Program-made: the position numbers and the translations under genes
Notes under the pieces: model-generated
The model's database searches: none
The model's input: the letters and a program-made list of their open reading frames with translations, nothing else
What the model was told of the DNA's origin: nothing
Origin: Rhizobium sp. 9140
GTDB taxonomy: Bacteria; Pseudomonadota; Alphaproteobacteria; Rhizobiales; Rhizobiaceae
DNA: 64,000 bases
Assembly: GCF_900067135.1 (NCBI RefSeq)
Contig: NZ_FJUR01000001.1
Coordinates: 3,574,001-3,638,000, forward strand
Direction: 5' to 3'
Shown here: piece after piece, positions 1 to 64,000 of the stretch
Position numbering within the stretch: the first letter of the stretch is position 1
How the letters are laid out: every line of letters begins with the position of its first letter

Positions 1-465
1 ATCCAGATCTTCCTGCTCTATTACGGCGGCCCCTTCATCGGCCTTGCGCTCGATCCCATTCCCGCCGGGCTCCTCGGCCTGACGATCTACGGCGCCGCTT
101 ATTTCAGCGAGATCTTCCGTGCGGGTTTCGCCGCCATCCCGAAAGGCCATATCGAGGCGGCGGAATGCGTCGGCCTCAGCCAGGGCCAGATCGTACGGCG
201 CATCCTGTTGCCGGAGATGACCATGCTGGTGCTTCCCCCCGCCATCAACATGGCCGTGATCCTGATGAAGGAAACCGCGATCCTCTCCATCATCACCGTT
301 CCGGAGCTGACGCTCACCGTCAGCGCCATCGGCTCCCAGCAATATGCCTTCGTCGAATCGCTCTTCCTGCTCGCCGTGTTCTACTGGGTGCTGGTGGAAG
401 TCACCGACAAGTTCGGCCGCTATGCCGAGCATCGCTTGTCCCGATACAGGTTTTCCCCGACATGA
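1..465 (+). CDS. Polar amino-acid ABC transporter permease, HisM family (5' partial)
   Basis: Frame 1 is open from the first base to a TGA at 463-465, giving 154 residues of a membrane protein whose start is outside the window. The segment AGFAAIPKGHIEAAECVGLS is the cytoplasmic EAA loop by which permeases of this family dock on the ATPase. It is followed by LPPAINMAVILMKETAILSIITVPELT, typical of the last membrane segments of polar amino-acid permeases (HisM/GlnP). The stop overlaps the start of the ATPase gene in an ATGA arrangement, so the two are translationally coupled. The substrate cannot be read from the sequence; the catabolic genes next door suggest an amino-acid-like or N-heterocyclic compound. 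Confidence 0.9.
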   Translation: MQIFLLYYGGPFIGLALDPIPAGLLGLTIYGAAYFSEIFRAGFAAIPKGHIEAAECVGLSQGQIVRRILLPEMTMLVLPPAINMAVILMKETAILSIITVPELTLTVSAIGSQQYAFVESLFLLAVFYWVLVEVTDKFGRYAEHRLSRYRFSPT

Positions 466-1253
466 CCCTTCCCGCCATCGCCGCCCGCAATCTCGTCAAG
501 CGCTACGGCGACACCGCCGTGCTGCACGGCATCGATCTGGACATTCCCCCGGGACAGGTCTCCTGCCTCATCGGCCCCTCGGGCTCGGGCAAGAGCACGC
601 TTCTGCGCTGCATGGCCTTTCTGGAGGAGGCGACGAGCGGCACCATCACGGTGGATGGAGAAGTCCTCGGCTTCTCGGAAAATTCCAACGGCATGCGCGA
701 GCGCATTCCCGCCGCCACGAACCGCGCCATCCGCTCAAAGATCGGCATGGTCTTCCAGCAGTTCAATCTCTGGCCGCACATGACGGCGCTCGGCAATGTC
801 AGCGAAGCCCTGCGCACCGTGCACAAGATGAGCCGGAAGCACGCCGAGGCCAGCGCCATGGAGCAACTGGTGAAGGTGGGGCTCGAGGCCCGCGCCGGGC
901 ATTATCCCTCGCAGCTGTCGGGCGGCCAGCAGCAGCGCGTGGCGATTGCGCGGGCCTTGGCGCTGAAGCCGAAGATCATGCTGTTCGATGAACCCACCTC
1001 CTCGCTCGATCCGGAACTGACCGGCGAGGTGCTGAACGTCATGCGGGATCTGGCGGCAGAGGGCATGACCATGGTGGTCGTCAGCCACGAGATCGGCTTT
1101 GCCGCGACCGTCGGTAGCCGGATAAGCTTTCTCGATCAGGGCCGCCTGCTCTTCTCCGGCCCGCCATCCGAGGTCTTCGGCAAACCGCGCCATCCGCGCC
1201 TGGAGCAATTCCTCGACACCTATCTCGACCGCGGCGCCTCGATGCTGGCCTGA
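462..1253 (+). CDS. Polar amino-acid ABC transporter ATP-binding protein
   Basis: A 263-residue ABC ATPase. It shows Walker A (GPSGSGKST), Q-loop (VFQQFNLWPHMT), the ABC signature (LSGGQQQRVAIARAL), Walker B (IMLFDEPTSSLDPE) and the switch histidine (VVSHE). Length and motif spacing fit the HisP/GlnQ group that energises polar amino-acid import. The frame is open far upstream, but the ATG at 462 is chosen because it overlaps the permease stop by 4 bases and begins directly before the conserved start of the ATPase domain. It would work with the permease just upstream; no binding-protein gene is visible in the window. Confidence 0.93.
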   Translation: MTLPAIAARNLVKRYGDTAVLHGIDLDIPPGQVSCLIGPSGSGKSTLLRCMAFLEEATSGTITVDGEVLGFSENSNGMRERIPAATNRAIRSKIGMVFQQFNLWPHMTALGNVSEALRTVHKMSRKHAEASAMEQLVKVGLEARAGHYPSQLSGGQQQRVAIARALALKPKIMLFDEPTSSLDPELTGEVLNVMRDLAAEGMTMVVVSHEIGFAATVGSRISFLDQGRLLFSGPPSEVFGKPRHPRLEQFLDTYLDRGASMLA

Positions 1254-1272
1254 CCAACAGCCGGGAGCGACC

Positions 1273-2658
1273 TCACGCCACCGGCAGCACCTTGCCCGGA
1301 TTGAACAACCCCTTCGGGTCGAGCGCCTGCTTGATCGCCCGCATCGTCGCCAGCTTCACGGGGTCGGCCGTCGCCAGCAGCGCGTGAATACGCTTCGAGC
1401 CGACGCCGTGCTCGGCGGAAAACGACCCGCCCATCGCGCCGATCCCGTCATACAGCACGCGCTCGACGGCATCGCGACGCCCCTCCGTCATCCAGCTTCC
1501 CGGCCGGTCGAGCACGATGTGCAGATTGCCGTCAGCGACATGGCCGAAGATGAACGGAGAGAGACCGTCAATGGCTTCGAGCGCCGGCGCGATCCGCGCG
1601 AGGTAAGCGCCGAGGCGATCGATCGGCACGGAAATGTCGTAGGAGGGCGCTGCCGGAAAGGCCCGGTACATCAGCGCCGTCTCCTCTCGCAACCGCCAGA
1701 TTTCATGCGCCTGCTGCACCGAGCCCGCAACCACCGCGGTCGTTTCGGGATAGGTCTCGCAGATCGCCTCGTAGAGCCCGGCCAGCATGCCGAGAAGCGC
1801 TTCGTCCGTCTCGCCGCCAAGCCCTATCGCCAGATGCACCGGCGTCGCGTCGCTGGTTTCGCGCCAGCCGAAATGCGACGCCGTGAAGCCGAAATAGCGC
1901 GACCACATCGCCTCGCAGGCCCGCAACTTGCCCGTGGCCCGGGCAAGCCCCATCAGCGCCAATGCGGCTTCCGTCGAGGGCAAGCCGAACAGCGCCGTGG
2001 CGCTGGCCGCCGGCACCGGGTCCAGTTTCACAACCAGCCCGGTGATGATACCGAGCGTTCCCTCCGCCCCGATCAGCAGGTGCTTCAGGTCGTAGCCGGC
2101 GGAGTTTTTCACCACGCGCACCATGTCGCGATAGATGCCGCCATCCGGCAGCACGGCTTCCAGCCCGAGAATGCGATGGCGCGTGACGCCGTTGCGGAAC
2201 GCCATGACGCCGCCGGCATTGGTGGAGGCCATGCCGCCGAGCGTCGCCGATCCGCGCGCCGCAAGGTCGATGCCCGGCTCCAGACCATATGCGGCCGCCG
2301 CCTGCTGCAAGGCCTCGAGGGTGACCCCGGCCTCCACCACGGCCACGCCGCCGACGGGATCGATCTCGAGGATACGGTCGAGATTTTTCAGCGAGATCAC
2401 AACGTCGCCTGCCGCCGAGATGCCGCCGCCGACCAGCCCCGTCCGTCCGCCATGGGTGACGACCGGGATGCCGGCACCGGCGCAGATCCCGACGATCCGG
2501 GAGAGAGAAGCCACATCGCGCGGCGCGATAACGGCCGAGCCGCCGAGATTGTCGGGATGTTCGCCGGGATGGAGCGCGACGATATCGGCACCTGTCCTGA
2601 TGTCCACACCGGGAACGGCCGCGATTATGGCGGCGATGACGGCGTCGATGTCAGGCAT
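1273..2658 (-). CDS. FAD-linked oxidase, GlcD / D-2-hydroxyacid dehydrogenase type
   Basis: A 461-residue flavoenzyme of the VAO/PCMH fold. The N-terminal half carries the FAD-binding signature (VVTHGGRTGLVGGG, then GSATLGGMASTNAGG and GYDLKHLLIGAEGTLGIIT). The C-terminal half has the FAD-oxidase C motifs FGHVADGNLH and FSAEHGVGSKR, followed by a terminal LDPKGLFNPGKVL. Family members oxidise D-lactate, glycolate or other D-2-hydroxyacids. The start MPDIDAV (2658) is preferred over a longer frame because it follows the flavin reductase stop by 10 bases with AGGAC upstream, indicating one operon. The substrate is unknown; involvement in the neighbouring catabolic pathway is inferred from position. 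Confidence 0.88.
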   Translation of the reverse strand: MPDIDAVIAAIIAAVPGVDIRTGADIVALHPGEHPDNLGGSAVIAPRDVASLSRIVGICAGAGIPVVTHGGRTGLVGGGISAAGDVVISLKNLDRILEIDPVGGVAVVEAGVTLEALQQAAAAYGLEPGIDLAARGSATLGGMASTNAGGVMAFRNGVTRHRILGLEAVLPDGGIYRDMVRVVKNSAGYDLKHLLIGAEGTLGIITGLVVKLDPVPAASATALFGLPSTEAALALMGLARATGKLRACEAMWSRYFGFTASHFGWRETSDATPVHLAIGLGGETDEALLGMLAGLYEAICETYPETTAVVAGSVQQAHEIWRLREETALMYRAFPAAPSYDISVPIDRLGAYLARIAPALEAIDGLSPFIFGHVADGNLHIVLDRPGSWMTEGRRDAVERVLYDGIGAMGGSFSAEHGVGSKRIHALLATADPVKLATMRAIKQALDPKGLFNPGKVLPVA

Positions 2659-2668
2659 GCGGGTCGTC

Positions 2669-3196
2669 CTATTCGGGAAGCAGCGTGCGGAAGCCGCCAT
2701 TGAAGTAGAGAAGCGGCGCCACGCCCTGACGGACCTGCACGCTGCGCACGCGGCCGATGAGGATGGCGTGCGTGTGGCGATGCAGCGCCTCGTCGAGACC
2801 GCAGTCGATGACGGTCAGCGCGTCGGCAAGCGCCCACCCGCCGCTGTCGAGTTTCGTCCATTCGGCACCGGCATAGCGCTCGGCGCCCCGCCGTCCGTCC
2901 GCCCCGGCAAAGGCTTTCGCGACACCGTCCTGACCTTCCGCGAGCACGTTGACGCAGAAACGGCCGCTTCGCTCAAGCACCGGCCAGGAGGAGGATGTGC
3001 GGTTGAGACTGACGATGACCGAGGGGACTTCGGCCGAAAGGGAGGTGACAGACGTCGCGGTAAATCCGGTCCGCTCCTCCCCGTCGCCCACCGTGATGAC
3101 GCAGACGGCGCCTGCGAGATGGCGCATGGAGAGTTTGAAATCGGCGGCATCGGGCGCGGCCCCCTCTACGGGCGACGGATAAACGGCAGCAGTCAT
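2669..3196 (-). CDS. Flavin reductase domain protein (DIM6/NTAB family)
   Basis: 175 residues matching the short-chain flavin reductase family that passes reduced FMN to two-component monooxygenases. Visible family features are the start of the fold (MRHLAGAVCVITV), GFTATSVTSLSAEVPSVIVSLNRTSSSWPVL in the flavin pocket and a late HAILIGRV. It lies between the LLM monooxygenase and the FAD-linked oxidase on the same strand, so it is the probable electron donor for the monooxygenase. A strong GC-rich hairpin sits between the monooxygenase stop and this start, which may reduce or modulate read-through. Confidence 0.88.
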   Translation of the reverse strand: MTAAVYPSPVEGAAPDAADFKLSMRHLAGAVCVITVGDGEERTGFTATSVTSLSAEVPSVIVSLNRTSSSWPVLERSGRFCVNVLAEGQDGVAKAFAGADGRRGAERYAGAEWTKLDSGGWALADALTVIDCGLDEALHRHTHAILIGRVRSVQVRQGVAPLLYFNGGFRTLLPE

Positions 3197-3221
3197 GTCT
3201 CGGCACCTCGCATCTGCAACG

Positions 3222-3251
3222 GCCCGGACGACGGTTGCTCGTCCGGGGCCT
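3222..3251 (-). promoter_or_regulatory. GC-rich hairpin in the leader of the flavin reductase gene
   Basis: GGCCCGGACGA (3222-3232) pairs with TCGTCCGGGGCC (3240-3251), with one bulged G and a 7-base loop. It lies 26 to 55 bases before the flavin reductase start and 83 bases after the monooxygenase stop. There is no T tract on the minus strand, so it is more likely an mRNA-stabilising or attenuating element than a full terminator. Confidence 0.5.
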
Positions 3252-3333
3252 CCTGTCTATCCGAATGCACTGAAGATCTTCCTTCTACCAGAATTGGGGC
3301 TACGAAAGACGGGCTGCAATCGTCACTTATGCT

Positions 3334-4710
3334 TTACCGAGCCTGAACGTCTGGCGCGCCCGAACGTTGCCGGGCGGCGGTATAGCGATTGACCGGCAGG
3401 GATATGCCGAGGTTCTCGCGCAGCGTCGCGCCCTCGTATTCCTCCCGGAACAGGCCGCGGCGGCGCAGTTCCGGCAGGACCAGCGCCGTGAAGTCCTCAA
3501 GACTTGCCGGCAGGGTCGGGAACATCAGGATGAAGCCGTCGGCCGCGCGCGTCTCGAACCATTCCTCCATGAAATCCGCGATCTGCACCGGCGTGCCGGT
3601 GATGCCGTTGCCGGTGTGCTTTTCGGCATAGAGGCGGATCAACTCGCCCACCGTATGGCCCTTCTTCACGAAGTCTATCAGTTCTTCGAAGAGCGCCTTG
3701 GAGCCCTTCGGCTGCTCGGGAAGCCGGTCCATCGGAAAAGGCTCGTCCAGCGGTACGCCGCGCAAGTCCGCTTCCAGAAATTCCGAGAGCATCAACCGCC
3801 CGACATCGGGGTGCAGCTTGTCGATGAGGAAATCGACCTTGGCGCGCGCCTCGGCCTCCGTCTCGCCGACATTCAGCACCACGCCGGGCATGATCTTGAG
3901 GTCGTCGGGATTGCGCCCCAGCGCCGGCATGCGTTCCTTGACGTTCGCGTAGAACGCCCGGTTCCGGTCGATATTGGACGCGAGGCTGAAGACGATCTCG
4001 GCGGTGCGCGCGGCAAGGTCCATGCCGGCTTCGGACCCGCCCGCCTGCGCGATCACAGGCCGCCCTTGCGCCGAGGGCGCAATGTTGAGCGGGCCGCGCA
4101 CCTGATAGTGCTTGCCGACATGGCTCAGCATGTGATGCCGGGCCTTGTCGTAGTAGAGCCCGCTATCGCGGTTAAGCAGCAGCGCGTCCTTCTCAAAACT
4201 GTCCCAGAGCCCGAAGACGACGTCCACGAACTCCCGGCACCGCTCGTAGCGCAGTTCATGCGGATCGAGACCGGTACGGTTGAAATTATATCCCGTCTCG
4301 TCGTGATCCGAGGTGACCACGTTCCAGCAGGCGCGCCCGTTCGACAGCTGGTCGATGGAGGCGAAGATGCGGGCGAGGTTGAAGGGCTCGTAATAGCTGG
4401 TCGACGCGGTGGCCACGAGGCCCAGCCGCTCCGTCACCATAGAGAGCGCCGAGAGAAGCGTCAGCGGCTCGAAGCGGTTCATCTTGGTGGGGCTGCGGGC
4501 CAGCGCGTCGGGATCGCCGATGCCGGCTGCCGGCGAATCCGCCATGAACAGGAAGTCGAACTTGGCTGCTTCCGACATCTGCGCCACCTTTTTGAGATGC
4601 GCGATATCGTTTGCGCCGTTCACATCGCTGGCAGGGTGCAGCCAGCTCGCCGGGTGGAACCCGAAGGTGTAGACGAACGTCCCGAGCTTGAGCTTGTCCT
4701 GCCGTGCCAT
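3334..4710 (-). CDS. LLM-class flavin-dependent monooxygenase (NtaA/SnaA/DszA type)
   Basis: 458 residues with the features of the FMNH2-dependent nitrilotriacetate / desulfurisation monooxygenase family: the start KLKLGTFVYTFGFHPASW, FDFLFMADS, RFEPLTLLSALSMVTERLGL, TSYYEPFNLARIFASIDQLSNGRACWNVVTS and late GITGTPVQIADFMEEWFE. These enzymes cleave C-N or C-S bonds with O2 and flavin from a separate reductase, encoded just downstream. The ATG at 4710 is chosen over a longer frame because it has GAAGGGA at proper spacing and starts at the family N-terminus. The exact substrate cannot be told. Confidence 0.92.
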   Translation of the reverse strand: MARQDKLKLGTFVYTFGFHPASWLHPASDVNGANDIAHLKKVAQMSEAAKFDFLFMADSPAAGIGDPDALARSPTKMNRFEPLTLLSALSMVTERLGLVATASTSYYEPFNLARIFASIDQLSNGRACWNVVTSDHDETGYNFNRTGLDPHELRYERCREFVDVVFGLWDSFEKDALLLNRDSGLYYDKARHHMLSHVGKHYQVRGPLNIAPSAQGRPVIAQAGGSEAGMDLAARTAEIVFSLASNIDRNRAFYANVKERMPALGRNPDDLKIMPGVVLNVGETEAEARAKVDFLIDKLHPDVGRLMLSEFLEADLRGVPLDEPFPMDRLPEQPKGSKALFEELIDFVKKGHTVGELIRLYAEKHTGNGITGTPVQIADFMEEWFETRAADGFILMFPTLPASLEDFTALVLPELRRRGLFREEYEGATLRENLGISLPVNRYTAARQRSGAPDVQAR

Positions 4711-4819
4711 CGTATGTCCCTTCGTTATCGACTGCCCGGAGTATGGCGGGAACCGGGCGGCGGACAAGCCCGGCAAATGACGTTCTATGTGAGTTTTTCT
4801 AAACAATCGCGCAAGGTCA

Positions 4820-5738
4820 TTACGGCGCCGACGCCAGTCCCTGCCGCCGCCCGAGCGCCGTCAGCCAGCCATGGAAGGCCTGCCCATGCGGCTTGTCGAG
4901 CGCGGAGCGGTCCCAGGCGAGGAAATAGCTCTCCGGCAGGGGCAGCCGAAGGTCGAAGGGCACGACCAGCGTGCCTGCGGCAAGCTCGTCCGTGATCATC
5001 GACATCTGCGCCAGCACGAAGCCGCGCTTGTTGACCGCGGCATCGATGGCGCTGGATGACAACGTGAACGACAGGCCCGGCCCGCCTTCGACGAAGTCCA
5101 CGCCGGCCGCATGAGCGAAGTCGCGCCAGTGCGGGAAGGTCGAGAAATGCGGCTCCCAGGCGACATGGAGCAGCGGATGGCGCAGGATCTCGGCGGGACC
5201 CACAGGGCCGGCATGCTCCGCGATCAGCGCCGGCGCGCAGGCCGGCACCACCCAGTCTCGAAACAGCGCGGCGTTGTGCGGATGCTGGCTGCCGCGCAGG
5301 CCATAGGTGATGCGAAAATCGACCGCATCGATGCCAAGCCGAGGCTCCGCGTCCTGCCCGAGAATGCGGATCTGCGCATCGGGATGCGCGGCCTGCCAGT
5401 CGAAGATGCGGCGGCCGATCCATTTATTGACCACCGACGACAGCGCAGACAGCGTCAGCCCGCCCGTATTGCGCGCCCGCGCCAGCACGCGTCCCGCCTC
5501 CTCGAACTGCTGGAAGCCCTTGGCGATCTCGCCATGATAGAGGTGACCGAGCGCCGTCATCGCGATGCGCCGGCCGCGCCGCTCGATCAGGCTCGCGCTG
5601 AGATGCGCCTCCAGCTTGCGCAGGTGCTGGCTGACGGCCCCCGGGGGAAACGCCAAGCTCGGCCGCCGCCGCCGTCACGCTGCCGAGCCGACCGACCGCT
5701 TCGAAGGCCTGCAACGCTCTCAGCGCGATAACCGTCAT
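4820..5738 (-). pseudogene. LysR-family transcriptional regulator, frameshifted
   Basis: A start at 5738 gives the LysR winged-helix N-terminus (MTVIALRALQAFEAVGRLGSVTAAAAELGVSPG). The next residues of the family (AVSQHLRKLEAHLSASLIERRGR) continue in a different frame. The switch occurs at CCCCCGGGGG (5638-5647): removing one base restores an uninterrupted regulator of about 305 residues ending at 4820, including the full effector-binding domain. As read, the helix-turn-helix is separated from the rest. It is either a real homopolymer indel that inactivates the gene or a sequencing error. It probably regulated the flanking catabolic genes. Confidence 0.85.
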
Positions 5739-5765
5739 CGGCGATGCCCCAAGGTCCGAACCAAC

Positions 5766-6254
5766 CTATATCGCGCCAACCGGAAGGCTTTGTGCGAGGC
5801 GCACGAGATAGCCATCCGGATCCTGCACCAGCAGCTCGCGCGACGCACAGTCTACCCCGCCGACATTGTAGACGGCGTCTTTCAAACCCCGGAAGAGCGG
5901 CCAGTTCGCCTGCTCCAGCCGTGCCGCGATGGCGGCGATATCGGAGACCGCGATCTGGAAATTGACGCCGCGGCCGAGCGGCGGCTGCAGCGGCGCCGTG
6001 ACCCATGTGCCGTTGATCTGCGACAGCATAACCTGCGCACCCTCGCGCTCCAGATAGGCGAAATTCGCCGCCTTCCGGTCGTAGGCGATGCGAAAGCCCA
6101 AGAGATCACACCAGAAAGCAAGGCTGCGCGCGAGATCGGTCACATCGAGTTCCGGCACGAGCGCGTTGAACCCGCCCGCCGGACGCTCGCCGGCACTGTC
6201 GGCCGCGTTGCGTTCGCTCTGCCCGAGGCGGGGAGGCGTAATGTCGAGGCTCAC
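5766..6254 (-). CDS. VOC / glyoxalase-bleomycin-resistance fold protein
   Basis: 162 residues with the paired beta-alpha-beta-beta-beta arrangement of the vicinal oxygen chelate fold: FNALVPELDVTDLARSLAFWCDLLGFRIAY in the first half and GVNFQIAVSDIAAIAARLEQ plus LLVQDPDGYLVRLAQSL in the second. The start is GTG at 6254, overlapping the TGA of the amidohydrolase gene by 4 bases, so the two are coupled. Members include bleomycin-resistance proteins, dioxygenases and isomerases; no metal-binding triad can be assigned with confidence, and the role in the pathway is unknown. Confidence 0.82.
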   Translation of the reverse strand: MSLDITPPRLGQSERNAADSAGERPAGGFNALVPELDVTDLARSLAFWCDLLGFRIAYDRKAANFAYLEREGAQVMLSQINGTWVTAPLQPPLGRGVNFQIAVSDIAAIAARLEQANWPLFRGLKDAVYNVGGVDCASRELLVQDPDGYLVRLAQSLPVGAI

Positions 6255-7552
6255 GATGCCGACGCCTCGACCGGGGCATATCGCCAGGGCTCAAGCGTGC
6301 CGGGCCTGCCGGCAAGCGACAGCGTTGCGGTGCGCGGCGGCGTCTGCGCGACGATCTTGCCGCGGCGCAGCACCATCAGCCGGTTCGCCCGCATGCGCAC
6401 CGCCTCCGCGGCATCACGCGCTTCGAGAAGAATGAGGTCGGCATGGCAACCCGGCGCGATGCCGTAGCCTTCGAGCCCGAAGGTGCGGGCCGCGTTTTCG
6501 GTGACCGCCCGGAACGAGGCCCTGACCGCCACCGGGCTCGTCATATGCCCCGTATGGACGGCCATGTGGGCGACGTCGAGCATGTCGGCATTGCCGAACG
6601 AATACCACGGGTCCATGCAGCTGTCCTGCCCGTAGGCGACGTTGACGCCGAGCGCCATCAGTTCGGGAACGCGCATCATGCCGCGCCGCTTCGGGTAAGT
6701 GTCGTGCCGCCCTTGCAGCACGATATTGGCCAGCGGATTGGGCACGCAGTGGATCTGCGCCTCCGCGATCAGCGGCAGGAGCTTGGAGACGTAATAATTG
6801 TCCATCGAATGCATGGAGGTCAGGTGCGAGCCGGCCACGCGTCCCTGAAGCCCGAGGCGCTGCGTTTCGTAAGCCAGCGTCTCAATATGGCGCGACATCG
6901 GGTCGTCGGTCTCGTCGCAATGCAGATCGACCAGCAATCCCCGTTTCGCGGCGATCTCGCAAAGCGCGGTGACCGAGCGCCGCCCGTCCTCCATCGTCCT
7001 CTCGAAATGCGGAATGCCGCCGACGACATCCACGCCCATGTCGAGGGCGCGTTCGAGATTGCGGGCCGCCGTCGCCGAGCGGAAATACCCGTCCTGCGGA
7101 AAGGCCACCAGTTGCAGGTCGAGATAATCCCGAACGAGATCCTTCACCTCCAGCAGTGCCTCGACCCCGGTCAGCCGCTCGTCGCAGACGTCGACATGGC
7201 TGCGCACAGCCAGCAGACCTTGCGAAACCGCAAGGTCGCAATAGCGTAACGCCCGCTCGATCACCGCTTCCTTGGTCAGGAGCGGCTTCAGCTCGCCCCA
7301 AAGCTGGATGCCTTCGAGCAGTGTGCCCGACCGGTTGAGCCGGGGCGTGCCGAGCGACAGCGTCGCATCCATATGAAAATGAATGTCGATGAACGGCGCA
7401 CTGACGAGCCGGCCGCCCGCATCAATGATCTCGCCCGCCTCCGCCGTGATGCCGGGTTCCACCGCAACGATCCGCCCCTTAGAGATCGCGATATCGACGC
7501 CCATCCGATCATCGGCAAGGTTGGCATGGCGAATGATGGTGTCGAACGTCAT
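6251..7552 (-). CDS. Amidohydrolase, cytosine deaminase-like
   Basis: 433 residues of the amidohydrolase superfamily. Metal ligands are recognisable: HFHMD after strand 1, VRSHVDV, HCDETDD and GSHLTSMHS, then the late GQDSCMDPWYSFGNADMLDVAHMAVH, which closely follows the layout of bacterial CodA (aspartate after GH/GQ, then DPWYPLGxANM). The family hydrolyses exocyclic amines of pyrimidines and related ring compounds. ACGGAGC lies ahead of the ATG at 7552. With the flavin monooxygenase and VOC protein downstream, a pathway opening an N-heterocycle is a reasonable inference, but the substrate is not proven. Confidence 0.86.
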   Translation of the reverse strand: MTFDTIIRHANLADDRMGVDIAISKGRIVAVEPGITAEAGEIIDAGGRLVSAPFIDIHFHMDATLSLGTPRLNRSGTLLEGIQLWGELKPLLTKEAVIERALRYCDLAVSQGLLAVRSHVDVCDERLTGVEALLEVKDLVRDYLDLQLVAFPQDGYFRSATAARNLERALDMGVDVVGGIPHFERTMEDGRRSVTALCEIAAKRGLLVDLHCDETDDPMSRHIETLAYETQRLGLQGRVAGSHLTSMHSMDNYYVSKLLPLIAEAQIHCVPNPLANIVLQGRHDTYPKRRGMMRVPELMALGVNVAYGQDSCMDPWYSFGNADMLDVAHMAVHTGHMTSPVAVRASFRAVTENAARTFGLEGYGIAPGCHADLILLEARDAAEAVRMRANRLMVLRRGKIVAQTPPRTATLSLAGRPGTLEPWRYAPVEASAS

Positions 7553-7712
7553 AAACGGCTCCGTCGGTCGAAAGGCTCCCGGTCATATTAAACGGTCGCA
7601 CCGCCCCGGCAAGCGCGCAAAGCCGGCAAAGGCGCGCTTTCCCCGAAGTCATCCGTGGCTTACGGAACTTTCGAAGAAAGCGTGAGTTGTGCCGAAAACC
7701 AGGAGAGATGCC

Positions 7713-7895
7713 ATGTCGATACGATTTGCAGCCCTGACAGCCTATATCGCGCTGACCGCAACCTTCATGACCGCAGCCATGCTGTCGCAGCGGGATGCAC
7801 CGGCCGTTTCGATGAGCTCCATGTCGCTTGGAAAGTCCAACCGCGTCTTGCAGGGCTCGCCCGACAGTTTCGTCATGGAACGCTTCGCCGGCTGA
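7713..7895 (+). CDS. Small exported or membrane-anchored protein, unknown
   Basis: A 60-residue protein with a hydrophobic N-terminal segment (FAALTAYIALTATFMTAAML) followed by a short polar serine- and methionine-rich tail. AGGAGAG lies just ahead of the ATG at 7713. A longer GTG start at 7689 is possible. No family recognised; it stands alone between the amidohydrolase gene and the next small gene. Confidence 0.6.
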   Translation: MSIRFAALTAYIALTATFMTAAMLSQRDAPAVSMSSMSLGKSNRVLQGSPDSFVMERFAG

Positions 7896-7978
7896 TTTTG
7901 CTGCACTGCAAAAAGTTAGCGACGACGCACCACGACATCTGGTAGATTGCGAACTGTTGAGAAAATTCGAGGTCGTCA

Positions 7979-8305
7979 ATGTCGGAACTCGCATTCGCAG
8001 CACGTCACCTATCGACAACGCCGGAAGGCCTGAACACGGTCTTTCACTTCCGTGACGAGAACGGCAAGATGCTAGCGCTTCTGCTTGACGGCGAGGTCGG
8101 TCGCGATTTTGTGGACCACTGCCGGATCTATTACGAGCCGGAGCCCGATCCGGTTTCCGCTGAAGAGATGCAGATCGACCTTGCCGTTATCCAACTCTTT
8201 GACATCGATGCCGCTTCTGCGGATGAATCCGACCCGCGGCAGATTGCCGACGCGCTGGATCGGGAACTGCGCATTCTGCTCGCAGCCGGAGACGGCGCCA
8301 ATTAA
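7979..8305 (+). CDS. Hypothetical acidic protein
   Basis: 108 residues, soluble, strongly acidic (YEPEPDPVSAEEMQIDLAV, then ASADESDPRQ), with no signal peptide or membrane segment. The start at 7979 opens directly into the regular part of the protein. No family recognised. It may be co-transcribed with the small exported protein upstream, 83 bases away. Confidence 0.65.
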   Translation: MSELAFAARHLSTTPEGLNTVFHFRDENGKMLALLLDGEVGRDFVDHCRIYYEPEPDPVSAEEMQIDLAVIQLFDIDAASADESDPRQIADALDRELRILLAAGDGAN

Positions 8306-8314
8306 GCTGCATCT

Positions 8315-8488
8315 TTACCAGACAAGGCGAACCAGAGCGTAGGCGCCGATCCACAGTCCAGCGGACAAAGCCAGGGCACCGGCAATCGCCAGGATCCTCA
8401 GTGTCGGCTTCACCGTCCGGCTTTTCTGGCCGGGAGCAGGTCGGAGCCGCTGCATCGGCATGGCATGGCCCTCCATTGTCTCTTGCAT
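8315..8488 (-). CDS. Small single-span membrane protein
   Basis: 57 residues with a basic N-terminal half and one C-terminal transmembrane segment (LRILAIAGALALSAGLWIGAYALVRLVW). The ATG at 8488 is chosen because GGAAAGAGG precedes it at good spacing; the same frame is open from 8554 but has no site there. It is convergent with the hypothetical gene on its left. No family recognised. Confidence 0.6.
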   Translation of the reverse strand: MQETMEGHAMPMQRLRPAPGQKSRTVKPTLRILAIAGALALSAGLWIGAYALVRLVW

Positions 8489-8643
8489 GACAGGCCTCTT
8501 TCCAACGACATTATCTGAAACCCGAACCGCAGGCACGCCGGCGATGCACGTCACATTTCGTCTTGTAGGCCTTTTTCGATGTCAAAATCCTAAAGCAATC
8601 CGTCGCATTTTCAGCAGTTCTTCGAGATATGACCAGAACAGAA

Positions 8644-8675
8644 CAAAAAGCCCGGCTGCAAGGGCAGCCGGGCTT
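8644..8675 (-). terminator. Intrinsic terminator of rpoH
   Basis: A 12-bp perfect stem AAGCCCGGCTGC / GCAGCCGGGCTT with a 4-base loop, followed on the minus strand by TTTTTG. It begins 23 bases after the rpoH stop codon. Confidence 0.92.
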
Positions 8676-8698
8676 GGATATGTCAAAAAAGCGCCGAT

Positions 8699-9604
8699 TT
8701 AAGCGTCTTCAACGACCCGCAAGGCTTGCGCCCGGGCCAGAGCGGCCTTCTGCACTGCGTCCTGCACCTTCTCGAAGGCACGAACCTCGATCTGGCGGAC
8801 GCGTTCGCGGCTGATCTCGAATTCGGTCGACAGTTCTTCCAGCGTTACCGGATCTTCCGTCAAACGACGCGCCTGGAAAATACGGCGCTCGCGGTCGTTG
8901 AGCACCTCCATCGCACCCGACAGAAGCGAACGGCGGTTTTCCAACTCGTCCTGCTCGATCAGGATGTCTTCCTGACTGTCGCTGGCATCGACCAGCCAAT
9001 CCTGCCACTGCCCGGATTCGCCCTCGCCCGCCTTGATCGGCGCGTTCAGCGACGCGTCGCCGGACAGCCGCTGGTTCATCGAAATGACCTCGGCTTCCGA
9101 TACGTTCAGCGTCGTCGCGATCTGCTTGACCTGATCGGGCTTCAGGTCGCCGTCATCCAGCGCCTGGATCTTGCCCTTGAGGCGACGCAGGTTGAAGAAC
9201 AACCGCTTCTGGTTGGCGGTAGTGCCCATCTTCACGAGCGACCACGAGCGCAGAATATATTCCTGAATGGAGGCTTTGATCCACCACATGGCGTAGGTCG
9301 CAAGGCGGAAACCGCGCTCCGGATCGAACTTTTTCACGGCCTGCATCAGGCCGACATTGCCTTCGGAAACGACTTCGCCGATCGGCAGGCCGTAGCCGCG
9401 ATAGCCCATGGCGATCTTCGCCACGAGGCGCAGATGACTGGTCACGAGCTGATGGGCGGCCTTACGGTCGTCATGTTCCTGGTAGCGCTTGGCGAGCATA
9501 TACTCGACCTGCGGCTCCAGCATGGGGAATTTGCGGATTTCATCGAGATATCGATTGAGACCACCTTCGCCGGCGGTCAGTGTCGGCATCGTACTACGGG
9601 CCAT
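8699..9604 (-). CDS. rpoH: RNA polymerase heat-shock sigma factor, sigma-32
   Basis: 301 residues with all regions of RpoH: region 1.2 (LNRYLDEIRKFPMLEPQVEYMLAKRYQ), region 2 (GLPIGEVVSEGNVGLMQAVKKFDPERGFRLATYAMWWIKASIQEYILRSWSLVKMGTT), the RpoH box (QKRLFFNLRRLK) and region 4 (LEELSTEFEISRERVRQIEVRAFEKVQ). It directs core polymerase to heat-shock promoters. The ATG at 9604 (MARSTMPTL) has AAAGGGG ahead and matches alphaproteobacterial RpoH N-termini; the frame runs further upstream without support. Rhizobia often have more than one rpoH; which paralogue this is cannot be settled here. Confidence 0.97.
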   Translation of the reverse strand: MARSTMPTLTAGEGGLNRYLDEIRKFPMLEPQVEYMLAKRYQEHDDRKAAHQLVTSHLRLVAKIAMGYRGYGLPIGEVVSEGNVGLMQAVKKFDPERGFRLATYAMWWIKASIQEYILRSWSLVKMGTTANQKRLFFNLRRLKGKIQALDDGDLKPDQVKQIATTLNVSEAEVISMNQRLSGDASLNAPIKAGEGESGQWQDWLVDASDSQEDILIEQDELENRRSLLSGAMEVLNDRERRIFQARRLTEDPVTLEELSTEFEISRERVRQIEVRAFEKVQDAVQKAALARAQALRVVEDA

Positions 9605-9823
9605 GTTTGCACCCCTTTCTCGTTCCGGCCTCCAGCTGGCAAGCCGGGCATGTGGGTCCTTCGACCCCACAGGTCACCAAGATAAGAACGCGCAGCGCAT
9701 GATTCAAGGATGCAGCCGCGCGATTGCGACCCCATCCTTTGGCTTCGGAATATCTCGGTAAGATCGGCATCGAGGAACTGAAATCAACCCCTCGAGCCGG
9801 ATTTTCAGCATCTCCGCGCAGTG

Positions 9824-10081
9824 CTAGCGGATGGCAGCGCCGTCATCTTCCTGCTCGGACAGGAACGCTTCGTCACTCTTGGCGCTGAGGCGAACCCGGT
9901 TGCCATCCACGCTCTCGACGAGCGATAAGGCAATGAAGTGGTGATGGTCCTGATGGCCGACCGGATTGTCCTTCTTCGTCAGCTTGATGCGGTCGCCCTC
10001 GACACCATCGACGGTTCCGACATGGACGCCATCGGCACTGATGACTTCGGCATGTTCCTTAATCTGGTTACCATCGATCAT
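9824..10081 (-). CDS. DUF2171 family protein
   Basis: 85 residues with the pattern of small DUF2171 proteins: IKEHAEVISADGVHVGTVDGVEGDRIKLTKKD, a histidine cluster (GHQDHHHFI) and a closing basic/acidic segment. AAGGAGAG lies just before the ATG. Such proteins are common as short stress-associated genes in rhizobia; the function is not known. Confidence 0.82.
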   Translation of the reverse strand: MIDGNQIKEHAEVISADGVHVGTVDGVEGDRIKLTKKDNPVGHQDHHHFIALSLVESVDGNRVRLSAKSDEAFLSEQEDDGAAIR

Positions 10082-10184
10082 GATGTCTCTCCTTGGCTAT
10101 CGATACCGGAAAAACGCCGGCATCGACAAAAGGATGCATGCAAGGCTTGAGATTTCACGACCGCCCGCAAGAACGCTCGCGGCC

Positions 10185-11207
10185 TTAGGCCTTCAGAGCC
10201 GCGGCGAGTTCCAGCATATCGTCCGGCAGCGGCGAGGCGAAGCGCATCGTCTCACCGGTTGCCGGATGCTCGAACGCCAGCATGAACGCATGCAGCGCCT
10301 GGCGCGGAAACCGATCGACGACGGCCTTGGCGGCGTCCGGCAAAAGGTTCGATTTCGTCCGGAATGCCGCACCATAATCGGCATCGCCCACCAGCGGATG
10401 CCCGATATAGGCCATGTGGACGCGGATCTGGTGCGTGCGCCCCGTCTCCAGCCGGCATTCGACCATGGCGGCCAGCGCCGTCGCATCCGGCTTCTCGTGG
10501 TAACGCTCGGTCACCTCGTAATGGGTGATGGCTTCGCGCGCATCGTCCGCATCGTGCTTCTTCACCGCCCGCTTGATCCGGTCTCCCGCGCGCCCGAGCG
10601 GCGCGTCGATCGTGCCGCGAAGGCCGCGCGGACGGCCCCAGACGATGGCGGCATAGGCGCGCTCCAGCGGCCCGGTGCGGCCATGGTCGGCAAACTGGTC
10701 GGAAAGGTGCCGGTGGGCGAGATCGTTCTTCGCCACCACCATGACGCCGCTTGTGTCCTTGTCCAGACGGTGGACGATGCCCGGCCGCTTGACGCCGCCG
10801 ATGCCCGAAAGACTGTCGCCGCAATGATGGATGAGCGCGTTGACAAGCGTCCCCGTCCAGTTGCCGGCACCGGGATGCACGACCAGACCCGGCGGCTTGA
10901 TGAGCACGATCACGTCGTTATCTTCATAAAGGACGTCGAGCGGGATGTTCTCGCCCTTGGGCTCCGGGTCTTCCGGCTCCGGCATGCCGATCTCGAACAC
11001 GTCGCCCGGCTGCACCTTGCGCTTGGGCTCCAGCACCGGCTTGCCATTGACGCGCACGGCGCCCTGCTCGATCAGCGCCTTGATGCGGTTGCGCGAGAAA
11101 AGGCCGTCCATCTGCTCGGTCAGCCAGGCATCCATGCGCCCGGATGCATCGTCTTGCGCCGTCAGGACTTTCCTTGGGGCTGCCGCTTCGTTAAAGGGGT
11201 CGTTCAT
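10185..11207 (-). CDS. rluD: 23S rRNA pseudouridine synthase, RluD family
   Basis: 340 residues: an N-terminal S4 RNA-binding domain (RMDAWLTEQMDGLFSRNRIKALIEQGAVRVNG), then the RsuA/RluA catalytic domain with HRLDKDTSGVMVVAK containing the catalytic aspartate, followed by ERAYAAIVWG and LETGRTHQIRVHMAYIGHPLVGD. RluD makes the pseudouridines in helix 69 of 23S rRNA. Length and motif order fit the RluD/RluC group; RluD is favoured by the S4 domain and overall likeness. It is divergent from the DUF6476-like gene with a 30-base gap. Confidence 0.9.
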   Translation of the reverse strand: MNDPFNEAAAPRKVLTAQDDASGRMDAWLTEQMDGLFSRNRIKALIEQGAVRVNGKPVLEPKRKVQPGDVFEIGMPEPEDPEPKGENIPLDVLYEDNDVIVLIKPPGLVVHPGAGNWTGTLVNALIHHCGDSLSGIGGVKRPGIVHRLDKDTSGVMVVAKNDLAHRHLSDQFADHGRTGPLERAYAAIVWGRPRGLRGTIDAPLGRAGDRIKRAVKKHDADDAREAITHYEVTERYHEKPDATALAAMVECRLETGRTHQIRVHMAYIGHPLVGDADYGAAFRTKSNLLPDAAKAVVDRFPRQALHAFMLAFEHPATGETMRFASPLPDDMLELAAALKA

Positions 11208-11237
11208 TCTTGCTCAATCCGTGAGGTCAAACCGCCC

Positions 11238-11618
11238 ATGTCGCTCCAGGAACCTGACGAACAGGACGAAAAGCCGCTCGATCCGGTGATGGAAAACGTT
11301 CGCCGCAAGATGATCCGCCTGCAGCTGGTCTCGGCGGGTGTGATGTTGGTCATGCTTATGGCCGTGCTGGGCGCGATTGTCTACAAGGTCACGCGTCCGA
11401 GCGCAGCGCCCTCGCTCGCAAACGCAACCGCCGGCGTGCCGAGCGATGCGCCGCTGGCGGCCACCGCCGTGCTTCCGCAAGGCTTCGAGATCACCGACAC
11501 CTCGCTTTCGGGCGGTCAGATCCTGTTCTTCGGCACGCTCGCCGGTGTCCGCAAGGCGCTCGTCTATGACATCGCCGCCAACCGCATCGTCGCCGACATC
11601 TCCGTACCCGCGAACTGA
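11238..11618 (+). CDS. Single-pass membrane protein, DUF6476-like
   Basis: 126 residues with an acidic N-terminus, one transmembrane segment (LQLVSAGVMLVMLMAVLGAIVYKV) and a C-terminal beta-rich domain (GFEITDTSLSGGQILFFGTL...ALVYDIAANRIVADISV). The frame runs far upstream through the antisense of rluD, but the ATG at 11238 is where protein-like sequence begins. Position next to rluD and upstream of a SpoU methyltransferase resembles other rhizobia; the family name is from memory of that neighbourhood and only moderately certain. Confidence 0.78.
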   Translation: MSLQEPDEQDEKPLDPVMENVRRKMIRLQLVSAGVMLVMLMAVLGAIVYKVTRPSAAPSLANATAGVPSDAPLAATAVLPQGFEITDTSLSGGQILFFGTLAGVRKALVYDIAANRIVADISVPAN

Positions 11619-11620
11619 CC

Positions 11621-12457
11621 GTGCCGGACACCGAGCGCGTCGCCGAGCGCATCACGGACCCGGCCGATCCGCGCATCGCAGCCTTCGTCTCGATTCGCGA
11701 GCGGGACCTGACCGGCCGTCACAACCGCTTCATCGCGGAGGGCACCGTGGTGCTGCGCATGCTGGCGGCGTCGGCTGCCGGCGGCGGTCCGTTTACGGCC
11801 GAGGCGATCCTGCTTCTCGAAAACCGGCTTCCGGGCGTTGCCGACATTCTCGCGCAGTTCGAGGACACGGTGCCGGTCTTCGTCGCGGATGCCACGGTGT
11901 TCAATGCCATCGCCGGTTTCGACATGCATCGCGGCGTGCTCGCCATCGGCATGCGGCAGAGGCCGCAAACGCTGGAGGGCCTGCTCTCGACCCTGCCGGA
12001 CGAGGCTCTGATCCTCGCCGCCTGCGGCCTCTCCAATCACGACAATGTCGGCTCGATCTTCCGCAACGCCGCCGCCTTCGGCGCGAGCGCCGTGCTTCTG
12101 GACGAAACCTGCTGCGACCCGCTGTATCGCAAGGCGATCCGCGTCTCCGTCGGCGCGGTGCTCACCGTCCCCTTCGTGCGCCAGGGTACGGCGGGCAACC
12201 TGCTTGCGGCCATCGAGGGCCACGGCTTTGCGCTCTGGGGCCTGTCGCCGCGCGGCGAAACCAATCTGGACGATATCCCACCCGCGCCGCGCACGGCGCT
12301 GGTCGTGGGTGCCGAGGGCGAAGGCCTGCCGCCCGCCATCATGGCCGCGATCCGCACGGCTCGTATCCGGCAGAAGCCGGGTCTCGACAGCCTCAATGTC
12401 GCCACCGCGACGGGAATAGCCCTTCACCGGATCGCCAGCCTCAACGGCCTCGTCTAA
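11621..12457 (+). CDS. SpoU/TrmH-family RNA 2'-O-methyltransferase
   Basis: 278 residues. An N-terminal substrate-binding part (FIAEGTVVLRMLAAS) is followed by the SPOUT knot motifs: ACGLSNHDNVGSIFRNAAAFGASAVLLD (motif 1, with the catalytic arginine), LVVGAEGEGLP (motif 2) and LDSLNVATATGIALHRI (motif 3). These use S-adenosylmethionine to methylate tRNA or rRNA ribose. The start is GTG at 11621, two bases after the preceding stop, so the two genes form an operon. The exact target nucleotide is not known. Confidence 0.92.
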   Translation: MPDTERVAERITDPADPRIAAFVSIRERDLTGRHNRFIAEGTVVLRMLAASAAGGGPFTAEAILLLENRLPGVADILAQFEDTVPVFVADATVFNAIAGFDMHRGVLAIGMRQRPQTLEGLLSTLPDEALILAACGLSNHDNVGSIFRNAAAFGASAVLLDETCCDPLYRKAIRVSVGAVLTVPFVRQGTAGNLLAAIEGHGFALWGLSPRGETNLDDIPPAPRTALVVGAEGEGLPPAIMAAIRTARIRQKPGLDSLNVATATGIALHRIASLNGLV

Positions 12458-12461
12458 CGTT

Positions 12462-13640
12462 TCAGGAGATAGAGGACAGAAGCGACCGGGTCCGCGCGGC
12501 CAGCGTCGTCGCGCCGCCGTCCGCCTCTCGCGCCAGCAGCGCGGGAATGGGCGATGCCTCTCCCTCGTTCTTTGCCGTCAGGGCGGTCATACCAGCCGCA
12601 ATCTGCAAGAGGTCTTCGCGCAGGTCCGCGTCGTCGGCCGGATCGGACGCCATGAGGCGGTCGATGAAGGCGCCGGCATCCGCCGCCAGGCGCTCCGGCG
12701 TGGGGATACCGGGCGGCGAGAGCAGCATGGTCTCGTCCGGCGCCGGAAGTGCGATCGCGTCCTCTCGTGCCGTGGTCGGCAGGCCACCATCATCAGCCGC
12801 CTCTTTCGCAAGGGATCGCGGCTCGATCCCCGCAACGCGCAATGCCGGCATTGCCGCCGCCAGCTCCGCCGTCATCTCGCGAACGCGCGTGGTGAGGCGG
12901 TCGATTTCCGCGCTGCTGCGTTCCAGATGGGTTTCCCGGTCGGCCAGCAGCCCATTGGCGGTCGTCAGGCGGGATTCGAGCTGCTTTGCCCGGATCTCGT
13001 GCTGCGCCAGCTTCAGTTCCAGCGCCTTCGCCTTCTCGCTTTCCCGCCGCCGCTCGTCGCGCAGGGTTTCGCGCTCATCGCGCAGGCCACCGGCTCTTGC
13101 ATGAAGTTCATCGACTTGCGACGCTTCCGCAGCCGATACGGCGCGAACCTCGTCGAGTTCGGCGGAAACGCGATCGAGCTGGCGCGCCAGCAAGGCCGCC
13201 TGCTCGGTCTTGGAGGCGTAATCCGTCTCCAGCGTGCCTAGCGCATTCTTCAGCCGCTCGATATGCTGTTCCAGAAGCCGGATGCCGGAGCGCAGGTCTC
13301 CCGCCTCTCCGTTCATCTCGTCCATCTGAGCCCGAAGCGCCTCATTCTCGGCGCGCACCGTCCGCACGTCCTGCTCGGCCTTCTCGCGGGCCAGCATAAG
13401 GGAGATCGCCTTGTCGCGCTCGCGCTTCAGCGTCTGGCTGGTGCGCACGTTCTCCGCAGCATAGATCGCGCGCGCCGCATCCTTCTGAGCCCGCACCTCC
13501 TGTTGCGACAGCGGCGTGGTCGCCTTCAGCCGGTCCTCCGCAAACCGCACGATCCGCCGGTGGATGACGGGTGCGACCAGCGCACCGAGAAGGATCGCGG
13601 TGAGAAAGCCCAGGGCGAACAGCAGTGCAAATTGGATCAC
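12462..13640 (-). CDS. Membrane-anchored coiled-coil protein, unknown
   Basis: 392 residues. An N-terminal transmembrane helix (IQFALLFALGFLTAILLGALVAPVI) is followed by a long charged coiled coil (roughly residues 40-270, rich in ERDKA, REKAE, LRDERETL-type heptads) and a less ordered alanine- and proline-rich C-terminus. It resembles cytoplasmic-facing, membrane-tethered coiled-coil proteins of rhizobia in architecture only; no enzyme motif is seen. It is convergent with the methyltransferase gene with a 4-base gap. Confidence 0.75.
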   Translation of the reverse strand: MIQFALLFALGFLTAILLGALVAPVIHRRIVRFAEDRLKATTPLSQQEVRAQKDAARAIYAAENVRTSQTLKRERDKAISLMLAREKAEQDVRTVRAENEALRAQMDEMNGEAGDLRSGIRLLEQHIERLKNALGTLETDYASKTEQAALLARQLDRVSAELDEVRAVSAAEASQVDELHARAGGLRDERETLRDERRRESEKAKALELKLAQHEIRAKQLESRLTTANGLLADRETHLERSSAEIDRLTTRVREMTAELAAAMPALRVAGIEPRSLAKEAADDGGLPTTAREDAIALPAPDETMLLSPPGIPTPERLAADAGAFIDRLMASDPADDADLREDLLQIAAGMTALTAKNEGEASPIPALLAREADGGATTLAARTRSLLSSIS

Positions 13641-13754
13641 GCGGAGGTCACTTCACAGACGGTTGGGCAAGGGCACCCGGCCCTCGCGCGTCATTATTCG
13701 CGCTCGGCCCTGGATTGGCAAGCGCTGGACCGGCAAGCAGCAAGCCAAGTACGG

Positions 13755-14390
13755 TCAGAAAGGATTCCAGGTCGGCTGCTGGGTCAGCTTGAGGTAGCCG
13801 ACATTGATGCCGAGGCGGGCGCCGACGCCGGTTCGAATAGGGACGAGCACGATATGCTCGTCCGTCAGCACCGTCATGCCGACGCCGGCCACGACATAGG
13901 CCGAACCGGAAACGCCACCGAACCGCTTGTAAAGGCCGGGCACGCTCGGGAGGTTATAGACCAGCATCATGATGCGGCTGCCCTGACCGCCTGCATCGAG
14001 ACCGAGCGAGGGACCTTGCCAGTAGACGCTGTGCTGACCGGCATTCTTGGTGTTCAGGCTTCCCTCACCATAGGTCAGCCCGGCGACGAAGGCGCCGGAG
14101 CCCTCCTGCCCGAGAATATAGCCGTTCGGCAGGCCATAGCTTTGGAACGCCCGCTCGACCACCTTGGCAAGACCGCCGGATGTGGACCCGAAGAAGCCGT
14201 GTCCCGCGTCGACGATTTCCTGGATGGAATATTGCGACGTGTTGTTGGCGGATTGCGCGGCAGCGGTGGAGACGGCGACGCACAGCGCCAGCACGCCGAA
14301 CACGACGGCTTTCACGGCAGACAGCAGACTGCACCGCGAGGAACGGGCGGCAACGTCTCTCGACGGCGCAAATTTCGATCTCGGCAACAT
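13755..14390 (-). CDS. DUF1134 secreted protein
   Basis: 211 residues with an N-terminal signal peptide (VKAVVFGVLALCVAVSTAAAQ) and the DUF1134 core: IVDAGHGFFGSTSGGLAKVVERAF, GLPNGYILGQEGSGAFVAGLTYGEG and LDAGGQGSRIMMLVYNL. The ATG at 14390 is chosen for CGGAGGA ahead of it and because the signal peptide follows. The family is periplasmic, conserved in alphaproteobacteria and of unknown role, related in fold to lipid-binding Ysc84 proteins. Confidence 0.88.
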   Translation of the reverse strand: MLPRSKFAPSRDVAARSSRCSLLSAVKAVVFGVLALCVAVSTAAAQSANNTSQYSIQEIVDAGHGFFGSTSGGLAKVVERAFQSYGLPNGYILGQEGSGAFVAGLTYGEGSLNTKNAGQHSVYWQGPSLGLDAGGQGSRIMMLVYNLPSVPGLYKRFGGVSGSAYVVAGVGMTVLTDEHIVLVPIRTGVGARLGINVGYLKLTQQPTWNPF

Positions 14391-14645
14391 CGCATCCTCC
14401 GTTATCCCAAGGCCGATAGGGTATCGGCAGGAGCAGGCCGCGCCTGTCTGAGGCCCCGGCCCGGGATTCCGCCACTCTGAACCCATCATCTTAACAATTG
14501 GTTTACCAAACATGGTGTCATTATGGCCGGACTGGACACGCCACGTCCGCGCAATCTTCACCCTCTAGACCATAGCGGAAAACTGCCCGCGCGATCCCGT
14601 CGCGCACCGGGACGATCGGCAAGGGCGACCTTTAAGGACATGACG

Positions 14646-15287
14646 ATGGAAAAGAATCCGAACCTGACCCTGACCGGCCCCGATCTCGCTGCCCTGCTCT
14701 GCAGCCGTGTCTGCCACGACATCATCTCGCCGGTCGGCGCCATCAACAACGGCCTGGAGCTTCTGGACGAAGGCGGCGCCGATGCCGACGCCATGGACCT
14801 CATCCGCACCAGCGCGCTCAACGCCGCCGTCCGCCTGAAGTTCGCCCGCCTCGCCTTCGGGGCCTCCGGCTCGGTCGGCGCGTCCATCGACACCGGCGAA
14901 GCGGAAAAGGCAGCGCGTGACTTCGCCGTGGTGGAAAAGAAGACCGAGATCACCTGGACAGGCCCACGCGTCATCATTCCGAAGAACCGCGTGAAGCTGC
15001 TCTTGAACCTCTTCCTCATCGCCTACGGCGCCATTCCGCGTGGCGGCTCGCTGGATGTGACGCTGGAAAACCCGGAATACGACGCCGTCTTCAAGCTTGT
15101 CGTGCGCGGCAAGATGATGCGCGTACCACCCAGGCTTGTCGAACTTCTCTCCGGCACGCTGGAAGAAGCCGTCGATGCCCATACGATCCAGCCCTATTAC
15201 ACGGTTCTGCTGGCAGACGAAGCCAGCATGAAGATCGAGATTCTCCCGGCCCCGGAAGAGATCGTCTTCTTGGCCTCCTCCATCTAA
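14646..15287 (+). CDS. chpT: Histidine phosphotransferase ChpT
   Basis: 213 residues matching ChpT, which carries phosphate from the CckA kinase to CtrA and CpdR. The N-terminal helical hairpin has the phosphorylated histidine in LLCSRVCHDIISPVGAINNGLELL; a degenerate GHKL-like C-terminal domain follows (VKLLLNLFLIAYGAIPRGGSLDV). ATG 14646 has AAGGA 7 bases upstream; ATG 14640 is closer to that site but poorly spaced. It lies about 0.8 kb from the convergent ctrA gene, its phosphorelay target. Confidence 0.9.
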   Translation: MEKNPNLTLTGPDLAALLCSRVCHDIISPVGAINNGLELLDEGGADADAMDLIRTSALNAAVRLKFARLAFGASGSVGASIDTGEAEKAARDFAVVEKKTEITWTGPRVIIPKNRVKLLLNLFLIAYGAIPRGGSLDVTLENPEYDAVFKLVVRGKMMRVPPRLVELLSGTLEEAVDAHTIQPYYTVLLADEASMKIEILPAPEEIVFLASSI

Positions 15288-15498
15288 CACCGAACGTCGC
15301 CGTCACTCTTCGCTGCTCCGGTAACGGTTTGTTTGCCAACGACGCCTTATAATCCCGAGACGAGCGTACACCTCCGGTCTCGCAAGACAGATCCTGAGAG
15401 TGCGCAACTGGACGTTGATGCAGCGCCAGGGCGGAGATCCGCCTTCGGCCTTGCGTCGAGGTCTTCCGTTCACGGGAATGAAAGGGCAAGGAGCTCCC

Positions 15499-15861
15499 AT
15501 GCAGCGCTTGATGATCGCCGACGACTCCGACGTGGTGCGCAAGGTCGGAAAGCGCATTCTCTCCGGCATGGGCTTTCTCGTCTCGGAAGCCGCCAACGGC
15601 CTCGAGGCCTTGGCGCGATGCGAAGCCGAGCTTCCCAACATCATCATTGTCGATGCGGGCCTGGATGGCGCGCTGGAACTGATCGCCAACATTCGCGTGA
15701 TGTCCGAAGGCAAGTCCGTGCGCATCTACTACTGCGTCATCGAGGCAGACCTGCGCAAGATGATGGCAGGCAAACGCGCCGGTGCCGACGATTTCCTGCT
15801 GAAGCCCTTCGACCGCAAGATCCTGACCAGCGTCTTCGGCGCCTATGCCGCCGCGGCCTGA
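15499..15861 (+). CDS. Stand-alone receiver (CheY-like) response regulator
   Basis: 120 residues, a receiver domain with no output domain. The acidic pair is in LMIADDSDVVRK, the probable phosphorylated aspartate is D52 in NIIIVDAGLDGALEL, and the conserved lysine is in DFLLKPFDRK. The usual proline after the aspartate (DxxMPxxxG) is missing, so the loop is atypical. AAGGAG precedes the ATG at 15499. It sits between chpT and ctrA, so a role in the same phosphorelay is plausible, but it does not match CpdR or DivK. Confidence 0.85.
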   Translation: MQRLMIADDSDVVRKVGKRILSGMGFLVSEAANGLEALARCEAELPNIIIVDAGLDGALELIANIRVMSEGKSVRIYYCVIEADLRKMMAGKRAGADDFLLKPFDRKILTSVFGAYAAAA

Positions 15862-15902
15862 CCCGAGTCCCCCTTCGGGCTTCCCCTCCCCTATCCGAGA
15901 TC

Positions 15903-15926
15903 GGCCGCCCGCAAGGCGGCCTTTTT
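15903..15926 (+). terminator. Intrinsic terminator after the receiver gene
   Basis: GGCCGCC (15903-15909), loop CGCAA, GGCGGCC (15915-15921), then TTTTT on the plus strand. It lies 42 bases past the receiver stop. Confidence 0.93.
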
Positions 15927-15962
15927 CGTGTCCGCGAGATGCGAGCGCTTTCCAGACCGCTG

Positions 15963-15992
15963 AAAACGAAAAACCCGCCACGAAGGGCGGGT
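15963..15992 (-). terminator. Intrinsic terminator of ctrA (convergent)
   Basis: ACCCGCC (15973-15979) and GGCGGGT (15986-15992) form a stem; on the minus strand it is followed by TTTTTCGTTTTC. It lies about 120 bases past the ctrA stop, back to back with the plus-strand terminator. Confidence 0.8.
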
Positions 15993-16112
15993 CGGTCATT
16001 TCCGGTAACGGCGAGTTATCTGGGCCGCTAACGGCGAACGCTCTTGGCCGATGACGGCGATCCTGCACTGCGGGATGCATGATCGCCGATGGCTCTCAAA
16101 ACATCCTCGATA

Positions 16113-16811
16113 TCAGGCGCTTTCGGCGAGATCGCCTTCCGGTTCGCGCAGCACGTAGCCACGGCCCCAGACGGTCTCGATGTAGTTTGCGCCGCCGGCA
16201 GCGTTTGCCAGCTTCTTGCGTAGCTTGCAGATGAAGACGTCGATAATCTTCAGTTCCGGCTCGTCCATACCGCCGTAAAGGTGGTTGAGGAACATTTCCT
16301 TGGTCAGCGTCGTACCCTTGCGGAGCGAAAGCAGCTCCAGCATCTGGTATTCCTTGCCCGTCAGGTGAACGCGCTGCCCGCCGACTTCGACGGTTTTCGC
16401 ATCCAGATTGACGATCAGCTCGCCGGTCGAGATGACGGACTGGGCATGACCCTTGGAGCGGCGAACGATCGCATGGATGCGCGCCACAAGCTCGTCCTTG
16501 TGGAACGGCTTGGTCATGTAGTCGTCAGCCCCGAAGCCCAGGCCACGAACCTTGTCCTCGATGCCGGCCATGCCGGAGAGGATGAGGATCGGGGTCTTCA
16601 CCTTGGAGAGGCGAAGGGTCCGGAGCACCTCGTAGCCCGACATGTCGGGCAGGTTGAGGTCGAGCAGGATGATGTCGTAGTCGTAGAGTTTGCCGAGATC
16701 GACGCCCTCTTCACCGAGATCGGTGGTGTACACATTAAAACTCTCAGACTTGAGCATCAACTCGATGCTCTGCGCTGTCGCGCTGTCGTCCTCGATAAGC
16801 AGAACCCGCAT
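16113..16811 (-). CDS. ctrA: Cell-cycle master response regulator CtrA
   Basis: 232 residues. The receiver domain starts [23 protein letters not shown], with phosphoacceptor D51 in [13 protein letters not shown] and the lysine in DDYMTKPF. An OmpR-type winged helix follows ([52 protein letters not shown]...[12 protein letters not shown]). CtrA binds TTAA-N7-TTAA sites and controls replication origin, division and flagellar genes in alphaproteobacteria. The ATG at 16811 has AAGGGGA ahead and is the family start; the open frame upstream is not used. A long promoter region separates it from the divergent fliJ-like gene. Confidence 0.97.
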
Positions 16812-17257
16812 GTTTTTGTCCCCTTTTCCGCAGCTGAAAGGTCGTGCAAGGCTGCCTGACGCTAAACGGATCCAGTCGTTGCCTGATTTGGAGCTTGCCA
16901 CCAAATGGTTAACAAATTCTGATTCCCTCTGGCAAGGTGCACAGCATTTGTTAAATATATTTCTCAGCCCCTTGATTTTGTTCGTTTTTGATAAAACGGC
17001 TTTCTCACCCTGAAGGTGAGCGAACCACCTTATCGGATTCCAGAGACTCGCCAAAACACCAAAGCGTCACATTTCGCGTTGGCCATTTACCGGGCCTTAA
17101 ATGATCGTCCCTAGGATTAACTATGCCCGTAAACGAAACGTTACCAGCGGTAGGCATTTGTTAAGATCGCTGGGGTTTTTTCGCGGAGCCGCAGGCATGA
17201 GCCTTCGGTAAGGGTTGCAAGTGAGATGCCGGGTCTCGCACCGCGGGAGTATTGCGT
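16812..17257. promoter_or_regulatory. Divergent ctrA / fliJ-like promoter region (446 bases, no gene)
   Basis: No credible coding frame. The region is much more AT-rich than its surroundings and holds five TTAA sequences, which are half sites of the CtrA box, including GGTTAAC near 16909, TTTGTTAAATA near 16949 and GGATTAACTATG near 17115. No perfect TTAA-N7-TTAA pair was found. ctrA autoregulation is well known in the group, so these half sites are candidates only. Confidence 0.6.
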
Positions 17258-17608
17258 ATGAAGTCACGTGAGAGCCTTGTCCGCCTGAAGGAATTTCAGG
17301 TGAAAGACAAACAGCGTCAACTGAAGCAGCTTCAGATGATGATGGCTGAATTCGAAAGGATGACCAAGGATTTGGAGCATCAGATCGCATTCGAGGAGAA
17401 AAAGTCTGGCATTTCGGATCCGTCCCATTTTGCCTATCCGACCTTTGCAAAGGCGGCCCGCCAGCGGGCCGACAATCTGCAAGTGTCGGTTCGGGAACTG
17501 AAAGTTCAGCAGGACGCGGCAGAACTCGCTCTGGAAGACGTCCAGGCCGAATTCGCCAAGGCCTCCGCACTCGAAGAACGCGACGGTCTCGTGCGCCTGC
17601 GCGCCTGA
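17258..17608 (+). CDS. FliJ-like flagellar export protein
   Basis: 116 residues, almost wholly helical and charged (RESLVRLKEFQVKDKQRQLKQLQMMMAEFERMTKDLEHQIAFEEKK, then ELKVQQDAAELALEDVQAEFAKASALEERD). This is the two-helix coiled-coil pattern of FliJ, the stalk protein of the flagellar export ATPase, though shorter than the enterobacterial protein. GGGAG precedes the ATG. In many Hyphomicrobiales a FliJ-type gene lies divergent from ctrA. The assignment rests on helix pattern and position rather than a strict motif. Confidence 0.68.
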   Translation: MKSRESLVRLKEFQVKDKQRQLKQLQMMMAEFERMTKDLEHQIAFEEKKSGISDPSHFAYPTFAKAARQRADNLQVSVRELKVQQDAAELALEDVQAEFAKASALEERDGLVRLRA

Positions 17609-17615
17609 TCCTGAT

Positions 17616-17642
17616 CTGCCGGCCGTCAAACCTGACCGGCAG
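17616..17642 (+). terminator. Hairpin after the fliJ-like gene
   Basis: CTGCCGG (17616-17622) pairs with CCGGCAG (17636-17642) around a 13-base loop, 8 bases after the stop. No T tract follows, so terminator function is tentative. Confidence 0.45.
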
Positions 17643-17914
17643 TCCAGCCTGACGAACGACGCCGCGCCTCGCTCCGAAGCGCGGCCGTCGTCGTTGTGCT
17701 TTCCATTCCCGTCTTTCGCCGACGACCGCGCTTTCTCGCGCGACCGAACGACACATGTGACGAACGTAAGCCCACGAACTTGCGCGAAGCCTTCCCGCGG
17801 CCAGATCTTCCCGCGGCCAAACCTGGCTGCAGCGACGTCTCGAGGCTCGCCGGCGCTGACGCGCGCGGCCGTTCCCCCTCCTCACCTCGATCGAACCGCG
17901 CCCATCACCGGAAT

Positions 17915-17959
17915 CCAAAACGCAATCGAGCGGCCGCGACGAAGGTCGCGACCGCTCGA
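17915..17959 (-). terminator. Intrinsic terminator of sciP
   Basis: A 15-bp stem with one mismatch: TCGAGCGGCCGCGAC (17926-17940) and GTCGCGACCGCTCGA (17945-17959), loop GAAG. On the minus strand it is followed by TTGCGTTTTGG. It begins 26 bases after the sciP stop. Confidence 0.8.
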
Positions 17960-17984
17960 GCCGATTGATGACGCCCTGATGTTC

Positions 17985-18260
17985 TCAGTGGCGATATTGC
18001 TGGATGCGCGTCGTGCGCAGCCCTGCGAGACCGTGATCGGTGATCGAAGCCTGCCAGGACAGGAACTCCTCGACCGTCAGCGTATACCGCTCACAGGCCT
18101 CTTCAAGGCTCAGCAGGCCGCCGCGAACGGCTGCCACCACTTCTGCCTTCCGTCTAATCACCCAGCGCCGCGTGTTCGCCGGGGGAAGATCGGCGATCGT
18201 CAGTGGGCTGCCATCCGGGCCGATGACATACTTCACGCGGGGTCGTACCATTTCGGTCAT
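17985..18260 (-). CDS. sciP: CtrA inhibitor SciP (DUF1153)
   Basis: 91 residues almost identical in pattern to SciP/DUF1153: VKYVIGPDGSPLTIADLPPANTRRWVIRRKAEVVAAVRGGLLSLEEACERYTLTVEEFLSWQ, ending GLAGLRTTRIQQYR. The helix-turn-helix binds CtrA or DNA and blocks transcription of CtrA-activated genes in G1 in Caulobacter. Here it lies 1.2 kb from ctrA. A near-perfect CtrA box sits 54 bases upstream, fitting the known loop in which CtrA activates its own inhibitor. Confidence 0.95.
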   Translation of the reverse strand: MTEMVRPRVKYVIGPDGSPLTIADLPPANTRRWVIRRKAEVVAAVRGGLLSLEEACERYTLTVEEFLSWQASITDHGLAGLRTTRIQQYRH

Positions 18261-18894
18261 TGGACTCTCTACACATACTCAAGACCATATTCCGAGAGCC
18301 TAGCCTGCCACATTTAAGATTTGCCTAAGCTCGACGGCACAATTTATCCATCATTCGAATGACTTGCCGCAAAGGGCTCCTCCGATGCGGAAAGAAGGGT
18401 TCTTTCCGCCTTCAAGGCATGACACCGCGCCCCGATTGCATCGGCCCTCCGCACACCGCAAAGCCGTGGAAATCCGGCATTGCGCGAGGACTCCGCCGCA
18501 TAGCTGCCATGCGAAAGCAGCGGGTAGGAAACGTCGTAAGATTTTCGTACAGATCGCGGCGAAGCAGCAGCATGCGGCGCGTCCGCAGCGGGCATTGATC
18601 GCATTTTTCGTCGTCACGGGGCCTTGGACGGTGCCCAAGACAGTGCCGCGAGGGCACGACGACGTCGGGAAACTGCAGGATATCAGCCTCGCACCATCGT
18701 AGGCTGCGAGATTTCACGCATGCGCATCCCTGGATGCCATCACGGTATTTTTCCGTTAGACTGCGACGGCCGATGCCGCCCGGCGCGCCCGCCCGATGAG
18801 GTCGAGACGCCGGACGCGCAACAGAACCGTTGCATGTGCAGACGGAAGGATGCGGAAACAAGGAGCCGGCCGAGCCGGCAATGGTGAAGACGCA
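18261..18894. other. Intergenic region between sciP and the LuxR-type gene (634 bases)
   Basis: No convincing gene on either strand; frames present are short, arginine- or cysteine-rich and lack ribosome sites. The left 90 bases are the sciP promoter with the CtrA-box candidate. The rest could hold the promoter of the LuxR-type gene or a small RNA, but nothing specific is visible. Confidence 0.5.
18314..18328 (-). promoter_or_regulatory. Candidate CtrA box in the sciP promoter
   Basis: TTAA (18314-18317), 7 bases, CTAA (18325-18328): one mismatch from the TTAA-N7-TTAA consensus, with exact spacing. Its right edge is 68 bases and its left edge 54 bases from the sciP start, a normal activator position. 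Confidence 0.65.
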
Positions 18895-19626
18895 ATGCCT
18901 GACGTCGATGAAACGGTGAGCAGCGGGAGATCGAGCCTGCTCTTTCCGACCCCGGATCCGTCCTCCGTCCAGACGGAATACGAAGTCCTGCGCCTCATGC
19001 GGCAATGCGCCGCCGACTTCGGCTTCGACAACTTCATGATCGTACGCGCTCCGGCTGGCGACCAGCAGAATTTTGCCGAACGCCTCGTCGTCAGCAGCTG
19101 GCCCTCCGATCTGGTGCGGGGCTACGACGCGCTCGACATTTTCCGGCTGAGCCGGCTGGTGGAGGAGCTGCGCCACACCAAGTTGCCCGTGTTCAATGAG
19201 ACAGCCACCCTTCTCGGCCTCCACGGCAAACCCGTGACCGCCGTCGAGATCACCCCCTCCATGGCGTTCACGCTCGCGGTGCTGCTGCACACGACCTATG
19301 CCGATCCCTTCATCGTTACGCTGTCCGGCAGCCGCGACGCGCCGGAAGGCATCGAGGCGGCAGAGCTCTATTATATCCTTTTACAGCTGTTCGAGCGGCT
19401 GGAGCGCTCCATGGACGCCGGCGTCACCACGCGGGAAAAGCTTTCCGCCCGCGAGATCGAATGCCTCCGCTGGGCCGCTGCCGGCAAGAGCAGCGACGAG
19501 ATCGCCATCATCCTCGGCATCTCCGCCTACACCGTCAGCAGCTACTTCAAGACCGCCGCCCGCAAGCTCGACGCCGTCAACCGCATGCAGGCGATCGCCC
19601 GCGCCATGCGGCTGAAGATCATCTGA
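18895..19626 (+). CDS. LuxR-family transcriptional regulator with autoinducer-binding-like domain
   Basis: 243 residues. The N-terminal domain (VQTEYEVLRLMRQCAADFGFDNFMIVRAP, PSDLVRGYDALDIFRLSRLVEELRH) follows the acyl-homoserine-lactone-binding fold, and the C-terminus is a GerE/LuxR helix-turn-helix (LSAREIECLRWAAAGKSSDEIAIILGISAYTVSSYFKTAARKLDAVNRMQAIARAMRL). No synthase gene is nearby, so it may be an orphan or bind no lactone. The ATG at 18895 (MPDVDET) is the best start, though its ribosome site is weak; an in-frame start exists at 18796. Confidence 0.85.
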   Translation: MPDVDETVSSGRSSLLFPTPDPSSVQTEYEVLRLMRQCAADFGFDNFMIVRAPAGDQQNFAERLVVSSWPSDLVRGYDALDIFRLSRLVEELRHTKLPVFNETATLLGLHGKPVTAVEITPSMAFTLAVLLHTTYADPFIVTLSGSRDAPEGIEAAELYYILLQLFERLERSMDAGVTTREKLSAREIECLRWAAAGKSSDEIAIILGISAYTVSSYFKTAARKLDAVNRMQAIARAMRLKII

Positions 19627-19781
19627 CGGTTTTGTGCCCCGTCGCCGCGGCTTGCGCGGTGCGCATCGGCAGCCGCACGCAGCAGTGCTTGTAGACCCGG
19701 CCTCGACCTTTTATATTGGCGTCAAGCAAGGTGCAGGCGCGAACGCCGCGCCGGTCATCCGACAGAATCGGACCATCTCTC

Positions 19782-20978
19782 GTGAACAGCCTCGATTTCG
19801 ACCGCAAGCCTGAAGATACCCGCGTCGTCGTTGCCATGTCCGGCGGCGTCGACAGTTCCGTCGTCGCGGGCATTCTGAAGCGGGAGGGCTACGACGTCTT
19901 CGGCATCACGCTGCAGCTCTACGACCACGGCGCTGCCGTCCACCGCGCCGGCTCCTGCTGCGCGGGCCAGGATATCGACGACGCCCGCCGCGTCTGCGAC
20001 GTGCTCGGCATTCCCCATTACGTGCTCGACTACGAGCAGCGCTTTCGCGAAACCGTCATCAATCCGTTTGCCGAGAGCTACATCGCCGGGGAAACGCCGA
20101 TCCCCTGCGTGGCCTGCAACCAGACGGTCAAGTTTGCCGACCTCTTGGCGACCGCCCGTGACCTCGGCGCCGATGCGCTGGCGACGGGCCACTATATCCG
20201 CTCGCGCGCCAATCCGCAGCCGGGCTTCCCCGGCCGCCGCGCGCTCTACCGCCCGACGGACGCCGACCGCGACCAGAGCTACTTCCTGTTTGCGACCACG
20301 CAGGAGCAGATCGATTACCTGCGCTTCCCGCTCGGCCACCTGACCAAGGCGGAAACGCGGGCGCTGGCCGAGGATATGGGGCTTGTCGTCGCCAAAAAGG
20401 CCGACAGCCAGGACATCTGTTTCGTGCCGCAGGGCAAATACAGCGACATCGTCTCCAAGCTGAAGCCGAATGCGGCGCTGGCCGGCGATATCGTCCATCT
20501 CGACGGCCGCGTTCTCGGCCGCCACGAGGGCATCCTGCACTACACGATCGGACAGCGCCGCGGCATCGGCGTCGCCACCGGCGAGCCGCTCTATGTCGTG
20601 CACCTCGACGCCCGCTCCTGCCGCGTCATCGTCGGCCCGCGCGAGGCGCTGGAGACACGCCGCGTCCAGCTGCGCGACATGAACTGGCTGGGCGATGTGG
20701 CGCTCGAAGACCTGCCGGCGGAAGGCCTTGCCTGCTATGCCAAGGTCCGCTCCACCCGCGTTCCCGCGCCGGCCCTGCTCAAGGTCGATGCGTCGGGCAT
20801 CACCGTGGAACTCATGGAAGGCGAAGCCGGCATCGCGCCCGGACAGGCCTGCGCGCTCTATTCCGGCCCCGGCGAAGACGCCCGCGTTTACGGCGGCGGC
20901 TTCATCCTGCGCTCGGAACGCGAACCCGCCGCCGAACAGGCCCTGCGCCACCTCCTGGAAACCCCCGCCGCCGCCTGA
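19782..20978 (+). CDS. mnmA: tRNA-specific 2-thiouridylase MnmA
   Basis: 398 residues. The N-type PP-loop is [25 protein letters not shown]. The catalytic cysteine pair appears as [16 protein letters not shown] and [29 protein letters not shown] and a C-terminal beta domain complete the family pattern. MnmA transfers sulfur to U34 of tRNA-Lys, Glu and Gln. A GTG at 19782 ([13 protein letters not shown] follows) matches the N-terminus of rhizobial MnmA; the frame opens at 19716 but without support. It is the last host protein gene before the tRNA and prophage. Confidence 0.96.
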
Positions 20979-21056
20979 ACCCGGCGACGGCCAGCCCTGT
21001 CCCACAAGCGCTCGGCCCTCGCCCCGCACATCCTCCGGCTTTTTTTCCACCATCGC

Positions 21057-21086
21057 TTGACACCCCCCTGACCCACATCTTATAAG
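21057..21086 (+). promoter_or_regulatory. sigma70-type promoter of tRNA-Met
   Basis: TTGACA (21057-21062), an 18-base spacer and TATAAG (21081-21086), ending 39 bases before the tRNA. Confidence 0.8.
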
Positions 21087-21125
21087 CCGCCCACCGCAAG
21101 CGACCGACCAAAGGTCGCATCCGGC

Positions 21126-21202
21126 GGCGGGGTAGCTCAGGTGGTTAGAGCAGCGGAATCATAATCCGCGTGTCGGGGGTTCGAGTCCCTCTCCCGCTAC
21201 CA
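21126..21202 (+). tRNA. tRNA-Met (anticodon CAT)
   Basis: 77 bases. The acceptor stem GGCGGGG / TCCCGCT carries G-U at both ends, the D arm is GCTC...GAGC, the anticodon arm GCGGAATCATAATCCGC holds CAT, and the T arm is GGGGGTTCGAGTCCCTC. CCA is encoded. The first pair (G1-U72) and overall form fit elongator methionine tRNA of rhizobia rather than initiator, which has an unpaired C1-A72. tRNA-Ile2 with a modified CAT cannot be fully excluded. The Mu-like prophage begins within a few bases of its 3' end. Confidence 0.93.
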
Positions 21203-21205
21203 AAT

Positions 21206-21336
21206 TGCGCAATTTCCATAATTTTGCATGAACGAGCCATCAGCCTTGATAAGGCGTGTGCCGCTGTAGCCGGTTGTAGCCGGACGCGACTTTTTGCAGT
21301 TTTGACACGAGGTTTTGCAGAAATTTAGTTTTGCAA
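21206..21336 (+). repeat. Prophage end with four TTTTGCA repeats (candidate transposase-binding sites)
   Basis: TTTTGCA occurs at 21222, 21292, 21313 and 21329, all in one orientation, in the 190-base gene-free strip between the tRNA and the first phage gene. Mu-type transposases bind several short repeats at each phage end. A 14-base palindrome AAATTGCGCAATTT (21202-21215) abuts the tRNA, and TG at 21206 is a possible terminal dinucleotide. The other phage end is not in view, so the match cannot be tested here. Confidence 0.55.
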
Positions 21337-21395
21337 ACGGGCTGTCAAAACGCCTTCAAAGCCCCTTCACATCTCCAGCGCAACTCGACTAGCCA

Positions 21396-21764
21396 CTACG
21401 GCTTCATTACCCGATCACACTCGTAGGCGAAGGACGCAAGCTCCCTTCGTGATGATGGGTCCGTCACAGCCTCGATCATCCGTCGGCCATTGGTCTGGAT
21501 AGTGACAATCACCCCCTGGAACTGCGTCTCGCAATAGACACCCTTGGCGATAGTCCTGCATGGCAGAGACTGGCGCGGTGAGCGTTTGCCGTTCAGCGTC
21601 CCGGATACTGTCATGGATTTCGGCTTTAATTCGACGTGGCGCGTTGCTTTCACGAGTTGCCCATTCAGATGTCCGCCGATCGAGCGGCACTCGGCCGCTG
21701 CGGCTCCTGAAGCAACAGCGCAAAATACGACGAGCCCAATACCCATTCCCATGATGCCGTTCAT
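21396..21764 (-). CDS. Phage-borne secreted protein, unknown
   Basis: 122 residues with a signal peptide (IMGMGIGLVVFCAVASGAAAAEC), then a cysteine-containing beta-rich domain with four cysteines, including CRSIGG, LPCRTIAKGVYCETQ and YECDRV, suggesting disulfides in the periplasm. It overlaps the methylase stop by 4 bases and is the last phage gene, where transposable phages carry accessory genes. It may alter the lysogen envelope; no family recognised. Confidence 0.72.
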   Translation of the reverse strand: MNGIMGMGIGLVVFCAVASGAAAAECRSIGGHLNGQLVKATRHVELKPKSMTVSGTLNGKRSPRQSLPCRTIAKGVYCETQFQGVIVTIQTNGRRMIEAVTDPSSRRELASFAYECDRVMKP

Positions 21765-22576
21765 CTGCCGCTCCGTCTGTGAACAATCAACTCGCGAGCA
21801 GCTGTACCTTTGCCGCCGGCAACCGAGTAGAGCAGATCCACATCCACGAGGTCAAATGCAGCAAATAGTTCGCGCGTCTGCGGAACGTCGTTAATCGATA
21901 GGACGAAATTCCCCTTCAGCCTACCCAGCCGTTCGGCCATCACCTCAAACTGATCACGACCGAACAGAGCGGCGCCATAGTCACCCTCGCTGCCGAAGTA
22001 TGGCGGGTCGAGATAAAAGAGCGCGCCCGGCAGATCATACCGATCGATGAAGGCCAGCCAGTCGAGGTTCTCGATCACCACACGGGCAAGCCGCTCGTGC
22101 ACGTCCTCGAGGACAGGTGCAAGGCGCGTGAGATTGAACCGAGAGCCGCCCTCGTGCACCACCCCGAACGTCTGACCGGATACCTTGCCGCCGAAGGCAA
22201 GCTTCTGGAGATAGATGAAGCGCGCTGCGCGTTCGAGGTCCGTCAGCGTGGAGGGGTCACACGCCTTCAAGCGCTCGAACTCGCGACGGCTGGTGATCTG
22301 GAATTTGAGGCAATCCATGAACTGCGGATAGTGCCGTTGAAGGATGCGAAACAGGTTCACGACGTCCCCGTTTCTGTCGTTGATGACCTCGTGGCGAGGC
22401 GCCGATCGGCGACGGAAGAAAACGCCGCCCATACCGACAAAGGGCTCGGCGTAGGTCATGTGCGGGATGTTGGCGATCATCTTGACCAAGCGCGGCGCCA
22501 AGGTCCGTTTCCCACCGATCCACGCGGCCGGCGGCTGGGTATTAACTACGTCTCTAAAGCCGTCTTCAAAGGGCAT
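21761..22576 (-). CDS. DNA adenine N6-methyltransferase, D12 class (Dam-like)
   Basis: 271 residues with WIGGKRTLAPRLVKMI at the start, the S-adenosylmethionine site EPFVGMGGVFFRR (residues 44-56), and the catalytic DPPY (190-193, in FYLDPPYFGSEGDY), the order of alpha-class D12 enzymes. It methylates adenine in a short target, classically GATC for Dam. It lies at the phage end where Mu carries mom, another DNA-modification gene used against host restriction, so an anti-restriction role is likely. No restriction enzyme gene is adjacent. Confidence 0.92.
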   Translation of the reverse strand: MPFEDGFRDVVNTQPPAAWIGGKRTLAPRLVKMIANIPHMTYAEPFVGMGGVFFRRRSAPRHEVINDRNGDVVNLFRILQRHYPQFMDCLKFQITSRREFERLKACDPSTLTDLERAARFIYLQKLAFGGKVSGQTFGVVHEGGSRFNLTRLAPVLEDVHERLARVVIENLDWLAFIDRYDLPGALFYLDPPYFGSEGDYGAALFGRDQFEVMAERLGRLKGNFVLSINDVPQTRELFAAFDLVDVDLLYSVAGGKGTAARELIVHRRSGR

Positions 22577-22722
22577 TTAAAAGGTTCTCAGAATCATGTC
22601 ACAGAGGGCTGCCTCGAAAGAGGTCTGGGTGTGACAGTTATCCGTAATCGCTGTCGGAAGGGTCTCGCGTCGAAACTAGGCCCGTCCTCGGAGGCTTGCC
22701 TCCGGCACCTGGTGCTTGGCTC

Positions 22723-22747
22723 GCGGAGATCCATCTGAGATCTCCGC
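22723..22747 (-). terminator. Hairpin after the last small tail-region gene
   Basis: GCGGAGATC (22723-22731) and GATCTCCGC (22739-22747) form a perfect 9-bp stem with a 7-base loop, 19 bases after the stop of the 76-residue gene. No T tract, so it may be a processing or stabilising hairpin. Confidence 0.5.
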
Positions 22748-22766
22748 AAGCCGTGTCGCTGAGGTA

Positions 22767-22997
22767 TCAGTTGATCGTCTGTTCCGCTGTCTCTTGCACA
22801 ACCGGCTCGGCCGCGACCGCCGCTTCCGGCCGGTTCGGGTTGAGCTTGCGATCGACATATTCAGGCTCGTACTTCTGGAGCAGGGCATAGGCCTCCGTCA
22901 GCTGGGCCGAAATCGTGTCGAAGCCCTGGGCGAGCATATCGCACTCGTTCTGGAGAGCTTCGTTACGGCGCTTCATCGAGTTGATCATCATGTGCAT
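22767..22997 (-). CDS. Small phage protein, unknown
   Basis: 76 residues: a helical N-terminal part (MINSMKRRNEALQNECDMLAQGFDTISAQLTEAYALLQKY) and a flexible proline- and alanine-rich tail. The ATG at 22997 has AAGGAAAC ahead; the open frame upstream is not protein-like. Found downstream of the tail tip genes, so possibly a tail-associated or accessory protein. Confidence 0.65.
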   Translation of the reverse strand: MHMMINSMKRRNEALQNECDMLAQGFDTISAQLTEAYALLQKYEPEYVDRKLNPNRPEAAVAAEPVVQETAEQTIN

Positions 22998-23047
22998 GCT
23001 AAGTTTCCTTGTGAGGTTGTTCTGGATGGAAAGTCGGGATCGGCGTG

Positions 23048-23734
23048 TCATTCGGCCGACCAGTTGACCTCGGCGGCTGCGGTGATGGCCTGTGCGGTTT
23101 CTGCCGCCGCAATCGCCTTTTTCGCGGCCATACGCTTGGCCTCGACGCCTGCCGAGATGTGCTGCCATCCCGTGAAGGTATCGACGATCTGCTGTGCCTT
23201 CTCAGCCTTGGTCATCCCGTCGGCTTCGGCTTCAGCCACGATGTGAGGGATATCCGCGTCCGGGACGCCGGCGAAAGCGACCTTTGCGCGAGCCTCATCG
23301 AGCTTCTGCTGATAGGCCATGATCTGACCAAAGCCCGGCGTGATGAACTGCATCCGGTATGCCTCGGCCGCGCGGTCGATCTTCACCACGGCCTCGACGC
23401 GCAGCGCCTCGATATCGACCTCAGCAGCTGGCGGGCTCCATTGGTCGATGTAGGTTTTCAGGCTGTCCGGGATTGACGGCCAAGCGTCGGCAAAGCCGTC
23501 AAAGAGGGCGTCCTCGGCCTTGGTCAACTGACCCCGCAGAGCCTCGCCGTCCGGGCCCGCCAGCTCGATCAGCATCTTGTTTGCGGTCTGATACCAGAAC
23601 TCGGATGCGCTGAGGATCTGCTGTCGGCCGAGCCAGATGGCAGCGGCAACGGCCCAACGCGAGGGCTTCTTCTGTTTCAGGCTCTCAACGACGCCGTCGG
23701 CCATAGATTCATACATGCTGTCGATGCTGTACAT
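23048..23734 (-). CDS. Phage protein downstream of the tail tip, unknown
   Basis: 228 residues, mainly helical, with no membrane segment. The segment YRMQFITPGFGQIMAYQQKLDEARAK and the following alanine-rich helices resemble the conserved C-terminal part of small proteins placed after tail-fibre genes in many tailed phages (often called tail assembly proteins). It lies 60 bases downstream of the giant tip gene. Function not proven. Confidence 0.65.
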   Translation of the reverse strand: MYSIDSMYESMADGVVESLKQKKPSRWAVAAAIWLGRQQILSASEFWYQTANKMLIELAGPDGEALRGQLTKAEDALFDGFADAWPSIPDSLKTYIDQWSPPAAEVDIEALRVEAVVKIDRAAEAYRMQFITPGFGQIMAYQQKLDEARAKVAFAGVPDADIPHIVAEAEADGMTKAEKAQQIVDTFTGWQHISAGVEAKRMAAKKAIAAAETAQAITAAAEVNWSAE

Positions 23735-23794
23735 CGGGTGCTCCGTGCTTGTTTTGGTGGGTGTGACTGGTGAAGAAATATGAGCCGGCCCTCC

Positions 23795-26700
23795 TCAAAC
23801 CGACTTGTTGAGGAGCGCGCCTGCGGCGGTGCTTCTGCCAACGAGGATCGAAACGCCGGCGTCCACCGGGCGGATGCGCAGCCGGTAGCCAAAGTTGCCG
23901 GCGTTTCGGCGCATGTAGTAGAGGAACGTCGTCTTGCTGGCGTTCAGCTTGTTGAACGTAACAGTCGTCTGCGCGACCTCCTGTGCAGCTCCGCCGGCAA
24001 CGACTTCATAGAGCGTCATCTCGACGTCAGTAGACGACAGTCCGCCCATGACAGTGCAGCGAAGCCTGCAATCGGCGAAGATCAGCAGACTGTCCTGGTC
24101 GGTGATGGATACGCCGACGAGGCTGTTGATCTGAACCTCGTTCGTGCCCGTGATCGTGTTGCCGTTGGTCTGCGCATCGATGTACGCCATCGACGATGCA
24201 CGGGAGGCGAGCTTGTCATATGTTACGCCACCGACCGTCAGCTTGTCCGTGCTGATCGATCCGGTCTGAAGCATCGCCGTCGTGATAGAGTTCGCTGCGA
24301 TCTTGTCGGCCGTGATCCCGCCGTCAACGATCAAATCGCCACCATTGCGCTCGAAGCAGCCGACGCCGCCGAAGTAGACATTCCCACCCGTCGTGTCCCG
24401 CTGGACGAACAACTCGATAATGGCGGATGCCGCTTGTCCAGGGGAGACAAGGTTTGCAACGAGCGGCCCCGTACCGCCCGAACCCCTGTTGCCGGTATTG
24501 AGGTAGTCGACGAAGCTGGCGATGCCGCCATTGGCATCCAGCCAAAGGACGCGGATCATGGCGTTGAAGTTGTTGTTCGAGTAGACGGCCCCGGTGAACC
24601 GATAGGCCGTGCCTCCCTTGACCGGGAATGACCGGCTCTGGCAGTTCGTGTAGCCGCCAGACCCCCAAGGCCCGGCGGTAAAGGCCATGCCGTTGTAAGA
24701 CTGAAAGAGGCCGTGATCGCCCCAGACGATCCACCCCGGAATGGTGCCGACCCACGCATCCGTCGTCGTCATCTGGTTGTCCGGGACCAGATTGTTAAAG
24801 TCGGTGATGACAAGCTGCTTGGCGGTGATCGATCCCGCCGCGATCTCGCGCGCGCCGAGGGTGTTTGCCTGCAGCTTATCGCCGGTGATGACACCGCCCT
24901 GGATGTTCGCCGCCACGATTGCATTCGCAGCGATCGTGCCGGCTGTCACAGCGCCAGCGCCGATCTTGCCGGCAGTGATGGCATTGGCCGCGATCTTGTC
25001 GGCGGTGATCGCGTTGGAGGCGATCTCTGTGGCGCTGATCGTGCCGACCGCGATATGGCCGGCGCCGATCGTGCGCGCATTGATCTCGTAGCCGGTGATC
25101 GTGGACGCAAGGAAGCTGTCGGCCGAGATGGTCCGGACAGCGATCTTGTCGCCCGTGATCGTGCCGCCAGCGATCTTCGCCGCCGTGATAGCATTCGCCG
25201 CCAGCTGGTTGGTGGACACCGCGCCGGCAGCGATCGTCGCTGCGGTCACGGCATTGGCCGCAATCGTGCCGGCTGTCACCGCATTGGCCGCAATCGTGCC
25301 TGCGGTGATCGCATTTGCGGCGACCTTGCCAGCGACAACCGCATTCGCAGCGATCTTGTTGGCCGTGATCGCATTGGTGACGATGTTGCCTTCCTGGATG
25401 AGGGTAACACCCGCGATAGACCAATCCGACGGCTGCGTCTGGTTTGCCCCAGCTTCAGCGAAGAAGAGGCGAGCAATCCATGTGTACGAGCCAGACCCCG
25501 AAGCCGGTGTGTTGCCGATGACCCTGCAGAACGGTCTTGCGAAGACAGCGTCAGCTGGGGACGTGGCGATCACGAACGCGCGCGTCATGCGTTCGAGATG
25601 CTTTTCAGGGTTGGATCCAGTGTTGTTATTCCAAGCCGTAACTGCCTGGCCAACCACGGCTCCGGCAACATTGTAGAACAGGATGAACATCTGAAAGCCA
25701 CCGCCACGGTGACCATTCATGTAGCAAGAGAACTCGTAGCGCTGGTTGGACTCGACGGGGTATTTTTTATCCAGATTGGTGGCTTCGGGATTTACGGAAA
25801 CCACATCCACGTACTGGTTGTTGTCGTTCCCTGTGTTGATGAGTTCAAGACCGCCGTCGATCGGAACCCACGTTGTATCGACGCGATTGATCGCCCACGT
25901 CCCGCCCATTGGGTTGGCGCGCCAACCGGTGAGGCCAGCACGGAAATCCGAGTTCTCCAAGAGGTTGGTGCCTTTGCCGACCGCGAGTTTGTCAGCGGAG
26001 ATGGCGCCAGCTGCAATCTTATCAGCAACCACGGCGCCGGCGGCAATCTGCCCGGCCGTGATAGCACCGGCCGCGATCGTGCCTGTCGTGACGGCGTTCG
26101 CAGCAATGGTTCCAGCCGTGACCGCATTCGCCGCCACCGTCCCAGCAGTAACCGCGTTCGCTGCAATGTTGCCGGCAACGACGGCGCCAGCAGCAAGCTT
26201 TCCCGCCTCAACCGAACCGCCCGAGATTTTTACGGCAGTTATCGCGTTCGCTGCGATCTGGTTTGCAGTGACCGCGTTTGCCGCAATTTGGTTCGCCGTG
26301 ACGGAGTTTGCCGCCAGATGGACTGTGGAAATCGATCCATCGACGACCAGCTCGGCACCCTCCGCCTTCCGCAGAGAAATGCGATCGATGATCAGGTAGC
26401 GCGTCGTTGACGGGCTGTGGTGGTAGATCTGCACCTTGCAATAGGTGGCAGAGCCAGGGACCTGCGTCTTGCCGGAGCGCTTGTCCCAAGCGGCGGGAAT
26501 GGACGCGTTCCCCTGGACGTCGGTGTACTGCGGCGACGAGAGCGCTGTCTTGTTACGATCGAACCACAGGATGCGGTAATAGAAACCGAAACCTGAAGAT
26601 CCGTCAGTCGTGCGAACGGACACATCCCACGCCAGCCAGTCACCGGACGTCACCGGGATGAAGTCCTTCGTGACCATGTTCATTGAGATGGAGCCACCGG

Positions 26701-29700
26701 ACCCGCCGTTGACGCCGTTTTCCAGAACAAGCGACCACCGACCCGTTTGTGCGTCACCGACCCAGAGCCAGATATTTGCGCCGCCCGCACCGGACCCATT
26801 GTACATCGGATAGTTGGCGTCCCAGACCGATGTGAGCGCGCCTTGCTCAAACTGACCGTCGGGAATGAAGTTCTCGAAATCCGCCAGGATTAGCTGCTTG
26901 GCCGAGATCGCGTTCGCGGCGATGTTATTGGCCACGATTGCGTCAGCGGCGATTTTTCCCGCAACCACGGCGTTTGCCGCAAGCTCATTCGCAGTGACGG
27001 CGCTGGCCGCCAGCTTTGCAGTCGTGATGGCACCGGAAGCGATTTCGGTCGCGGAGATCACGCCCGCCGCGATCTTTCCGGCGACAACCGAGTTCACAGC
27101 CAGCTTGTCAGACGTCACCGCAAGGGCATCGAGCTTTACCGTTGTGATGGCGCCCGAAGCGATCGTTCCGGCAGTGACGGCGCCAGCAGCGAGCTTGGCC
27201 GTCTCGATCGCACCGGAGGCGATCTTCGCGGCCGTGATGGCATTGGCCGCGATCTCATTGGCCGTGACAGCATTGGCGGCGATCTTGCCAGCTACGATGG
27301 CGCCAGCGGCGATCTTGTTCGCTGTGATCGCATTGGTGACGATATTGCCCTCAGAAATCAGGGTAAGCCCGCCCTCGCTCCAGGGCGACGGCTCCGTCTG
27401 ATACTGCGTCGCCTCACCAAAAAAGAACTTGGAGAACCACGTGTAGGAGTCCGTCCCATAGGTGACGCTGTGTCCCATGCAGCGCAGGAAGATGCGGACA
27501 TGCGTCGTGCCGGCCGGAGCCTGACCGACCACGAATATGCGCTCGTAGTTTGAAAGCTGGCTGCCGGGATCTGCATTCTGGTGCGTTGGCTTGTCGGCGA
27601 ACGTGTAGCCGATCGTGTTGCCGCCATTGTTGAGATACTCGATGTGCAGGCGTGCGTAGTCGGATCGATGGCCGAAGACATAAACCGAAGCTTCCAGCCA
27701 TGTCCCTTGAGCGACCGCCCACCGCATCGACATGGCGGTGTTGGCCGGATCGAGCGGGAAGACGTCCAGGAACTGCCCGTTGTTTTGTGCTCCGGTTTGA
27801 ACCGCGCGGAACGAGCCGCCGATCGGCGAGTACTTGTCACCGCCCTTGTCGAAGACCCATGTTCCACCGGAAGCATACGTGCCCCAATTGGTGAGGTCCG
27901 CCTGGGCGTTCGAGTTGTTGATCCAGTTCGTGCCCTTGCCGACAGCGAGCTTGTCGGCCGTGATGATACCGGCCGCGAGGTTACCGGCAGAGACCGCGCT
28001 GGCTGCAATGGTGCCAGCCGTGATGGCATTCGCAGCCACGGTACCGGCAGTGACGGCGCCGGCCGCGATTGTGCCGGCCGTCACCGCGTTGGCGGCGATC
28101 TTGCCAGCAATGACGGCGTTCGCGCCGATCGTCCCGGCCGTCACGGCGCCAGCGGCAAGCTTGGCCGTCTCGATGGCGCCGGCGGCAATCTTCACTGCGG
28201 TAATTGCGTTCGCAGCGATCGCGTCGGCCGTGACGGCATTTGCTGCAATAGCGTCGGCCGTGATGGCGTCGGCCGAAACATGACGCGCAATAATCGCGCC
28301 ATCGACAATCAGGGATGCTTCCGCCATCTCGACAAGCTGGATGTCGGAAATCAACCAGTAGCCTGCGGCATCCGTTCCGGTATCCATGTAAGGAACAGGT
28401 GTTGCCGTCTGTGTCCTGGAGCTGTCCGTCTTGAAGCGCCACTCGATCGTTTTGCCGGCAGCTGCCTGATACCCGGTGTCCGTTGCAGAAGCGATCACGC
28501 TCCCGTTCGACGCGGAAATCGACATATCGTTGATGACAAGGGCATTGAAGTTCTTGTTGCAGCCGACGTTCTTCACGATGGCCGATGCGCGGTACCAAGT
28601 GTCCGGCGTCAGGGGAAAACCGCGCGCGATCCAGCCGTGGATGCGCGGCCCGGCGTTCGCCGCCGCCAGAGCAGCATTGAACTTCATGGCGCCGGAAACG
28701 CGCATCGCTGCGACCTGGGCATCCGCACTGGAGACGAATGTCACGTAGGGAGCGTTCGGAGCCCAGTAACCCGGATCTCCGTAGAACCGGTCAAGAATAA
28801 GGCTTGCGCCGACTGCGTTCGCGGCGATCGACATCTTGGAAGCCGTGATCGCGTTGACGGCAATCTTATCGGCAATAATCGAATTCGCCTGCAGCTTCGG
28901 CGTCGAGATCGCGTCATCTGCGATCTTCGTGTTGGTGACGGCATTGGCAGCCAGCTTGGCAGCATCAACCGCGAGCGCCGCAAGCTTGGCATTCGAAATC
29001 GCGAGATCGGCGATCTGCGTTCCAACGAGCTGCCCTGTGACCTTGGCCGCCGCAAGCGCCGCGATCTGCGTATCGGTCAACTGGCCCGTGACCTTGCCGG
29101 CCGCGATGGCTGCGATCTGTGTGTCCGCGATCGTGCCGCTGATGTCTGGAGCCGCGACACTCGAAGTCCACGCGGACCCATCAAACCGGTAGATCTTGCT
29201 ATCGGTGCTCAGAAACACGACACGGCCTGCCGTATTGCCAGACGTCGGAAGCGAGGCGACCGTTTCCACGGGCTTCAGGCCTGTGCCGAACTTCGCGGCC
29301 GTGATGGCGGCATCGGCGATTTGACTTGAGACCAGCGTGCCCGTGACCTTGGCTGCTCCGACGGCCCCGATCTGTGCATCCGTCATCTGGCCGGTCACTT
29401 TGCCGGCCGCCACTGCGGCGATCTGTGCGTCGAGGAGCGTGCCGCTAATGTCGCCGGCAGCAAGTGTAGAAACGAACGCCGTGCCATTGAACCGGTAGAG
29501 CTTGTCGTCAGTCGTGAGGAAGACGATGCGGCCTTCCGTGTTGCCGGTGGTCGGCAGAGTGCTGACAACCTCGATCGGGCGCAGGCCGGCGGCGAACTTT
29601 GCCGTTGTGACGGCGCCGTCGCCTAGCTTTGCGGCAATGACCGATCCGTCTGCAAGTTTTGCAGCGTCTACGGCGAGAGCCGCAAGTTTGGTATTCGTGA

Positions 29701-32479
29701 TCGCCAGATCCGCAATCTGCGAACCCGCCAGCTGGCCGGCCACCTTGGCGGCGGCAACCTGAGCGATCTGCGTATCCGTTAGCTGGCCGGTGATCTTGGA
29801 TGCGGCCAAGCTTGCGATGTTCGCTTCGGCGATTGTGCCATTGATGTCCGTCGCGTCTACCGTCGAAATCCAAGCCGTGCCGCTGTAGCGATAGAGCTTG
29901 CCATCCGTTGTGAGGTAGGCCGTGCGGCCAGCGGTATTGCCAGTCGTCGGCAGCGCCGAGACCACTTCAACAGGACGCAAGCCGGAAGCAAATTTAGCAG
30001 CCGTCACTGCGGCATCCGCGAGCTTCGCGGCCGTGATCGCTGCATCACTGATCTGCGTTCCGACGATGGTGCCCGTCAGGTCAACCGTCGGTACCGATGC
30101 CGTGTAGGCCGAGCCATTCCAGCGATAGAGCTTGCCGTTGACCGTGATGACGTCCTGCGTCTTCGTGGTTGGAACGACAGTGCCCGAAATGACACCGACC
30201 GGCGCGATGCCGCTGGCGAACTTCGTGGCATCGACGGCCTGCGCCGCCAGCTTGTCGCGCTCGATCGCCGCGTCAGCGATCTTCGCGGCAATGACCGCGC
30301 CATCCATGATCTTGCTGACTGAGACCGCAGCGTCAGCCAGCTTGGCCGTGATCACAGCGCGATCGGCTAGGATCTGTGCCGTGACGGCCGCTACCTCAAG
30401 CTTCGCAGTCGAGACGGCAGCATCGGCCAGCTTCAGACCAGTGACAGCCGCATCCATGATCTTGTTGGCCGAAACCGCAGCGTTGCCGATCTTGCTGGTG
30501 ATGACGGCGCCGTCGAGGACGTCGGCCGAGGAGAACCCGATGTTGGCCGTCGTCAACGGGATCCACGCCGAGTCTTCCGTCTTGCGCGAAGAGTACGGAA
30601 CGAGCTTTCCCTGCACCTCGTATTCCGTCGCCGGCCAGAGCCACATTCCGCTCAAGGTCCATGCGCTCGACGTCGGCCCGTAGGGGAACTGATCGCTTTC
30701 GAACACGAGGGCGCCGGTCGCCTTCAGGCGAACGCGGACCAGGACGCGCGCGACGTCAGAAAGATTGGCGGCGCACGACACGATGATGACCGGCCGACGG
30801 CTTTTACCGTCTGGGTCTGTGAGAACATCCGCGCGAGCTTCCCAGCCGGTCATTGGCTGCGTCGGCACATCGATGCGGCCGATCCAGCCGCTCGATACGA
30901 CCTCCTGCATGGTCCGCACCCAATCGTAGTCGGTCGGGTCGATCTCCTGCAGGGTGACGATCTGGTTCATGCCCATCTGGCCACGGCGTTCCGTGACGAG
31001 GAAGCGCTTGTTCACATAACCATTGTGCTGCGACGTCCAGGCGACGACGTCGATGCCGGCCTCGAGCACATAGGCCATCGGCGGCATGGGCACCTGATGA
31101 CGGCGGAAGCGGCGCGCCTCAGCCAAGATCGCGCGCATGAGCTGCTGGACCTGACGATTGTGCGAGGTGGCGCCGAAGGAGATGTCGGCAAGGTTACGCT
31201 TGCCGTCGAGAACCTCGAAAGCGTCATTTCGAACAACCGGCGCATCTTTGGCAACCCACGCCTCTTCCGGGTTCGGATACTTGCCCGTCACGCCGTTGAT
31301 GGTCAGATCGACCGACGGGAACGGATCGAAGCCTGACGGTTCCGTGATGAGGGTGTCGGCGTCCGAGAAACCAAACACGGCTCCACCGAAGATCCCGTTC
31401 TTGATCTTGAAGACGCCGCCCTGATCCGTCAGCCGTCCGTTCTGAGCCTTGCGAAACTCCTCGATGACAGTGAGCGGCGGCGTGTCGCCGGTGATCTCGT
31501 AACCGCCGCGCCACTGCGGTTCTGTCGTTTTGTCCGCCCGCTCAACCAGACGGCCAGCCTCCTGGCATGCCGCAATCCAGTTCGAGGATGGCAGCCGCAG
31601 GGCGTTGACCTTCTGCCCGCCATAGAACCATTCGCCCTTGTAGCGAAGGCCTCGCAGGACGTTGTAGGTCATCACGCCGAGGTTATAGGACGGCTCGTGG
31701 GTGCTCTGATCGTCCCAACGATGAGTGCCATTCCCACCGTTCGTGCTGTCTCTGCGGATGTCGTAGAGCGGCAAAGGCGCCGGCTCGAACAGCACCTTCG
31801 GCTGGCCCTTGAAGTAATCGCGTTCCCAGCGATAGGTCATGATGGCGTAGGGAATGCCGCGACCGATCATGGTCGCGTCCCACGGCCGCTTCTTGTCATC
31901 CTTGAACGTTTTGACGAGGAAGGGGTCAGCGACCGTCTGCGAGCCGTCGTAGAACTTCACCCAGCAGTAATCGTGAACGTTCCCTTCGCTGTCGCGATAT
32001 TCCTTCAGGGGATAGCCGCGCCCGAAGACCGTGTCGGGCTCGTTCCATAGGATCGTGCACTTCTCGCCCTCGATCCAGATGCCGTCGAGACCCGAGACCG
32101 GCAGGTTGCCTAGCTCGATGACCTCGGTGAAATAGGTGTTCGGCGTGTCGCCGTCGTAGTTTCCCCACGTGCCGTAGTATTTGCGTTTGCCGCGCGTAGC
32201 GAACTGGCCGATCGTCGTGGAGACCGGCTTATCGTCGCCCACCTCTGCCTGGATTTTGGCGCCAACGGGCGGCGGCGCATCCGGCGCTGTTGCCATCGAA
32301 TAAAGTGTCGTGGCGGCCGCCAGTGCCAGACTGACGACGGCATTGACGATACCGGAGCCACTAATGACGGCGCTGAAGACGCCGGCAACCGCGCCGATCA
32401 GCGGCCCGGCCGCAGCCGGGTCAGGCTGCAGCAGGAAGAACGTCAGGGCGGTTGTGGCGAGAGCGGCTTTCTTGAACAT
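23795..32479 (-). CDS. Giant tail tip / host-specificity protein with solenoid repeats and five beta modules
   Basis: 2894 residues, one uninterrupted frame. Residues 1-25 are a hydrophobic leader; about 30-530 form the tail-hub part that follows an NlpC-type protein in phage tips; about 536-640 look like a fibronectin-III domain. The rest is built from AxTAxxIAAN-type decapeptides, expected to form a beta solenoid. Four KLYR-containing inserts lie near residues 780, 860, 990 and 1095. Five beta-sandwich-like modules lie near 1225-1393, 1513-1705, 1863-2046, 2168-2361 and 2556-2720, likely receptor- or glycan-binding. The last 150 residues are non-repetitive. The start overlaps the upstream stop (ATGA). 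Confidence 0.88.
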   Translation of the reverse strand: MFKKAALATTALTFFLLQPDPAAAGPLIGAVAGVFSAVISGSGIVNAVVSLALAAATTLYSMATAPDAPPPVGAKIQAEVGDDKPVSTTIGQFATRGKRKYYGTWGNYDGDTPNTYFTEVIELGNLPVSGLDGIWIEGEKCTILWNEPDTVFGRGYPLKEYRDSEGNVHDYCWVKFYDGSQTVADPFLVKTFKDDKKRPWDATMIGRGIPYAIMTYRWERDYFKGQPKVLFEPAPLPLYDIRRDSTNGGNGTHRWDDQSTHEPSYNLGVMTYNVLRGLRYKGEWFYGGQKVNALRLPSSNWIAACQEAGRLVERADKTTEPQWRGGYEITGDTPPLTVIEEFRKAQNGRLTDQGGVFKIKNGIFGGAVFGFSDADTLITEPSGFDPFPSVDLTINGVTGKYPNPEEAWVAKDAPVVRNDAFEVLDGKRNLADISFGATSHNRQVQQLMRAILAEARRFRRHQVPMPPMAYVLEAGIDVVAWTSQHNGYVNKRFLVTERRGQMGMNQIVTLQEIDPTDYDWVRTMQEVVSSGWIGRIDVPTQPMTGWEARADVLTDPDGKSRRPVIIVSCAANLSDVARVLVRVRLKATGALVFESDQFPYGPTSSAWTLSGMWLWPATEYEVQGKLVPYSSRKTEDSAWIPLTTANIGFSSADVLDGAVITSKIGNAAVSANKIMDAAVTGLKLADAAVSTAKLEVAAVTAQILADRAVITAKLADAAVSVSKIMDGAVIAAKIADAAIERDKLAAQAVDATKFASGIAPVGVISGTVVPTTKTQDVITVNGKLYRWNGSAYTASVPTVDLTGTIVGTQISDAAITAAKLADAAVTAAKFASGLRPVEVVSALPTTGNTAGRTAYLTTDGKLYRYSGTAWISTVDATDINGTIAEANIASLAASKITGQLTDTQIAQVAAAKVAGQLAGSQIADLAITNTKLAALAVDAAKLADGSVIAAKLGDGAVTTAKFAAGLRPIEVVSTLPTTGNTEGRIVFLTTDDKLYRFNGTAFVSTLAAGDISGTLLDAQIAAVAAGKVTGQMTDAQIGAVGAAKVTGTLVSSQIADAAITAAKFGTGLKPVETVASLPTSGNTAGRVVFLSTDSKIYRFDGSAWTSSVAAPDISGTIADTQIAAIAAGKVTGQLTDTQIAALAAAKVTGQLVGTQIADLAISNAKLAALAVDAAKLAANAVTNTKIADDAISTPKLQANSIIADKIAVNAITASKMSIAANAVGASLILDRFYGDPGYWAPNAPYVTFVSSADAQVAAMRVSGAMKFNAALAAANAGPRIHGWIARGFPLTPDTWYRASAIVKNVGCNKNFNALVINDMSISASNGSVIASATDTGYQAAAGKTIEWRFKTDSSRTQTATPVPYMDTGTDAAGYWLISDIQLVEMAEASLIVDGAIIARHVSADAITADAIAANAVTADAIAANAITAVKIAAGAIETAKLAAGAVTAGTIGANAVIAGKIAANAVTAGTIAAGAVTAGTVAANAITAGTIAASAVSAGNLAAGIITADKLAVGKGTNWINNSNAQADLTNWGTYASGGTWVFDKGGDKYSPIGGSFRAVQTGAQNNGQFLDVFPLDPANTAMSMRWAVAQGTWLEASVYVFGHRSDYARLHIEYLNNGGNTIGYTFADKPTHQNADPGSQLSNYERIFVVGQAPAGTTHVRIFLRCMGHSVTYGTDSYTWFSKFFFGEATQYQTEPSPWSEGGLTLISEGNIVTNAITANKIAAGAIVAGKIAANAVTANEIAANAITAAKIASGAIETAKLAAGAVTAGTIASGAITTVKLDALAVTSDKLAVNSVVAGKIAAGVISATEIASGAITTAKLAASAVTANELAANAVVAGKIAADAIVANNIAANAISAKQLILADFENFIPDGQFEQGALTSVWDANYPMYNGSGAGGANIWLWVGDAQTGRWSLVLENGVNGGSGGSISMNMVTKDFIPVTSGDWLAWDVSVRTTDGSSGFGFYYRILWFDRNKTALSSPQYTDVQGNASIPAAWDKRSGKTQVPGSATYCKVQIYHHSPSTTRYLIIDRISLRKAEGAELVVDGSISTVHLAANSVTANQIAANAVTANQIAANAITAVKISGGSVEAGKLAAGAVVAGNIAANAVTAGTVAANAVTAGTIAANAVTTGTIAAGAITAGQIAAGAVVADKIAAGAISADKLAVGKGTNLLENSDFRAGLTGWRANPMGGTWAINRVDTTWVPIDGGLELINTGNDNNQYVDVVSVNPEATNLDKKYPVESNQRYEFSCYMNGHRGGGFQMFILFYNVAGAVVGQAVTAWNNNTGSNPEKHLERMTRAFVIATSPADAVFARPFCRVIGNTPASGSGSYTWIARLFFAEAGANQTQPSDWSIAGVTLIQEGNIVTNAITANKIAANAVVAGKVAANAITAGTIAANAVTAGTIAANAVTAATIAAGAVSTNQLAANAITAAKIAGGTITGDKIAVRTISADSFLASTITGYEINARTIGAGHIAVGTISATEIASNAITADKIAANAITAGKIGAGAVTAGTIAANAIVAANIQGGVITGDKLQANTLGAREIAAGSITAKQLVITDFNNLVPDNQMTTTDAWVGTIPGWIVWGDHGLFQSYNGMAFTAGPWGSGGYTNCQSRSFPVKGGTAYRFTGAVYSNNNFNAMIRVLWLDANGGIASFVDYLNTGNRGSGGTGPLVANLVSPGQAASAIIELFVQRDTTGGNVYFGGVGCFERNGGDLIVDGGITADKIAANSITTAMLQTGSISTDKLTVGGVTYDKLASRASSMAYIDAQTNGNTITGTNEVQINSLVGVSITDQDSLLIFADCRLRCTVMGGLSSTDVEMTLYEVVAGGAAQEVAQTTVTFNKLNASKTTFLYYMRRNAGNFGYRLRIRPVDAGVSILVGRSTAAGALLNKSV

Positions 32480-32904
32480 CAGCCCACCCGAAAGGCGCGA
32501 ACCGCCTTCTCTCGATCGACCGTCGCCAAGCCCCCTTCGCCCATCACCCAGATCCGGTCGAAGTCGAAGACACCGAGCACGTGGCGGAACTGCGTATCCG
32601 TGGGGATGGCGGCGATATCGCCCGTCTGCGCATCAACCGGATGCTCGTATTCGGGAAGCAATGACGCGGCGAAGTCGGCCAGATCATCAAAGCCGGCTGC
32701 GCGCATCAGACGATAGGCCGAGGCGGCATCGTGATAGTCCCCCTGATCCGGTACCGGCAGCTCGGCGCCCGTGATGGCCGTCACAGCCGCGATCGCCAGC
32801 TGACCGCAGTCGTTCTGCGCCCATGAGAACGGTTTGCGGCGCATGTCGTTGAAGACATCGCAGAACGGTCCGATCCAGAGTTCGCGGCGCTTAAGCTCGA
32901 TCAT
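32479..32904 (-). CDS. NlpC/P60-like tail-tip peptidase (GTA gp14-like)
   Basis: 141 residues. FSWAQNDCGQLAIAAVTAITG places a cysteine at the start of a helix as in NlpC/P60 cysteine peptidases, and RHVLGVFDFDRIWVMGEGG supplies the histidine. It sits between the DUF2163-position protein and the tip hub, the same place as the cell-wall peptidase gp14 of gene transfer agents. It would open peptidoglycan during DNA entry. ATGA overlaps at both ends show tight coupling. Confidence 0.82.
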   Translation of the reverse strand: MIELKRRELWIGPFCDVFNDMRRKPFSWAQNDCGQLAIAAVTAITGAELPVPDQGDYHDAASAYRLMRAAGFDDLADFAASLLPEYEHPVDAQTGDIAAIPTDTQFRHVLGVFDFDRIWVMGEGGLATVDREKAVRAFRVG

Positions 32905-33551
32905 TCTTCGCCCCAAGGTTCGATCCAGTTGGCAACGGAGCCGGCATATTTTCCGAAGTTATCGACCTCGCCATTCGGCCCTTTGCGCTTCTTCTGTTCT
33001 TCGGCGCTGGACTTGGCGGGGTTCGGCCGGGTCAGGTTGACCACGGCGTCGTTGACGAGGCGGATCTCCAGCACTTCGCCGCCGCCGTCTTCAGCAGCCG
33101 ACTGTATGCCTGCCCCGTCGATGACGCCGAGGTAGTCGTTCTCAGGCATCGACGGGATCTGCCGCGTCTTCGGATCGAGAAGCACAACCCAGATCTCAAG
33201 CGAACCGGCACGGCAGTCGAGGCCCCGCGCCATGTCTTCGACGGCCGGGTTCAGCATCGTCATCGACACTGCGCGGGTGTTGACCTCGAGCGTCGAGGTG
33301 CTGATGCTTTCGCCCACGTCGAGGTCAACCTGCCCTTGGAAGGTGCGTGCGTAGACCACGCCGTCGATCAACGAGCGGACCTCGACCGTGATCGGCCGAT
33401 CGCCAGACCAGAAGTTCTTCGTCTCCAGCGTGGTGTTGCCGTTCGCGTCGGGATAGGTGCGCGCGATCACGGATACGAACCAACGCGGCACGATGCCGTC
33501 CTGGGGTGCGTTCTGGAGCAACGCGAAGAAGGCGGGATCGACTGTCTTCAT
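32901..33551 (-). CDS. Tail tip hub protein (position of GTA gp13 / DUF2163)
   Basis: 216 residues, beta-rich: RWFVSVIARTYPDANGNTTLETKNFWSGDRPITVEVRSLIDGVVYARTFQGQVDLDVGES, with a mid-part (VSMTMLNPAVEDMARGLDCRAGSLEIWVVLLDPKTR) recalling the BR0599/DUF2163 group of tip proteins. The assignment rests mostly on gene order, between the distal-tail protein and the NlpC-like peptidase. Overlapping start and stop codons on both sides. Confidence 0.68.
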   Translation of the reverse strand: MKTVDPAFFALLQNAPQDGIVPRWFVSVIARTYPDANGNTTLETKNFWSGDRPITVEVRSLIDGVVYARTFQGQVDLDVGESISTSTLEVNTRAVSMTMLNPAVEDMARGLDCRAGSLEIWVVLLDPKTRQIPSMPENDYLGVIDGAGIQSAAEDGGGEVLEIRLVNDAVVNLTRPNPAKSSAEEQKKRKGPNGEVDNFGKYAGSVANWIEPWGEE

Positions 33552-34201
33552 GGCTTTTCGATCGCAGTGAAACCGGCGCCCTCGGTCAGGTGACGGCGCG
33601 CGCGGCCGGGCATGTGGCTGTCAGGCATGATGACCATGCGGCAGGCCGGCCGGGCGAAGATCGTGTTGGCGTTTACAGCCAAACCGTCGGGCACATTCGG
33701 GTAAATGCTGAGGACGGGCGTCACGCCGTCGCTGCCCGCAACGCCGCGCTCGGAGATCTCGAGGAAAGCGTATTGAACGGGATTGCTGCCCCACGACACC
33801 TGAAACTTGTCCGCGATCGTGAGGACGTATCCGGCCGGAAACCCTTTAAAGCTGACCGAGCGACGATCCGTGCCGATCGTGGCGATCTGGATGACACGGC
33901 TGCCAAGGATGGTGCCGCGCGGATCCATCGCCGGATAGGGCGACAGCGGGTCGAACATCCAGAATGCTTCTTGGGCACCGCGAAGGGCGCGGATCAGGGC
34001 GGCATACTGTTTCATTTCCGCGCTCGAGCGGCGATCGAGTTCTACCACGGCACGCCAAAGCGGGTCCGCCATCTCTGCCTGCCAGATGCGACCACTGGAC
34101 TGTCCAGACAGGCTGTCACGCCGTTTTGCACCCCACTCGACGCTGGAGATGGGCAGACGATCGGCGAACGTTGGAAGGCTGTAAGGGAAGCTATGGGTCA
34201 T
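33548..34201 (-). CDS. Distal tail protein (position of GTA gp12 / DUF2460)
   Basis: 217 residues, beta-rich, no membrane segment. WRAVVELDRRSSAEMKQYAALIRALRGAQEAFWMFDP resembles the ring-forming domain of distal tail proteins, in which a helix precedes a hydrophobic strand. Its length is close to that of GTA gp12, and it directly follows the tape measure gene. Strict motif support is weak. Confidence 0.65.
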   Translation of the reverse strand: MTHSFPYSLPTFADRLPISSVEWGAKRRDSLSGQSSGRIWQAEMADPLWRAVVELDRRSSAEMKQYAALIRALRGAQEAFWMFDPLSPYPAMDPRGTILGSRVIQIATIGTDRRSVSFKGFPAGYVLTIADKFQVSWGSNPVQYAFLEISERGVAGSDGVTPVLSIYPNVPDGLAVNANTIFARPACRMVIMPDSHMPGRARRHLTEGAGFTAIEKP

Positions 34202-37200
34202 TGGCCCCTCACATACGGGCGCTTCTTGATCTGTTCGAAGCGGGCCGGCAGGTTCTTGTCGTAGGCGCGAAGGCCCTTGGCAACGCCGCGATCGACGGCG
34301 TCCTCGATGTCGCGATCGCCGCGCGGGTTATCGACGTAGACGTTGATTTCGGACTTGCCGGAGCCTGCACGATCGTTGGCAGTCGACGCCATCCTGCTCT
34401 GGCCCTGCGAAGGATAAACCGACGCCGGCGCTCCGATCTTGGCGACAAATCCACCCTTGTCGTAGCCGCGTCCGGAGTTGAGCCCATCCAGCATGCGCCG
34501 AACGCCTGGCTGCGCGACCACGCTGGCTTTGACAACATATTCCTGACCATGGACGAAGCCGGCTATATCGCTGCGCCCGCCGTTGCCGGTGTAGCCACCG
34601 ACGTCGAACAGACCCTTGCCCGGATTGTTGACGGCCCAATTTGCCTGCGCACCGTTCGGTACGAAGTTTGGAAGGAACGCCGTCAGCAACGAGCCGAAGA
34701 GACCCCCGCCGCCGCCGCCGCCAGACGGGGCCGGCGGAAACCAGTTGGCTAAGTTCTGTCCTGCCTGCCCAAGGCCTTCACCAAAGCCACCTAGACCTTT
34801 GACGGCTGACGATGACGCACCTGCAAGACTGCCAACAGTCGTGCTGGCGTTCTGTCCGGTAGTCGCGAGCTTGTCTAAATTGCCGTTCGCGTTTCCGAGA
34901 GCCTCATTGAACTTATCAACATAGGCGTTTCCTGTGGTCCCGAGGACGTCGGCACCTCGACCGCCTTTACCAACAGAACCCGGTCCCCCGAACCAAGCCT
35001 GCGCGGCGCCCGAGGGACCGTACTTATCGACGTAGCCGCCGAAGCGGTGATTGAAAATGGCGTCCTGCGCAGACTTGTCTCCAAGGAATTGCGACGTAGA
35101 CAGCCGGCGCCCTAGTGCAGCCTCCGACCATGGACCGATGTTGTTGCCCATCATCTGATAGGCGCCATAAGCACGGTCACCACTCCGGGTGATAGGACCG
35201 AGCGCGCCGTAGTTGCCACTGCTCTCGATCGACTGGATGGCCTTGGCGTAGGACGAAATATTTCCCAGCGGTTCGCGCGTGACAGGGATCAGCGGAGCTG
35301 CGTAGGACTCGAAGCCGCTTGCTTTCGGCGTGTTCTGATTGGCCGCGACCGGCGCACCTTTCAGGAAACGGCCGAGCACATCCGACAGCTCCGGACGATC
35401 GCCGCCCAGAAGCATGTTCTTGATCGAGTTCGTGCCCAGCTCCTGGAAGAACTTGCCGACATCGCCGAGGAGGCCATTCAAAGCACCTTTGAAGTCCCCT
35501 TTAAGAAGCGAGCTGAAGACATTGTCGATCGCGGTCTCGCCGGCTGACTGAAACATCTGCCAAGCAGCTGTCGCCTTTTCGACCTCGATCGTCTGGTTGG
35601 CGATCTCACGTGCATTGCGCCGGATCTGTTCGGCCTCGGCCGACAGAGCCGAATAGCCGCGTGCCCGGATCATCTGCTCGGCTTCGAGAACCGCCAGCGC
35701 CTTTTCGCGTTCGGCCGTGCTGGCGCCGACGAGTGTCTTCTCAAGGCGCAAGCGCTCCAGATCGTCGTCCTGCCCCCTGATGACGTCGATCGCGCCGGCG
35801 CGGCGTTGCTCAAGTTCGCTGGCAGCGGCTGCGTCCTTGGCAGCCGCCAGCGCCTCGGCCAGCTTCTTCTGTTCCTCGCCCTGGGCAGCCGCCGCAGCGG
35901 CGGCAAGCGGGCGGAGCTGGATTTCCGTGCGCAGAAGAGCCTCGGCTTGGCTCGCCGTGATATTGCCGGCCGCGACCTGATCGTTAAGGCGGCGCCGTGC
36001 TTCGACCTCCTCGACCAGCTCGGCCGACTGAAGGCGGGAGGCGGCGAGCGTCTCCTGGATGACGCGGTTGCGTGCAGCGGCAATGCGGGACGATGCCTCG
36101 GCCGTGGTGATTTCCTCACCGGCCAGCTGCAGGCGCTCACGATCAGCCATCAGGCCCGCGAGCACGATAGGGTTTCGCTCCGTCTGAATGCGGATGTCGA
36201 GCGCGGCAAGCTGATTGGCGCGCTCCTGCGCCGGGATCAAGGTTTCCAGCGCACGCTTCTTGGCGTCGATCGTTGCCGTTATGTCGGCGCGTTGGCTGTC
36301 GAGAAGGCCCGGCGCATCCAGCCCGCTTTGCGCCTTGACGAGGCTGTCCTCAAGATCGCGGCGGGCGCGGGCTGCCGCCGTTGCCGGGCTGGCGTTGGCG
36401 GTGTCGAGTGCGCCTCGAGCAGCGGCACGGCGCTTTTCCTGTTCGCGATCGCGCGCTTCGTTGCCGCGCCGCTCCATGTCTTCCTGGCGAAGACGTTCCA
36501 GTTCGGCCCGACGTTCCTCTACTTCGCTGTCAAAGCTGCCATCGCCGAAAATGGTGCCTTTGCTCTTCTGCTGTTGCCGAAGCGCAGCGGCGTACAACTC
36601 AGTTGCTTCGCTCAAAGCGTCAGCCGGCGATGGCCCGCTCAAAGCCCGATCGATGGATTTCCCCATCCAGTCGTAGGCATCGCTTGCGGCCTTTGACACA
36701 CTGTTCCAAGCACGACCAAGCGCCGTGGTCGCTTCGCTGGCGTTAGCCAGCCGGCCTGGAAGAGCAGCCAGCAGGACCTGCTGCGCTTCGGTGAGCCGGT
36801 TCTGTGCCGTCAGGCGGCGCGCATACTCGGCCGTCGCAGCATCGATCAGCCCATACTGGCGATAGAGGGTGTCGATCGCCTTGGACGGATCTGCGAACAT
36901 CTCGGCCAGTGCCGCGCCCGCCTCATCGGCCGACACACCGATCGTCGCGCCGAAATTCTTGCTGATCGCGATCAGCTGCTCGAAGTTCTCCGAGGCGATC
37001 CGGCCGGTCCGTAGGAACTGCGCTTCCATTGTGCGGGCCGACGCGACGGAGATCCCGGCCGCCGCTGCGCCGTTCTGAGCCGCCGCTTCCATGCTCGCGG
37101 CACTGCCGGCAGTCGCGCGACCAATCCCGGACGCTGCGGTCTCGACTTCCTTGATGGAGCCGAGATAGTCGTTCCAGGCCATGGCGCCGAGGACGACGGC

Positions 37201-38361
37201 CGCTGTCGTGCCGGCAATACCGACCCGCAGCGGCGTGATCGCGGCCATGGCTGCCTTGGCGGCATTTCCCATGCTGCCGTAGATCTGCATGGCCTGCGGA
37301 CCCTGCTGTAGAATGACCTGCGAGATAGGCATGCCCAGCGCCAGCGACTGGACGGTGTCCACGCCCTGCGTGAAGAGGTTGGCCTGTTGGTCCGGACGCA
37401 GGCCCTTGCTACCCGCGATGCCCTTGCGCGACTGGATCAGCCCGAGCGTCGCCTGACGCTCGCGGCTGATCGCAGCCGTCATTTCATCATGCGAAATCGC
37501 ACCGACCCTGTTGGCCTGACGGATGTCCTCGATCGTCTTGCGATAGGTCGTGAGAGCCGCATAGCGCGGATTGTAGGCCTGCCGCAGCCGATCGCGTTCG
37601 TCCATGAAGGCGGTGATGTCAGCGCTGCGGTCCGGCTGGATCATCTGCGACTGGACGATGGACTGTGCGGACTGTTTGCGTCGGGCAGCAAGGCGTTCGG
37701 CAGCACCTGCCTGCTCTTCCATGGCGCGGGTTTCGCGGATCCTCGCATCGATGGCGGTGGACGCCGAGATCGCGCCGACGCGCTCGGCCTCGTTAATGTC
37801 GAGCAGAGCCTTGCGATGGCGTTCCATCAAGGCGAACATCGGATCGAACCGCGCCTGCAGGCGGTCCATCTCCTTCAGGTACGCCTCGATATCGGCGCCA
37901 CGGTTCGGCGTGATCGTCCTCGCTTCAACGATCGATTGCGCCTGCTGCTTCTGGCGTGCCGCAAGCCGCTCGGCGGCACCCGCCTGTTCCTGCATCGCGC
38001 GCGTCTCGCGGATCCGCGCCTCGATCGCGGTGGAGGCCGAGATCGCGCCGACCTTCTCGGCGTTGGCGATATCGGTCAACGCCTGCCGATGGCGCTGCAT
38101 GACAGCGAACATCGGATCGAAGCGCGCCTGCAGCCGGTCCATCTCACGGCCATACGCGGCGATATCGTCCAACTTGGTCGTGTTGTTGTTGGCAGCTTCC
38201 TTGAGCTTGCCGAGTGCCGTGGTGACGGCCTGGACCTTCGGCGCGACCGCCTCGGCCTGCTTGCCGATCGCCGCAACGGCATTGCGCGCTTCCGTGCCGC
38301 CAGACTTGGCGCCGGAGGGATCGACGGTGACGCCGATCGCGATGCGATAGGCGGCCGTCAT
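34198..38361 (-). CDS. Tail tape measure protein with lytic transglycosylase domain
   Basis: 1387 residues. The N-terminal 300 residues are helical and contain three copies of a roughly 90-residue unit (RFDPMFAVMQRHRQAL..., RFDPMFALMERHRKAL..., AYNPRYAALTTYRKTI...). A hydrophobic stretch near 375-400 (LRVGIAGTTAAVVLGAMAW) follows, then long coiled coils. About residues 1036-1130 form a lysozyme-like domain (AIQSIESSGNYGALG..., AYGAYQMMG) with the likely catalytic glutamate in IESSG. Length sets the tail length; the enzyme domain would cut peptidoglycan on entry. It overlaps the chaperone extension gene by 4 bases. Confidence 0.92.
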   Translation of the reverse strand: MTAAYRIAIGVTVDPSGAKSGGTEARNAVAAIGKQAEAVAPKVQAVTTALGKLKEAANNNTTKLDDIAAYGREMDRLQARFDPMFAVMQRHRQALTDIANAEKVGAISASTAIEARIRETRAMQEQAGAAERLAARQKQQAQSIVEARTITPNRGADIEAYLKEMDRLQARFDPMFALMERHRKALLDINEAERVGAISASTAIDARIRETRAMEEQAGAAERLAARRKQSAQSIVQSQMIQPDRSADITAFMDERDRLRQAYNPRYAALTTYRKTIEDIRQANRVGAISHDEMTAAISRERQATLGLIQSRKGIAGSKGLRPDQQANLFTQGVDTVQSLALGMPISQVILQQGPQAMQIYGSMGNAAKAAMAAITPLRVGIAGTTAAVVLGAMAWNDYLGSIKEVETAASGIGRATAGSAASMEAAAQNGAAAAGISVASARTMEAQFLRTGRIASENFEQLIAISKNFGATIGVSADEAGAALAEMFADPSKAIDTLYRQYGLIDAATAEYARRLTAQNRLTEAQQVLLAALPGRLANASEATTALGRAWNSVSKAASDAYDWMGKSIDRALSGPSPADALSEATELYAAALRQQQKSKGTIFGDGSFDSEVEERRAELERLRQEDMERRGNEARDREQEKRRAAARGALDTANASPATAAARARRDLEDSLVKAQSGLDAPGLLDSQRADITATIDAKKRALETLIPAQERANQLAALDIRIQTERNPIVLAGLMADRERLQLAGEEITTAEASSRIAAARNRVIQETLAASRLQSAELVEEVEARRRLNDQVAAGNITASQAEALLRTEIQLRPLAAAAAAAQGEEQKKLAEALAAAKDAAAASELEQRRAGAIDVIRGQDDDLERLRLEKTLVGASTAEREKALAVLEAEQMIRARGYSALSAEAEQIRRNAREIANQTIEVEKATAAWQMFQSAGETAIDNVFSSLLKGDFKGALNGLLGDVGKFFQELGTNSIKNMLLGGDRPELSDVLGRFLKGAPVAANQNTPKASGFESYAAPLIPVTREPLGNISSYAKAIQSIESSGNYGALGPITRSGDRAYGAYQMMGNNIGPWSEAALGRRLSTSQFLGDKSAQDAIFNHRFGGYVDKYGPSGAAQAWFGGPGSVGKGGRGADVLGTTGNAYVDKFNEALGNANGNLDKLATTGQNASTTVGSLAGASSSAVKGLGGFGEGLGQAGQNLANWFPPAPSGGGGGGGLFGSLLTAFLPNFVPNGAQANWAVNNPGKGLFDVGGYTGNGGRSDIAGFVHGQEYVVKASVVAQPGVRRMLDGLNSGRGYDKGGFVAKIGAPASVYPSQGQSRMASTANDRAGSGKSEINVYVDNPRGDRDIEDAVDRGVAKGLRAYDKNLPARFEQIKKRPYVRGQ

Positions 38362-38759
38362 TCCTCGTCATCCTCGGCGGAGGCCGGGTCGCCGTCGTTG
38401 AAGAGCGGCAGCACGGCGTCCTCGATGACGCGAAGATCCCGGAACACGTCGGGCTCATAGCCCTCGGCATCGAGCACGATCTTGCAGGCGGCGTAGTCGA
38501 GGCCAATGAACAAGACGCCGTTCTTGTTCGACGCCGCTCTCCACTGCGTCGAGCACGCGATGAAGCCGGAAAGACTGGCGGCGTTCTGGATCACGAGGGC
38601 AATCTCATCGTCGTTGGGTTCAGCATCGTCATCGTCCATGACGAACGTCACGCCGAGCTTCTGGGACTGCTGGCGGAGATCGTCATCGATGATGGTGGCA
38701 CGGGAGGGATCGACGCGACCGAGGCGGACGTATGTCCACGCGACGGCCGCGTCCGTCAG
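38358..38759 (-). CDS. Tail assembly chaperone, -1 frameshift extension (DUF1799-like)
   Basis: This frame has no good start of its own at its true upstream edge. It opens at the end of the preceding gene and reads LTDAAVAWTYVRLGRVDPSR... into DDDDAEPNDDEIALVIQNAASLSGFI..., a DUF1799-like sequence of phage tail regions. It is entered by a -1 slip at 38759-38765, giving a 270-residue fusion with the preceding gene. An internal GTG at 38651 could in theory start a 97-residue product. The fusion form is known to bind the tape measure during tail assembly in lambda-like tails. Confidence 0.82.
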   Translation of the reverse strand: MTDAAVAWTYVRLGRVDPSRATIIDDDLRQQSQKLGVTFVMDDDDAEPNDDEIALVIQNAASLSGFIACSTQWRAASNKNGVLFIGLDYAACKIVLDAEGYEPDVFRDLRVIEDAVLPLFNDGDPASAEDDEE

Positions 38760-39169
38760 TTTTTTAGGCGGGCCTTGTCGAGCGTAACGGCGTCCTGGTA
38801 CGCCTTCACGATCGCCACTCTGACCCGCTCATGTGCCCAGACGGCCGTAAAGGTCTCCGGGCTGAACGCCAGCGGTTCGCCGTTCTCGTCGGCAATCTTG
38901 CGCCAGTCCCGCACCAGCCGGCGTGCTGCCGCCTCGTCGTGGTCAGCAACGCGGGCCATGATCTCGACCATCTCGGCATCTGTCGTCTCGGCGTTGATCT
39001 CCGCAAGGATGGCTGCACGCTCGCGGGCCGAGTTCCGGTTGATCTCTTCGGGCAGTAGCTCGAACTGGATCTCGAACGTATGCTCGACGGTTTTCCCCAT
39101 CCGGTTCGCGTCGGGTTCCGTGACCTTGACCGGCCACCAGAAGGCGAGGTTTTCGACGAGCTTGAACAT
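38756..39169 (-). CDS. Tail assembly chaperone (gpG-like), zero-frame product
   Basis: 137 residues, acidic and helical (EIQFELLPEEINRNSARERAAILAEINAETTDAEMVEIMARVADHDEAAARRLVRDWRKIADENGEPLAFS). It ends K-N-stop at the slippery sequence. Position between the tail tube and tape measure genes, and the frameshift arrangement, identify it as the shorter form of the tail assembly chaperone pair. Confidence 0.85.
   Translation of the reverse strand: MFKLVENLAFWWPVKVTEPDANRMGKTVEHTFEIQFELLPEEINRNSARERAAILAEINAETTDAEMVEIMARVADHDEAAARRLVRDWRKIADENGEPLAFSPETFTAVWAHERVRVAIVKAYQDAVTLDKARLKN
38759..38765 (-). promoter_or_regulatory. Programmed -1 ribosomal frameshift site A-AAA-AAC
   Basis: The zero frame reads CTA AAA AAC TGA, placing the slippery heptamer A AAA AAC in exact phase one codon before the stop. 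A -1 slip re-reads the C and continues CTG ACG GAC GCG into the long downstream frame. CGGACG directly after the TGA can pair with CGTCCG 19 bases later, a possible stimulatory stem. Confidence 0.9.
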
Positions 39170-39236
39170 GCGGGCGTCTTTCTGAACGTTGCCCCGAAAG
39201 GGCTTTGAAGGGAGTTTGCAGGCGGGCTGCCGGCCG

Positions 39237-40166
39237 TCACATGACGGTCAGCAGGAACTCGTCATTGCCGGCGACCGGCGTTGCCATCAGCGGCAGGGTG
39301 TTGTTGATCCGCTTGCGCGTCTCGCCGTACTTCGGCCGGCCGATCTGGACGGCCTGCATGCCGAACTTGACGATGTTGCCACCCTGCTTCCCATGCTGGG
39401 CCGCAAGGATGCCGAGATCGCCGGCTTCGGACTTGGCAAACCAGTTGACCGCAGAAAGCGCATCGGCACGCATGATCGCCGACCCGGTCATCATGCGATC
39501 GACATGCTCGATGGCTTCCTCGTTGATCAGAAAGTCCGGCTCGATCTGGTTGCCGATGTCGAACGTGATGCCTTCGGTACCGCCGGCATAACCGTGCAGC
39601 GAAAAGGTCGTGTTCGCCTTGTTGACGGGAACCGCCTTCTTGAATGCCGTCGTTGTCAGGGTCGGCAGGGCGGCATCCGAGACCACACCCAGAAGACCGG
39701 TCAGGACGAACCGGAAGCGGGGAATGGCGAGCGGCGCCATGTTGAGCGTCCACGTCCCGCGCGCACCGAGCAGGATGTGCTGGACGCCGTCGCCATTCCA
39801 GCGCACCGACACGCTTTCCTGCGCCTTGGAGATCGGATTGTACTGAACATCGGTCGTGGCCGTGATGACCTCGCGCATGGCGCAGGCCCGCATCAGCACG
39901 CCCCAAGGCGGCGGGGTTCCGGGCGTGCCGGATCCTGCCACTTCCACTTCGCCGGAGAGCGTGCCGTAGGTTCCAACCAGCGTAACGCCCTGGTGGCCCA
40001 TGTAGGGAAGGACGAGGTCGCGGCTGACCTCCTGACCGGCAGACGGATCGAAGTCCACATCGGTCATGACCATTGCGTTAGCCGCGCCGGTCGGAATGCT
40101 GTCCTCGCCGTAGATAGTCTCGGACTTGACGAGGATGGCGCGGTTTCGCCAGTAGCGCTTTGCCAT
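39237..40166 (-). CDS. Major tail tube protein
   Basis: 309 residues, beta-rich: KRYWRNRAILVKSETIYGEDSIPTGAANAMVMTDVDFDPSAGQEVSRDLVLPYMG at the start is typical of tail tube proteins of transposable siphophages. LGARGTWTLNMAPLAIPRFRFVLTGLLG in the middle is a conserved core. It lies between the tail terminator group and the chaperone pair, the standard position. It would form the inner tube of a long non-contractile tail. Confidence 0.85.
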   Translation of the reverse strand: MAKRYWRNRAILVKSETIYGEDSIPTGAANAMVMTDVDFDPSAGQEVSRDLVLPYMGHQGVTLVGTYGTLSGEVEVAGSGTPGTPPPWGVLMRACAMREVITATTDVQYNPISKAQESVSVRWNGDGVQHILLGARGTWTLNMAPLAIPRFRFVLTGLLGVVSDAALPTLTTTAFKKAVPVNKANTTFSLHGYAGGTEGITFDIGNQIEPDFLINEEAIEHVDRMMTGSAIMRADALSAVNWFAKSEAGDLGILAAQHGKQGGNIVKFGMQAVQIGRPKYGETRKRINNTLPLMATPVAGNDEFLLTVM

Positions 40167-40168
40167 GG

Positions 40169-40402
40169 TCAGGAGTTCCTCTTCCGCGTGGTGGGCGCGG
40201 CTTCGTCAGATGTGACGGCCGGTGTTTCTTCGATCGCCGGCGCATCGCTCGTGGCGACGGCCGGCGCCGTCTGCTCGGGTGCAGCTGTCGCGGCGTCCGC
40301 CTCGGGCGCGGCGGGCTTCGGCTCTTCCGTGCGGCTGACGAGCTGCAACGAGCCATCGGGTTGGCGGACGTAGCTGCCGCCGCCTTCATGATCGGTCATC
40401 AT
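40169..40402 (-). CDS. Small phage protein with disordered acidic tail
   Basis: 77 residues from the ATG at 40402, which overlaps the previous stop (ATGA); a second ATG follows immediately. The N-terminus DHEGGGSYVRQPDGSLQLVSRTEE is compact; the rest is an alanine-, proline- and glutamate-rich disordered tail ending TTRKRNS. Similar tiny genes precede the tube gene in Mu-like phages; function unknown. Confidence 0.7.
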   Translation of the reverse strand: MMTDHEGGGSYVRQPDGSLQLVSRTEEPKPAAPEADAATAAPEQTAPAVATSDAPAIEETPAVTSDEAAPTTRKRNS

Positions 40403-40824
40403 TCGGTCTCCAGGTAGCGGCTCGTCTGCCACGTCTGCACATAGACGGTGACACCGTTGCCAAGCGGCGCGGCCTGTGCCGACACCAGTTCGAAAAGGTC
40501 GCCTCGGGGATCGACCGACCAGCCAGCAAGCGCCTGCTCGATCGCGCCCTTCATCGTGTCGAAGTCGAGCGCACGTTGCGCGCCCTGGACGTCAGCATGC
40601 CGGCGCAGGACGAGCGCCACGAGGATCTGCGCGTGCACGAGCTGCTCGAAGCCACCCATCGCCAGCGTGTTAGGCTCGGCCTGCTCGCGGTAAGGGATGA
40701 CGAAGACGGTCCCGTTCTTTGGAGCCGTCCCTGCGCTGATCGAGGCAAGATCCTCGACCGGCAGCACGTCGGAAACCGCCGTGCCTAGCTCGCTCTTCAA
40801 ACGGGTGATGACGGCCGCGATCAA
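40399..40824 (-). CDS. Tail terminator-like protein (Mu gp37 position)
   Basis: 141 residues, alpha-beta: IAAVITRLKSELGTAVSDVLPVEDLASIS, VFVIPYREQAEP, QILVALVLRRHADVQGAQRALDFDTMKGAIEQALAGW, TVYVQTWQTSRYLE. This pattern fits the small terminator proteins that cap the tail tube and join it to the head. Overlapping stop and start codons with both neighbours. Confidence 0.75.
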   Translation of the reverse strand: MIAAVITRLKSELGTAVSDVLPVEDLASISAGTAPKNGTVFVIPYREQAEPNTLAMGGFEQLVHAQILVALVLRRHADVQGAQRALDFDTMKGAIEQALAGWSVDPRGDLFELVSAQAAPLGNGVTVYVQTWQTSRYLETE

Positions 40825-41246
40825 AGCCAGCCCTCCATCTTCTCGCGGGAGAAGACGGGTTCGGGCCCATCGACCCGGATGCCGTCCGAGGTGGATTGCG
40901 CCGGCGCGATGCCGTCAGCGCCGGGAAGAGCGATCAGGCCGCGTGCCGCCTGCTGAAGAGCCGCCATCGCATCCTTGTAATCCCGCACCACGTAGTCGGG
41001 CGGACCGTTGCGATGCAGATGGTAGCGCGCGATCGAGACCGCCCAGGTGGACACGATGGCCGCAACGCTCGACAGCGGCAGGCGGAAGCGAACGGCCAGA
41101 TAGCCGTTCACCGCGTTGTCGGCATGGGTGAGCGACGCCTCGACGACATCGGGATCCGCAGCGCCGTCCCCGTCGCGATCCGCGACCTGAAGGATTTCAT
41201 CCAGGCCGGCGCGTTCGATCAGATCTTCGAGCGAGGCGTAGTGCAT
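40821..41246 (-). CDS. DUF1320 family protein (Mu gp36-like head-tail connector)
   Basis: 141 residues with the DUF1320 pattern: MHYASLEDLIERAGLDEILQVADRDGDGAADPDVVEASLTHADNAVNGYLAVRFRLPL, then ARYHLHRNG and VVRDYKDAMAALQQAARGLIAL. The family is made by Mu-like phages and is expected at the head-tail junction. The ATG at 41246 overlaps the preceding TGA; a longer frame to 41270 is less likely. Confidence 0.88.
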   Translation of the reverse strand: MHYASLEDLIERAGLDEILQVADRDGDGAADPDVVEASLTHADNAVNGYLAVRFRLPLSSVAAIVSTWAVSIARYHLHRNGPPDYVVRDYKDAMAALQQAARGLIALPGADGIAPAQSTSDGIRVDGPEPVFSREKMEGWL

Positions 41247-42112
41247 CAGACTTCGAAGCCCTCGTCCCACGTGGAGGCGATCGCCAGCGTGTCGAGCAGC
41301 TCGGCGTGCTCTCCGATAGTCAGGTCGATCGTGTCGCCGATGTCCTTCAGCACGTTGTTCTGCCGGGTGCGGCCGGTGAGAATGAACCGGCGCTTCTCGT
41401 GGGTGTAGGCGGGACGAGCGCCCTCGACATCGGCAATGCGCGCAACGCGCAGCGCACTGATCTGGGTCTGAAGCTCGGAGGCCATCTTGACCAGATCACC
41501 GACGATCTCAGCCGGATCGTCCATCGGATGCCAGCCCTGCAGCGGACCGAGGCCGGCGTGCGTGTCGATGGCGCGCAGGAGCGAAAGGCCGACCGTGGCC
41601 TTGTCGATCAGATCGTCAATGTCCGTGCAGCCCGTCATGTCGAGCGCATATTTCAGGGCGCGCAGATCCAGCGCCTCGTTGCTGGTCGCAACCGGGTCGG
41701 CCGCACCCGCGACCAGGACAGCCGTTCCGCCGTCGGTCCCCTGCGGGATGTCCACGACGGCCCCGTCCATGGGACGCGCGGTGACGCCGCCTGCGAGCAG
41801 CGCTGGAACCGAGGCGCTCGCCACGATCCCACCGGCTTGGATTTTGGACGCCGTGATCGCGTTCGAGGCGAGCTGATCGGCGGTGACCGTCCCATCTCCG
41901 ATTTCACTGGCGGTGACGGCCTCCGCTGGGAAACCGCCTATGCTCCCGGTCTGGATGTTCGAGCCATCGATAACGGTCCCGTCCGGCCCGTTCATGCCGG
42001 ACGGGTCGGATGCTGCCACGGGAGGAGTGGCGGCATCCAGCGCCGTGCCCAGGACGTCGGTCCCGGTTTCTTCTGCGATCGGCGCGCTGGATGATGTGAT
42101 CTTCTTGGCCAT
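41246..42112 (-). CDS. Probable head fibre / virion surface protein
   Basis: 288 residues. The N-terminal third is low complexity and contains TVTADQLASNAITASKIQAGGIVAS, the same decapeptide type as in the giant tip protein. The rest is helical (LRALKYALDMTGCTDIDDLIDKATVGLSLLRAIDTHAG, LVKMASELQTQISALR) with a beta C-terminus. Position just after the capsid genes suggests a virion part, perhaps a head fibre; no firm family. Two hairpins precede its start, and GAAGGGA is its ribosome site. Confidence 0.6.
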   Translation of the reverse strand: MAKKITSSSAPIAEETGTDVLGTALDAATPPVAASDPSGMNGPDGTVIDGSNIQTGSIGGFPAEAVTASEIGDGTVTADQLASNAITASKIQAGGIVASASVPALLAGGVTARPMDGAVVDIPQGTDGGTAVLVAGAADPVATSNEALDLRALKYALDMTGCTDIDDLIDKATVGLSLLRAIDTHAGLGPLQGWHPMDDPAEIVGDLVKMASELQTQISALRVARIADVEGARPAYTHEKRRFILTGRTRQNNVLKDIGDTIDLTIGEHAELLDTLAIASTWDEGFEV

Positions 42113-42128
42113 GAACGGTTTCCCTTCG

Positions 42129-42194
42129 AGCTTTCGGAAAGGAACCGGCCATCCGGTCCCTTTCGAAAAGCTCCGGCCGATTGCGCGGCCGGAG
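42129..42194 (-). promoter_or_regulatory. Two tandem hairpins in the leader of the head-fibre-like gene
   Basis: Hairpin 1: CTCCGGCCG (42171-42179) with CGGCCGGAG (42186-42194), perfect 9 bp, loop ATTGCG. Hairpin 2: 42129-42148 with 42153-42172, 17 of 20 pairs, loop CCAT; the two share two bases at 42171-42172, so they may form alternately. Hairpin 2 ends 17 bases before the start codon, next to the ribosome site. No T tracts. Confidence 0.65.
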
Positions 42195-42217
42195 TTCAGT
42201 CATTCCCGCCGCCCGCC

Positions 42218-42469
42218 TTAGCGAGCGGTCAGGCTGAGACCATGCGTGCGGTAGCTGTGGCGGTAGACGGGCTTCAGGGCATCGATGACGAGGAACACGA
42301 CGACGCCGAAGATCGGGGCCATCACGATGAGCGCGGCGGCCGAGGGCGTGTCCCGCAAAAACGTCATGGCAAGCTTGATGACCGGATAGGCGACGTAGAC
42401 AGCTGCGCTGACGATGGCGAAAACCACGGCGCCGATGACGGAAAAGCTGGATCGGAGACAATATTTCAT
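42218..42469 (-). CDS. Small two-span membrane protein
   Basis: 83 residues with two transmembrane segments (VIGAVVFAIVSAAVYVAYPVI and AAALIVMAPIFGVVVFLVIDAL) and basic ends. AAGGGA precedes the ATG at 42469. It lies inside the head cluster, between the capsid and head-fibre-like genes, an odd place for a membrane protein. It could act in lysis, superinfection control or envelope effects; not recognised. Confidence 0.7.
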   Translation of the reverse strand: MKYCLRSSFSVIGAVVFAIVSAAVYVAYPVIKLAMTFLRDTPSAAALIVMAPIFGVVVFLVIDALKPVYRHSYRTHGLSLTAR

Positions 42470-42520
42470 GCTGGTCCCTTCGGGCGTTATCCTCCGGCCG
42501 GCTGGCCGAAGGGAGAGCGT

Positions 42521-42537
42521 GGCCTGACGGTCAGGCC
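42521..42537 (-). terminator. Hairpin after the capsid gene
   Basis: GGCCTG (42521-42526) pairs with CAGGCC (42532-42537) around ACGGT, extending to 8 bp with a one-base loop in the fully folded form, 10 bases after the capsid stop. A wider CCCTTCGG / CCGAAGGG pair encloses the next 40 bases downstream. No T tract; mRNA stabilisation is as likely as termination. Confidence 0.5.
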
Positions 42538-42546
42538 GAGGCCAAC

Positions 42547-43482
42547 TCAGGCGGCGACATTCTGGAAGAAGTAGCCAAGCTCCGGAGCCGACACGACTTC
42601 GGCAACGCTTTCGCCGGAGCGCACACGGCGCGATCCGCGAAGGCCGATCTTCGGCTCGTCCATCGAGCCGGCAACGCGGTTGCCGAACTGAGCCGTCCAG
42701 CCCCATGTCGGCACTTCGCCCATGCTCGACACGATCTTCTCGCGACGGATCAGGGCGCAATGCTTGCCCCAGAGGCGGTAGCGCACTGCCGGCTGGCCCG
42801 GACGAGCTGCATTGGCAAATCCGGAGCCGACGACGATGTCATCAAGTTCGAGGAGATCGGCGACAGCACGCTTGTCGGCGAGACCATCGGCAACGCCGGA
42901 TGTCGTGAGTGCCCGCAGAACGTTCGGGTTCTGGCGCATCTGCGACCAAGCCAGCCGGCCCATGACAGCAACGTTCGCACGCATGACCATGCTGTCGAGC
43001 GCATCCGTGACGGCGCGGATCGGCTTGCTGTCAGCGTGGCTCCACTGAGAAGCGCCGGTCAGAACCTCGCGGTTTGCGAGCGGATAGGTCAGCGGGTTGA
43101 ACGTCTTGTCGGCAACGCGCTTCTCGCGATCCAGCTCGACGATGTTGGTCAGCTGCTGGACGGCGAAAGCTTCCGGGTCGTAACCGGCCGGCGCCTGCAT
43201 GATGTCGGCGATCGGAATGATGGCGTCCTGGCCGTAGTCGGCCGTGGCGGCCGTCACTTCCGTGCCGCCGAACTCCATGATGTTCGGCTCGGACTTACGG
43301 CCGACCTTGGTGTCAGGGATCGTGATCGTCTGGTCGAAGCCGAAGACCATGTACTTAAAGGTCTCAGCCGTCAGACGCGGCTCGAGGCGAGGCATGACCT
43401 GATCGGCGATCAGTTCCCCATTCTTGAAGGCAACGGCGATGCCGGTCAGAACCGGATCGACGGGAAACGGCTGTCCAGCCAT
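42547..43482 (-). CDS. Major capsid protein
   Basis: 311 residues. Starts VDPVLTGIAVAFKNGELIADQVMPRLEPRLTAETFKYMVFG, a form usual for capsid proteins of transposable siphophages. Continues with EFGGTEVTAATADYGQDAIIPIADI, ANVAVMGRLAWSQMRQNPNVLRAL and VRYRLWGKHCALIRREK. Size and position after the protease/scaffold and decoration genes fit the HK97-fold shell protein. Confidence 0.9.
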   Translation of the reverse strand: MAGQPFPVDPVLTGIAVAFKNGELIADQVMPRLEPRLTAETFKYMVFGFDQTITIPDTKVGRKSEPNIMEFGGTEVTAATADYGQDAIIPIADIMQAPAGYDPEAFAVQQLTNIVELDREKRVADKTFNPLTYPLANREVLTGASQWSHADSKPIRAVTDALDSMVMRANVAVMGRLAWSQMRQNPNVLRALTTSGVADGLADKRAVADLLELDDIVVGSGFANAARPGQPAVRYRLWGKHCALIRREKIVSSMGEVPTWGWTAQFGNRVAGSMDEPKIGLRGSRRVRSGESVAEVVSAPELGYFFQNVAA

Positions 43483-43515
43483 ACGTAAGTGCTCCTGCGG
43501 GTGTCGATCCGGGCC

Positions 43516-43887
43516 TTAGCCCTGGATGCGATGGGGGTTGATGAAGGCCTTGGCGATGTCGCCAGCAACGCCGCTTGTAAGGACGCGACCGACGATGAAG
43601 TGGTTGACGCCCGCGCCGGGTGCGGCGGCAACGGCCTTGCCACTAGCGTCTGCCGTGATGCCGGCGCCGGGTGCGACCGTGCCGCCGACGACGACTTCGG
43701 CCGGGCCGAACAGCACGACATCGACGCGCTGGCCGATCTTGGCGCCGTTCGGGTAATCGACGACGCCGGCGATCACGTCGGTTGGCGCCGTCGCCAGCGC
43801 GACCTCGCCATCGTTGGCGGTGAACTTGACCTGGGCGCGATGGGCAAGATCGGTCGAGGCGATGAAGGCTTTGATGAACGGGTTCAT
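43516..43887 (-). CDS. Capsid decoration (cement) protein
   Basis: 123 residues, small beta-rich protein: VKFTANDGEVALATAPTDVIAGVVDYPNGAKIGQRVDVVLFGPAEVVVGGTVAPGAGITADASGKAVAA, with the GxxVxxGxxItxDxxG pattern of DUF2190-type head decoration proteins. It lies between the protease/scaffold and capsid genes, where phages encode stabilising proteins that trim the shell. Confidence 0.82.
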   Translation of the reverse strand: MNPFIKAFIASTDLAHRAQVKFTANDGEVALATAPTDVIAGVVDYPNGAKIGQRVDVVLFGPAEVVVGGTVAPGAGITADASGKAVAAAPGAGVNHFIVGRVLTSGVAGDIAKAFINPHRIQG

Positions 43888-43897
43888 GCGGCGGTCC

Positions 43898-44356
43898 TCA
43901 GCGGCGGTTCTTCAGGCGCATCGCAGCCGTGGCGGGATCGATGTCCTCGCCGCGTTCCTTCGCAGCCTTGATTTCGGTCTGGATCGCGATGGCGACCTGA
44001 TTGCTGTCCGAAAAGTCCGGACCATTGCCGTTCGCCAGTTCCGTTGTTTCGACGGGCACGGGCAGCTTTTCGAGCAACTCGCGGAAGGCGCCGCGCGGCG
44101 ATGTCGTCTTCTGAGCGCCGGCTTCCGAAAAGGTCAGCACGTCGTCGGACATTTCCGAGAACAGCGCGATCGCGGTGTCCTTCAGCCCGATCGGCAGACG
44201 GCCGGCTGCGATGACACCTTCGACGAACGCGCTGTCAGCCGCAGCCTGGGCCTTGGTGTTGGCCTCGGAGAAGGTCGTTTCGCGCGCCTTGATGGCGGCC
44301 TCACGAGCGTCGAGTTCGGCAAGCCGCTCGGCCTCCGTCTTCTGGACGTTGGTCAT
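43898..44356 (-). CDS. Nested scaffold protein from internal start (Mu gpZ-like)
   Basis: An in-frame ATG at codon 220 of the protease gene, with CCAAGGATC ahead, would make a 152-residue protein beginning TNVQKTEAERLAELDAREAAIKARE, a scaffold-like coiled coil. Mu makes its scaffold Z from an internal start within I in the same way. The ribosome site and the domain boundary coincide, which supports use of this start. Confidence 0.75.
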   Translation of the reverse strand: MTNVQKTEAERLAELDAREAAIKARETTFSEANTKAQAAADSAFVEGVIAAGRLPIGLKDTAIALFSEMSDDVLTFSEAGAQKTTSPRGAFRELLEKLPVPVETTELANGNGPDFSDSNQVAIAIQTEIKAAKERGEDIDPATAAMRLKNRR

Positions 44357-45013
44357 GGAAAGATCCTTGGTGGTTTCAGAGAAGGTCGGCCGCACCTCTT
44401 CCTCGCGCGCTTCAGCACGCATGGAGGCGGCGTTTTCGTTGATCTGGTCGATCTCGTATTGCGGGATGATCCGATCGGCGGTCGCGATGTCGGCCGTCTC
44501 GATGAAGTAGTCGCGCATGCCCCGGAAGAGCCGGCCGATGCTGTCCATCGTCCAGGCGGTGCGCCAAGGCGTCTCGGCAAACTCCAGCACGAGATCCGTC
44601 GCTTCCGCGAACTCGATGCCGGCCAGACCTTTGACGGCCGGTGGCTCGGCGCCGAGGAAGCCGACATGACGAAGATGGTAGGAGCCCGGCGTCGGGTTGC
44701 CGGGTGCGGCCGGATCGTAGAGCGCAGCCGACACCTTCAGGAACTTGCCGTCTCGCACCATCTCGGAAAAGGACGGGTCGAGGCGATCGGGTTCGGCGAC
44801 GAGGCGTCCGTCTTTCACCGACAGCGCCTTCACCCAGCCGAAAGCCGGCGCGTTCGTCTTCGGATGACCGACAACGATCGGCGCCTGATGGTTGGCCGGA
44901 TCGTAAGAGGAGGCGATCGCCGCAACATCGGCGTCGGAGAAGGTGATCGCCTTCCCCTGCGTCGAAACATGGCTGCCGGTTTTGAAGATTTCGAACGGTT
45001 TCATGCCCGGCAT
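43898..45013 (-). CDS. Head maturation protease with C-terminal scaffold (Mu gpI-like)
   Basis: 371 residues. The N-terminal 210 residues (FEIFKTGSHVSTQGKAITFSDADVAAIASSYDPANHQAPIVVGHPKTNAPAFGWVKAL, RHVGFLGAEPPAVKGL) match Mu I-type proteases, with the histidines of GHP and RHVGFLG. The C-terminal part is a charged coiled coil like scaffolds, reached also from an internal start at 44356. The protease cuts the scaffold during head maturation. An alternative ATG lies at 45004. Confidence 0.88.
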   Translation of the reverse strand: MPGMKPFEIFKTGSHVSTQGKAITFSDADVAAIASSYDPANHQAPIVVGHPKTNAPAFGWVKALSVKDGRLVAEPDRLDPSFSEMVRDGKFLKVSAALYDPAAPGNPTPGSYHLRHVGFLGAEPPAVKGLAGIEFAEATDLVLEFAETPWRTAWTMDSIGRLFRGMRDYFIETADIATADRIIPQYEIDQINENAASMRAEAREEEVRPTFSETTKDLSMTNVQKTEAERLAELDAREAAIKARETTFSEANTKAQAAADSAFVEGVIAAGRLPIGLKDTAIALFSEMSDDVLTFSEAGAQKTTSPRGAFRELLEKLPVPVETTELANGNGPDFSDSNQVAIAIQTEIKAAKERGEDIDPATAAMRLKNRR

Positions 45014-45230
45014 CTAAGCCAAGGCGTGCCCCGCCGTCGGGACCGCGAAATCGCACACCGAGGAACAAAGGCTGGAAATCGGGACGGGAGGGCGGCAGCG
45101 CATGCCGGACACGATCTTCAGATCGTTTTCAAAGCCGTTTCAAAGCCCTCTGGCGCGTTTGAACAGCCTGTGCGCCATCACCGGGCCTTAAAGCGCACCA
45201 TTGGCCTCCTGAGGCCGTTTTGCAAGCACG
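45014..45230. promoter_or_regulatory. Gene-free strip between gpG and protease genes (candidate central gyrase site)
   Basis: 217 bases with no gene in an otherwise tightly packed operon. It carries a tandem TTCAAAGCC repeat (45128 and 45139) and GGCCTCCTGAGGCC-type symmetry near 45203. In Mu the strong gyrase site that aligns the two ends for transposition lies exactly between G and I. Nothing in the sequence itself proves gyrase binding. Confidence 0.5.
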
Positions 45231-45731
45231 CTATTTCTGCTCGATCGCATCGACGAAGTGATCCTTGACGATATCGAGGATAGCCGTAATCGACGCCTCG
45301 TTGAACCCGAGGAATTGCCGCTTGGGGATTTTCACGCTCTGAACCTTGAACGTCTGTCCGCCCATCGAGAACACCAGCGCCTCGGCTGTCTTCGGTCGGA
45401 TCGTTCCGCCCTCATTGTGAATCCGCGCATAGACTTCGTTCGAGCCGATCTCGACGCCGTCGCCGGCGAGCTGCCACACGATCTGGGAAAGGCTGCGCGT
45501 CTCACCCCGCAGGATGCCTGGGCCCTTCTTCGTCTTGGCATAGAGCGGATTGAGCGCGACCCACGGCGCGCCGTTCGGATCCTTCTGGTCGATGAAGCGG
45601 CGCCGAGTGACCTTGGCTTCGAACTCGCCGATGTTCTTCAGCACAGGCTTGATGTTGCCCGCCGCTGCAAGCAGCCGTGCCAGCGCATCATTGATGGAGG
45701 CATCGTCGATCGTGATAGTCGCAGCGGTCAT
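45231..45731 (-). CDS. Virion morphogenesis protein (Mu gpG-like)
   Basis: 166 residues: IKPVLKNIGEFEAKVTRRRFIDQKDPNGAPWVALNPLYAKTKKGPGILRGETRSLSQIVWQLAGDGVEIGSNEVYARIHNEGGTI, the layout of the phage virion morphogenesis family (Mu gpG). In Mu it binds early head assemblies and later the tail. Flanked by a hairpin and gpF upstream and the gene-free strip downstream. Confidence 0.9.
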   Translation of the reverse strand: MTAATITIDDASINDALARLLAAAGNIKPVLKNIGEFEAKVTRRRFIDQKDPNGAPWVALNPLYAKTKKGPGILRGETRSLSQIVWQLAGDGVEIGSNEVYARIHNEGGTIRPKTAEALVFSMGGQTFKVQSVKIPKRQFLGFNEASITAILDIVKDHFVDAIEQK

Positions 45732-45823
45732 TGCGTCGTCCCGTTGTTCTGCTCGGCTGCCAGTGCTATATTCTGGCTGTTGGTTGATCGAGGCGCCGGA
45801 GCCCTCCGTAGATCATCTGACGC

Positions 45824-45852
45824 AAAGCGCGCCCCGGCAGGCGCGCTTTTTC
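45824..45852 (+). terminator. Hairpin between gpF and gpG with T tract on the plus strand
   Basis: AAAGCGCGCC (45824-45833), loop CCGGCA, GGCGCGCTTT (45840-45849) and a further TT on the plus strand. On the minus strand, where the phage genes run, only three T follow. It abuts the gpF stop codon. Its orientation suits blocking of antisense transcription. Confidence 0.65.
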
Positions 45853-47096
45853 TATTCAGCCCGTCGAAACAGAAGCGCACCACGCCGGTAATTCTGAAGG
45901 TAATCGTCCTTCGTATCGAAGCCGGTCACGGCCACCCAGCCCCTGTTGGTCCATTCGAAACGCACGAACAAGGCGCGGCCATCGGGCAGGATGATCCGCT
46001 TCAGGTAGGCACGGCGCAAGACCACGCCACTTCTCATGGTCGCCCAATCCACCCAGATCTCGTCTGGCGCGATGATGGTATCGGCCAGCAGCTTGGCGTA
46101 CTGGCCTCGGCCGCGTTTGTCGCTCTTCAGGCCGACGACGGTCCCGTCCGGCATGCGCTGCTCGAACAGGGACCGGCTGATGGTGATGAGCCCTCCGGAC
46201 TTGTCGCGGAACGGGCCTTCGTCCTTCTTCAGGTTGAACCGCTTCAGGAAGCCCTCGACATAGGCTTTCGGCTCAAGCCCCTCCGGCATCAGGTCGCGGC
46301 TCTTGGCGGCGGTCGGCTCCGGGAGATCCGGCAGGTTGACCGGCGCCGGCGTATCCGGCCGATACGCTGGCAGCGGCTCTCGCAGCTCGGTTGGCACAAC
46401 ACCGTCGAGCCACTCCTTGCCGACGTTGTATTCCCAGCCGCGATCGATGCCGCCGATCCGCTCTTCCTTCTCCCCGGTGCGAGGATCGATACCGTCATAC
46501 CTGACCAGCTCGGGCGACTCGTCCGGCGCATCCTTGCCGAGCGCTTGCATCTCGCGTCGGGACAGAGCCTCGACATCGCAACCGCATCCCCAGCCATTCG
46601 GCGGGTAGATGCGGTCCCAGATCGGATCGGTTGCGGCCCAGACCTTGCCGTCCCAGGCAAGGTGCTGAAGACGCGGATGCAGCGCGCCGGAATGGACGTA
46701 CTGCCAGTAGGGCCGATACTTCAGGACATCGGGATCTGTGAGCTGCTTATAGCGCCCGGCCATATAGCTGGTGCGCATGTTTGTCGTGTAGATGATCCGC
46801 GCGCGCCATGCGCGCCGCTCGCCATCCGTCGATCCACGCGCATTAAAGAGCCAGCCCGTGCGATCGACGATGGCGTCAAAGTCCTTTTGAAACTCTTTGA
46901 AGCCCGTTCCCTGGACACGCGCTTTCTCGATCGCCGCCCGGAAATCTCCCAGCATGTCATCCCGCGTGACGCCGGCGACAGAAAAGCCGCGGACATGGGC
47001 TCCATGCTTCAGATCGTCATAGCGCCTGGTGGGCAGGTTGACCTTGCCGGCGACGAAGTCGATTGCCTCCTGAAACGGGATCTGCTCACCGGCCAT
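45852..47096 (-). CDS. Head morphogenesis protein (Mu gpF-like) with C-terminal nuclease-like domain
   Basis: 414 residues. About 1-180 match the Mu gp30/SPP1 gp7 minor head family: RARIIYTTNMRTSYMAGRYKQL, YWQYVHSGALHPRLQHLAWDGKVW and YPPNGWGCGCDVEALSRREM. After a proline-rich linker, residues about 290-414 (IIAPDEIWVDWATMRSGVVLRRAYLKRIILPDGRALFVRF, WVAVTGFDTKDDYLQNYRRGALL) resemble the phage Barnase-EndoU-ColicinE5/D-RelE type nuclease domains found fused to phage head proteins. Such parts may be injected with DNA. It overlaps the portal stop by 11 bases. Confidence 0.85.
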   Translation of the reverse strand: MAGEQIPFQEAIDFVAGKVNLPTRRYDDLKHGAHVRGFSVAGVTRDDMLGDFRAAIEKARVQGTGFKEFQKDFDAIVDRTGWLFNARGSTDGERRAWRARIIYTTNMRTSYMAGRYKQLTDPDVLKYRPYWQYVHSGALHPRLQHLAWDGKVWAATDPIWDRIYPPNGWGCGCDVEALSRREMQALGKDAPDESPELVRYDGIDPRTGEKEERIGGIDRGWEYNVGKEWLDGVVPTELREPLPAYRPDTPAPVNLPDLPEPTAAKSRDLMPEGLEPKAYVEGFLKRFNLKKDEGPFRDKSGGLITISRSLFEQRMPDGTVVGLKSDKRGRGQYAKLLADTIIAPDEIWVDWATMRSGVVLRRAYLKRIILPDGRALFVRFEWTNRGWVAVTGFDTKDDYLQNYRRGALLFRRAE

Positions 47097-48564
47097 CGAC
47101 GGATGCCACGCCTTCGAGCTGGGCGAGCAGCGCGGCCTGCTCGAGGAGCTGAGCCAGATCGTCTACGCCCATCTCCGACGACAGCCGTGCCAGCCGTAGC
47201 GTCAGATCGTCATAATCGCGCGCCTCGGCGAACTCGGTGCGGATCTGTCCGATCATGCTGTCGAACACGCCGGCGCCGGCGGTCTCCAGCTGGTCGGTCA
47301 GGTTGGCCACGACACGCTCGCTGTTGGAACGTGCCGGCGGGTCTGCGAAATCCAGATTATCGAGCGCGCCCTTGGCCGCAACGCCGGGCTTGCCCGGTTT
47401 GGTCTCCGGCGCCGGCTTCTCAATCCATTCGCCGCCATAGGTGTCGTCGATGTACTGCGGGTCCTTCGGACGATAGCCCATCTTGTAGATCGTCTCGTCG
47501 CGCTTGATCTTCTCGTTGAGATCCTCGGCCTCGGCGAAATCGCGCCAGACGTCGGGGATGCCGGCGCCGGGAAAGTTCAGCTCGACGATCCACCGGGCGA
47601 TGGTGTCCTTGATGGTGGCGGAGATCAGATCGGCATCCGCCTTGGCGATCGCAACGCGCACCTCGTTGTGGACTTCGCCGAGCGATCGCGCGCCGCGCTC
47701 GCCGGAGTTCGTGGTCAACGTCTCACCGAGCACCGCCTCGCTCATAAGTTCGTCGAGGTATCGGTTCAGCTTCTCAAACACGTCGCCGCCGCCGGCCTTC
47801 GCCTCCAGCAGCTCTACGATGACGTTTTCCGGTACCGCAATGCCGGTGTCGTTCGCCAGCTGCCGGATCGCGGCCAGCATCTCGTCCTGGCGTTGCTTGT
47901 CGTAGCCACCGGGATACGTGATCTTCGTCGTCGGCGTGCCGTGTTTCTCGACGGCGCGCAGCCACTGTGCCAGTGCGTTGCGCTTCATCCATGCGGGCCA
48001 GTAGAGGACTTGCCCTATGCCGACGCCATATGGATCGTCTTCATCGTCGTCGATCGAATGCCTGTGAACCACGAACTTCCGATCGGGAACCGGCACACCC
48101 TCGATCATGGCAGCGCGCGTCAGGAGCCGGAGTTTGCCGTCCATGTCGAACCGGAACCGGCGCTGCTTCTTGACCTTAACGGCCTGTAGCGTCCAGACGC
48201 CGGCGACATTGGCCCAGAGAACCTCGGCAACGGAGAAGCCCTTCAGGACGGCGCCCAGCATGCCGCGTGTCAGCTTGTCGAAGTCGATCGCCTTCAGCTG
48301 GCGCTTGACTTCCTCGGCCGCGCGCTTGTCGAGATCGCTTTCCGATGCCTCGAAGACACTCCATTCGCGGCTGACCACTTCCAGCTTTCGCTTTTGCAGG
48401 ATGGCGAAGGCATGCGGATCGCGCCGGATCTCGTCATAGAGCTGATGGCTCTTGCCAAGGCCACGCGTGCGCAGGATCTCGTCTGTCGGCTGCATGACGC
48501 CGGCGAACTCCGGGACGAACGGGTCCGTCCGGATCGTTGCGATCTCCATGGTGGTTTCAGCCAT
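47086..48564 (-). CDS. Portal protein (Mu gp29 / DUF935)
   Basis: 492 residues matching DUF935 portal proteins: VREWSVFEAS-like segment VSREWSVFEASESDLDKRAAEEVKRQL, GMLGAVLKGFSVAEVLW, FVVHRHSIDDDEDDPYGVGIGQVLYWPAWMKRNALAQWLRAVEKHGTPTTKITYPGG and LGETLTTNSGERGARSLGEVHNEVR. It forms the ring through which DNA enters the head and joins terminase to the tail. It follows terminase by one base and overlaps gpF. Confidence 0.93.
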   Translation of the reverse strand: MAETTMEIATIRTDPFVPEFAGVMQPTDEILRTRGLGKSHQLYDEIRRDPHAFAILQKRKLEVVSREWSVFEASESDLDKRAAEEVKRQLKAIDFDKLTRGMLGAVLKGFSVAEVLWANVAGVWTLQAVKVKKQRRFRFDMDGKLRLLTRAAMIEGVPVPDRKFVVHRHSIDDDEDDPYGVGIGQVLYWPAWMKRNALAQWLRAVEKHGTPTTKITYPGGYDKQRQDEMLAAIRQLANDTGIAVPENVIVELLEAKAGGGDVFEKLNRYLDELMSEAVLGETLTTNSGERGARSLGEVHNEVRVAIAKADADLISATIKDTIARWIVELNFPGAGIPDVWRDFAEAEDLNEKIKRDETIYKMGYRPKDPQYIDDTYGGEWIEKPAPETKPGKPGVAAKGALDNLDFADPPARSNSERVVANLTDQLETAGAGVFDSMIGQIRTEFAEARDYDDLTLRLARLSSEMGVDDLAQLLEQAALLAQLEGVASVDGR

Positions 48565-48565
48565 C

Positions 48566-50191
48566 TCAGTACCCCGTAAATGCGGAAAGATCGGATCGGG
48601 CGGCTACGGCGCCGTAAGCTCCGGTCGCGTCCGTGAACTGGCCGGCTGTCGGACGGTCATCCCCTGTCACGCCGGCGCCAACTTCGCCGCCTTCCTGCTC
48701 ACTGGCATAAACTGCCAACGCTCCGGCGACGGCACTGTCGCCATGGCGCGCGAAACCGTCTGCCCCTTGCGTGCGAGCATCGTCCGGCACCTTGGCAATG
48801 CCCTTGGTCATCTTCAGCAGACGGTAATCGCCGAGCACGTCGTCATCGAGCGGCAGCTCAAACGTGCCGTCTTCGAAGCCGGCTTTCAGCTTCGGCATGT
48901 TGAGCATGTACCATTGCTGCGAGAGCTTGATCTCCGAGACGAACGACGCGCCGAACGCCTGCCGTGCCGCCTCGGCATGCGCCGCACCGTTGCCGGTAGC
49001 GTCAAAAGCCGCGTGGAAGAAGCGCGGCAAATGCTTTCGCAGGAAGAGGATGATCTGGCGCTGGCTCTCGAACGGCACGTTGCGCAGCTCGAGGAGGAAC
49101 GGCGTGCGCAGGCTGGTGTCGAGACGCACCTGAAACGGATGGATCACGGACAAGTCGCCCGATCGGCCGAAGTCCTGGCCGAAGCCGGACCGCATCGTCG
49201 GATCGAGACGCTTCAGATGCGGCAGGAGCTGCTCGGTGCAGAAGTCCGCGATCTCCGCATCTCGAAGCTCTTTCGGCCAATCGACAAAGCCTTCCGGCGA
49301 CGCCCAGCGAATAACCGGAATGTCTTCCTTCATCCGCGACATGATCAGTGATCGGGTAAGGAACGCGCCCGACGACATCGATGGGATGCAGAACAGCTCC
49401 TCGTCAGCGCCGGCGCCATAGAACTTGATGATGTCCTGGCGCCAGTCGGCCTCCGCCTCGGCCGACCACGGCTTGCCGGTCACATAGGCGATCCGCTCGT
49501 AGAGCCCCTGCTGCAGCGCCGTGTCGAAATCGATGCGCAGATGCTTGTAGCTCTGCCGGCCGGCAGGGATCTCTTGGATCTGTTCGTTGAAGTGGTTGTC
49601 AAAGCCATCATGCGTGGAGCAGACGATGACCTGTCCGCCCCACATTAGGAACGCGAGCGCCGCCTTTAGCAGTTCTTCGAGGCTGTCAACGAAGGCCGCT
49701 TCGTCGATCATGACGACGCCCTGCTTACCGCGCAGGGTGCGCGGCGCCGATGACAGGCCGACGATTTCGAAGCCCGACGAGAACTTGATCCGGAATGCCT
49801 GAATGGCGCGCTCGCCATCCTTGTCCGAGTCGTCCCAGATGAATTCCTGCATCTCCAGCGCGGCTTGGCTGAAGGCGCGGGCCCACATGGCGCAGGCGTC
49901 GATGAACTCGCGCGTCATCTCCTGGCTATAGGAGATGTACATGAAGTCCATGCCGCCGGCTTCGCGGGCACGCGCTGCGCGCAGGACGGCATAGGCTGCG
50001 CACGCCCATGTCAGGCCGATACGGCGCGACTTCTCGACGAAGAGAACGCGGCAGGCCGTTGTCTCGAGGAGGGCGAGCGTCTGCTGCTGGTACGGCAACA
50101 GCGCCTTGCGGGCGCCGATCCGGTTGATGACGGCATCGGTCGAGATGCGGCGCGCCTCGGCCCATTGCTCTTTGCTGATAGGGCCGCTCAT
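48566..50191 (-). CDS. Terminase large subunit (Mu gp28-like)
   Basis: 541 residues. Walker A-like segment FVEKSRRIGLTW (residues 51-62), Walker B VVMIDEAAFVD (159-169), the coupling motif VIVCSTHDGFDNHF, and a C-terminal nuclease domain with GFGQDFGRSGDLSVI and FDATGNGAAHAEAA. It pumps phage DNA into heads and, in Mu-type phages, cuts host DNA outside the phage ends. Overlaps the small-subunit gene by 4 bases. Confidence 0.93.
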   Translation of the reverse strand: MSGPISKEQWAEARRISTDAVINRIGARKALLPYQQQTLALLETTACRVLFVEKSRRIGLTWACAAYAVLRAARAREAGGMDFMYISYSQEMTREFIDACAMWARAFSQAALEMQEFIWDDSDKDGERAIQAFRIKFSSGFEIVGLSSAPRTLRGKQGVVMIDEAAFVDSLEELLKAALAFLMWGGQVIVCSTHDGFDNHFNEQIQEIPAGRQSYKHLRIDFDTALQQGLYERIAYVTGKPWSAEAEADWRQDIIKFYGAGADEELFCIPSMSSGAFLTRSLIMSRMKEDIPVIRWASPEGFVDWPKELRDAEIADFCTEQLLPHLKRLDPTMRSGFGQDFGRSGDLSVIHPFQVRLDTSLRTPFLLELRNVPFESQRQIILFLRKHLPRFFHAAFDATGNGAAHAEAARQAFGASFVSEIKLSQQWYMLNMPKLKAGFEDGTFELPLDDDVLGDYRLLKMTKGIAKVPDDARTQGADGFARHGDSAVAGALAVYASEQEGGEVGAGVTGDDRPTAGQFTDATGAYGAVAARSDLSAFTGY

Positions 50192-50769
50192 TTCGTCCCC
50201 ACGCCAAGAATCTGATCAAGGATCTCACTGGCCGTTTCGTCAGACAGGCCCTTCGAGCGCTGGACGAGTTTGACGGCTTCCTCAGCCTTGGAGGCAAAAT
50301 CGGCCTCGACCTTCTGGCGCCTGGCTGTCGAGACGCCCTGCGCTTGGCTGGCAGCGCGCAGCGCATTCGCCAGCGCCATGGCGCCCTTCGGATCGAGGCC
50401 CGCCTCGCCGGCATTGGTCAGCAGTTCGAAGATCAGCGTCTTGATCGCTTCGGCCGCAATCAGCGTCAGATCGTCGGAGGATTTCGCATCCCACTTCTCG
50501 GCAATCGTCGCAGCGATCTCGCGCGTCTGATTGAGCCGGTTGGAGAGCGTGGCAAGCTTGATCGAATAGCGATTGAAGGCCGAGAACGACGGGATCGTGA
50601 ACTCCAGCTCGCCGCGATGCTCCCGCTTCAGGGCCTCCAGCTCGGCGAAGAAGTCCTGATAGATATCGATCTGCGTCCGGTCACGGTCCTGCAGATCGGC
50701 CGCTGCCTTTGCAACGATCGATGCGCACTCTTCCGGCAGAAGCTCGATACCGGAGAGCCGACTACGCAT
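50188..50769 (-). CDS. Terminase small subunit-like (Mu gp27 / DUF3486)
   Basis: 193 residues: SRLSGIELLPEECASIVAKAAADLQDRDRTQIDIYQDFFAELEALKREHRGELEFTIPSFSAFNRYSIKLATLSNRLNQTREIAATIAEKW, the DUF3486 pattern, which precedes the large terminase in Mu relatives. The ATG at 50769 overlaps the previous stop; a longer frame to 50799 is less likely. Presumed to recognise the packaging site. Confidence 0.88.
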   Translation of the reverse strand: MRSRLSGIELLPEECASIVAKAAADLQDRDRTQIDIYQDFFAELEALKREHRGELEFTIPSFSAFNRYSIKLATLSNRLNQTREIAATIAEKWDAKSSDDLTLIAAEAIKTLIFELLTNAGEAGLDPKGAMALANALRAASQAQGVSTARRQKVEADFASKAEEAVKLVQRSKGLSDETASEILDQILGVGTK

Positions 50770-51100
50770 GCGAGCTACCGGCCGGCGGGATGACGGCACG
50801 TGACGGACGCTTCACGCCCTCGATGATCGTCTCACGAAGAAGGTGGCGCCAGCCGAGATCGGTCAGCGTCCCGATCTTGACCGAGCCGGCATCAACGATC
50901 GTGATGGCGCCCATCATGCGGAGATAATCCATCTCGCCGTGGATCCACGACCGAGGCTGGCGGATGACGAACGTCTGCAACACAAGTTCAATCGTGCTGC
51001 TCGACAGGCTCTCATTTACCTGTTCGGAGAGGGCTCGCAATATAATGAGACGCGCATCTTCGCGCATGACTTTGTCGTAGTCGACTCCGATCGGGATCAT
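50762..51100 (-). CDS. Mu gp26-like winged-helix protein
   Basis: 112 residues: EDARLIILRALSEQVNESLSSSTIELVLQTFVIRQPRSWIHGEMDYLRMMGAITIVDAGSVKIGTLTDLGWRHL, an ArsR-like winged-helix pattern seen in the gp26-position proteins of Mu-like phages. It may bind DNA in packaging or late regulation. ATGA overlap with the DUF2730 gene. Confidence 0.78.
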   Translation of the reverse strand: MIPIGVDYDKVMREDARLIILRALSEQVNESLSSSTIELVLQTFVIRQPRSWIHGEMDYLRMMGAITIVDAGSVKIGTLTDLGWRHLLRETIIEGVKRPSRAVIPPAGSSHA

Positions 51101-51489
51101 CAACTGGCCTTCTTCATCTGATCAATCAACACGTCGTTCAGCCGCTCGCCGATCGCCTGGATCGGCTTCAGCTTTTCGTCCATCGACGAAAATCGTCCTT
51201 CCAGCACCGCATCCTGCTTATCCAGCCGGCTGACGATGGTCATCATCGTCATCTCCATGCGGTGCGTCGTTTCCTTGTCGGGAATGTGCTTCATGTCGTT
51301 CTCGATCGCCTGGATGCGTCGATCGTGCTCGATCAGTTTGGCCTCGACTTTGTCGGCCCGTTGCTCGAGCTTTTTTTCTCCGGACGAGAGCAAATTCTTG
51401 ATCAGGATGATGAAGTTGACGATCGCCATAATGACGACGATCCACGACATGAGCGGGGCAAGATCGAGAGCAACATTTGATGCGTTCAC
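51100..51489 (-). CDS. DUF2730 membrane coiled-coil protein (Mu gp25-like)
   Basis: 129 residues: one N-terminal membrane helix (MSWIVVIMAIVNFIILIKNLL) and a long coiled coil (KKLEQRADKVEAKLIEHDRRIQAIENDMKHIPDKETTHRMEMTMMTIVSRLDKQD). This is the usual form of DUF2730 proteins next to the lysis genes of Mu-like phages; a spanin- or holin-related role has been suggested for the position but is unproven. Confidence 0.85.
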   Translation of the reverse strand: MNASNVALDLAPLMSWIVVIMAIVNFIILIKNLLSSGEKKLEQRADKVEAKLIEHDRRIQAIENDMKHIPDKETTHRMEMTMMTIVSRLDKQDAVLEGRFSSMDEKLKPIQAIGERLNDVLIDQMKKAS

Positions 51490-51707
51490 CGGTGATACTT
51501 CTCTGCTTCAACGAACGTCTGGCAATCAGTGCACCTGCGGGCGGCTGGATATGCAAGACGGCGTTTTTCGGGGATCGGATGATCGCATGCGATGCAGAGG
51601 ATCGTTCCGGTCTGCGAGAGCGCGATGCTTGCAGCTATAACGCCGGCATCGCGCTCCTGTTCAGCTCTTGCCGCAGCAAGCTCAAACATGGCCTCGGAGT
51701 TAGTCAC
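51486..51707 (-). CDS. TraR/DksA-type zinc-finger protein
   Basis: 73 residues from GTG 51707 (67 from ATG 51689, which has a better ribosome site, GAGG). The N-terminal helix (SEAMFELAAARAEQERDAGVIAASIALSQTG) leads into a C4 zinc finger CIACDHPIPEKRRLAYPAARRCTDCQ, as in TraR and small DksA relatives that bind the RNA polymerase secondary channel. It could tune host or phage transcription at late times. The open frame upstream of 51707 is not used. Confidence 0.85.
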   Translation of the reverse strand: MTNSEAMFELAAARAEQERDAGVIAASIALSQTGTILCIACDHPIPEKRRLAYPAARRCTDCQTFVEAEKYHR

Positions 51708-52221
51708 GCTGAAGGGGACCCGGATCGAGAACCACACCTGCCACCGGATGCGAAATCGGCGATCCAGTATAGCCACCGCGCCCCGACGTCCGACGCAACG
51801 CTTCCAGCCCCTTATGAACACCCTTTTCGACTTGCTCCATGACCGTGTCCGGCGTCACGGCACTGCTCACCACCACCTGTAGACGATCGTTCGGAGTTTC
51901 CACGGCGCCGGGCAGTGTCGGCAGGGCGAGAATATGCGGCTCAAGCAGACTGTGAATATCCGGCCGCGACAGTTTGCCGAACCGCTTCAGCGCATCCGGG
52001 ACCGAGCGCAGCACATAGTCGATGGCATCGTCTGCCGATCCGCCCGGCTGGAGCAACAGCTTTGCGCCATTCGCCAAGGCCGACTGGAGCGCGTCCCGGT
52101 GCTTGGCTTCGATCTGGATGCCAGTCCAGCGGTAGAAGACCGCCGAGATGGCGCTCAACAGGGCGATAACGATGAAGTCGAACAGCGGCGGCAGCAGCTG
52201 CGTCAGAATAAGCTCTTTCAT
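51700..52221 (-). CDS. Holin-like membrane protein (LLH-type)
   Basis: 173 residues with one N-terminal membrane helix (LTQLLPPLFDFIVIALLSAISAVFYRW), then IQIEAKHRDALQSALANGAKLLLQPGGSADDAIDYVLRSVPDALKRFG, the pattern of the LLH holin group. It overlaps the endolysin gene by 4 bases, the usual lysis pairing. The long C-terminal region after residue 110 is unassigned. Confidence 0.72.
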   Translation of the reverse strand: MKELILTQLLPPLFDFIVIALLSAISAVFYRWTGIQIEAKHRDALQSALANGAKLLLQPGGSADDAIDYVLRSVPDALKRFGKLSRPDIHSLLEPHILALPTLPGAVETPNDRLQVVVSSAVTPDTVMEQVEKGVHKGLEALRRTSGRGGYTGSPISHPVAGVVLDPGPLQRD

Positions 52222-53078
52222 GCGGCGATATCCTCGGCGGGTGTGTAGGGCTGGATCATGGCGAGCGTCTCCCTGCCGACGATGCCATCGACGACAAGGC
52301 CACGGGCGCGCTGGAAGGTTTTCACGGCTGCTTCCGTGCCGGGACCAAAGTCGCCATCGACCGTGAGCAGGTAATGGCCGGCAGCCGCGAGGCCGCGCTG
52401 CAACTGATCAACGGCCGGGCCCTTGGACCCGCGCCGCAAGATCGTGACCGCATTTGGCGTGTTCTGGTTTGCCGCGATCAGCTTGACCTGCAGCTCTGTG
52501 ACAACGGACTTCGCCTTGCCGAGCTTCAGGCGGCGATCGTCGAGGCCATTGCGGCCTCCGTTCACGACCTTCGTCACCGCGATCAGGTCATCGCGATCGG
52601 CGATGTCATTGAGCTTCTTGGTTGACCAGAAGAAGAACACGGCCCACGCCGCCCATGGGAATTCGGCGACCAGCTCGGGCTGCGCCTCGAAATCGGGGCA
52701 GTTCGGCTGAATGTCGCGCATCCAGATGGTGAAGCGGCGATAGTTGTCGCGTCCGGTGAGCTGCAGCGGGCAGCGACCCTTGAAGCGCTTGCCATCGCCG
52801 GCCTTGACGTTGCCGAGATCCTTTCGGTTTTCGTAGGCCGCACCTGACGCATACTCCTCGAGCGTGCAGAACCCGTCGCATTCATGGGCGACCTGTGCGA
52901 GCAGGTGCGCGATGCGCAGGGCGGAGGTCACCTCGAACCGGATCAGCATTTCAGGGAGGATCGCGGCGAAGCCGGCGATGATGGCCTTCTGCTTCTGCCC
53001 GATCAGACCCGTCGAACGCGGCACGATGGCGTAAAGCGACGAGGCGTCAACCGAGGAAGCGAGAGTTGGGAGAGGCAT
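52218..53078 (-). CDS. Endolysin: GH19-type muramidase/chitinase fold plus peptidoglycan-binding domain
   Basis: 286 residues. About 20-200: RIAHLLAQVAHECDGFCTLEEYASGAAYENRKDLGN, DGKRFKGRCPLQLTGRDNYRRF and WAAWAVFFFW, the GH19 lysozyme-like layout with the catalytic glutamate in AHECDGF. About 210-280: LRRGSKGPAVDQLQRGLAAAGHYLLTVDGDFGPGTEAAVKTFQRARGLVVDGIVGRETL, a peptidoglycan-binding type 1 domain. No signal peptide, so export depends on the holin. The gene starts the late region, after the gene-free strip behind the Mor-type activator. Confidence 0.92.
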   Translation of the reverse strand: MPLPTLASSVDASSLYAIVPRSTGLIGQKQKAIIAGFAAILPEMLIRFEVTSALRIAHLLAQVAHECDGFCTLEEYASGAAYENRKDLGNVKAGDGKRFKGRCPLQLTGRDNYRRFTIWMRDIQPNCPDFEAQPELVAEFPWAAWAVFFFWSTKKLNDIADRDDLIAVTKVVNGGRNGLDDRRLKLGKAKSVVTELQVKLIAANQNTPNAVTILRRGSKGPAVDQLQRGLAAAGHYLLTVDGDFGPGTEAAVKTFQRARGLVVDGIVGRETLAMIQPYTPAEDIAA

Positions 53079-53180
53079 GAAAAGACGTTCCTGTCGGGGG
53101 TGCGAATGGGAGCACCGATGGAACTGTCTTGGATCATTGAAGAGAGTGGGTCATGGGTGCGAAATCGCAGCCCCACGGAA
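53079..53180 (-). promoter_or_regulatory. Gene-free strip between activator and lysis genes (candidate late promoter)
   Basis: 102 bases in an operon otherwise overlapping end to end. In Mu, Mor and C activate promoters just downstream of their genes. A short symmetric TAAAGCAGCTTTA lies at the activator end (53182-53194). The site itself cannot be recognised by eye. Confidence 0.45.
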
Positions 53181-53579
53181 CTAAAGCAGCTTTAACTGCG
53201 GGTCAGCCGGCGGTCGTCTGCGACGGTGCTCGGCGACGGTGTTCTGCGAGACGCCCAGCGTACGGACGATCTCATTCGTTGAATAGCCCTTCTCGATAAG
53301 ATCGGCAATGGCGGCGGCGCGGCGGCGTTTGTCGCCAGCAATCGCCTGCGGGATCTCGATCTTCATAGAGCCATAGGCGGCAGCAATCTTTTCCGCCGCT
53401 TCCAGACCGACAACCTGAGCAAGCCAGTGATCAGCGGTCACCTGTTCTGGAATGTAAACGCGCTCTCCTGGCCGGGCCCGCCCAAGCGCAATCGCCGCTT
53501 CCTCACCCGCAACATTAGCGATGCGGTTCAGAAGCGGCGTGAGCCAGACGCGGTCAGAGGGATGCTCGCCCGATGTCAT
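53181..53579 (-). CDS. Mor/C-family transcription activator
   Basis: 132 residues: HWLAQVVGLEAAEKIAAAYGSMKIEIPQAIAGDKRRRAAAIADLIEKGYSTNEIVRTLGVSQNTVAEHRRRRPP, which has the Mor pattern of a dimerisation part with the iP motif followed by a helix-turn-helix. Mor activates the middle promoter of Mu and C the late ones; only one such gene is visible here, so it may drive all later genes directly. The ATG at 53579 overlaps the preceding gene. Confidence 0.88.
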   Translation of the reverse strand: MTSGEHPSDRVWLTPLLNRIANVAGEEAAIALGRARPGERVYIPEQVTADHWLAQVVGLEAAEKIAAAYGSMKIEIPQAIAGDKRRRAAAIADLIEKGYSTNEIVRTLGVSQNTVAEHRRRRPPADPQLKLL

Positions 53580-54010
53580 CGTGATGAACCGGCTCCCCAA
53601 ATGATAGTGACACCAGAGAACAGACCAAGCGGGTTATGCTGGCACCAGAAGATCGCCATGTTCCCGAGAGCCGTGTTGCTATCGAGATCCGCAGAGACGG
53701 CGCCGATGCGATCCGGAGAAAAGCCGTCATCGATGGCGAACGCCTCCGCATCATCGCGACCGAGCTTGCAGCCGTCGAGTTCGATCATTGTGATGCCGCG
53801 CGGCGTGGTCTCGATCAGGATTGGCAGCACCGAAACACAGATCGGATCGACGGCAAGGAGCTTGCGGCAATATCGTGTCCGCATGCCCTCAAAGAGCTGC
53901 ACGGCTTCCTCCGGACGCGCATGACGCTTCCGGTCGGCGCGAACGGTCTGGTGCTTTTGACGTAGCTCGATCTGCGGTGCAAAGATCTTCTTGAAGCTGT
54001 AGGCGACCAT
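53576..54010 (-). CDS. Phage protein with ASCH/PUA-like features
   Basis: 144 residues: YSFKKIFAPQIELRQKHQTVRADRKRHARPEEAVQLFEGMRTRYCRKLLAVDPICVSVLPILIE resembles the RNA- or nucleotide-binding ASCH fold (the QT.R..R...pGe.vqlf.GmRt..c pattern), followed by a variable C-terminus. It lies between gemA and the activator in an unbroken run of ATGA overlaps. Function unknown. Confidence 0.68.
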   Translation of the reverse strand: MVAYSFKKIFAPQIELRQKHQTVRADRKRHARPEEAVQLFEGMRTRYCRKLLAVDPICVSVLPILIETTPRGITMIELDGCKLGRDDAEAFAIDDGFSPDRIGAVSADLDSNTALGNMAIFWCQHNPLGLFSGVTIIWGAGSSR

Positions 54011-54654
54011 CAGCGTGTCCCCTTCTTTTCCCGAATGCGTCGGCCGAAGGCGTTCATGACCGTGATCCATTCGTCCGAGGTCAGCGATCGACCGGAAACC
54101 TGCTGACCGAGGATGCCTTTCACTGCATCCCAGAAGGCGCGAGGGATCTTGGCTTCCACGGCGCCGACCAGAATGACCCACTGTGCCTGGGCAATGCGGT
54201 AGCCGTCCGCGCGCTGCCACGGCTGCAGCGCCGAGTGAACGCTCCAGTCCACGCTGGCCTCGCGGCTGAGCCACTTTTTCAGCGCCTCGATCACCTTGCG
54301 GGAGTCTTCGGCGTCCTGAAGCCATCGCACATGATCGATACCGGTCTGCGCCTTAACAAACGCGATCAGCGCCGCGTCGTCGCGATCGCGGACAACGCCG
54401 AGATTGAAGCCAGCGATCCAAAGCGCCTGCAGCTTTCCGGCGTACCTACCGGATAGCTTCTGTCGGCCGTTCTGGCGACGCTCGATTGGCTTGAAACCAA
54501 GCCGGCGAAACTCAGCGATGACAGCCTGACGCTCTTCCTCGGTCATGTCCTTTGCCGAGGATTTGCCGGTGATGAGTTTGAGCTTGGCTCGGTAGACATC
54601 GTCGTCCAGGCCGAGCTGCTTCTGCGCAACCTTGATGGCGGCGATCGAACTCAT
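54010..54654 (-). CDS. gemA: GemA / Mu gp16 family protein (DUF1018)
   Basis: 214 residues with the gp16 pattern: IAAIKVAQKQLGLDDDVYRAKLKLITGKSSAKDMTEEERQAVIAEFRRLGFKP, SGRYAGKLQALWIAGFNLGVV and HVRWLQDAEDSRKVIEALKKWLSRE. In Mu the Gem proteins change host gene expression and gyrase activity. The ATG at 54654 overlaps the previous stop. Confidence 0.92.
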   Translation of the reverse strand: MSSIAAIKVAQKQLGLDDDVYRAKLKLITGKSSAKDMTEEERQAVIAEFRRLGFKPIERRQNGRQKLSGRYAGKLQALWIAGFNLGVVRDRDDAALIAFVKAQTGIDHVRWLQDAEDSRKVIEALKKWLSREASVDWSVHSALQPWQRADGYRIAQAQWVILVGAVEAKIPRAFWDAVKGILGQQVSGRSLTSDEWITVMNAFGRRIREKKGTR

Positions 54655-54836
54655 GAGAACTTCTCCCACAATGCCTGGGCGATCACAGTGAGGTTGATGC
54701 TCATGAGCTTGTCATCATCGATCTTCCTCACGGCCAACGTGCCAAGAGCCGCAGCCGGAAGGATGACGAAACCCTGTTTCTGGTGCTCTTCGACGAGGCA
54801 CTCGACGATCTCCTCGAGGGTGCGGAAGTGTCTCAT
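54651..54836 (-). CDS. Small phage protein, unknown
   Basis: 61 residues, compact alpha-beta: RHFRTLEEIVECLVEEHQKQGFVILPAAALGTLAVRKIDDDKLMSINLTVIAQALWEKF. Start at 54836 overlaps the DUF2786 stop. No family recognised. Confidence 0.75.
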   Translation of the reverse strand: MRHFRTLEEIVECLVEEHQKQGFVILPAAALGTLAVRKIDDDKLMSINLTVIAQALWEKFS

Positions 54837-55522
54837 TCTGTCCACCCCCCGATCAGGAGCTGCTCGGACCGCTCCTGGCCGACACCCCGCGACAGATGCG
54901 CATCTGCACCGGCACGCCATCCGGCACCCTCGGCAGCGTCGAACCGCGATTTGTGCTGCTTCAGCTTGACCGATCGGCTCTCAGGGTATCGGCGGTCCCG
55001 CTCCTGTTGCGCGAGAGTGGTCGCCTGCTCTGAGATCGTTTCGCTGAACAGTTCGAACAGGCGCAGGCGCAGCCGCCGTACAAGCCCGAGCGTAAAGTCG
55101 TCCGCTGCCTGCCGCTTCGTCTTGGCCGATCGGCGCCGGCGATAGAACTCGCCTGTCCGAAACTTCTTCAGCTCGCTGTCGATCACGGTGTTGCACACGT
55201 CGAACAGGTAGACCGCGACGTCCGGCCACGGTTCGGCACCAGTGAACGAAATCTCCCTGCCGTTCGGTGTAGTGCTGGTGATCGCGGCCGTGTTGGTTAC
55301 AGACGCGATCACCGGCCAGAGCCGAGCGCGGATAGACGTGGACGCGCTCTTCGTAGGCTTGCCCTTCTCTGTCATCAGCAGCGTGTGCTGATCGAGGCCG
55401 TGCTCACGCATGAGGGCTGCAGCCTTTGACGCGGCTTCAATGGCCTCCGCCTCGGTGCAGCCGCGCGACACCGTCCTATTCAGGAGCGCCTTGATCTTGT
55501 TGCGGATCGTATCGTTGGTCAT
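54833..55522 (-). CDS. DUF2786 family protein
   Basis: 229 residues. The N-terminus IRNKIKALLNRTVSRGCTEAEAIEAASKAAALMREHGLDQHTL is the DUF2786 helical motif; the following part (WPDVAVYLFDVCNTVIDSELKKFRTGEFYRRRRSAKTKRQAADDFTLGLVRRLRLRL) is the usual partner region. Found in many Mu-like early regions. Role unknown, possibly nucleic-acid binding given its basic middle. Confidence 0.88.
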   Translation of the reverse strand: MTNDTIRNKIKALLNRTVSRGCTEAEAIEAASKAAALMREHGLDQHTLLMTEKGKPTKSASTSIRARLWPVIASVTNTAAITSTTPNGREISFTGAEPWPDVAVYLFDVCNTVIDSELKKFRTGEFYRRRRSAKTKRQAADDFTLGLVRRLRLRLFELFSETISEQATTLAQQERDRRYPESRSVKLKQHKSRFDAAEGAGWRAGADAHLSRGVGQERSEQLLIGGWTE

Positions 55523-55788
55523 GCTGCCACCTCGTCATTTTCGCGCTCAATCAGGTCGGCCGACTTGAAGAAGATTGGGGTAAAGACCCGAGCGAAGACA
55601 TGCTCGACAGTCCAGCCGAGGGCCTGCCGCTCTGCCCACTTCGCCGCACTGGTCGGGTCGCTGGATGGGAATGATGCCTCGATCGCAGCAGCAGCCGTGG
55701 CACGGTAGGTGTGCCCGAGAAGCGAGCCGGCCGCGTTGCACAACGCATAGCCTTGTGAATAGGAGGTTATCGGACGGGGAGCGCTCAT
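55519..55788 (-). CDS. Small phage protein, unknown
   Basis: 89 residues, soluble, alanine-rich helix (YRATAAAAIEASFPSSDPTSAAKWAERQALGWTVEHVFARVF). ATGA overlaps on both sides. No family recognised. Confidence 0.7.
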   Translation of the reverse strand: MSAPRPITSYSQGYALCNAAGSLLGHTYRATAAAAIEASFPSSDPTSAAKWAERQALGWTVEHVFARVFTPIFFKSADLIERENDEVAA

Positions 55789-56012
55789 GATTGATACGCC
55801 TCCCGGCCCGCTTCGGTAACCTCATAGAGAGACGCCGAGAAAGCATCACGGTCGATCAGGCCGAGTGCGATGAGGCCGTGAACTGTACGGCTGTCGTGGA
55901 CCTTCTTTTCTCCGCACACAAAGTTGCCGGACACCAATCGAAGTCTGGCGCCGTTAATCATCCGGCAGAGGACGCTTTCCTGGGCGACGGACAGTTTCTT
56001 TCCCTTCGTCAT
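55785..56012 (-). CDS. Small winged-helix-like phage protein
   Basis: 75 residues: LSVAQESVLCRMINGARLRLVSGNFVCGEKKVHDSRTVHGLIALGLIDRDAFSASLYEVTEAGREAYQS, whose last half follows the winged-helix pattern of small phage regulators (LIALGLI...YEVTEAGREA). Its upstream side is the divergent strip with a 14-bp hairpin and the plus-strand gene. Confidence 0.72.
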   Translation of the reverse strand: MTKGKKLSVAQESVLCRMINGARLRLVSGNFVCGEKKVHDSRTVHGLIALGLIDRDAFSASLYEVTEAGREAYQS

Positions 56013-56085
56013 TGCCCGCCCTCTTCAGTTCCAAAGACTGCGAAACCGTAGCCTTTACGAAGCGATCCAGAACCTGCGAGAGTGT

Positions 56086-56119
56086 GGCTCTGCGACCGGC
56101 GGGAACCGGTCGCAGAGCC
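56086..56119. promoter_or_regulatory. Perfect 14-bp hairpin in the divergent strip
   Basis: GGCTCTGCGACCGG (56086-56099) and CCGGTCGCAGAGCC (56106-56119), loop CGGGAA. It lies between the start of the minus-strand winged-helix gene and the plus-strand gene at 56160. No T tract on either side; a symmetrical operator or RNA structure are both possible. Confidence 0.7.
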
Positions 56120-56159
56120 TCTCAATCCCTCAAAGACAGCATTCGAAGGATCGAAAACA

Positions 56160-56441
56160 ATGGAAGAAGCCAAGGAAATTATCGCTCGCTTGCAGGCGCT
56201 GGAATATGTGGTCGAGTTACTCCTCTCTCGGGAAATGGTACGAAGCCCGAGCTTAAGAGACTCAGTAAGGGAGCAGGCCGACCAGATCGCTGCAGAAGAC
56301 AGGACTGCGAAAGATGATGAGGATCCTGAGTTCATTGAGGCTCACCTTCACTATCTCGAGCGTCTTCTACGCGACGGCTTGAAAGCCGCTCAGGCGTGGG
56401 ACGACCATAAGGTTGGCGAAGAAGCGGCCTTAAGGACGTAG
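56160..56441 (+). CDS. Plus-strand helical protein inside the phage early operon
   Basis: 93 residues, wholly helical and acidic: EEAKEIIARLQALEYVVELLLSREMV, LRDSVREQADQIAAEDRTAKDDEDPEFIEAHLHYLERLLRDGLKAAQAW. GAAGGA lies 9 bases before the ATG. The opposite strand here reads as serine-rich filler, so the plus frame is favoured. It is the only plus-strand gene seen in the phage. Its 3' end overlaps the minus-strand gene by 110 bases. No family recognised; a separately expressed accessory gene is likely. Confidence 0.65.
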   Translation: MEEAKEIIARLQALEYVVELLLSREMVRSPSLRDSVREQADQIAAEDRTAKDDEDPEFIEAHLHYLERLLRDGLKAAQAWDDHKVGEEAALRT

Positions 56442-57006
56442 GCAGCTGCCCCACATTCGGTTGGGGTGCGGAGCCGTCTTCGATGGGCAGCGGCGACCAG
56501 TGCGTGAATGTGCCACTCGACTCATACGGCGAGTAGACATGCCGACCGTCATGACGTTTCTCATCGATGTCGTCGGTGAAGATATCAAAGGGATCGTCCG
56601 GCCAGACGAAATCGTCGAACTCTTCATGCCAGCGCACGATGACATAACGGTCCCATGTGCCGCCGGGCGCCGGTCCCCGATAGGCAAGGAACCATGTCCC
56701 GTCTTTTGGCGCGCTCTCGATGGGGTAACGCCCAACCAGATCTGCCTGGGGTGATGGGGCGGCGATGATGCTTGTGATGTAACCGTAAAAGTTGGAACCG
56801 GCCCACATGTCAGACTGATCGTCATAATTCGATCCGTCGAACATGGCGTAGAAGGCGTCGGTGACTTCGGCACGAACCTGCGTTTCACTCATCGCCGAGA
56901 TGCGCGGCATGTCTTCGTCTGACATGCCGGCATCGTTTAGCATTTCGAGGCGATCCTTCTCCGGGATATCGGAGATCTCAATCTCAAAGGATAGGGTGAG
57001 TTTCAT
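56332..57006 (-). CDS. Phage protein with SAPKDGT (DUF551-like) segment
   Basis: 224 residues. About 1-80 are beta-alpha with EIEISDIPEKDRLEMLNDAGM. About 95-175 carry YPIESAPKDGTWFLAYRGPAPGGTWDRYVIVRWHEEF...THWSPLPIEDG, a layout like DUF551-type small phage proteins, which end at the THW.PLP motif. The last 40 residues lie antisense to the plus-strand gene and may be a chance extension. Function unknown. Confidence 0.65.
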   Translation of the reverse strand: MKLTLSFEIEISDIPEKDRLEMLNDAGMSDEDMPRISAMSETQVRAEVTDAFYAMFDGSNYDDQSDMWAGSNFYGYITSIIAAPSPQADLVGRYPIESAPKDGTWFLAYRGPAPGGTWDRYVIVRWHEEFDDFVWPDDPFDIFTDDIDEKRHDGRHVYSPYESSGTFTHWSPLPIEDGSAPQPNVGQLPTSLRPLLRQPYGRPTPERLSSRRVEDARDSEGEPQ

Positions 57007-57016
57007 GGTCTCGCCC

Positions 57017-57673
57017 TCACGCCTTGGCCAGATCGATGGTCACGGCCTTGAACTCGTCCGTGATCCGTTCGCGACGATAGAAGCGGACATACTGCTTTGA
57101 GCCCGTCACGCGCATCGCATCGCGGATGGCATCCATGGCGCGCTTCCACCGCGGATCGTCAATCTCGTGCCGCATCAGCATGAAGATCTCCGAACGGTTG
57201 ATCTTGCCCTCGCTGTCGGTGTTGAACGCGCGCGTGACGATCGACTGGATCTCCGGCCGGCTATCGCTCGACCATTCATTCAGGCATTCGTCGATCAGGC
57301 TCTTGGCAATGTGCAGTTCCGACCCGAAGTCGATCAGCTCCTGCACCTGCACCTGAACCTTCATGAGCCCATCGAACGTCTGATACGTCCGGTTGCCCTT
57401 CGCGCCGCCGACCTTCGCTTTGTACTCCTGCGCAATCAGGGCGTCGAAGTCGCCGAGATCCGTCATGGTGTGGCCACGGAACCGGGCGATCTGCTCATTC
57501 AGCGAGACGGCAAAACCCATGATCTTGCGAACAGTCTCGTCTTCGAGCTGGTGCTGCGGCTTGACCATCGAGAGCGGGACGTAAGAGCCCTTCGCATCCA
57601 CCATGAAGTCCCGGCCGTTGATGGCGATCACGCCGTCGTTGCGTTCTTCCAGAATTACTGCGTCCATTTTCAT
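57017..57673 (-). CDS. DUF3164 family protein
   Basis: 218 residues: VIAINGRDFMVDAKGSYVPLSMVKPQHQLEDETVRKIMGFAVSLNEQIARFRGHTMTDLGDFDALIAQEYKAK...GNRTYQTFDGLMKVQVQVQ, the DUF3164 pattern of Mu-like early regions, ending ERITDEFKAVTIDLAKA. Unknown biochemical role. ATG 57673 overlaps the preceding TGA; ATG 57667 has better spacing to AAAGGA and is possible. Confidence 0.88.
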   Translation of the reverse strand: MKMDAVILEERNDGVIAINGRDFMVDAKGSYVPLSMVKPQHQLEDETVRKIMGFAVSLNEQIARFRGHTMTDLGDFDALIAQEYKAKVGGAKGNRTYQTFDGLMKVQVQVQELIDFGSELHIAKSLIDECLNEWSSDSRPEIQSIVTRAFNTDSEGKINRSEIFMLMRHEIDDPRWKRAMDAIRDAMRVTGSKQYVRFYRRERITDEFKAVTIDLAKA

Positions 57674-57966
57674 CATCCTTTTTTGAACGCGTCGTCAGCG
57701 TTCTTGAGGTCTTTGGCGGTAGCAACCACATGATCGCGGGCTGCCTTCTCGCCGGGTGTGTACTGAGCCTGTTCGAAACGGGAGATGGCCCGTTTCAGGC
57801 GTTCGATGGAGAGGCGGACCGCCCGTAGGCGGCTCCGCGTGGTGGCTTCATCGCGGTTGGCGGCTTCGATCAGCCGGACGTTCACGATGTCGTCGATCTC
57901 CGGCTGAAGCCGTCTGAGGAGGTCCGCTTTCGGGAAGGCGAACAGAAGGTCGAGCGTGTCCTTCAT
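57673..57966 (-). CDS. Small helical phage protein, unknown
   Basis: 97 residues, mostly charged helix (IEAANRDEATTRSRLRAVRLSIERLKRAISRFEQAQYTPGEKAARDHVVATAKDLKNAD). ATGA overlaps at both ends. No family recognised. Confidence 0.75.
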   Translation of the reverse strand: MKDTLDLLFAFPKADLLRRLQPEIDDIVNVRLIEAANRDEATTRSRLRAVRLSIERLKRAISRFEQAQYTPGEKAARDHVVATAKDLKNADDAFKKG

Positions 57967-58256
57967 GCTGCATCGCCTCCTCCGTTCCATGTCGGCTTCG
58001 GAGCCTCGGGCCGACGGAACGGCACGATGTTGCCGCCGACCACGACGAGCTGCGGCCGTGGAGAGGCCAATGTCAGCTCGCGAGACAGGAAGCGGTTTTC
58101 CTCCTCCTCGCCTGTCGCCAGTTCGATCACCGTGTTCAGCTGGGTCAGGAGAGCAGCGACGTCCTCGCCGCTGAACGTGCCGCCGCCATGAACGAACGGC
58201 TTCAGCTGGTTGCGGATGGCGGTTGCGTGGTGCGATGCCTTGGCGCTGAATTTCAT
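57963..58256 (-). CDS. Small phage protein, unknown
   Basis: 97 residues with a helical first half (AIRNQLKPFVHGGGTFSGEDVAALLTQLNTVIELATGEEEENRFLSRELTL) and a flexible end. Coupled by ATGA overlaps to its neighbours. No family recognised. Confidence 0.72.
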   Translation of the reverse strand: MKFSAKASHHATAIRNQLKPFVHGGGTFSGEDVAALLTQLNTVIELATGEEEENRFLSRELTLASPRPQLVVVGGNIVPFRRPEAPKPTWNGGGDAA

Positions 58257-58537
58257 GACTTCCTCCCGAAATCTGGACGGATGATCGTGCCCGCTGACGG
58301 CAGCATGTCGGCCAAGGTGTCCGTGGCGGTCTGTTCGATGCGGGTGCGGTACTCGCGGCCGGCTTCGGTCTCGCGAAGGATGGAAAGCTCAAGCTCCATG
58401 CTCGCCGCGAGCTTTTCGAGGATGCGGAGTTTGTGATCCAACACGCCTGCGAAAACGGAACCAGCAAGCACGTCCTTGGCACCGTCACGCAGTTGGCCGA
58501 GTTCCGTGCTCAGGGTCTGGTCGAGCGCCCTCCTCAT
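58253..58537 (-). CDS. Small phage protein, unknown
   Basis: 94 residues, helical (LGQLRDGAKDVLAGSVFAGVLDHKLRILEKLAASMELELSILRETEAGREYRTRIEQTATDTLADML). The ATG at 58537 overlaps the MuB-like stop by 4 bases; the longer frame to 58567 lies inside that gene. No family recognised. Confidence 0.72.
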   Translation of the reverse strand: MRRALDQTLSTELGQLRDGAKDVLAGSVFAGVLDHKLRILEKLAASMELELSILRETEAGREYRTRIEQTATDTLADMLPSAGTIIRPDFGRKS

Positions 58538-59559
58538 GAGATGTCTCCCAGATCCCGGTTCTTCCAAGCCATCTGCAGGTGCTTGAGCGTGACCTCGTCG
58601 CCGTCGCCGATCGCGGCCATGGTGGCCAGCTTCATGGTGCGGTCGATCTGCCGGAGCGCGCCCGGCTTCAGAGCGATACCAAGCAGGAACCGGATCATGT
58701 CATCGTCCTGGACGTCCCATGCCGCGATCAGCGTGCGCGCATCGTCGCCACGGCTCGGCTCACGCTTCAGGCGCTTGTCGAAGCGAGAGAGCACCTGCGC
58801 GCGGCTGGAAACCGACCGCGACCGTTCCTTCATGAAGTCGCCGGCCGTGTCCTCGTTTCCGAGAAGCGCGACACCGCACTTGTTGATATCGACGAAGTGC
58901 CGGAGCTGATTGATCGCATCCGGCAAGAGGTTCTGCGCCTCGTCGATGATCAGGATCGAACCGTCGCCGATCCGCTGCAGCTTCCGGCCGATGGCCCGCA
59001 CCAGGCGCGCCGGATTGTGCTCCGAAACATCCAGTTCTGCGGCCAGCTCGACGAGCATGCCGTGCACCGTCTTCGTGTTCGGACTGATCGTGGCGAGATA
59101 CGCATGCGGCCGGGTCAGGCAGAAATGACGTGCCGCCGTGGTCTTGCCGACGCCGGCATCGAGCGTGATGGCAACGAAGCCCGCCGTCACCTGAGCATAG
59201 GCGAGCGTTTCGAGGATCTCGCGCGCAACCAGCGTCTGCTGGAAAACAGGCGAGACAGGAACACGGGAGGCAAGGCCCGAGCTTTCCTCGAGCGCCGCCA
59301 GCCAGTTGCTGACCTGATTGTTCTGGTTGACGAGAACGCCGAGATACTTGCCCGACGCCCACTGCGAGAAGGTGCCGTCCGGAATGTTCGTCCGGCGGGC
59401 GATCGCCGTCTTGTTCCAGCCATTCGCCGTGGCCACGCCGATGACGCGCGAGATCAGGGTGCGCCAGATCTCGACGTCCTGCGCCGGGTGCTTGGCCAGA
59501 AACTCGGCTGTCGGCTGCGGGTGATCCCATCCGCTACTTGTGCCTGTGGTATTTTTCAT
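58534..59559 (-). CDS. Transposition ATPase, MuB-like AAA protein
   Basis: 341 residues. An N-terminal helix-turn-helix (GVATANGWNKTAIARRTNIPDGTFSQWASGKYLG) is followed by an AAA ATPase core with the P-loop ITLDAGVGKTTAARHF (residues 131-146), a Walker B GSILIIDEAQNLLPDAINQLRHFVD, and sensor-like VALLGNEDTAG. MuB-type proteins bind target DNA and activate the transposase, and protect the phage from inserting into itself. It follows MuA by 77 bases that include a plus-strand terminator. Confidence 0.93.
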   Translation of the reverse strand: MKNTTGTSSGWDHPQPTAEFLAKHPAQDVEIWRTLISRVIGVATANGWNKTAIARRTNIPDGTFSQWASGKYLGVLVNQNNQVSNWLAALEESSGLASRVPVSPVFQQTLVAREILETLAYAQVTAGFVAITLDAGVGKTTAARHFCLTRPHAYLATISPNTKTVHGMLVELAAELDVSEHNPARLVRAIGRKLQRIGDGSILIIDEAQNLLPDAINQLRHFVDINKCGVALLGNEDTAGDFMKERSRSVSSRAQVLSRFDKRLKREPSRGDDARTLIAAWDVQDDDMIRFLLGIALKPGALRQIDRTMKLATMAAIGDGDEVTLKHLQMAWKNRDLGDIS

Positions 59560-59587
59560 CTACTTGGTTCCTTGCATAGAGACTTCC

Positions 59588-59619
59588 GGGCGCCCCTTCG
59601 TTGTGGCGCCCATTTTTTT
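59588..59619 (+). terminator. Intrinsic terminator facing the phage operon, between A and B genes
   Basis: GGGCGCC (59588-59594) and GGCGCCC (59605-59611) with a 10-base loop, followed by ATTTTTTT on the plus strand. The genes on both sides run on the minus strand, where no T tract follows the stem. It would stop antisense transcription entering the transposase gene. Confidence 0.75.
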
Positions 59620-59636
59620 GGTCGGAACCGTACGCA

Positions 59637-61658
59637 TTACTTTTCGGCTCTGGTCTTACGGCCGGGCTTTACTGACCCTGCCGCTGTCTTCCCCGTGGGG
59701 AATGGGATGATCGCGCTCTCCTCGCCCATGATCCGGGCAAGTCCGCGCGAGAAACTGTTTTCAAATTCGCCTTCACCGATCGCCTCGGCCGAGACGGCCG
59801 GAGCGAGGTTGCTGCCCGTGATGAGGCGGGTGACGACGGGGCGCGGCGCCGGTGTCTCCGGGCGCTTCTCAGCCTTCTGGGCCTTGGCATAGATGTCGGC
59901 CAGCTTGCCGGCTTCGATCGTGCGGTTGAGTTCCAGCAACGACTTCGTTGCCTTGGCGTGATCGGAGGCCTGCCGTGCCGTCTGACGAGCAGCGGCTTGG
60001 CAGTCGAAACCAGTGGGGAGCACGCACTCCGCGTCACCAATGAACCGGCCGGCGCCGTCGTAGAGCTTGACGGCACCATGCAGGTTTGCCGGATCGAACC
60101 GCATGGTCAGCTTTTTGCCGATCCACTGATTGAGTACCGGAGCCCAATAGCGGTTGCCGGCGTAGTGGACCGCACCATCCGGCTTGCGAGCGGTGATGTT
60201 CTCGGCCGCAAGCATCCAGAGCGCGCGCTGCGCCGTGCTGGAGTAGCGCAGGATGGTCGAGGGTTCGGCGACGGACTCCGCAAACACGGCGTTGAAGCTG
60301 CGGCCATCGGCCATCTCTGTCTGACGGCCCTCGCGAGCATTGTGCTCTTCGACCATTGCCGAGACATGCTCCTGAAGCACATCGAGCTTCACGGCACGGC
60401 GTCCATAATCCTCGGGCTTCTCGGCAACGTTCGGGCCTGTGTAGGCCCCGGCCATGGCGGGATGCCGCGAAATCTCGTCGGCCAGATCCTTCCAGGCGCG
60501 TTCGATCGGCTTTGACCGGCCAGAATACGGCTTGGTGAAGTGCGCCTCGATGTCGAGCGTCTTCAGGAGGCCGGCGACCTCGTCTTCCGTGATCTTGTAC
60601 CGGTTCCGGGCCTTGGCGCCGCCAGAGATCTTCTTCGAAGCGAACGCTTTCCCGTTGTCCATGTAGATGTGGTAGGGCAGCGCGCCGTCCGCGTTCTCGA
60701 TCATCGCGCCGATGCAGGAGCGCACCGCTTCCCACGTCTCGGCTTCAGACAGGATCCACGACAGCACCTTGCGGGAGTAAATGTCTTGGATCCCGATGAG
60801 GATGACGCGCACCGGCACCTTCTTCCAGGGCACACGCACGAACAGATCGAGCTTGTGACCATCGGTGTTGACCATCTGCATGGCATGAAGATGCGCGACA
60901 GAGCGGGTCTGCGCCGGGAACAGCCGGGCGGCGGCTTCCTTGCCCTCACGGGCCAATATCTGGACAGCTTTCGGAACCTCAGCTTCGAGGCGCCGGCGCA
61001 GCGTGCGCTCGGAAGGGATCGGCGACCAGCCGTTCGCCTTGGCCGCAGTCATCATCCGGCGGAAGCAGGACGAAAACTTCGGCTTGCCCGACCGCAGGTA
61101 GTCCGACTTCAGGACCTCCCAGGCGTCAGCATGACAATCGGCAAGATCTGCGACAACACCGTTGACCGCAGGCGAGAAGGACGGTGCCAGCGCTGCGAGC
61201 CAGTCGGCCCGCGCGTGGCCTTCGACCATCTGACGCCAGTTGTAGTAGGTCCTCTCCGCGACATCGGCCATACGGGTGCAGTGCCTGACGGCAACCGTCG
61301 TCCCGATGCCGGACTTCTCCATGTCGTCGACCGCGATTAACACGTTGAAACGCTTCCGGCAGATGTCCTTGTGCTCGTCGGTCAGGGCCTCAAAGCGGCC
61401 CCAAAGCAGCTTCGAAGCATCCTTGACGTCTGCTGCGGTCAGATCCGTATTCAGGAAGGCGAGCTTCTGCCGCGCCTCTTTCGGCAGCAGTGAGTAGTGA
61501 TATTTGAGGCCACCGCCTTGCTTGGCGATAGCTGCCACTTTCCCGGCCTGATGATCCCATCCCGCGCGATCCGCATGGTCGCGGATACGCCGGACAGACG
61601 TAGGAAGGCCCGGCAACTTTGCCTCGGCGAGTTCAGGGATGGTGAACCACTCTTTCAT
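59637..61658 (-). CDS. Transposase, MuA-like (DDE)
   Basis: 673 residues, close to the size of MuA. The N-terminal helix-turn-helix (WFTIPELAEAKLPGLPTSVRRIRDHADRAGW) binds phage ends. The catalytic core shows the DDE triad: D266 in NTDGHKLD, D334 in YMDNGKAFA and E386 in SKPIERAWKD, with spacing like MuA (269, 336, 392). The C-terminal Mu-type barrel and ATPase-contact region follow (YAGNRYWAPVLNQWIGKKLTMRFDPANLHGAVKLYDGAGRFIGDAEC). All catalytic residues are present, so it should be active. Confidence 0.96.
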   Translation of the reverse strand: MKEWFTIPELAEAKLPGLPTSVRRIRDHADRAGWDHQAGKVAAIAKQGGGLKYHYSLLPKEARQKLAFLNTDLTAADVKDASKLLWGRFEALTDEHKDICRKRFNVLIAVDDMEKSGIGTTVAVRHCTRMADVAERTYYNWRQMVEGHARADWLAALAPSFSPAVNGVVADLADCHADAWEVLKSDYLRSGKPKFSSCFRRMMTAAKANGWSPIPSERTLRRRLEAEVPKAVQILAREGKEAAARLFPAQTRSVAHLHAMQMVNTDGHKLDLFVRVPWKKVPVRVILIGIQDIYSRKVLSWILSEAETWEAVRSCIGAMIENADGALPYHIYMDNGKAFASKKISGGAKARNRYKITEDEVAGLLKTLDIEAHFTKPYSGRSKPIERAWKDLADEISRHPAMAGAYTGPNVAEKPEDYGRRAVKLDVLQEHVSAMVEEHNAREGRQTEMADGRSFNAVFAESVAEPSTILRYSSTAQRALWMLAAENITARKPDGAVHYAGNRYWAPVLNQWIGKKLTMRFDPANLHGAVKLYDGAGRFIGDAECVLPTGFDCQAAARQTARQASDHAKATKSLLELNRTIEAGKLADIYAKAQKAEKRPETPAPRPVVTRLITGSNLAPAVSAEAIGEGEFENSFSRGLARIMGEESAIIPFPTGKTAAGSVKPGRKTRAEK

Positions 61659-62116
61659 CAGCGGCCCCGTCGCTTGATCGTGACGGGACGCGCCTGCAGT
61701 GTCTTCAGTTCGGCTGCCAGCTCGCGTTGCTCCTGCTGAAGGCGTGCGATCTCGGCAAGCCGGGCCTCGTCGCCTTCGAGCAGGATCAAGCCATCCTCAC
61801 TGAGCACCACATCCCAAAGCCAGACGGCTCCGGTTGCCCGAACGAACGCCTTGAAGCGCACGAGGCTGATGTCGTGGGCCGTCTTGCTCTCGGCCGTGTA
61901 GGCATCGAGCGCGCCTTTCGACACGGACGACAGGCCGAGGTAGTGAGCCATGCGGGTGGCGATCGTGGGCCGATCGTACGGGCATTCGCGGATGGCGCGG
62001 GCCATCTCGCGCTTCAGCAGCGAGCGGAAACGATCGAGGTCGATCTGCTCGGCAGCCTGCCGTACGGGAAACACAGCTTCGGCGAAGAAGTCGAACTGGT
62101 GAGGATCGCGCTTCAT
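61658..62116 (-). CDS. Phage early protein upstream of transposase, unknown
   Basis: 152 residues. Helical, basic at both ends; RFRSLLKREMARAIRECPYDRPTIATRMAHYLGLSSVSKGALDAYTAES suggests a DNA-binding helical part, and LARLQQEQRELAAELKTLQ-type heptads near the end a short coiled coil. ATGA overlaps with both neighbours, so it is made with the transposase. Homologues occur in the same place in Mu-like phages of related hosts; the role is unknown. Confidence 0.75.
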   Translation of the reverse strand: MKRDPHQFDFFAEAVFPVRQAAEQIDLDRFRSLLKREMARAIRECPYDRPTIATRMAHYLGLSSVSKGALDAYTAESKTAHDISLVRFKAFVRATGAVWLWDVVLSEDGLILLEGDEARLAEIARLQQEQRELAAELKTLQARPVTIKRRGR

Positions 62117-62940
62117 GCTGCACGCTCCAGAAACGAGAAGTCCGAGTTCGAGCCGATATGGTCGAGGAACCGGCGCTGCGTCTCCTCGTCGGCCTTGCTC
62201 CAGAGCGCTGCCATCTTTTCGAAGACGGCCTGCTGCGGATCGACCTCGGCTTTCGGAGCCTTCAGCATCTGCAAAACCGGCTTGATGTCCGGGCTTTCCC
62301 GAAGGGCGTTCGCTACCCTCAGCTGATCGTCGGCCGACAGCTTTGCCAGCTTGAGCAGCATGGACTGATCGCCTTCGGCATCTGTCCCCCGCACGGCGTG
62401 ACGCAGTACCGGATGAAGGTTCTGGCCAATACGTGTTGCGCGTTTGTAGGTGTTCTCTCCGAAACCCAGTCGTTCCTGGACTGCTCTCGACAACTCTCTT
62501 CCAGAGGAAAACATCGTAGGGTCATCGTGACCCTTCGAGTTCTTCAGGTGTCGCGTCTTATCGATTTTGCCGTTTTTCTCCTCCCACAACTCGCGATACT
62601 TCATGACGAAGATGGCGCGATCGAGCGGGTTCAGCTCGTTGCGATAGAGGTTCTCGGAGATCTCCAGCAGCTGCGCTTCTTGCGCATCTGCCTCGACGAT
62701 GATGGCGTCGATTTCGGACCAACCGAGCAGCTTGGCTGCCGTCGTGCGGTAGCCGCCGGCGACCAGCGTGAAGGGCGTAGCGCCCTTGTTCTTTGCAGGC
62801 GTCCTGCGGATCATGATCGGGCTGATCTGGCCGCGCTCGGTAAGCGAGGCCGCGAGCATTTCAACATAGGCCGGGTCGATCGGCCGGAGCCGGTCACCGA
62901 TATGAATGTCTGAGAGGGGTGCACGGATGAACTCGGCCAT
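62113..62940 (-). CDS. ParB/Spo0J-like nuclease-fold protein
   Basis: 275 residues. The N-terminal ParB domain is clear: IRAPLSDIHIGDRLRPIDPAYVEMLAASLTERGQISPIMIRRT...FTLVAGGYRTTAAKLLGWSEIDAIIVEADAQEAQLLEISENLYRNELNPLDRAIFVMKYREL, including the GxRR-type box (GGYR) and ENLxRxxLNPLD. A helix-turn-helix region follows. Phage ParB-like proteins act in DNA binding or CTP-dependent regulation; partition is not needed for an integrated phage. Confidence 0.88.
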   Translation of the reverse strand: MAEFIRAPLSDIHIGDRLRPIDPAYVEMLAASLTERGQISPIMIRRTPAKNKGATPFTLVAGGYRTTAAKLLGWSEIDAIIVEADAQEAQLLEISENLYRNELNPLDRAIFVMKYRELWEEKNGKIDKTRHLKNSKGHDDPTMFSSGRELSRAVQERLGFGENTYKRATRIGQNLHPVLRHAVRGTDAEGDQSMLLKLAKLSADDQLRVANALRESPDIKPVLQMLKAPKAEVDPQQAVFEKMAALWSKADEETQRRFLDHIGSNSDFSFLERAA

Positions 62941-63308
62941 TACGCGGCATCCTCGACGGCTTCATGCAGGGCGGTCGTGAACAGGTCTTGCGCGCGGGCG
63001 GCGATCGCGCGGTACGTCCGCTCGAACACAGGCTCGTCGCAGCGATAATCGACCGTGCGGACGGCCTGACCGACCATCGTGCGACCGACACCGAGCAGCA
63101 CCATCACGCGACGGCGCGGGATACCGAACTGGACCATGAGGACATGGATGGCGACCTGCCGAGCAAGCGCGGCGTCCAGCATATCGACCGGCGGATTGAT
63201 GATGAACCGGAGCGGCAGGTGGCTGAAATGCGACCGGCTGGCACGATAAGCGGCAGCGACCATCGCCTGCAGCCGCTCTTCAGCGGAAAACGGGTTGAGA
63301 TGGCTCAC
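62940..63308 (-). CDS. DnaA domain IV-like DNA-binding protein
   Basis: 122 residues. LARQVAIHVLMVQFGIPRRRVMVLLGVGRTMVGQAVRTVDYRCDEPVFERTYRAIAARAQDL follows the DnaA C-terminal DNA-binding pattern (R..A..L...f......I...LG.RTxV..A...V). The ATPase domains of DnaA are absent. It may bind DnaA-box-like sites at phage or host origins. Start overlaps the preceding gene. Confidence 0.75.
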   Translation of the reverse strand: MSHLNPFSAEERLQAMVAAAYRASRSHFSHLPLRFIINPPVDMLDAALARQVAIHVLMVQFGIPRRRVMVLLGVGRTMVGQAVRTVDYRCDEPVFERTYRAIAARAQDLFTTALHEAVEDAA

Positions 63309-63589
63309 AGGCTGGCCCTCGCAACGCTGAAGATGACCGCGAGGAGACCCATGGCAGCGACGCCAAAGATCAAGGTCGTGTCGGCAGCACGGCAGATCGA
63401 CGAGCGAGCCGGGATGAACGGGTTACTGCCAAATTCGGGCGTCACTTTCGCCATAGGCTTGAGCGCGGAAACGCGAGAGACTTCAGTTGTGGCGCGGACG
63501 GCGCCGTGACTGACGGCCGGGGACTTCGGGTCCCTGCGGCAAGTGTCGCGGTAGGCTAGAGCAGACGGTCGTTCGTTCGCGCCCACCAT
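63305..63589 (-). CDS. Small C-terminal-anchored membrane protein, unknown
   Basis: 94 residues from the ATG at 63589 (ATGA overlap with the Ner-like gene). The first 65 residues are polar; TTLIFGVAAMGLLAVIFSVARASL near the end is one membrane segment. No family recognised; second gene of the early operon. Confidence 0.65.
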   Translation of the reverse strand: MVGANERPSALAYRDTCRRDPKSPAVSHGAVRATTEVSRVSALKPMAKVTPEFGSNPFIPARSSICRAADTTLIFGVAAMGLLAVIFSVARASL

Positions 63590-63855
63590 CACGCGGCACT
63601 CCGGCCGGCGTTGGCATACTTGGGCGAAAGGATCTTGGATGTCGTCTTGGGATAACGATCAGGAAAAAGCTGCTCGACGGGTTCGCCGAGGAAGTCGGCA
63701 ATCGCCTGCTCGGATTTCGCGTTGGGGCGGTTCCAGATCGTGCGGAAACCCCCAGGACTGACATTGTTGATTTCTGCCAGTTTCGTTAAGGTCATCCCAC
63801 GGCGGCGAAGTTCGCCGAGGATGGCGTGACGGTCCCACTTTCGGGGCTTGGTCAT
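63589..63855 (-). CDS. Ner-like early regulator
   Basis: 88 residues: RKWDRHAILGELRRRGMTLTKLAEINNVSPGGFRTIWNRPNAKSEQAIADFLGEPVEQLFPDRYPK, the Ner/Nlp pattern of a helix-turn-helix with closing PxxLFPxRY. In Mu, Ner shuts down both early and repressor promoters after infection. The ATG at 63855 has AGGAGAA at good spacing; a longer frame starting at 63918 lies across the leader hairpin and is not used. It is the first gene of the early operon. Confidence 0.9.
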   Translation of the reverse strand: MTKPRKWDRHAILGELRRRGMTLTKLAEINNVSPGGFRTIWNRPNAKSEQAIADFLGEPVEQLFPDRYPKTTSKILSPKYANAGRSAA

Positions 63856-63870
63856 CCGGTTTCTCCTGCG

Positions 63871-63899
63871 AAAAGCGGATGTTGGCGCATCCGCTTTTT
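63871..63899. promoter_or_regulatory. Hairpin / inverted AAAGCGG site in the ner leader
   Basis: AAAAGCGGATG (63871-63881), loop TTGGCG, CATCCGCTTTT (63888-63898): an 11-bp perfect stem, with T tracts on both sides (five on plus, four on minus). It stops 16 bases before the ner start, so the early mRNA must cross it. The arms contain AAAGCGG, the same core as the direct repeats at 63955-63997. Confidence 0.7.
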
Positions 63900-63954
63900 G
63901 TTGAATGTTGTTGAGCACAAGCAGCCCGCATTACGCGGCTGCTATTGATAGAGG

Positions 63955-63997
63955 TAAAGCGGTTTTATGGCTTTGTAAAGCGTAAAGCGGCTCTATG
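63955..63997 (+). repeat. Direct TAAAGCG repeats upstream of the early operon (candidate operators)
   Basis: TAAAGCGGTTTTATG (63955-63969), TAAAGCG (63976-63982) and TAAAGCGGCTCTATG (63983-63997); the two long copies match at 13 of 15 positions and start 28 bases apart. They lie 100 bases before the ner gene, where Mu-type phages place repressor and Ner operators. The window ends here, so more copies may follow. Confidence 0.65.
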
Positions 63998-64000
63998 TTT

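Follow-up and report, generated by a model that had tools for sequence, protein, structure and literature searches.

A probable programmed -1 frameshift at a purine-AAAC heptamer abutting the stop codon of the tail assembly chaperone gene in a Mu-like prophage and its DUF1799 relatives

Gene content and order at the locus

The window analysed here is a stretch of 64,000 nucleotides (3574001-3638000 of its contig) from the 5.43 Mb genome of Rhizobium sp. 9140. Profile searches near the locus matched a Mu-type portal, a Mu F-like protein, Mu Gp36, a tail terminator and a tape measure protein, and on this gene content the host of the locus is a Mu-like prophage. The genes follow the order tail terminator (PF23840), tail-tube-like protein, a zero-frame chaperone gene (G), a -1 frame bearing DUF1799 (T) and tape measure (TMP_2), so that G and T occupy the position of a tail assembly chaperone, after the gene of the major tail protein and ahead of that of the tape measure. 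The T frame overlaps G, and a slip on the in-phase slippery heptamer can lead from G into it; the ATG of the tape measure gene overlaps the T stop (ATGA).

Table 1. Features of the G/T locus and its neighbours, in window coordinates
Feature	Coordinates	Strand	Remarks
G, zero-frame tail assembly chaperone	38756..39169	-	ORF of 137 aa, MFKLVENL...KARLKN*
T, -1 frame	38358..38759	-	133 codons + stop, LTDAAVAW...DDEE*, carries DUF1799
Slippery heptamer A AAA AAC	38759..38765	-	in G phase
Zero-frame stop TGA	38756..38758	-	directly abuts the heptamer
Predicted RNA hairpin, candidate frameshift stimulator	38712..38753	-	outer 10 bp, inner 7 bp
Tape measure protein gene	34198..38361	-	PF06791 TMP_2, E 4.2e-34
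Probable major tail (tube) protein gene, upstream of G	39237..40166	-	PHROG 290, E 5.7e-20
Tail terminator gene	40399..40824	-	PF23840, E 2e-15

G matched PHROG 313, 'Tail assembly chaperone' (E 4.5e-5), and PHROG 569 (E 4.2e-10). It has no Pfam match above a cut-off; Phage_TAC_4 is matched by 10 of 41 aligned relatives (best 3.7e-43). A search of G against solved structures gave nothing meaningful (best E 0.49). T belongs to DUF1799 (PF08809, E 8.1e-9), the Pfam domain spanning its residues 51-118; a match of T to ribosomal protein L20 (E 0.0033 over half the profile) was taken as chance. The call of a tube protein upstream of G rests on gene order and on PHROG 290, whose own name is minor tail protein; the gene has no Pfam match, and its position equals that of the RcWaterboi tail tube protein.

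Among phage records, a similar T was present in RcapMu and RcWaterboi, followed by RC1, RS1, four Pseudomonas phages and Thiobacimonas phage vB_ThpS-P1. The tail of RcapMu is described in PMC8601537 as flexible and non-contractile, and by analogy the tail of the present prophage would be of the same kind.

The slippery site and the -1 frame in the window

As originally predicted, G ends in CTA AAA AAC TGA with the heptamer exactly in phase, the minus strand reading GAC AAG GCC CGC CTA AAA AAC TGA. The -1 frame is open for the 133 codons claimed for it, from C38759 to the stop at 38358-38360, and its DUF1799 match scores 36 bits against a cut-off of 26. The claim that T has no good start of its own likewise holds, as no ATG, GTG or TTG occurs from the stop that opens the frame until a GTG 37 codons past the heptamer. 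Neither this GTG (-0.2 kcal/mol) nor the ATG at codon 41 (-1.7 kcal/mol) has a Shine-Dalgarno-like sequence.

AAAAAAC alone is not rare, with two copies found in the window against 2.4 expected, and it is the conservation of the site that constitutes real evidence for it. The longer string AAAAAACTGA is rare (one found in the window, 0.04 expected). The identical decamer recurs in a second copy of the locus in the same genome, 95% identical over the segment compared. This recurrence speaks against a decayed or mis-sequenced gene, in which the two frames would once have been one and a base would be missing; nothing beyond the frame change itself favours that account, and it is contradicted by the conservation described below, with the heptamer abutting the stop in 91 of 108 clusters, so that we give it next to no probability.

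Conservation of the heptamer among DUF1799 loci

We collected 149 loci, picked by their DUF1799 (T) protein alone and never by the heptamer. They comprise 8 loci from a set in which 5 of 151 genomes matched, 19 from a second (18 of 385), 29 from a third (30 of 398, several further places there being left out) and 7 from a fourth (10 of 369), together with 16 and 63 loci from other sources and 7 of 12 phage records. The genome sets partly overlap and some of the 149 loci are duplicates, one of them being the window itself in the form of an IMG/VR contig.

Conservation among homologues, which the original prediction had named as a check, was borne out: a heptamer lies in phase in the -1 overlap at 146 of the 149 loci, and at 121 of these 146 the stop abuts it directly. 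The three misses are an apparently unrelated locus (L090), a locus cut by a contig edge in which GGGAAACTGA is still readable (L131), and a locus with no G-like frame upstream (L070), which is probably a rearranged or decayed copy. When T proteins were clustered at 80% identity, the 108 resulting clusters carried AAAAAAC (55), GGGAAAC (51), AAAAAAT (1) and AAAAAAG (1); the stop abuts in 91 and lies 1-35 codons later in 17. Leu is the first residue of the -1 frame in 105 clusters, the exceptions being L058 (the AAAAAAG locus), L067 (under the Pfam cut-off) and L074. Leaving out these three gives 105 core clusters, for which RRRAAA[CT] and Leu are thus selection criteria; clustering at 50% identity reduces them to 83, of which 72 have the abutting stop. 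As a base rate, the upstream G codons of the 105 clusters (10,078 codons) hold seven in-phase heptamers of the form X XXY YYZ with Y = A or T, only one of them RRRAAAC.

The same survey bears on transcriptional slippage, whereby RNA polymerase would slip on the A6 run and altered transcripts would join the frames. The window site is indeed a homopolymer A6, but such a run is short for polymerase slippage, and at the same place 51 of the 108 clusters carry GGGAAAC, in which the longest run is three; we regard this explanation as extremely improbable.

Coding constraint between the heptamer and the first start

The T frame is constrained ahead of any possible start. Among the 105 core T frames, Ala4 is found in 87, Ala5 in 80 and Trp8 in 83, and the entropy of T codons 2-8 rises over codon positions 1, 2 and 3 from 0.95 to 1.34 to 1.53 bits. 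In 148 related pairs, counting only the codons ahead of the first ATG, GTG or TTG in either sequence, differences at the three positions numbered 794, 821 and 1427. By this pattern the stretch from the heptamer to the first start is protein-coding in the T frame, and since it is coding before any start, separate initiation fails to explain it.

Separate initiation would mean that G and T are distinct genes, with re-initiation at the GTG or ATG 37-41 codons downstream yielding a free DUF1799 protein. It is consistent with the placement of the Pfam domain downstream of the GTG, with the internal starts annotated in RcapMu and RcWaterboi, and with the portion of the VarioGold description that lists the chaperone and the DUF1799 protein as separate genes and, in that portion, leaves frameshifting unmentioned. 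Some relatives also have T-frame starts with a Shine-Dalgarno-like sequence. Family-wide, however, such starts are hardly better provided than non-start codons (-5.3 vs -4.7 kcal/mol, n = 95; -6 or better in 34/95 vs 28/95), and both window starts lack such a sequence. The interval from heptamer to QW motif is free of ATG, GTG and TTG in 5 of the 98 core clusters with that motif and free of ATG in 30; in RC1 and RS1 the first usable T start does not come before the middle of the domain. Separate genes would further leave unexplained both the conserved heptamer and the Leu..AA..W motif between it and the first start, and we consider them very unlikely, the frameshift remaining the preferred reading.

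The stop codon abutting the heptamer

An abutting stop was seen in 91 of the 105 core clusters, against 37.5 (sd 4.05) expected from the T residues and codon usage of each locus. CTA, a rare Leu codon that gives rise to TAA or TAG, stands at the site in 20 of 105 cases compared with 46 of 1120 Leu codons elsewhere in T (binomial tail 1e-8), and the Asn codon AAT, which Leu TTA or TTG would equally permit, was seen once where about 13 were expected (1e-5); these tests treat the clusters as independent, and shared descent weakens them. The base following the 91 abutting stops showed no bias (C 24, A 23, G 23, T 21). From the stop excess and the use of CTA and AAT it follows that the abutting stop is favoured, which on this codon evidence may be either for decoding or for an exact end of G.

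These two readings differ in what the stop does. In one, the DUF1799 chaperones would use a distinct termination-coupled -1 frameshift, with a purine-AAAC heptamer ending in an Asn codon and the stop as a working part of the signal; we put this forward tentatively, as the less probable of the two. The other, to which we give about an even chance, is an ordinary frameshift in which the stop has no decoding role and is kept only since an end at the heptamer Asn suits the short product best. A fixed short-product end is sufficient reason for the excess, but G ends 1-35 codons later in 17 of 108 clusters, so that precise placement of its end is not essential. PMC4373837, citing Horsfield 1995, relates that in a bacterial system frameshifting fell when a stop was placed after the HIV heptamer and was abolished by raised RF2.

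Controls from other chaperone families are thin. No genome matched for PF06894 (0/274) or PF16459 (0/166), and PF10109 was matched in 5 of 166 genomes at six loci; in five of these a T-type heptamer precedes the stop by 1-13 codons, and the sixth has none; the stop abuts the heptamer at 0 of these 6 loci. In the SEA-PHAGES training data the mean distance from heptamer to stop is given as 26 nt (PMC10885494).

Downstream folding and other possible stimulators

The 6-bp stem originally proposed to follow the stop (CGGACG/CGTCCG) can form, but the predicted minimum-energy fold is instead the larger hairpin of Table 1, which starts 5 nt past the heptamer (-28 kcal/mol, z -3.16) and was equalled by 1 of 200 dinucleotide shuffles. 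Over the core clusters, the 50 nt past the heptamer had a mean z of -1.77 against dinucleotide shuffles (54% below -1.5), compared with -0.31, -0.26 and 0.0 at control offsets of -60, 60 and 120; against synonymous recodings the mean z was -1.28, with 45% below -1.5 and 55% not.

In 29 close relatives, seven of the ten pairs of the window hairpin, here those of its outer helix, showed changes on both sides. Doubly changed cells numbered 24 against 13.3 in shuffles and 69.3% of cells were paired against 63.3%; further pair types were no more numerous than in shuffles (15 vs 16.0). The three outermost pairs were unpaired in 10, 19 and 14 of the 29 relatives, and RNAalifold on the same set gave no common structure and no pairs. 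Excess downstream folding is thus common in the family, and its shape is not fixed. Rfam gave three matches, all far under the gathering scores.

We also considered a Shine-Dalgarno-like stimulator. A peak located 4-8 nt upstream of the heptamer (about -4.2 vs -1.3 kcal/mol) proved on synonymous recoding to be nearly all due to the residues of G (mean z -0.30), and the candidate was rejected; in the window, too, there was nothing beyond expectation (-3.0 observed, -3.3 expected).

Comparison with known frameshift sites

Tail chaperones made as two products by frameshifting are classic (reviewed in PMC5009743), and the layout seen here has already been noted for RcapMu and Loki. Genes 49/50 of RcapMu (NC_016165) and 47/48 of RcWaterboi share with the window the gene order, the DUF1799-like -1 frame and a heptamer directly at TGA; their heptamer is GGGAAAC rather than AAAAAAC, the annotation of their second gene starts at an internal GTG, and their T is 33-34% identical to that of the window. 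The RcapMu record notes a 'potential -1 frameshift' at the corresponding point. In Acinetobacter phage Loki, gp12/gp13 have a layout like that of the window; the DNA sequence there is AAAAAACTAA, and the new frame opens with Leu. Read by eye, the second frame lacks the DUF1799 motifs TQW and GLDY.

G and GT of lambda are also encoded ahead of the tape measure and made as two products by a -1 slip, as described in PMC5009743. The lambda heptamer is GGGAAAG with the stop five codons later, unlike the abutted AAAAAAC of the window; this lambda arrangement was found in 80 of 80 loci, these being the best 80 of 428 lambda T relatives and one near-identical lineage. Against PF06894, the lambda G family in the strict sense, the window G gave no match up to E = 1, and its heptamer is not GGGAAAG.

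AAAAAAC or GGGAAAC sites have been published for the chaperones of phiCbK and Colossus and for haloarchaeal HCTV-1 and HCTV-2 (PMC3556154, PMC5009743). AAAAAAC is also used in bacteria by IS1 insAB' (A6C motif; PMC12428005), which is not a tail chaperone, and the two viruses reported in PMC4373837 to have a stop codon directly after the heptamer are likewise not tail chaperone cases. GeneTack work (PMC3711429) lists A_AAA_AAC among its consensus heptamers and, in an HK97-like chaperone cluster, measured 6-7% for two genes. For E. coli, PMC5009743 and PMC4066793 report A_AAA_AAC to be much less shift-prone than A_AAA_AAG, so the slip rate at the present site may be low. In the open-licence literature we found no paper linking DUF1799 to frameshifting.

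Proposed mechanism and implications

The programmed -1 frameshift predicted to link the tail chaperone genes is supported by gene order, by the heptamer and its conservation, by the coding constraint and by the folding. Very probably, as judged from these sequence features, a Mu-like prophage here encodes its G/T tail assembly chaperone, and a -1 slip yields a G-T fusion. We infer that slippage takes place as follows. Most ribosomes would translate G and end at TGA. A minority, probably slowed by the hairpin, would slip back one base, tRNA-Lys and tRNA-Asn moving on A AAA AAC to AAA AAA, and would pass the stop to produce the fusion ...ARLK-K/N-LTDAAVAW.... The DUF1799 part would be made mainly or only via slippage. 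If the two forms act like lambda gpG and gpGT, both would coat the tape-measure protein, and tail-tube subunits would be recruited by the T part; the role proposed here for DUF1799 is that of the T half in such a G-T chaperone.

What is new is the family-wide rule of a purine-AAAC heptamer set against the stop, despite AAC being a poor slip codon in E. coli, and this is the part likeliest to interest the specialist. It lends itself to compact annotation, as a purine-AAAC heptamer and a stop, followed in the -1 frame by Leu-x-x-Ala-Ala-x-x-Trp; in the records examined (RcapMu, RcWaterboi, RC1 and RS1) these genes are mis-started or split. It also raises the decoding question of why AAC is retained next to the stop in so large and diverse a family of phages, though AAG is more shift-prone in E. 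coli. One idea tested was that AAG might not be slippery in hosts with a dedicated tRNA-Lys(CUU), which would account for AAC. A pattern for this tRNA, which may miss genes, was matched in 19 of 57 DUF1799 genomes, and AAC sites were present in matching and non-matching genomes alike.

Mu-like prophages possibly in series

The final 40 bases of contig C1 (NZ_FJUR01000001.1), which carries the window, recur at C1:5717, and C1 may be circular. If it is circular, it seems to contain a series of three related Mu-like prophages, all in one orientation. In BLAST comparisons, the match of the middle prophage to the window was limited to ~21.8-51.2 kb, so that this element seems to lack the early region, while that of the third extends to 63.6 kb at ~70-90% identity. 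Mu-like phages are thought to show target immunity, which makes such an arrangement odd.

Features of the window, its relatives and a surveyed locus
Feature	Location	Strand	Remark
Related Mu-like prophages	C1:3640422-contig end and C1:1-48121; window ~21.8-63.6 kb		
Transposase-like ORF, early region	window 59637-61658		named by eye
Mu F-like head protein	window 45855-47096	minus	nuclease-like PBECR2 domain at the C terminus (PF18810, E 1.8e-30)
Single ORF	window 23795-32479	minus	2894 codons
Heptamer of L058	position 1360 of oriented locus		AAAAAAG

Probable frameshift sites

The third prophage (locus L007, C1:25984 region) still has a heptamer in phase, G GGA AAC (GGGAAAC). Its zero-frame stop lies 5 codons later, whereas that of the window abuts the heptamer, and both stop arrangements thus occur within a single genome. 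The heptamer of L058, the sole AAG site among the surveyed loci, lies some six codons upstream of where Leu is usually found. In phages RC1 and RS1 (loci L015 and L016), the annotated DUF1799 gene begins with the very CTG that belongs to the frameshift site; this start is an annotation artefact.

The long ORF

Judged by its position, the 2894-codon ORF may encode a protein of the tail tip or a fibre. It contains many near-repeats, such as AITAxKIAAGAV, in agreement with the numerous short BLAST pieces in the comparison of the window with the prophages.
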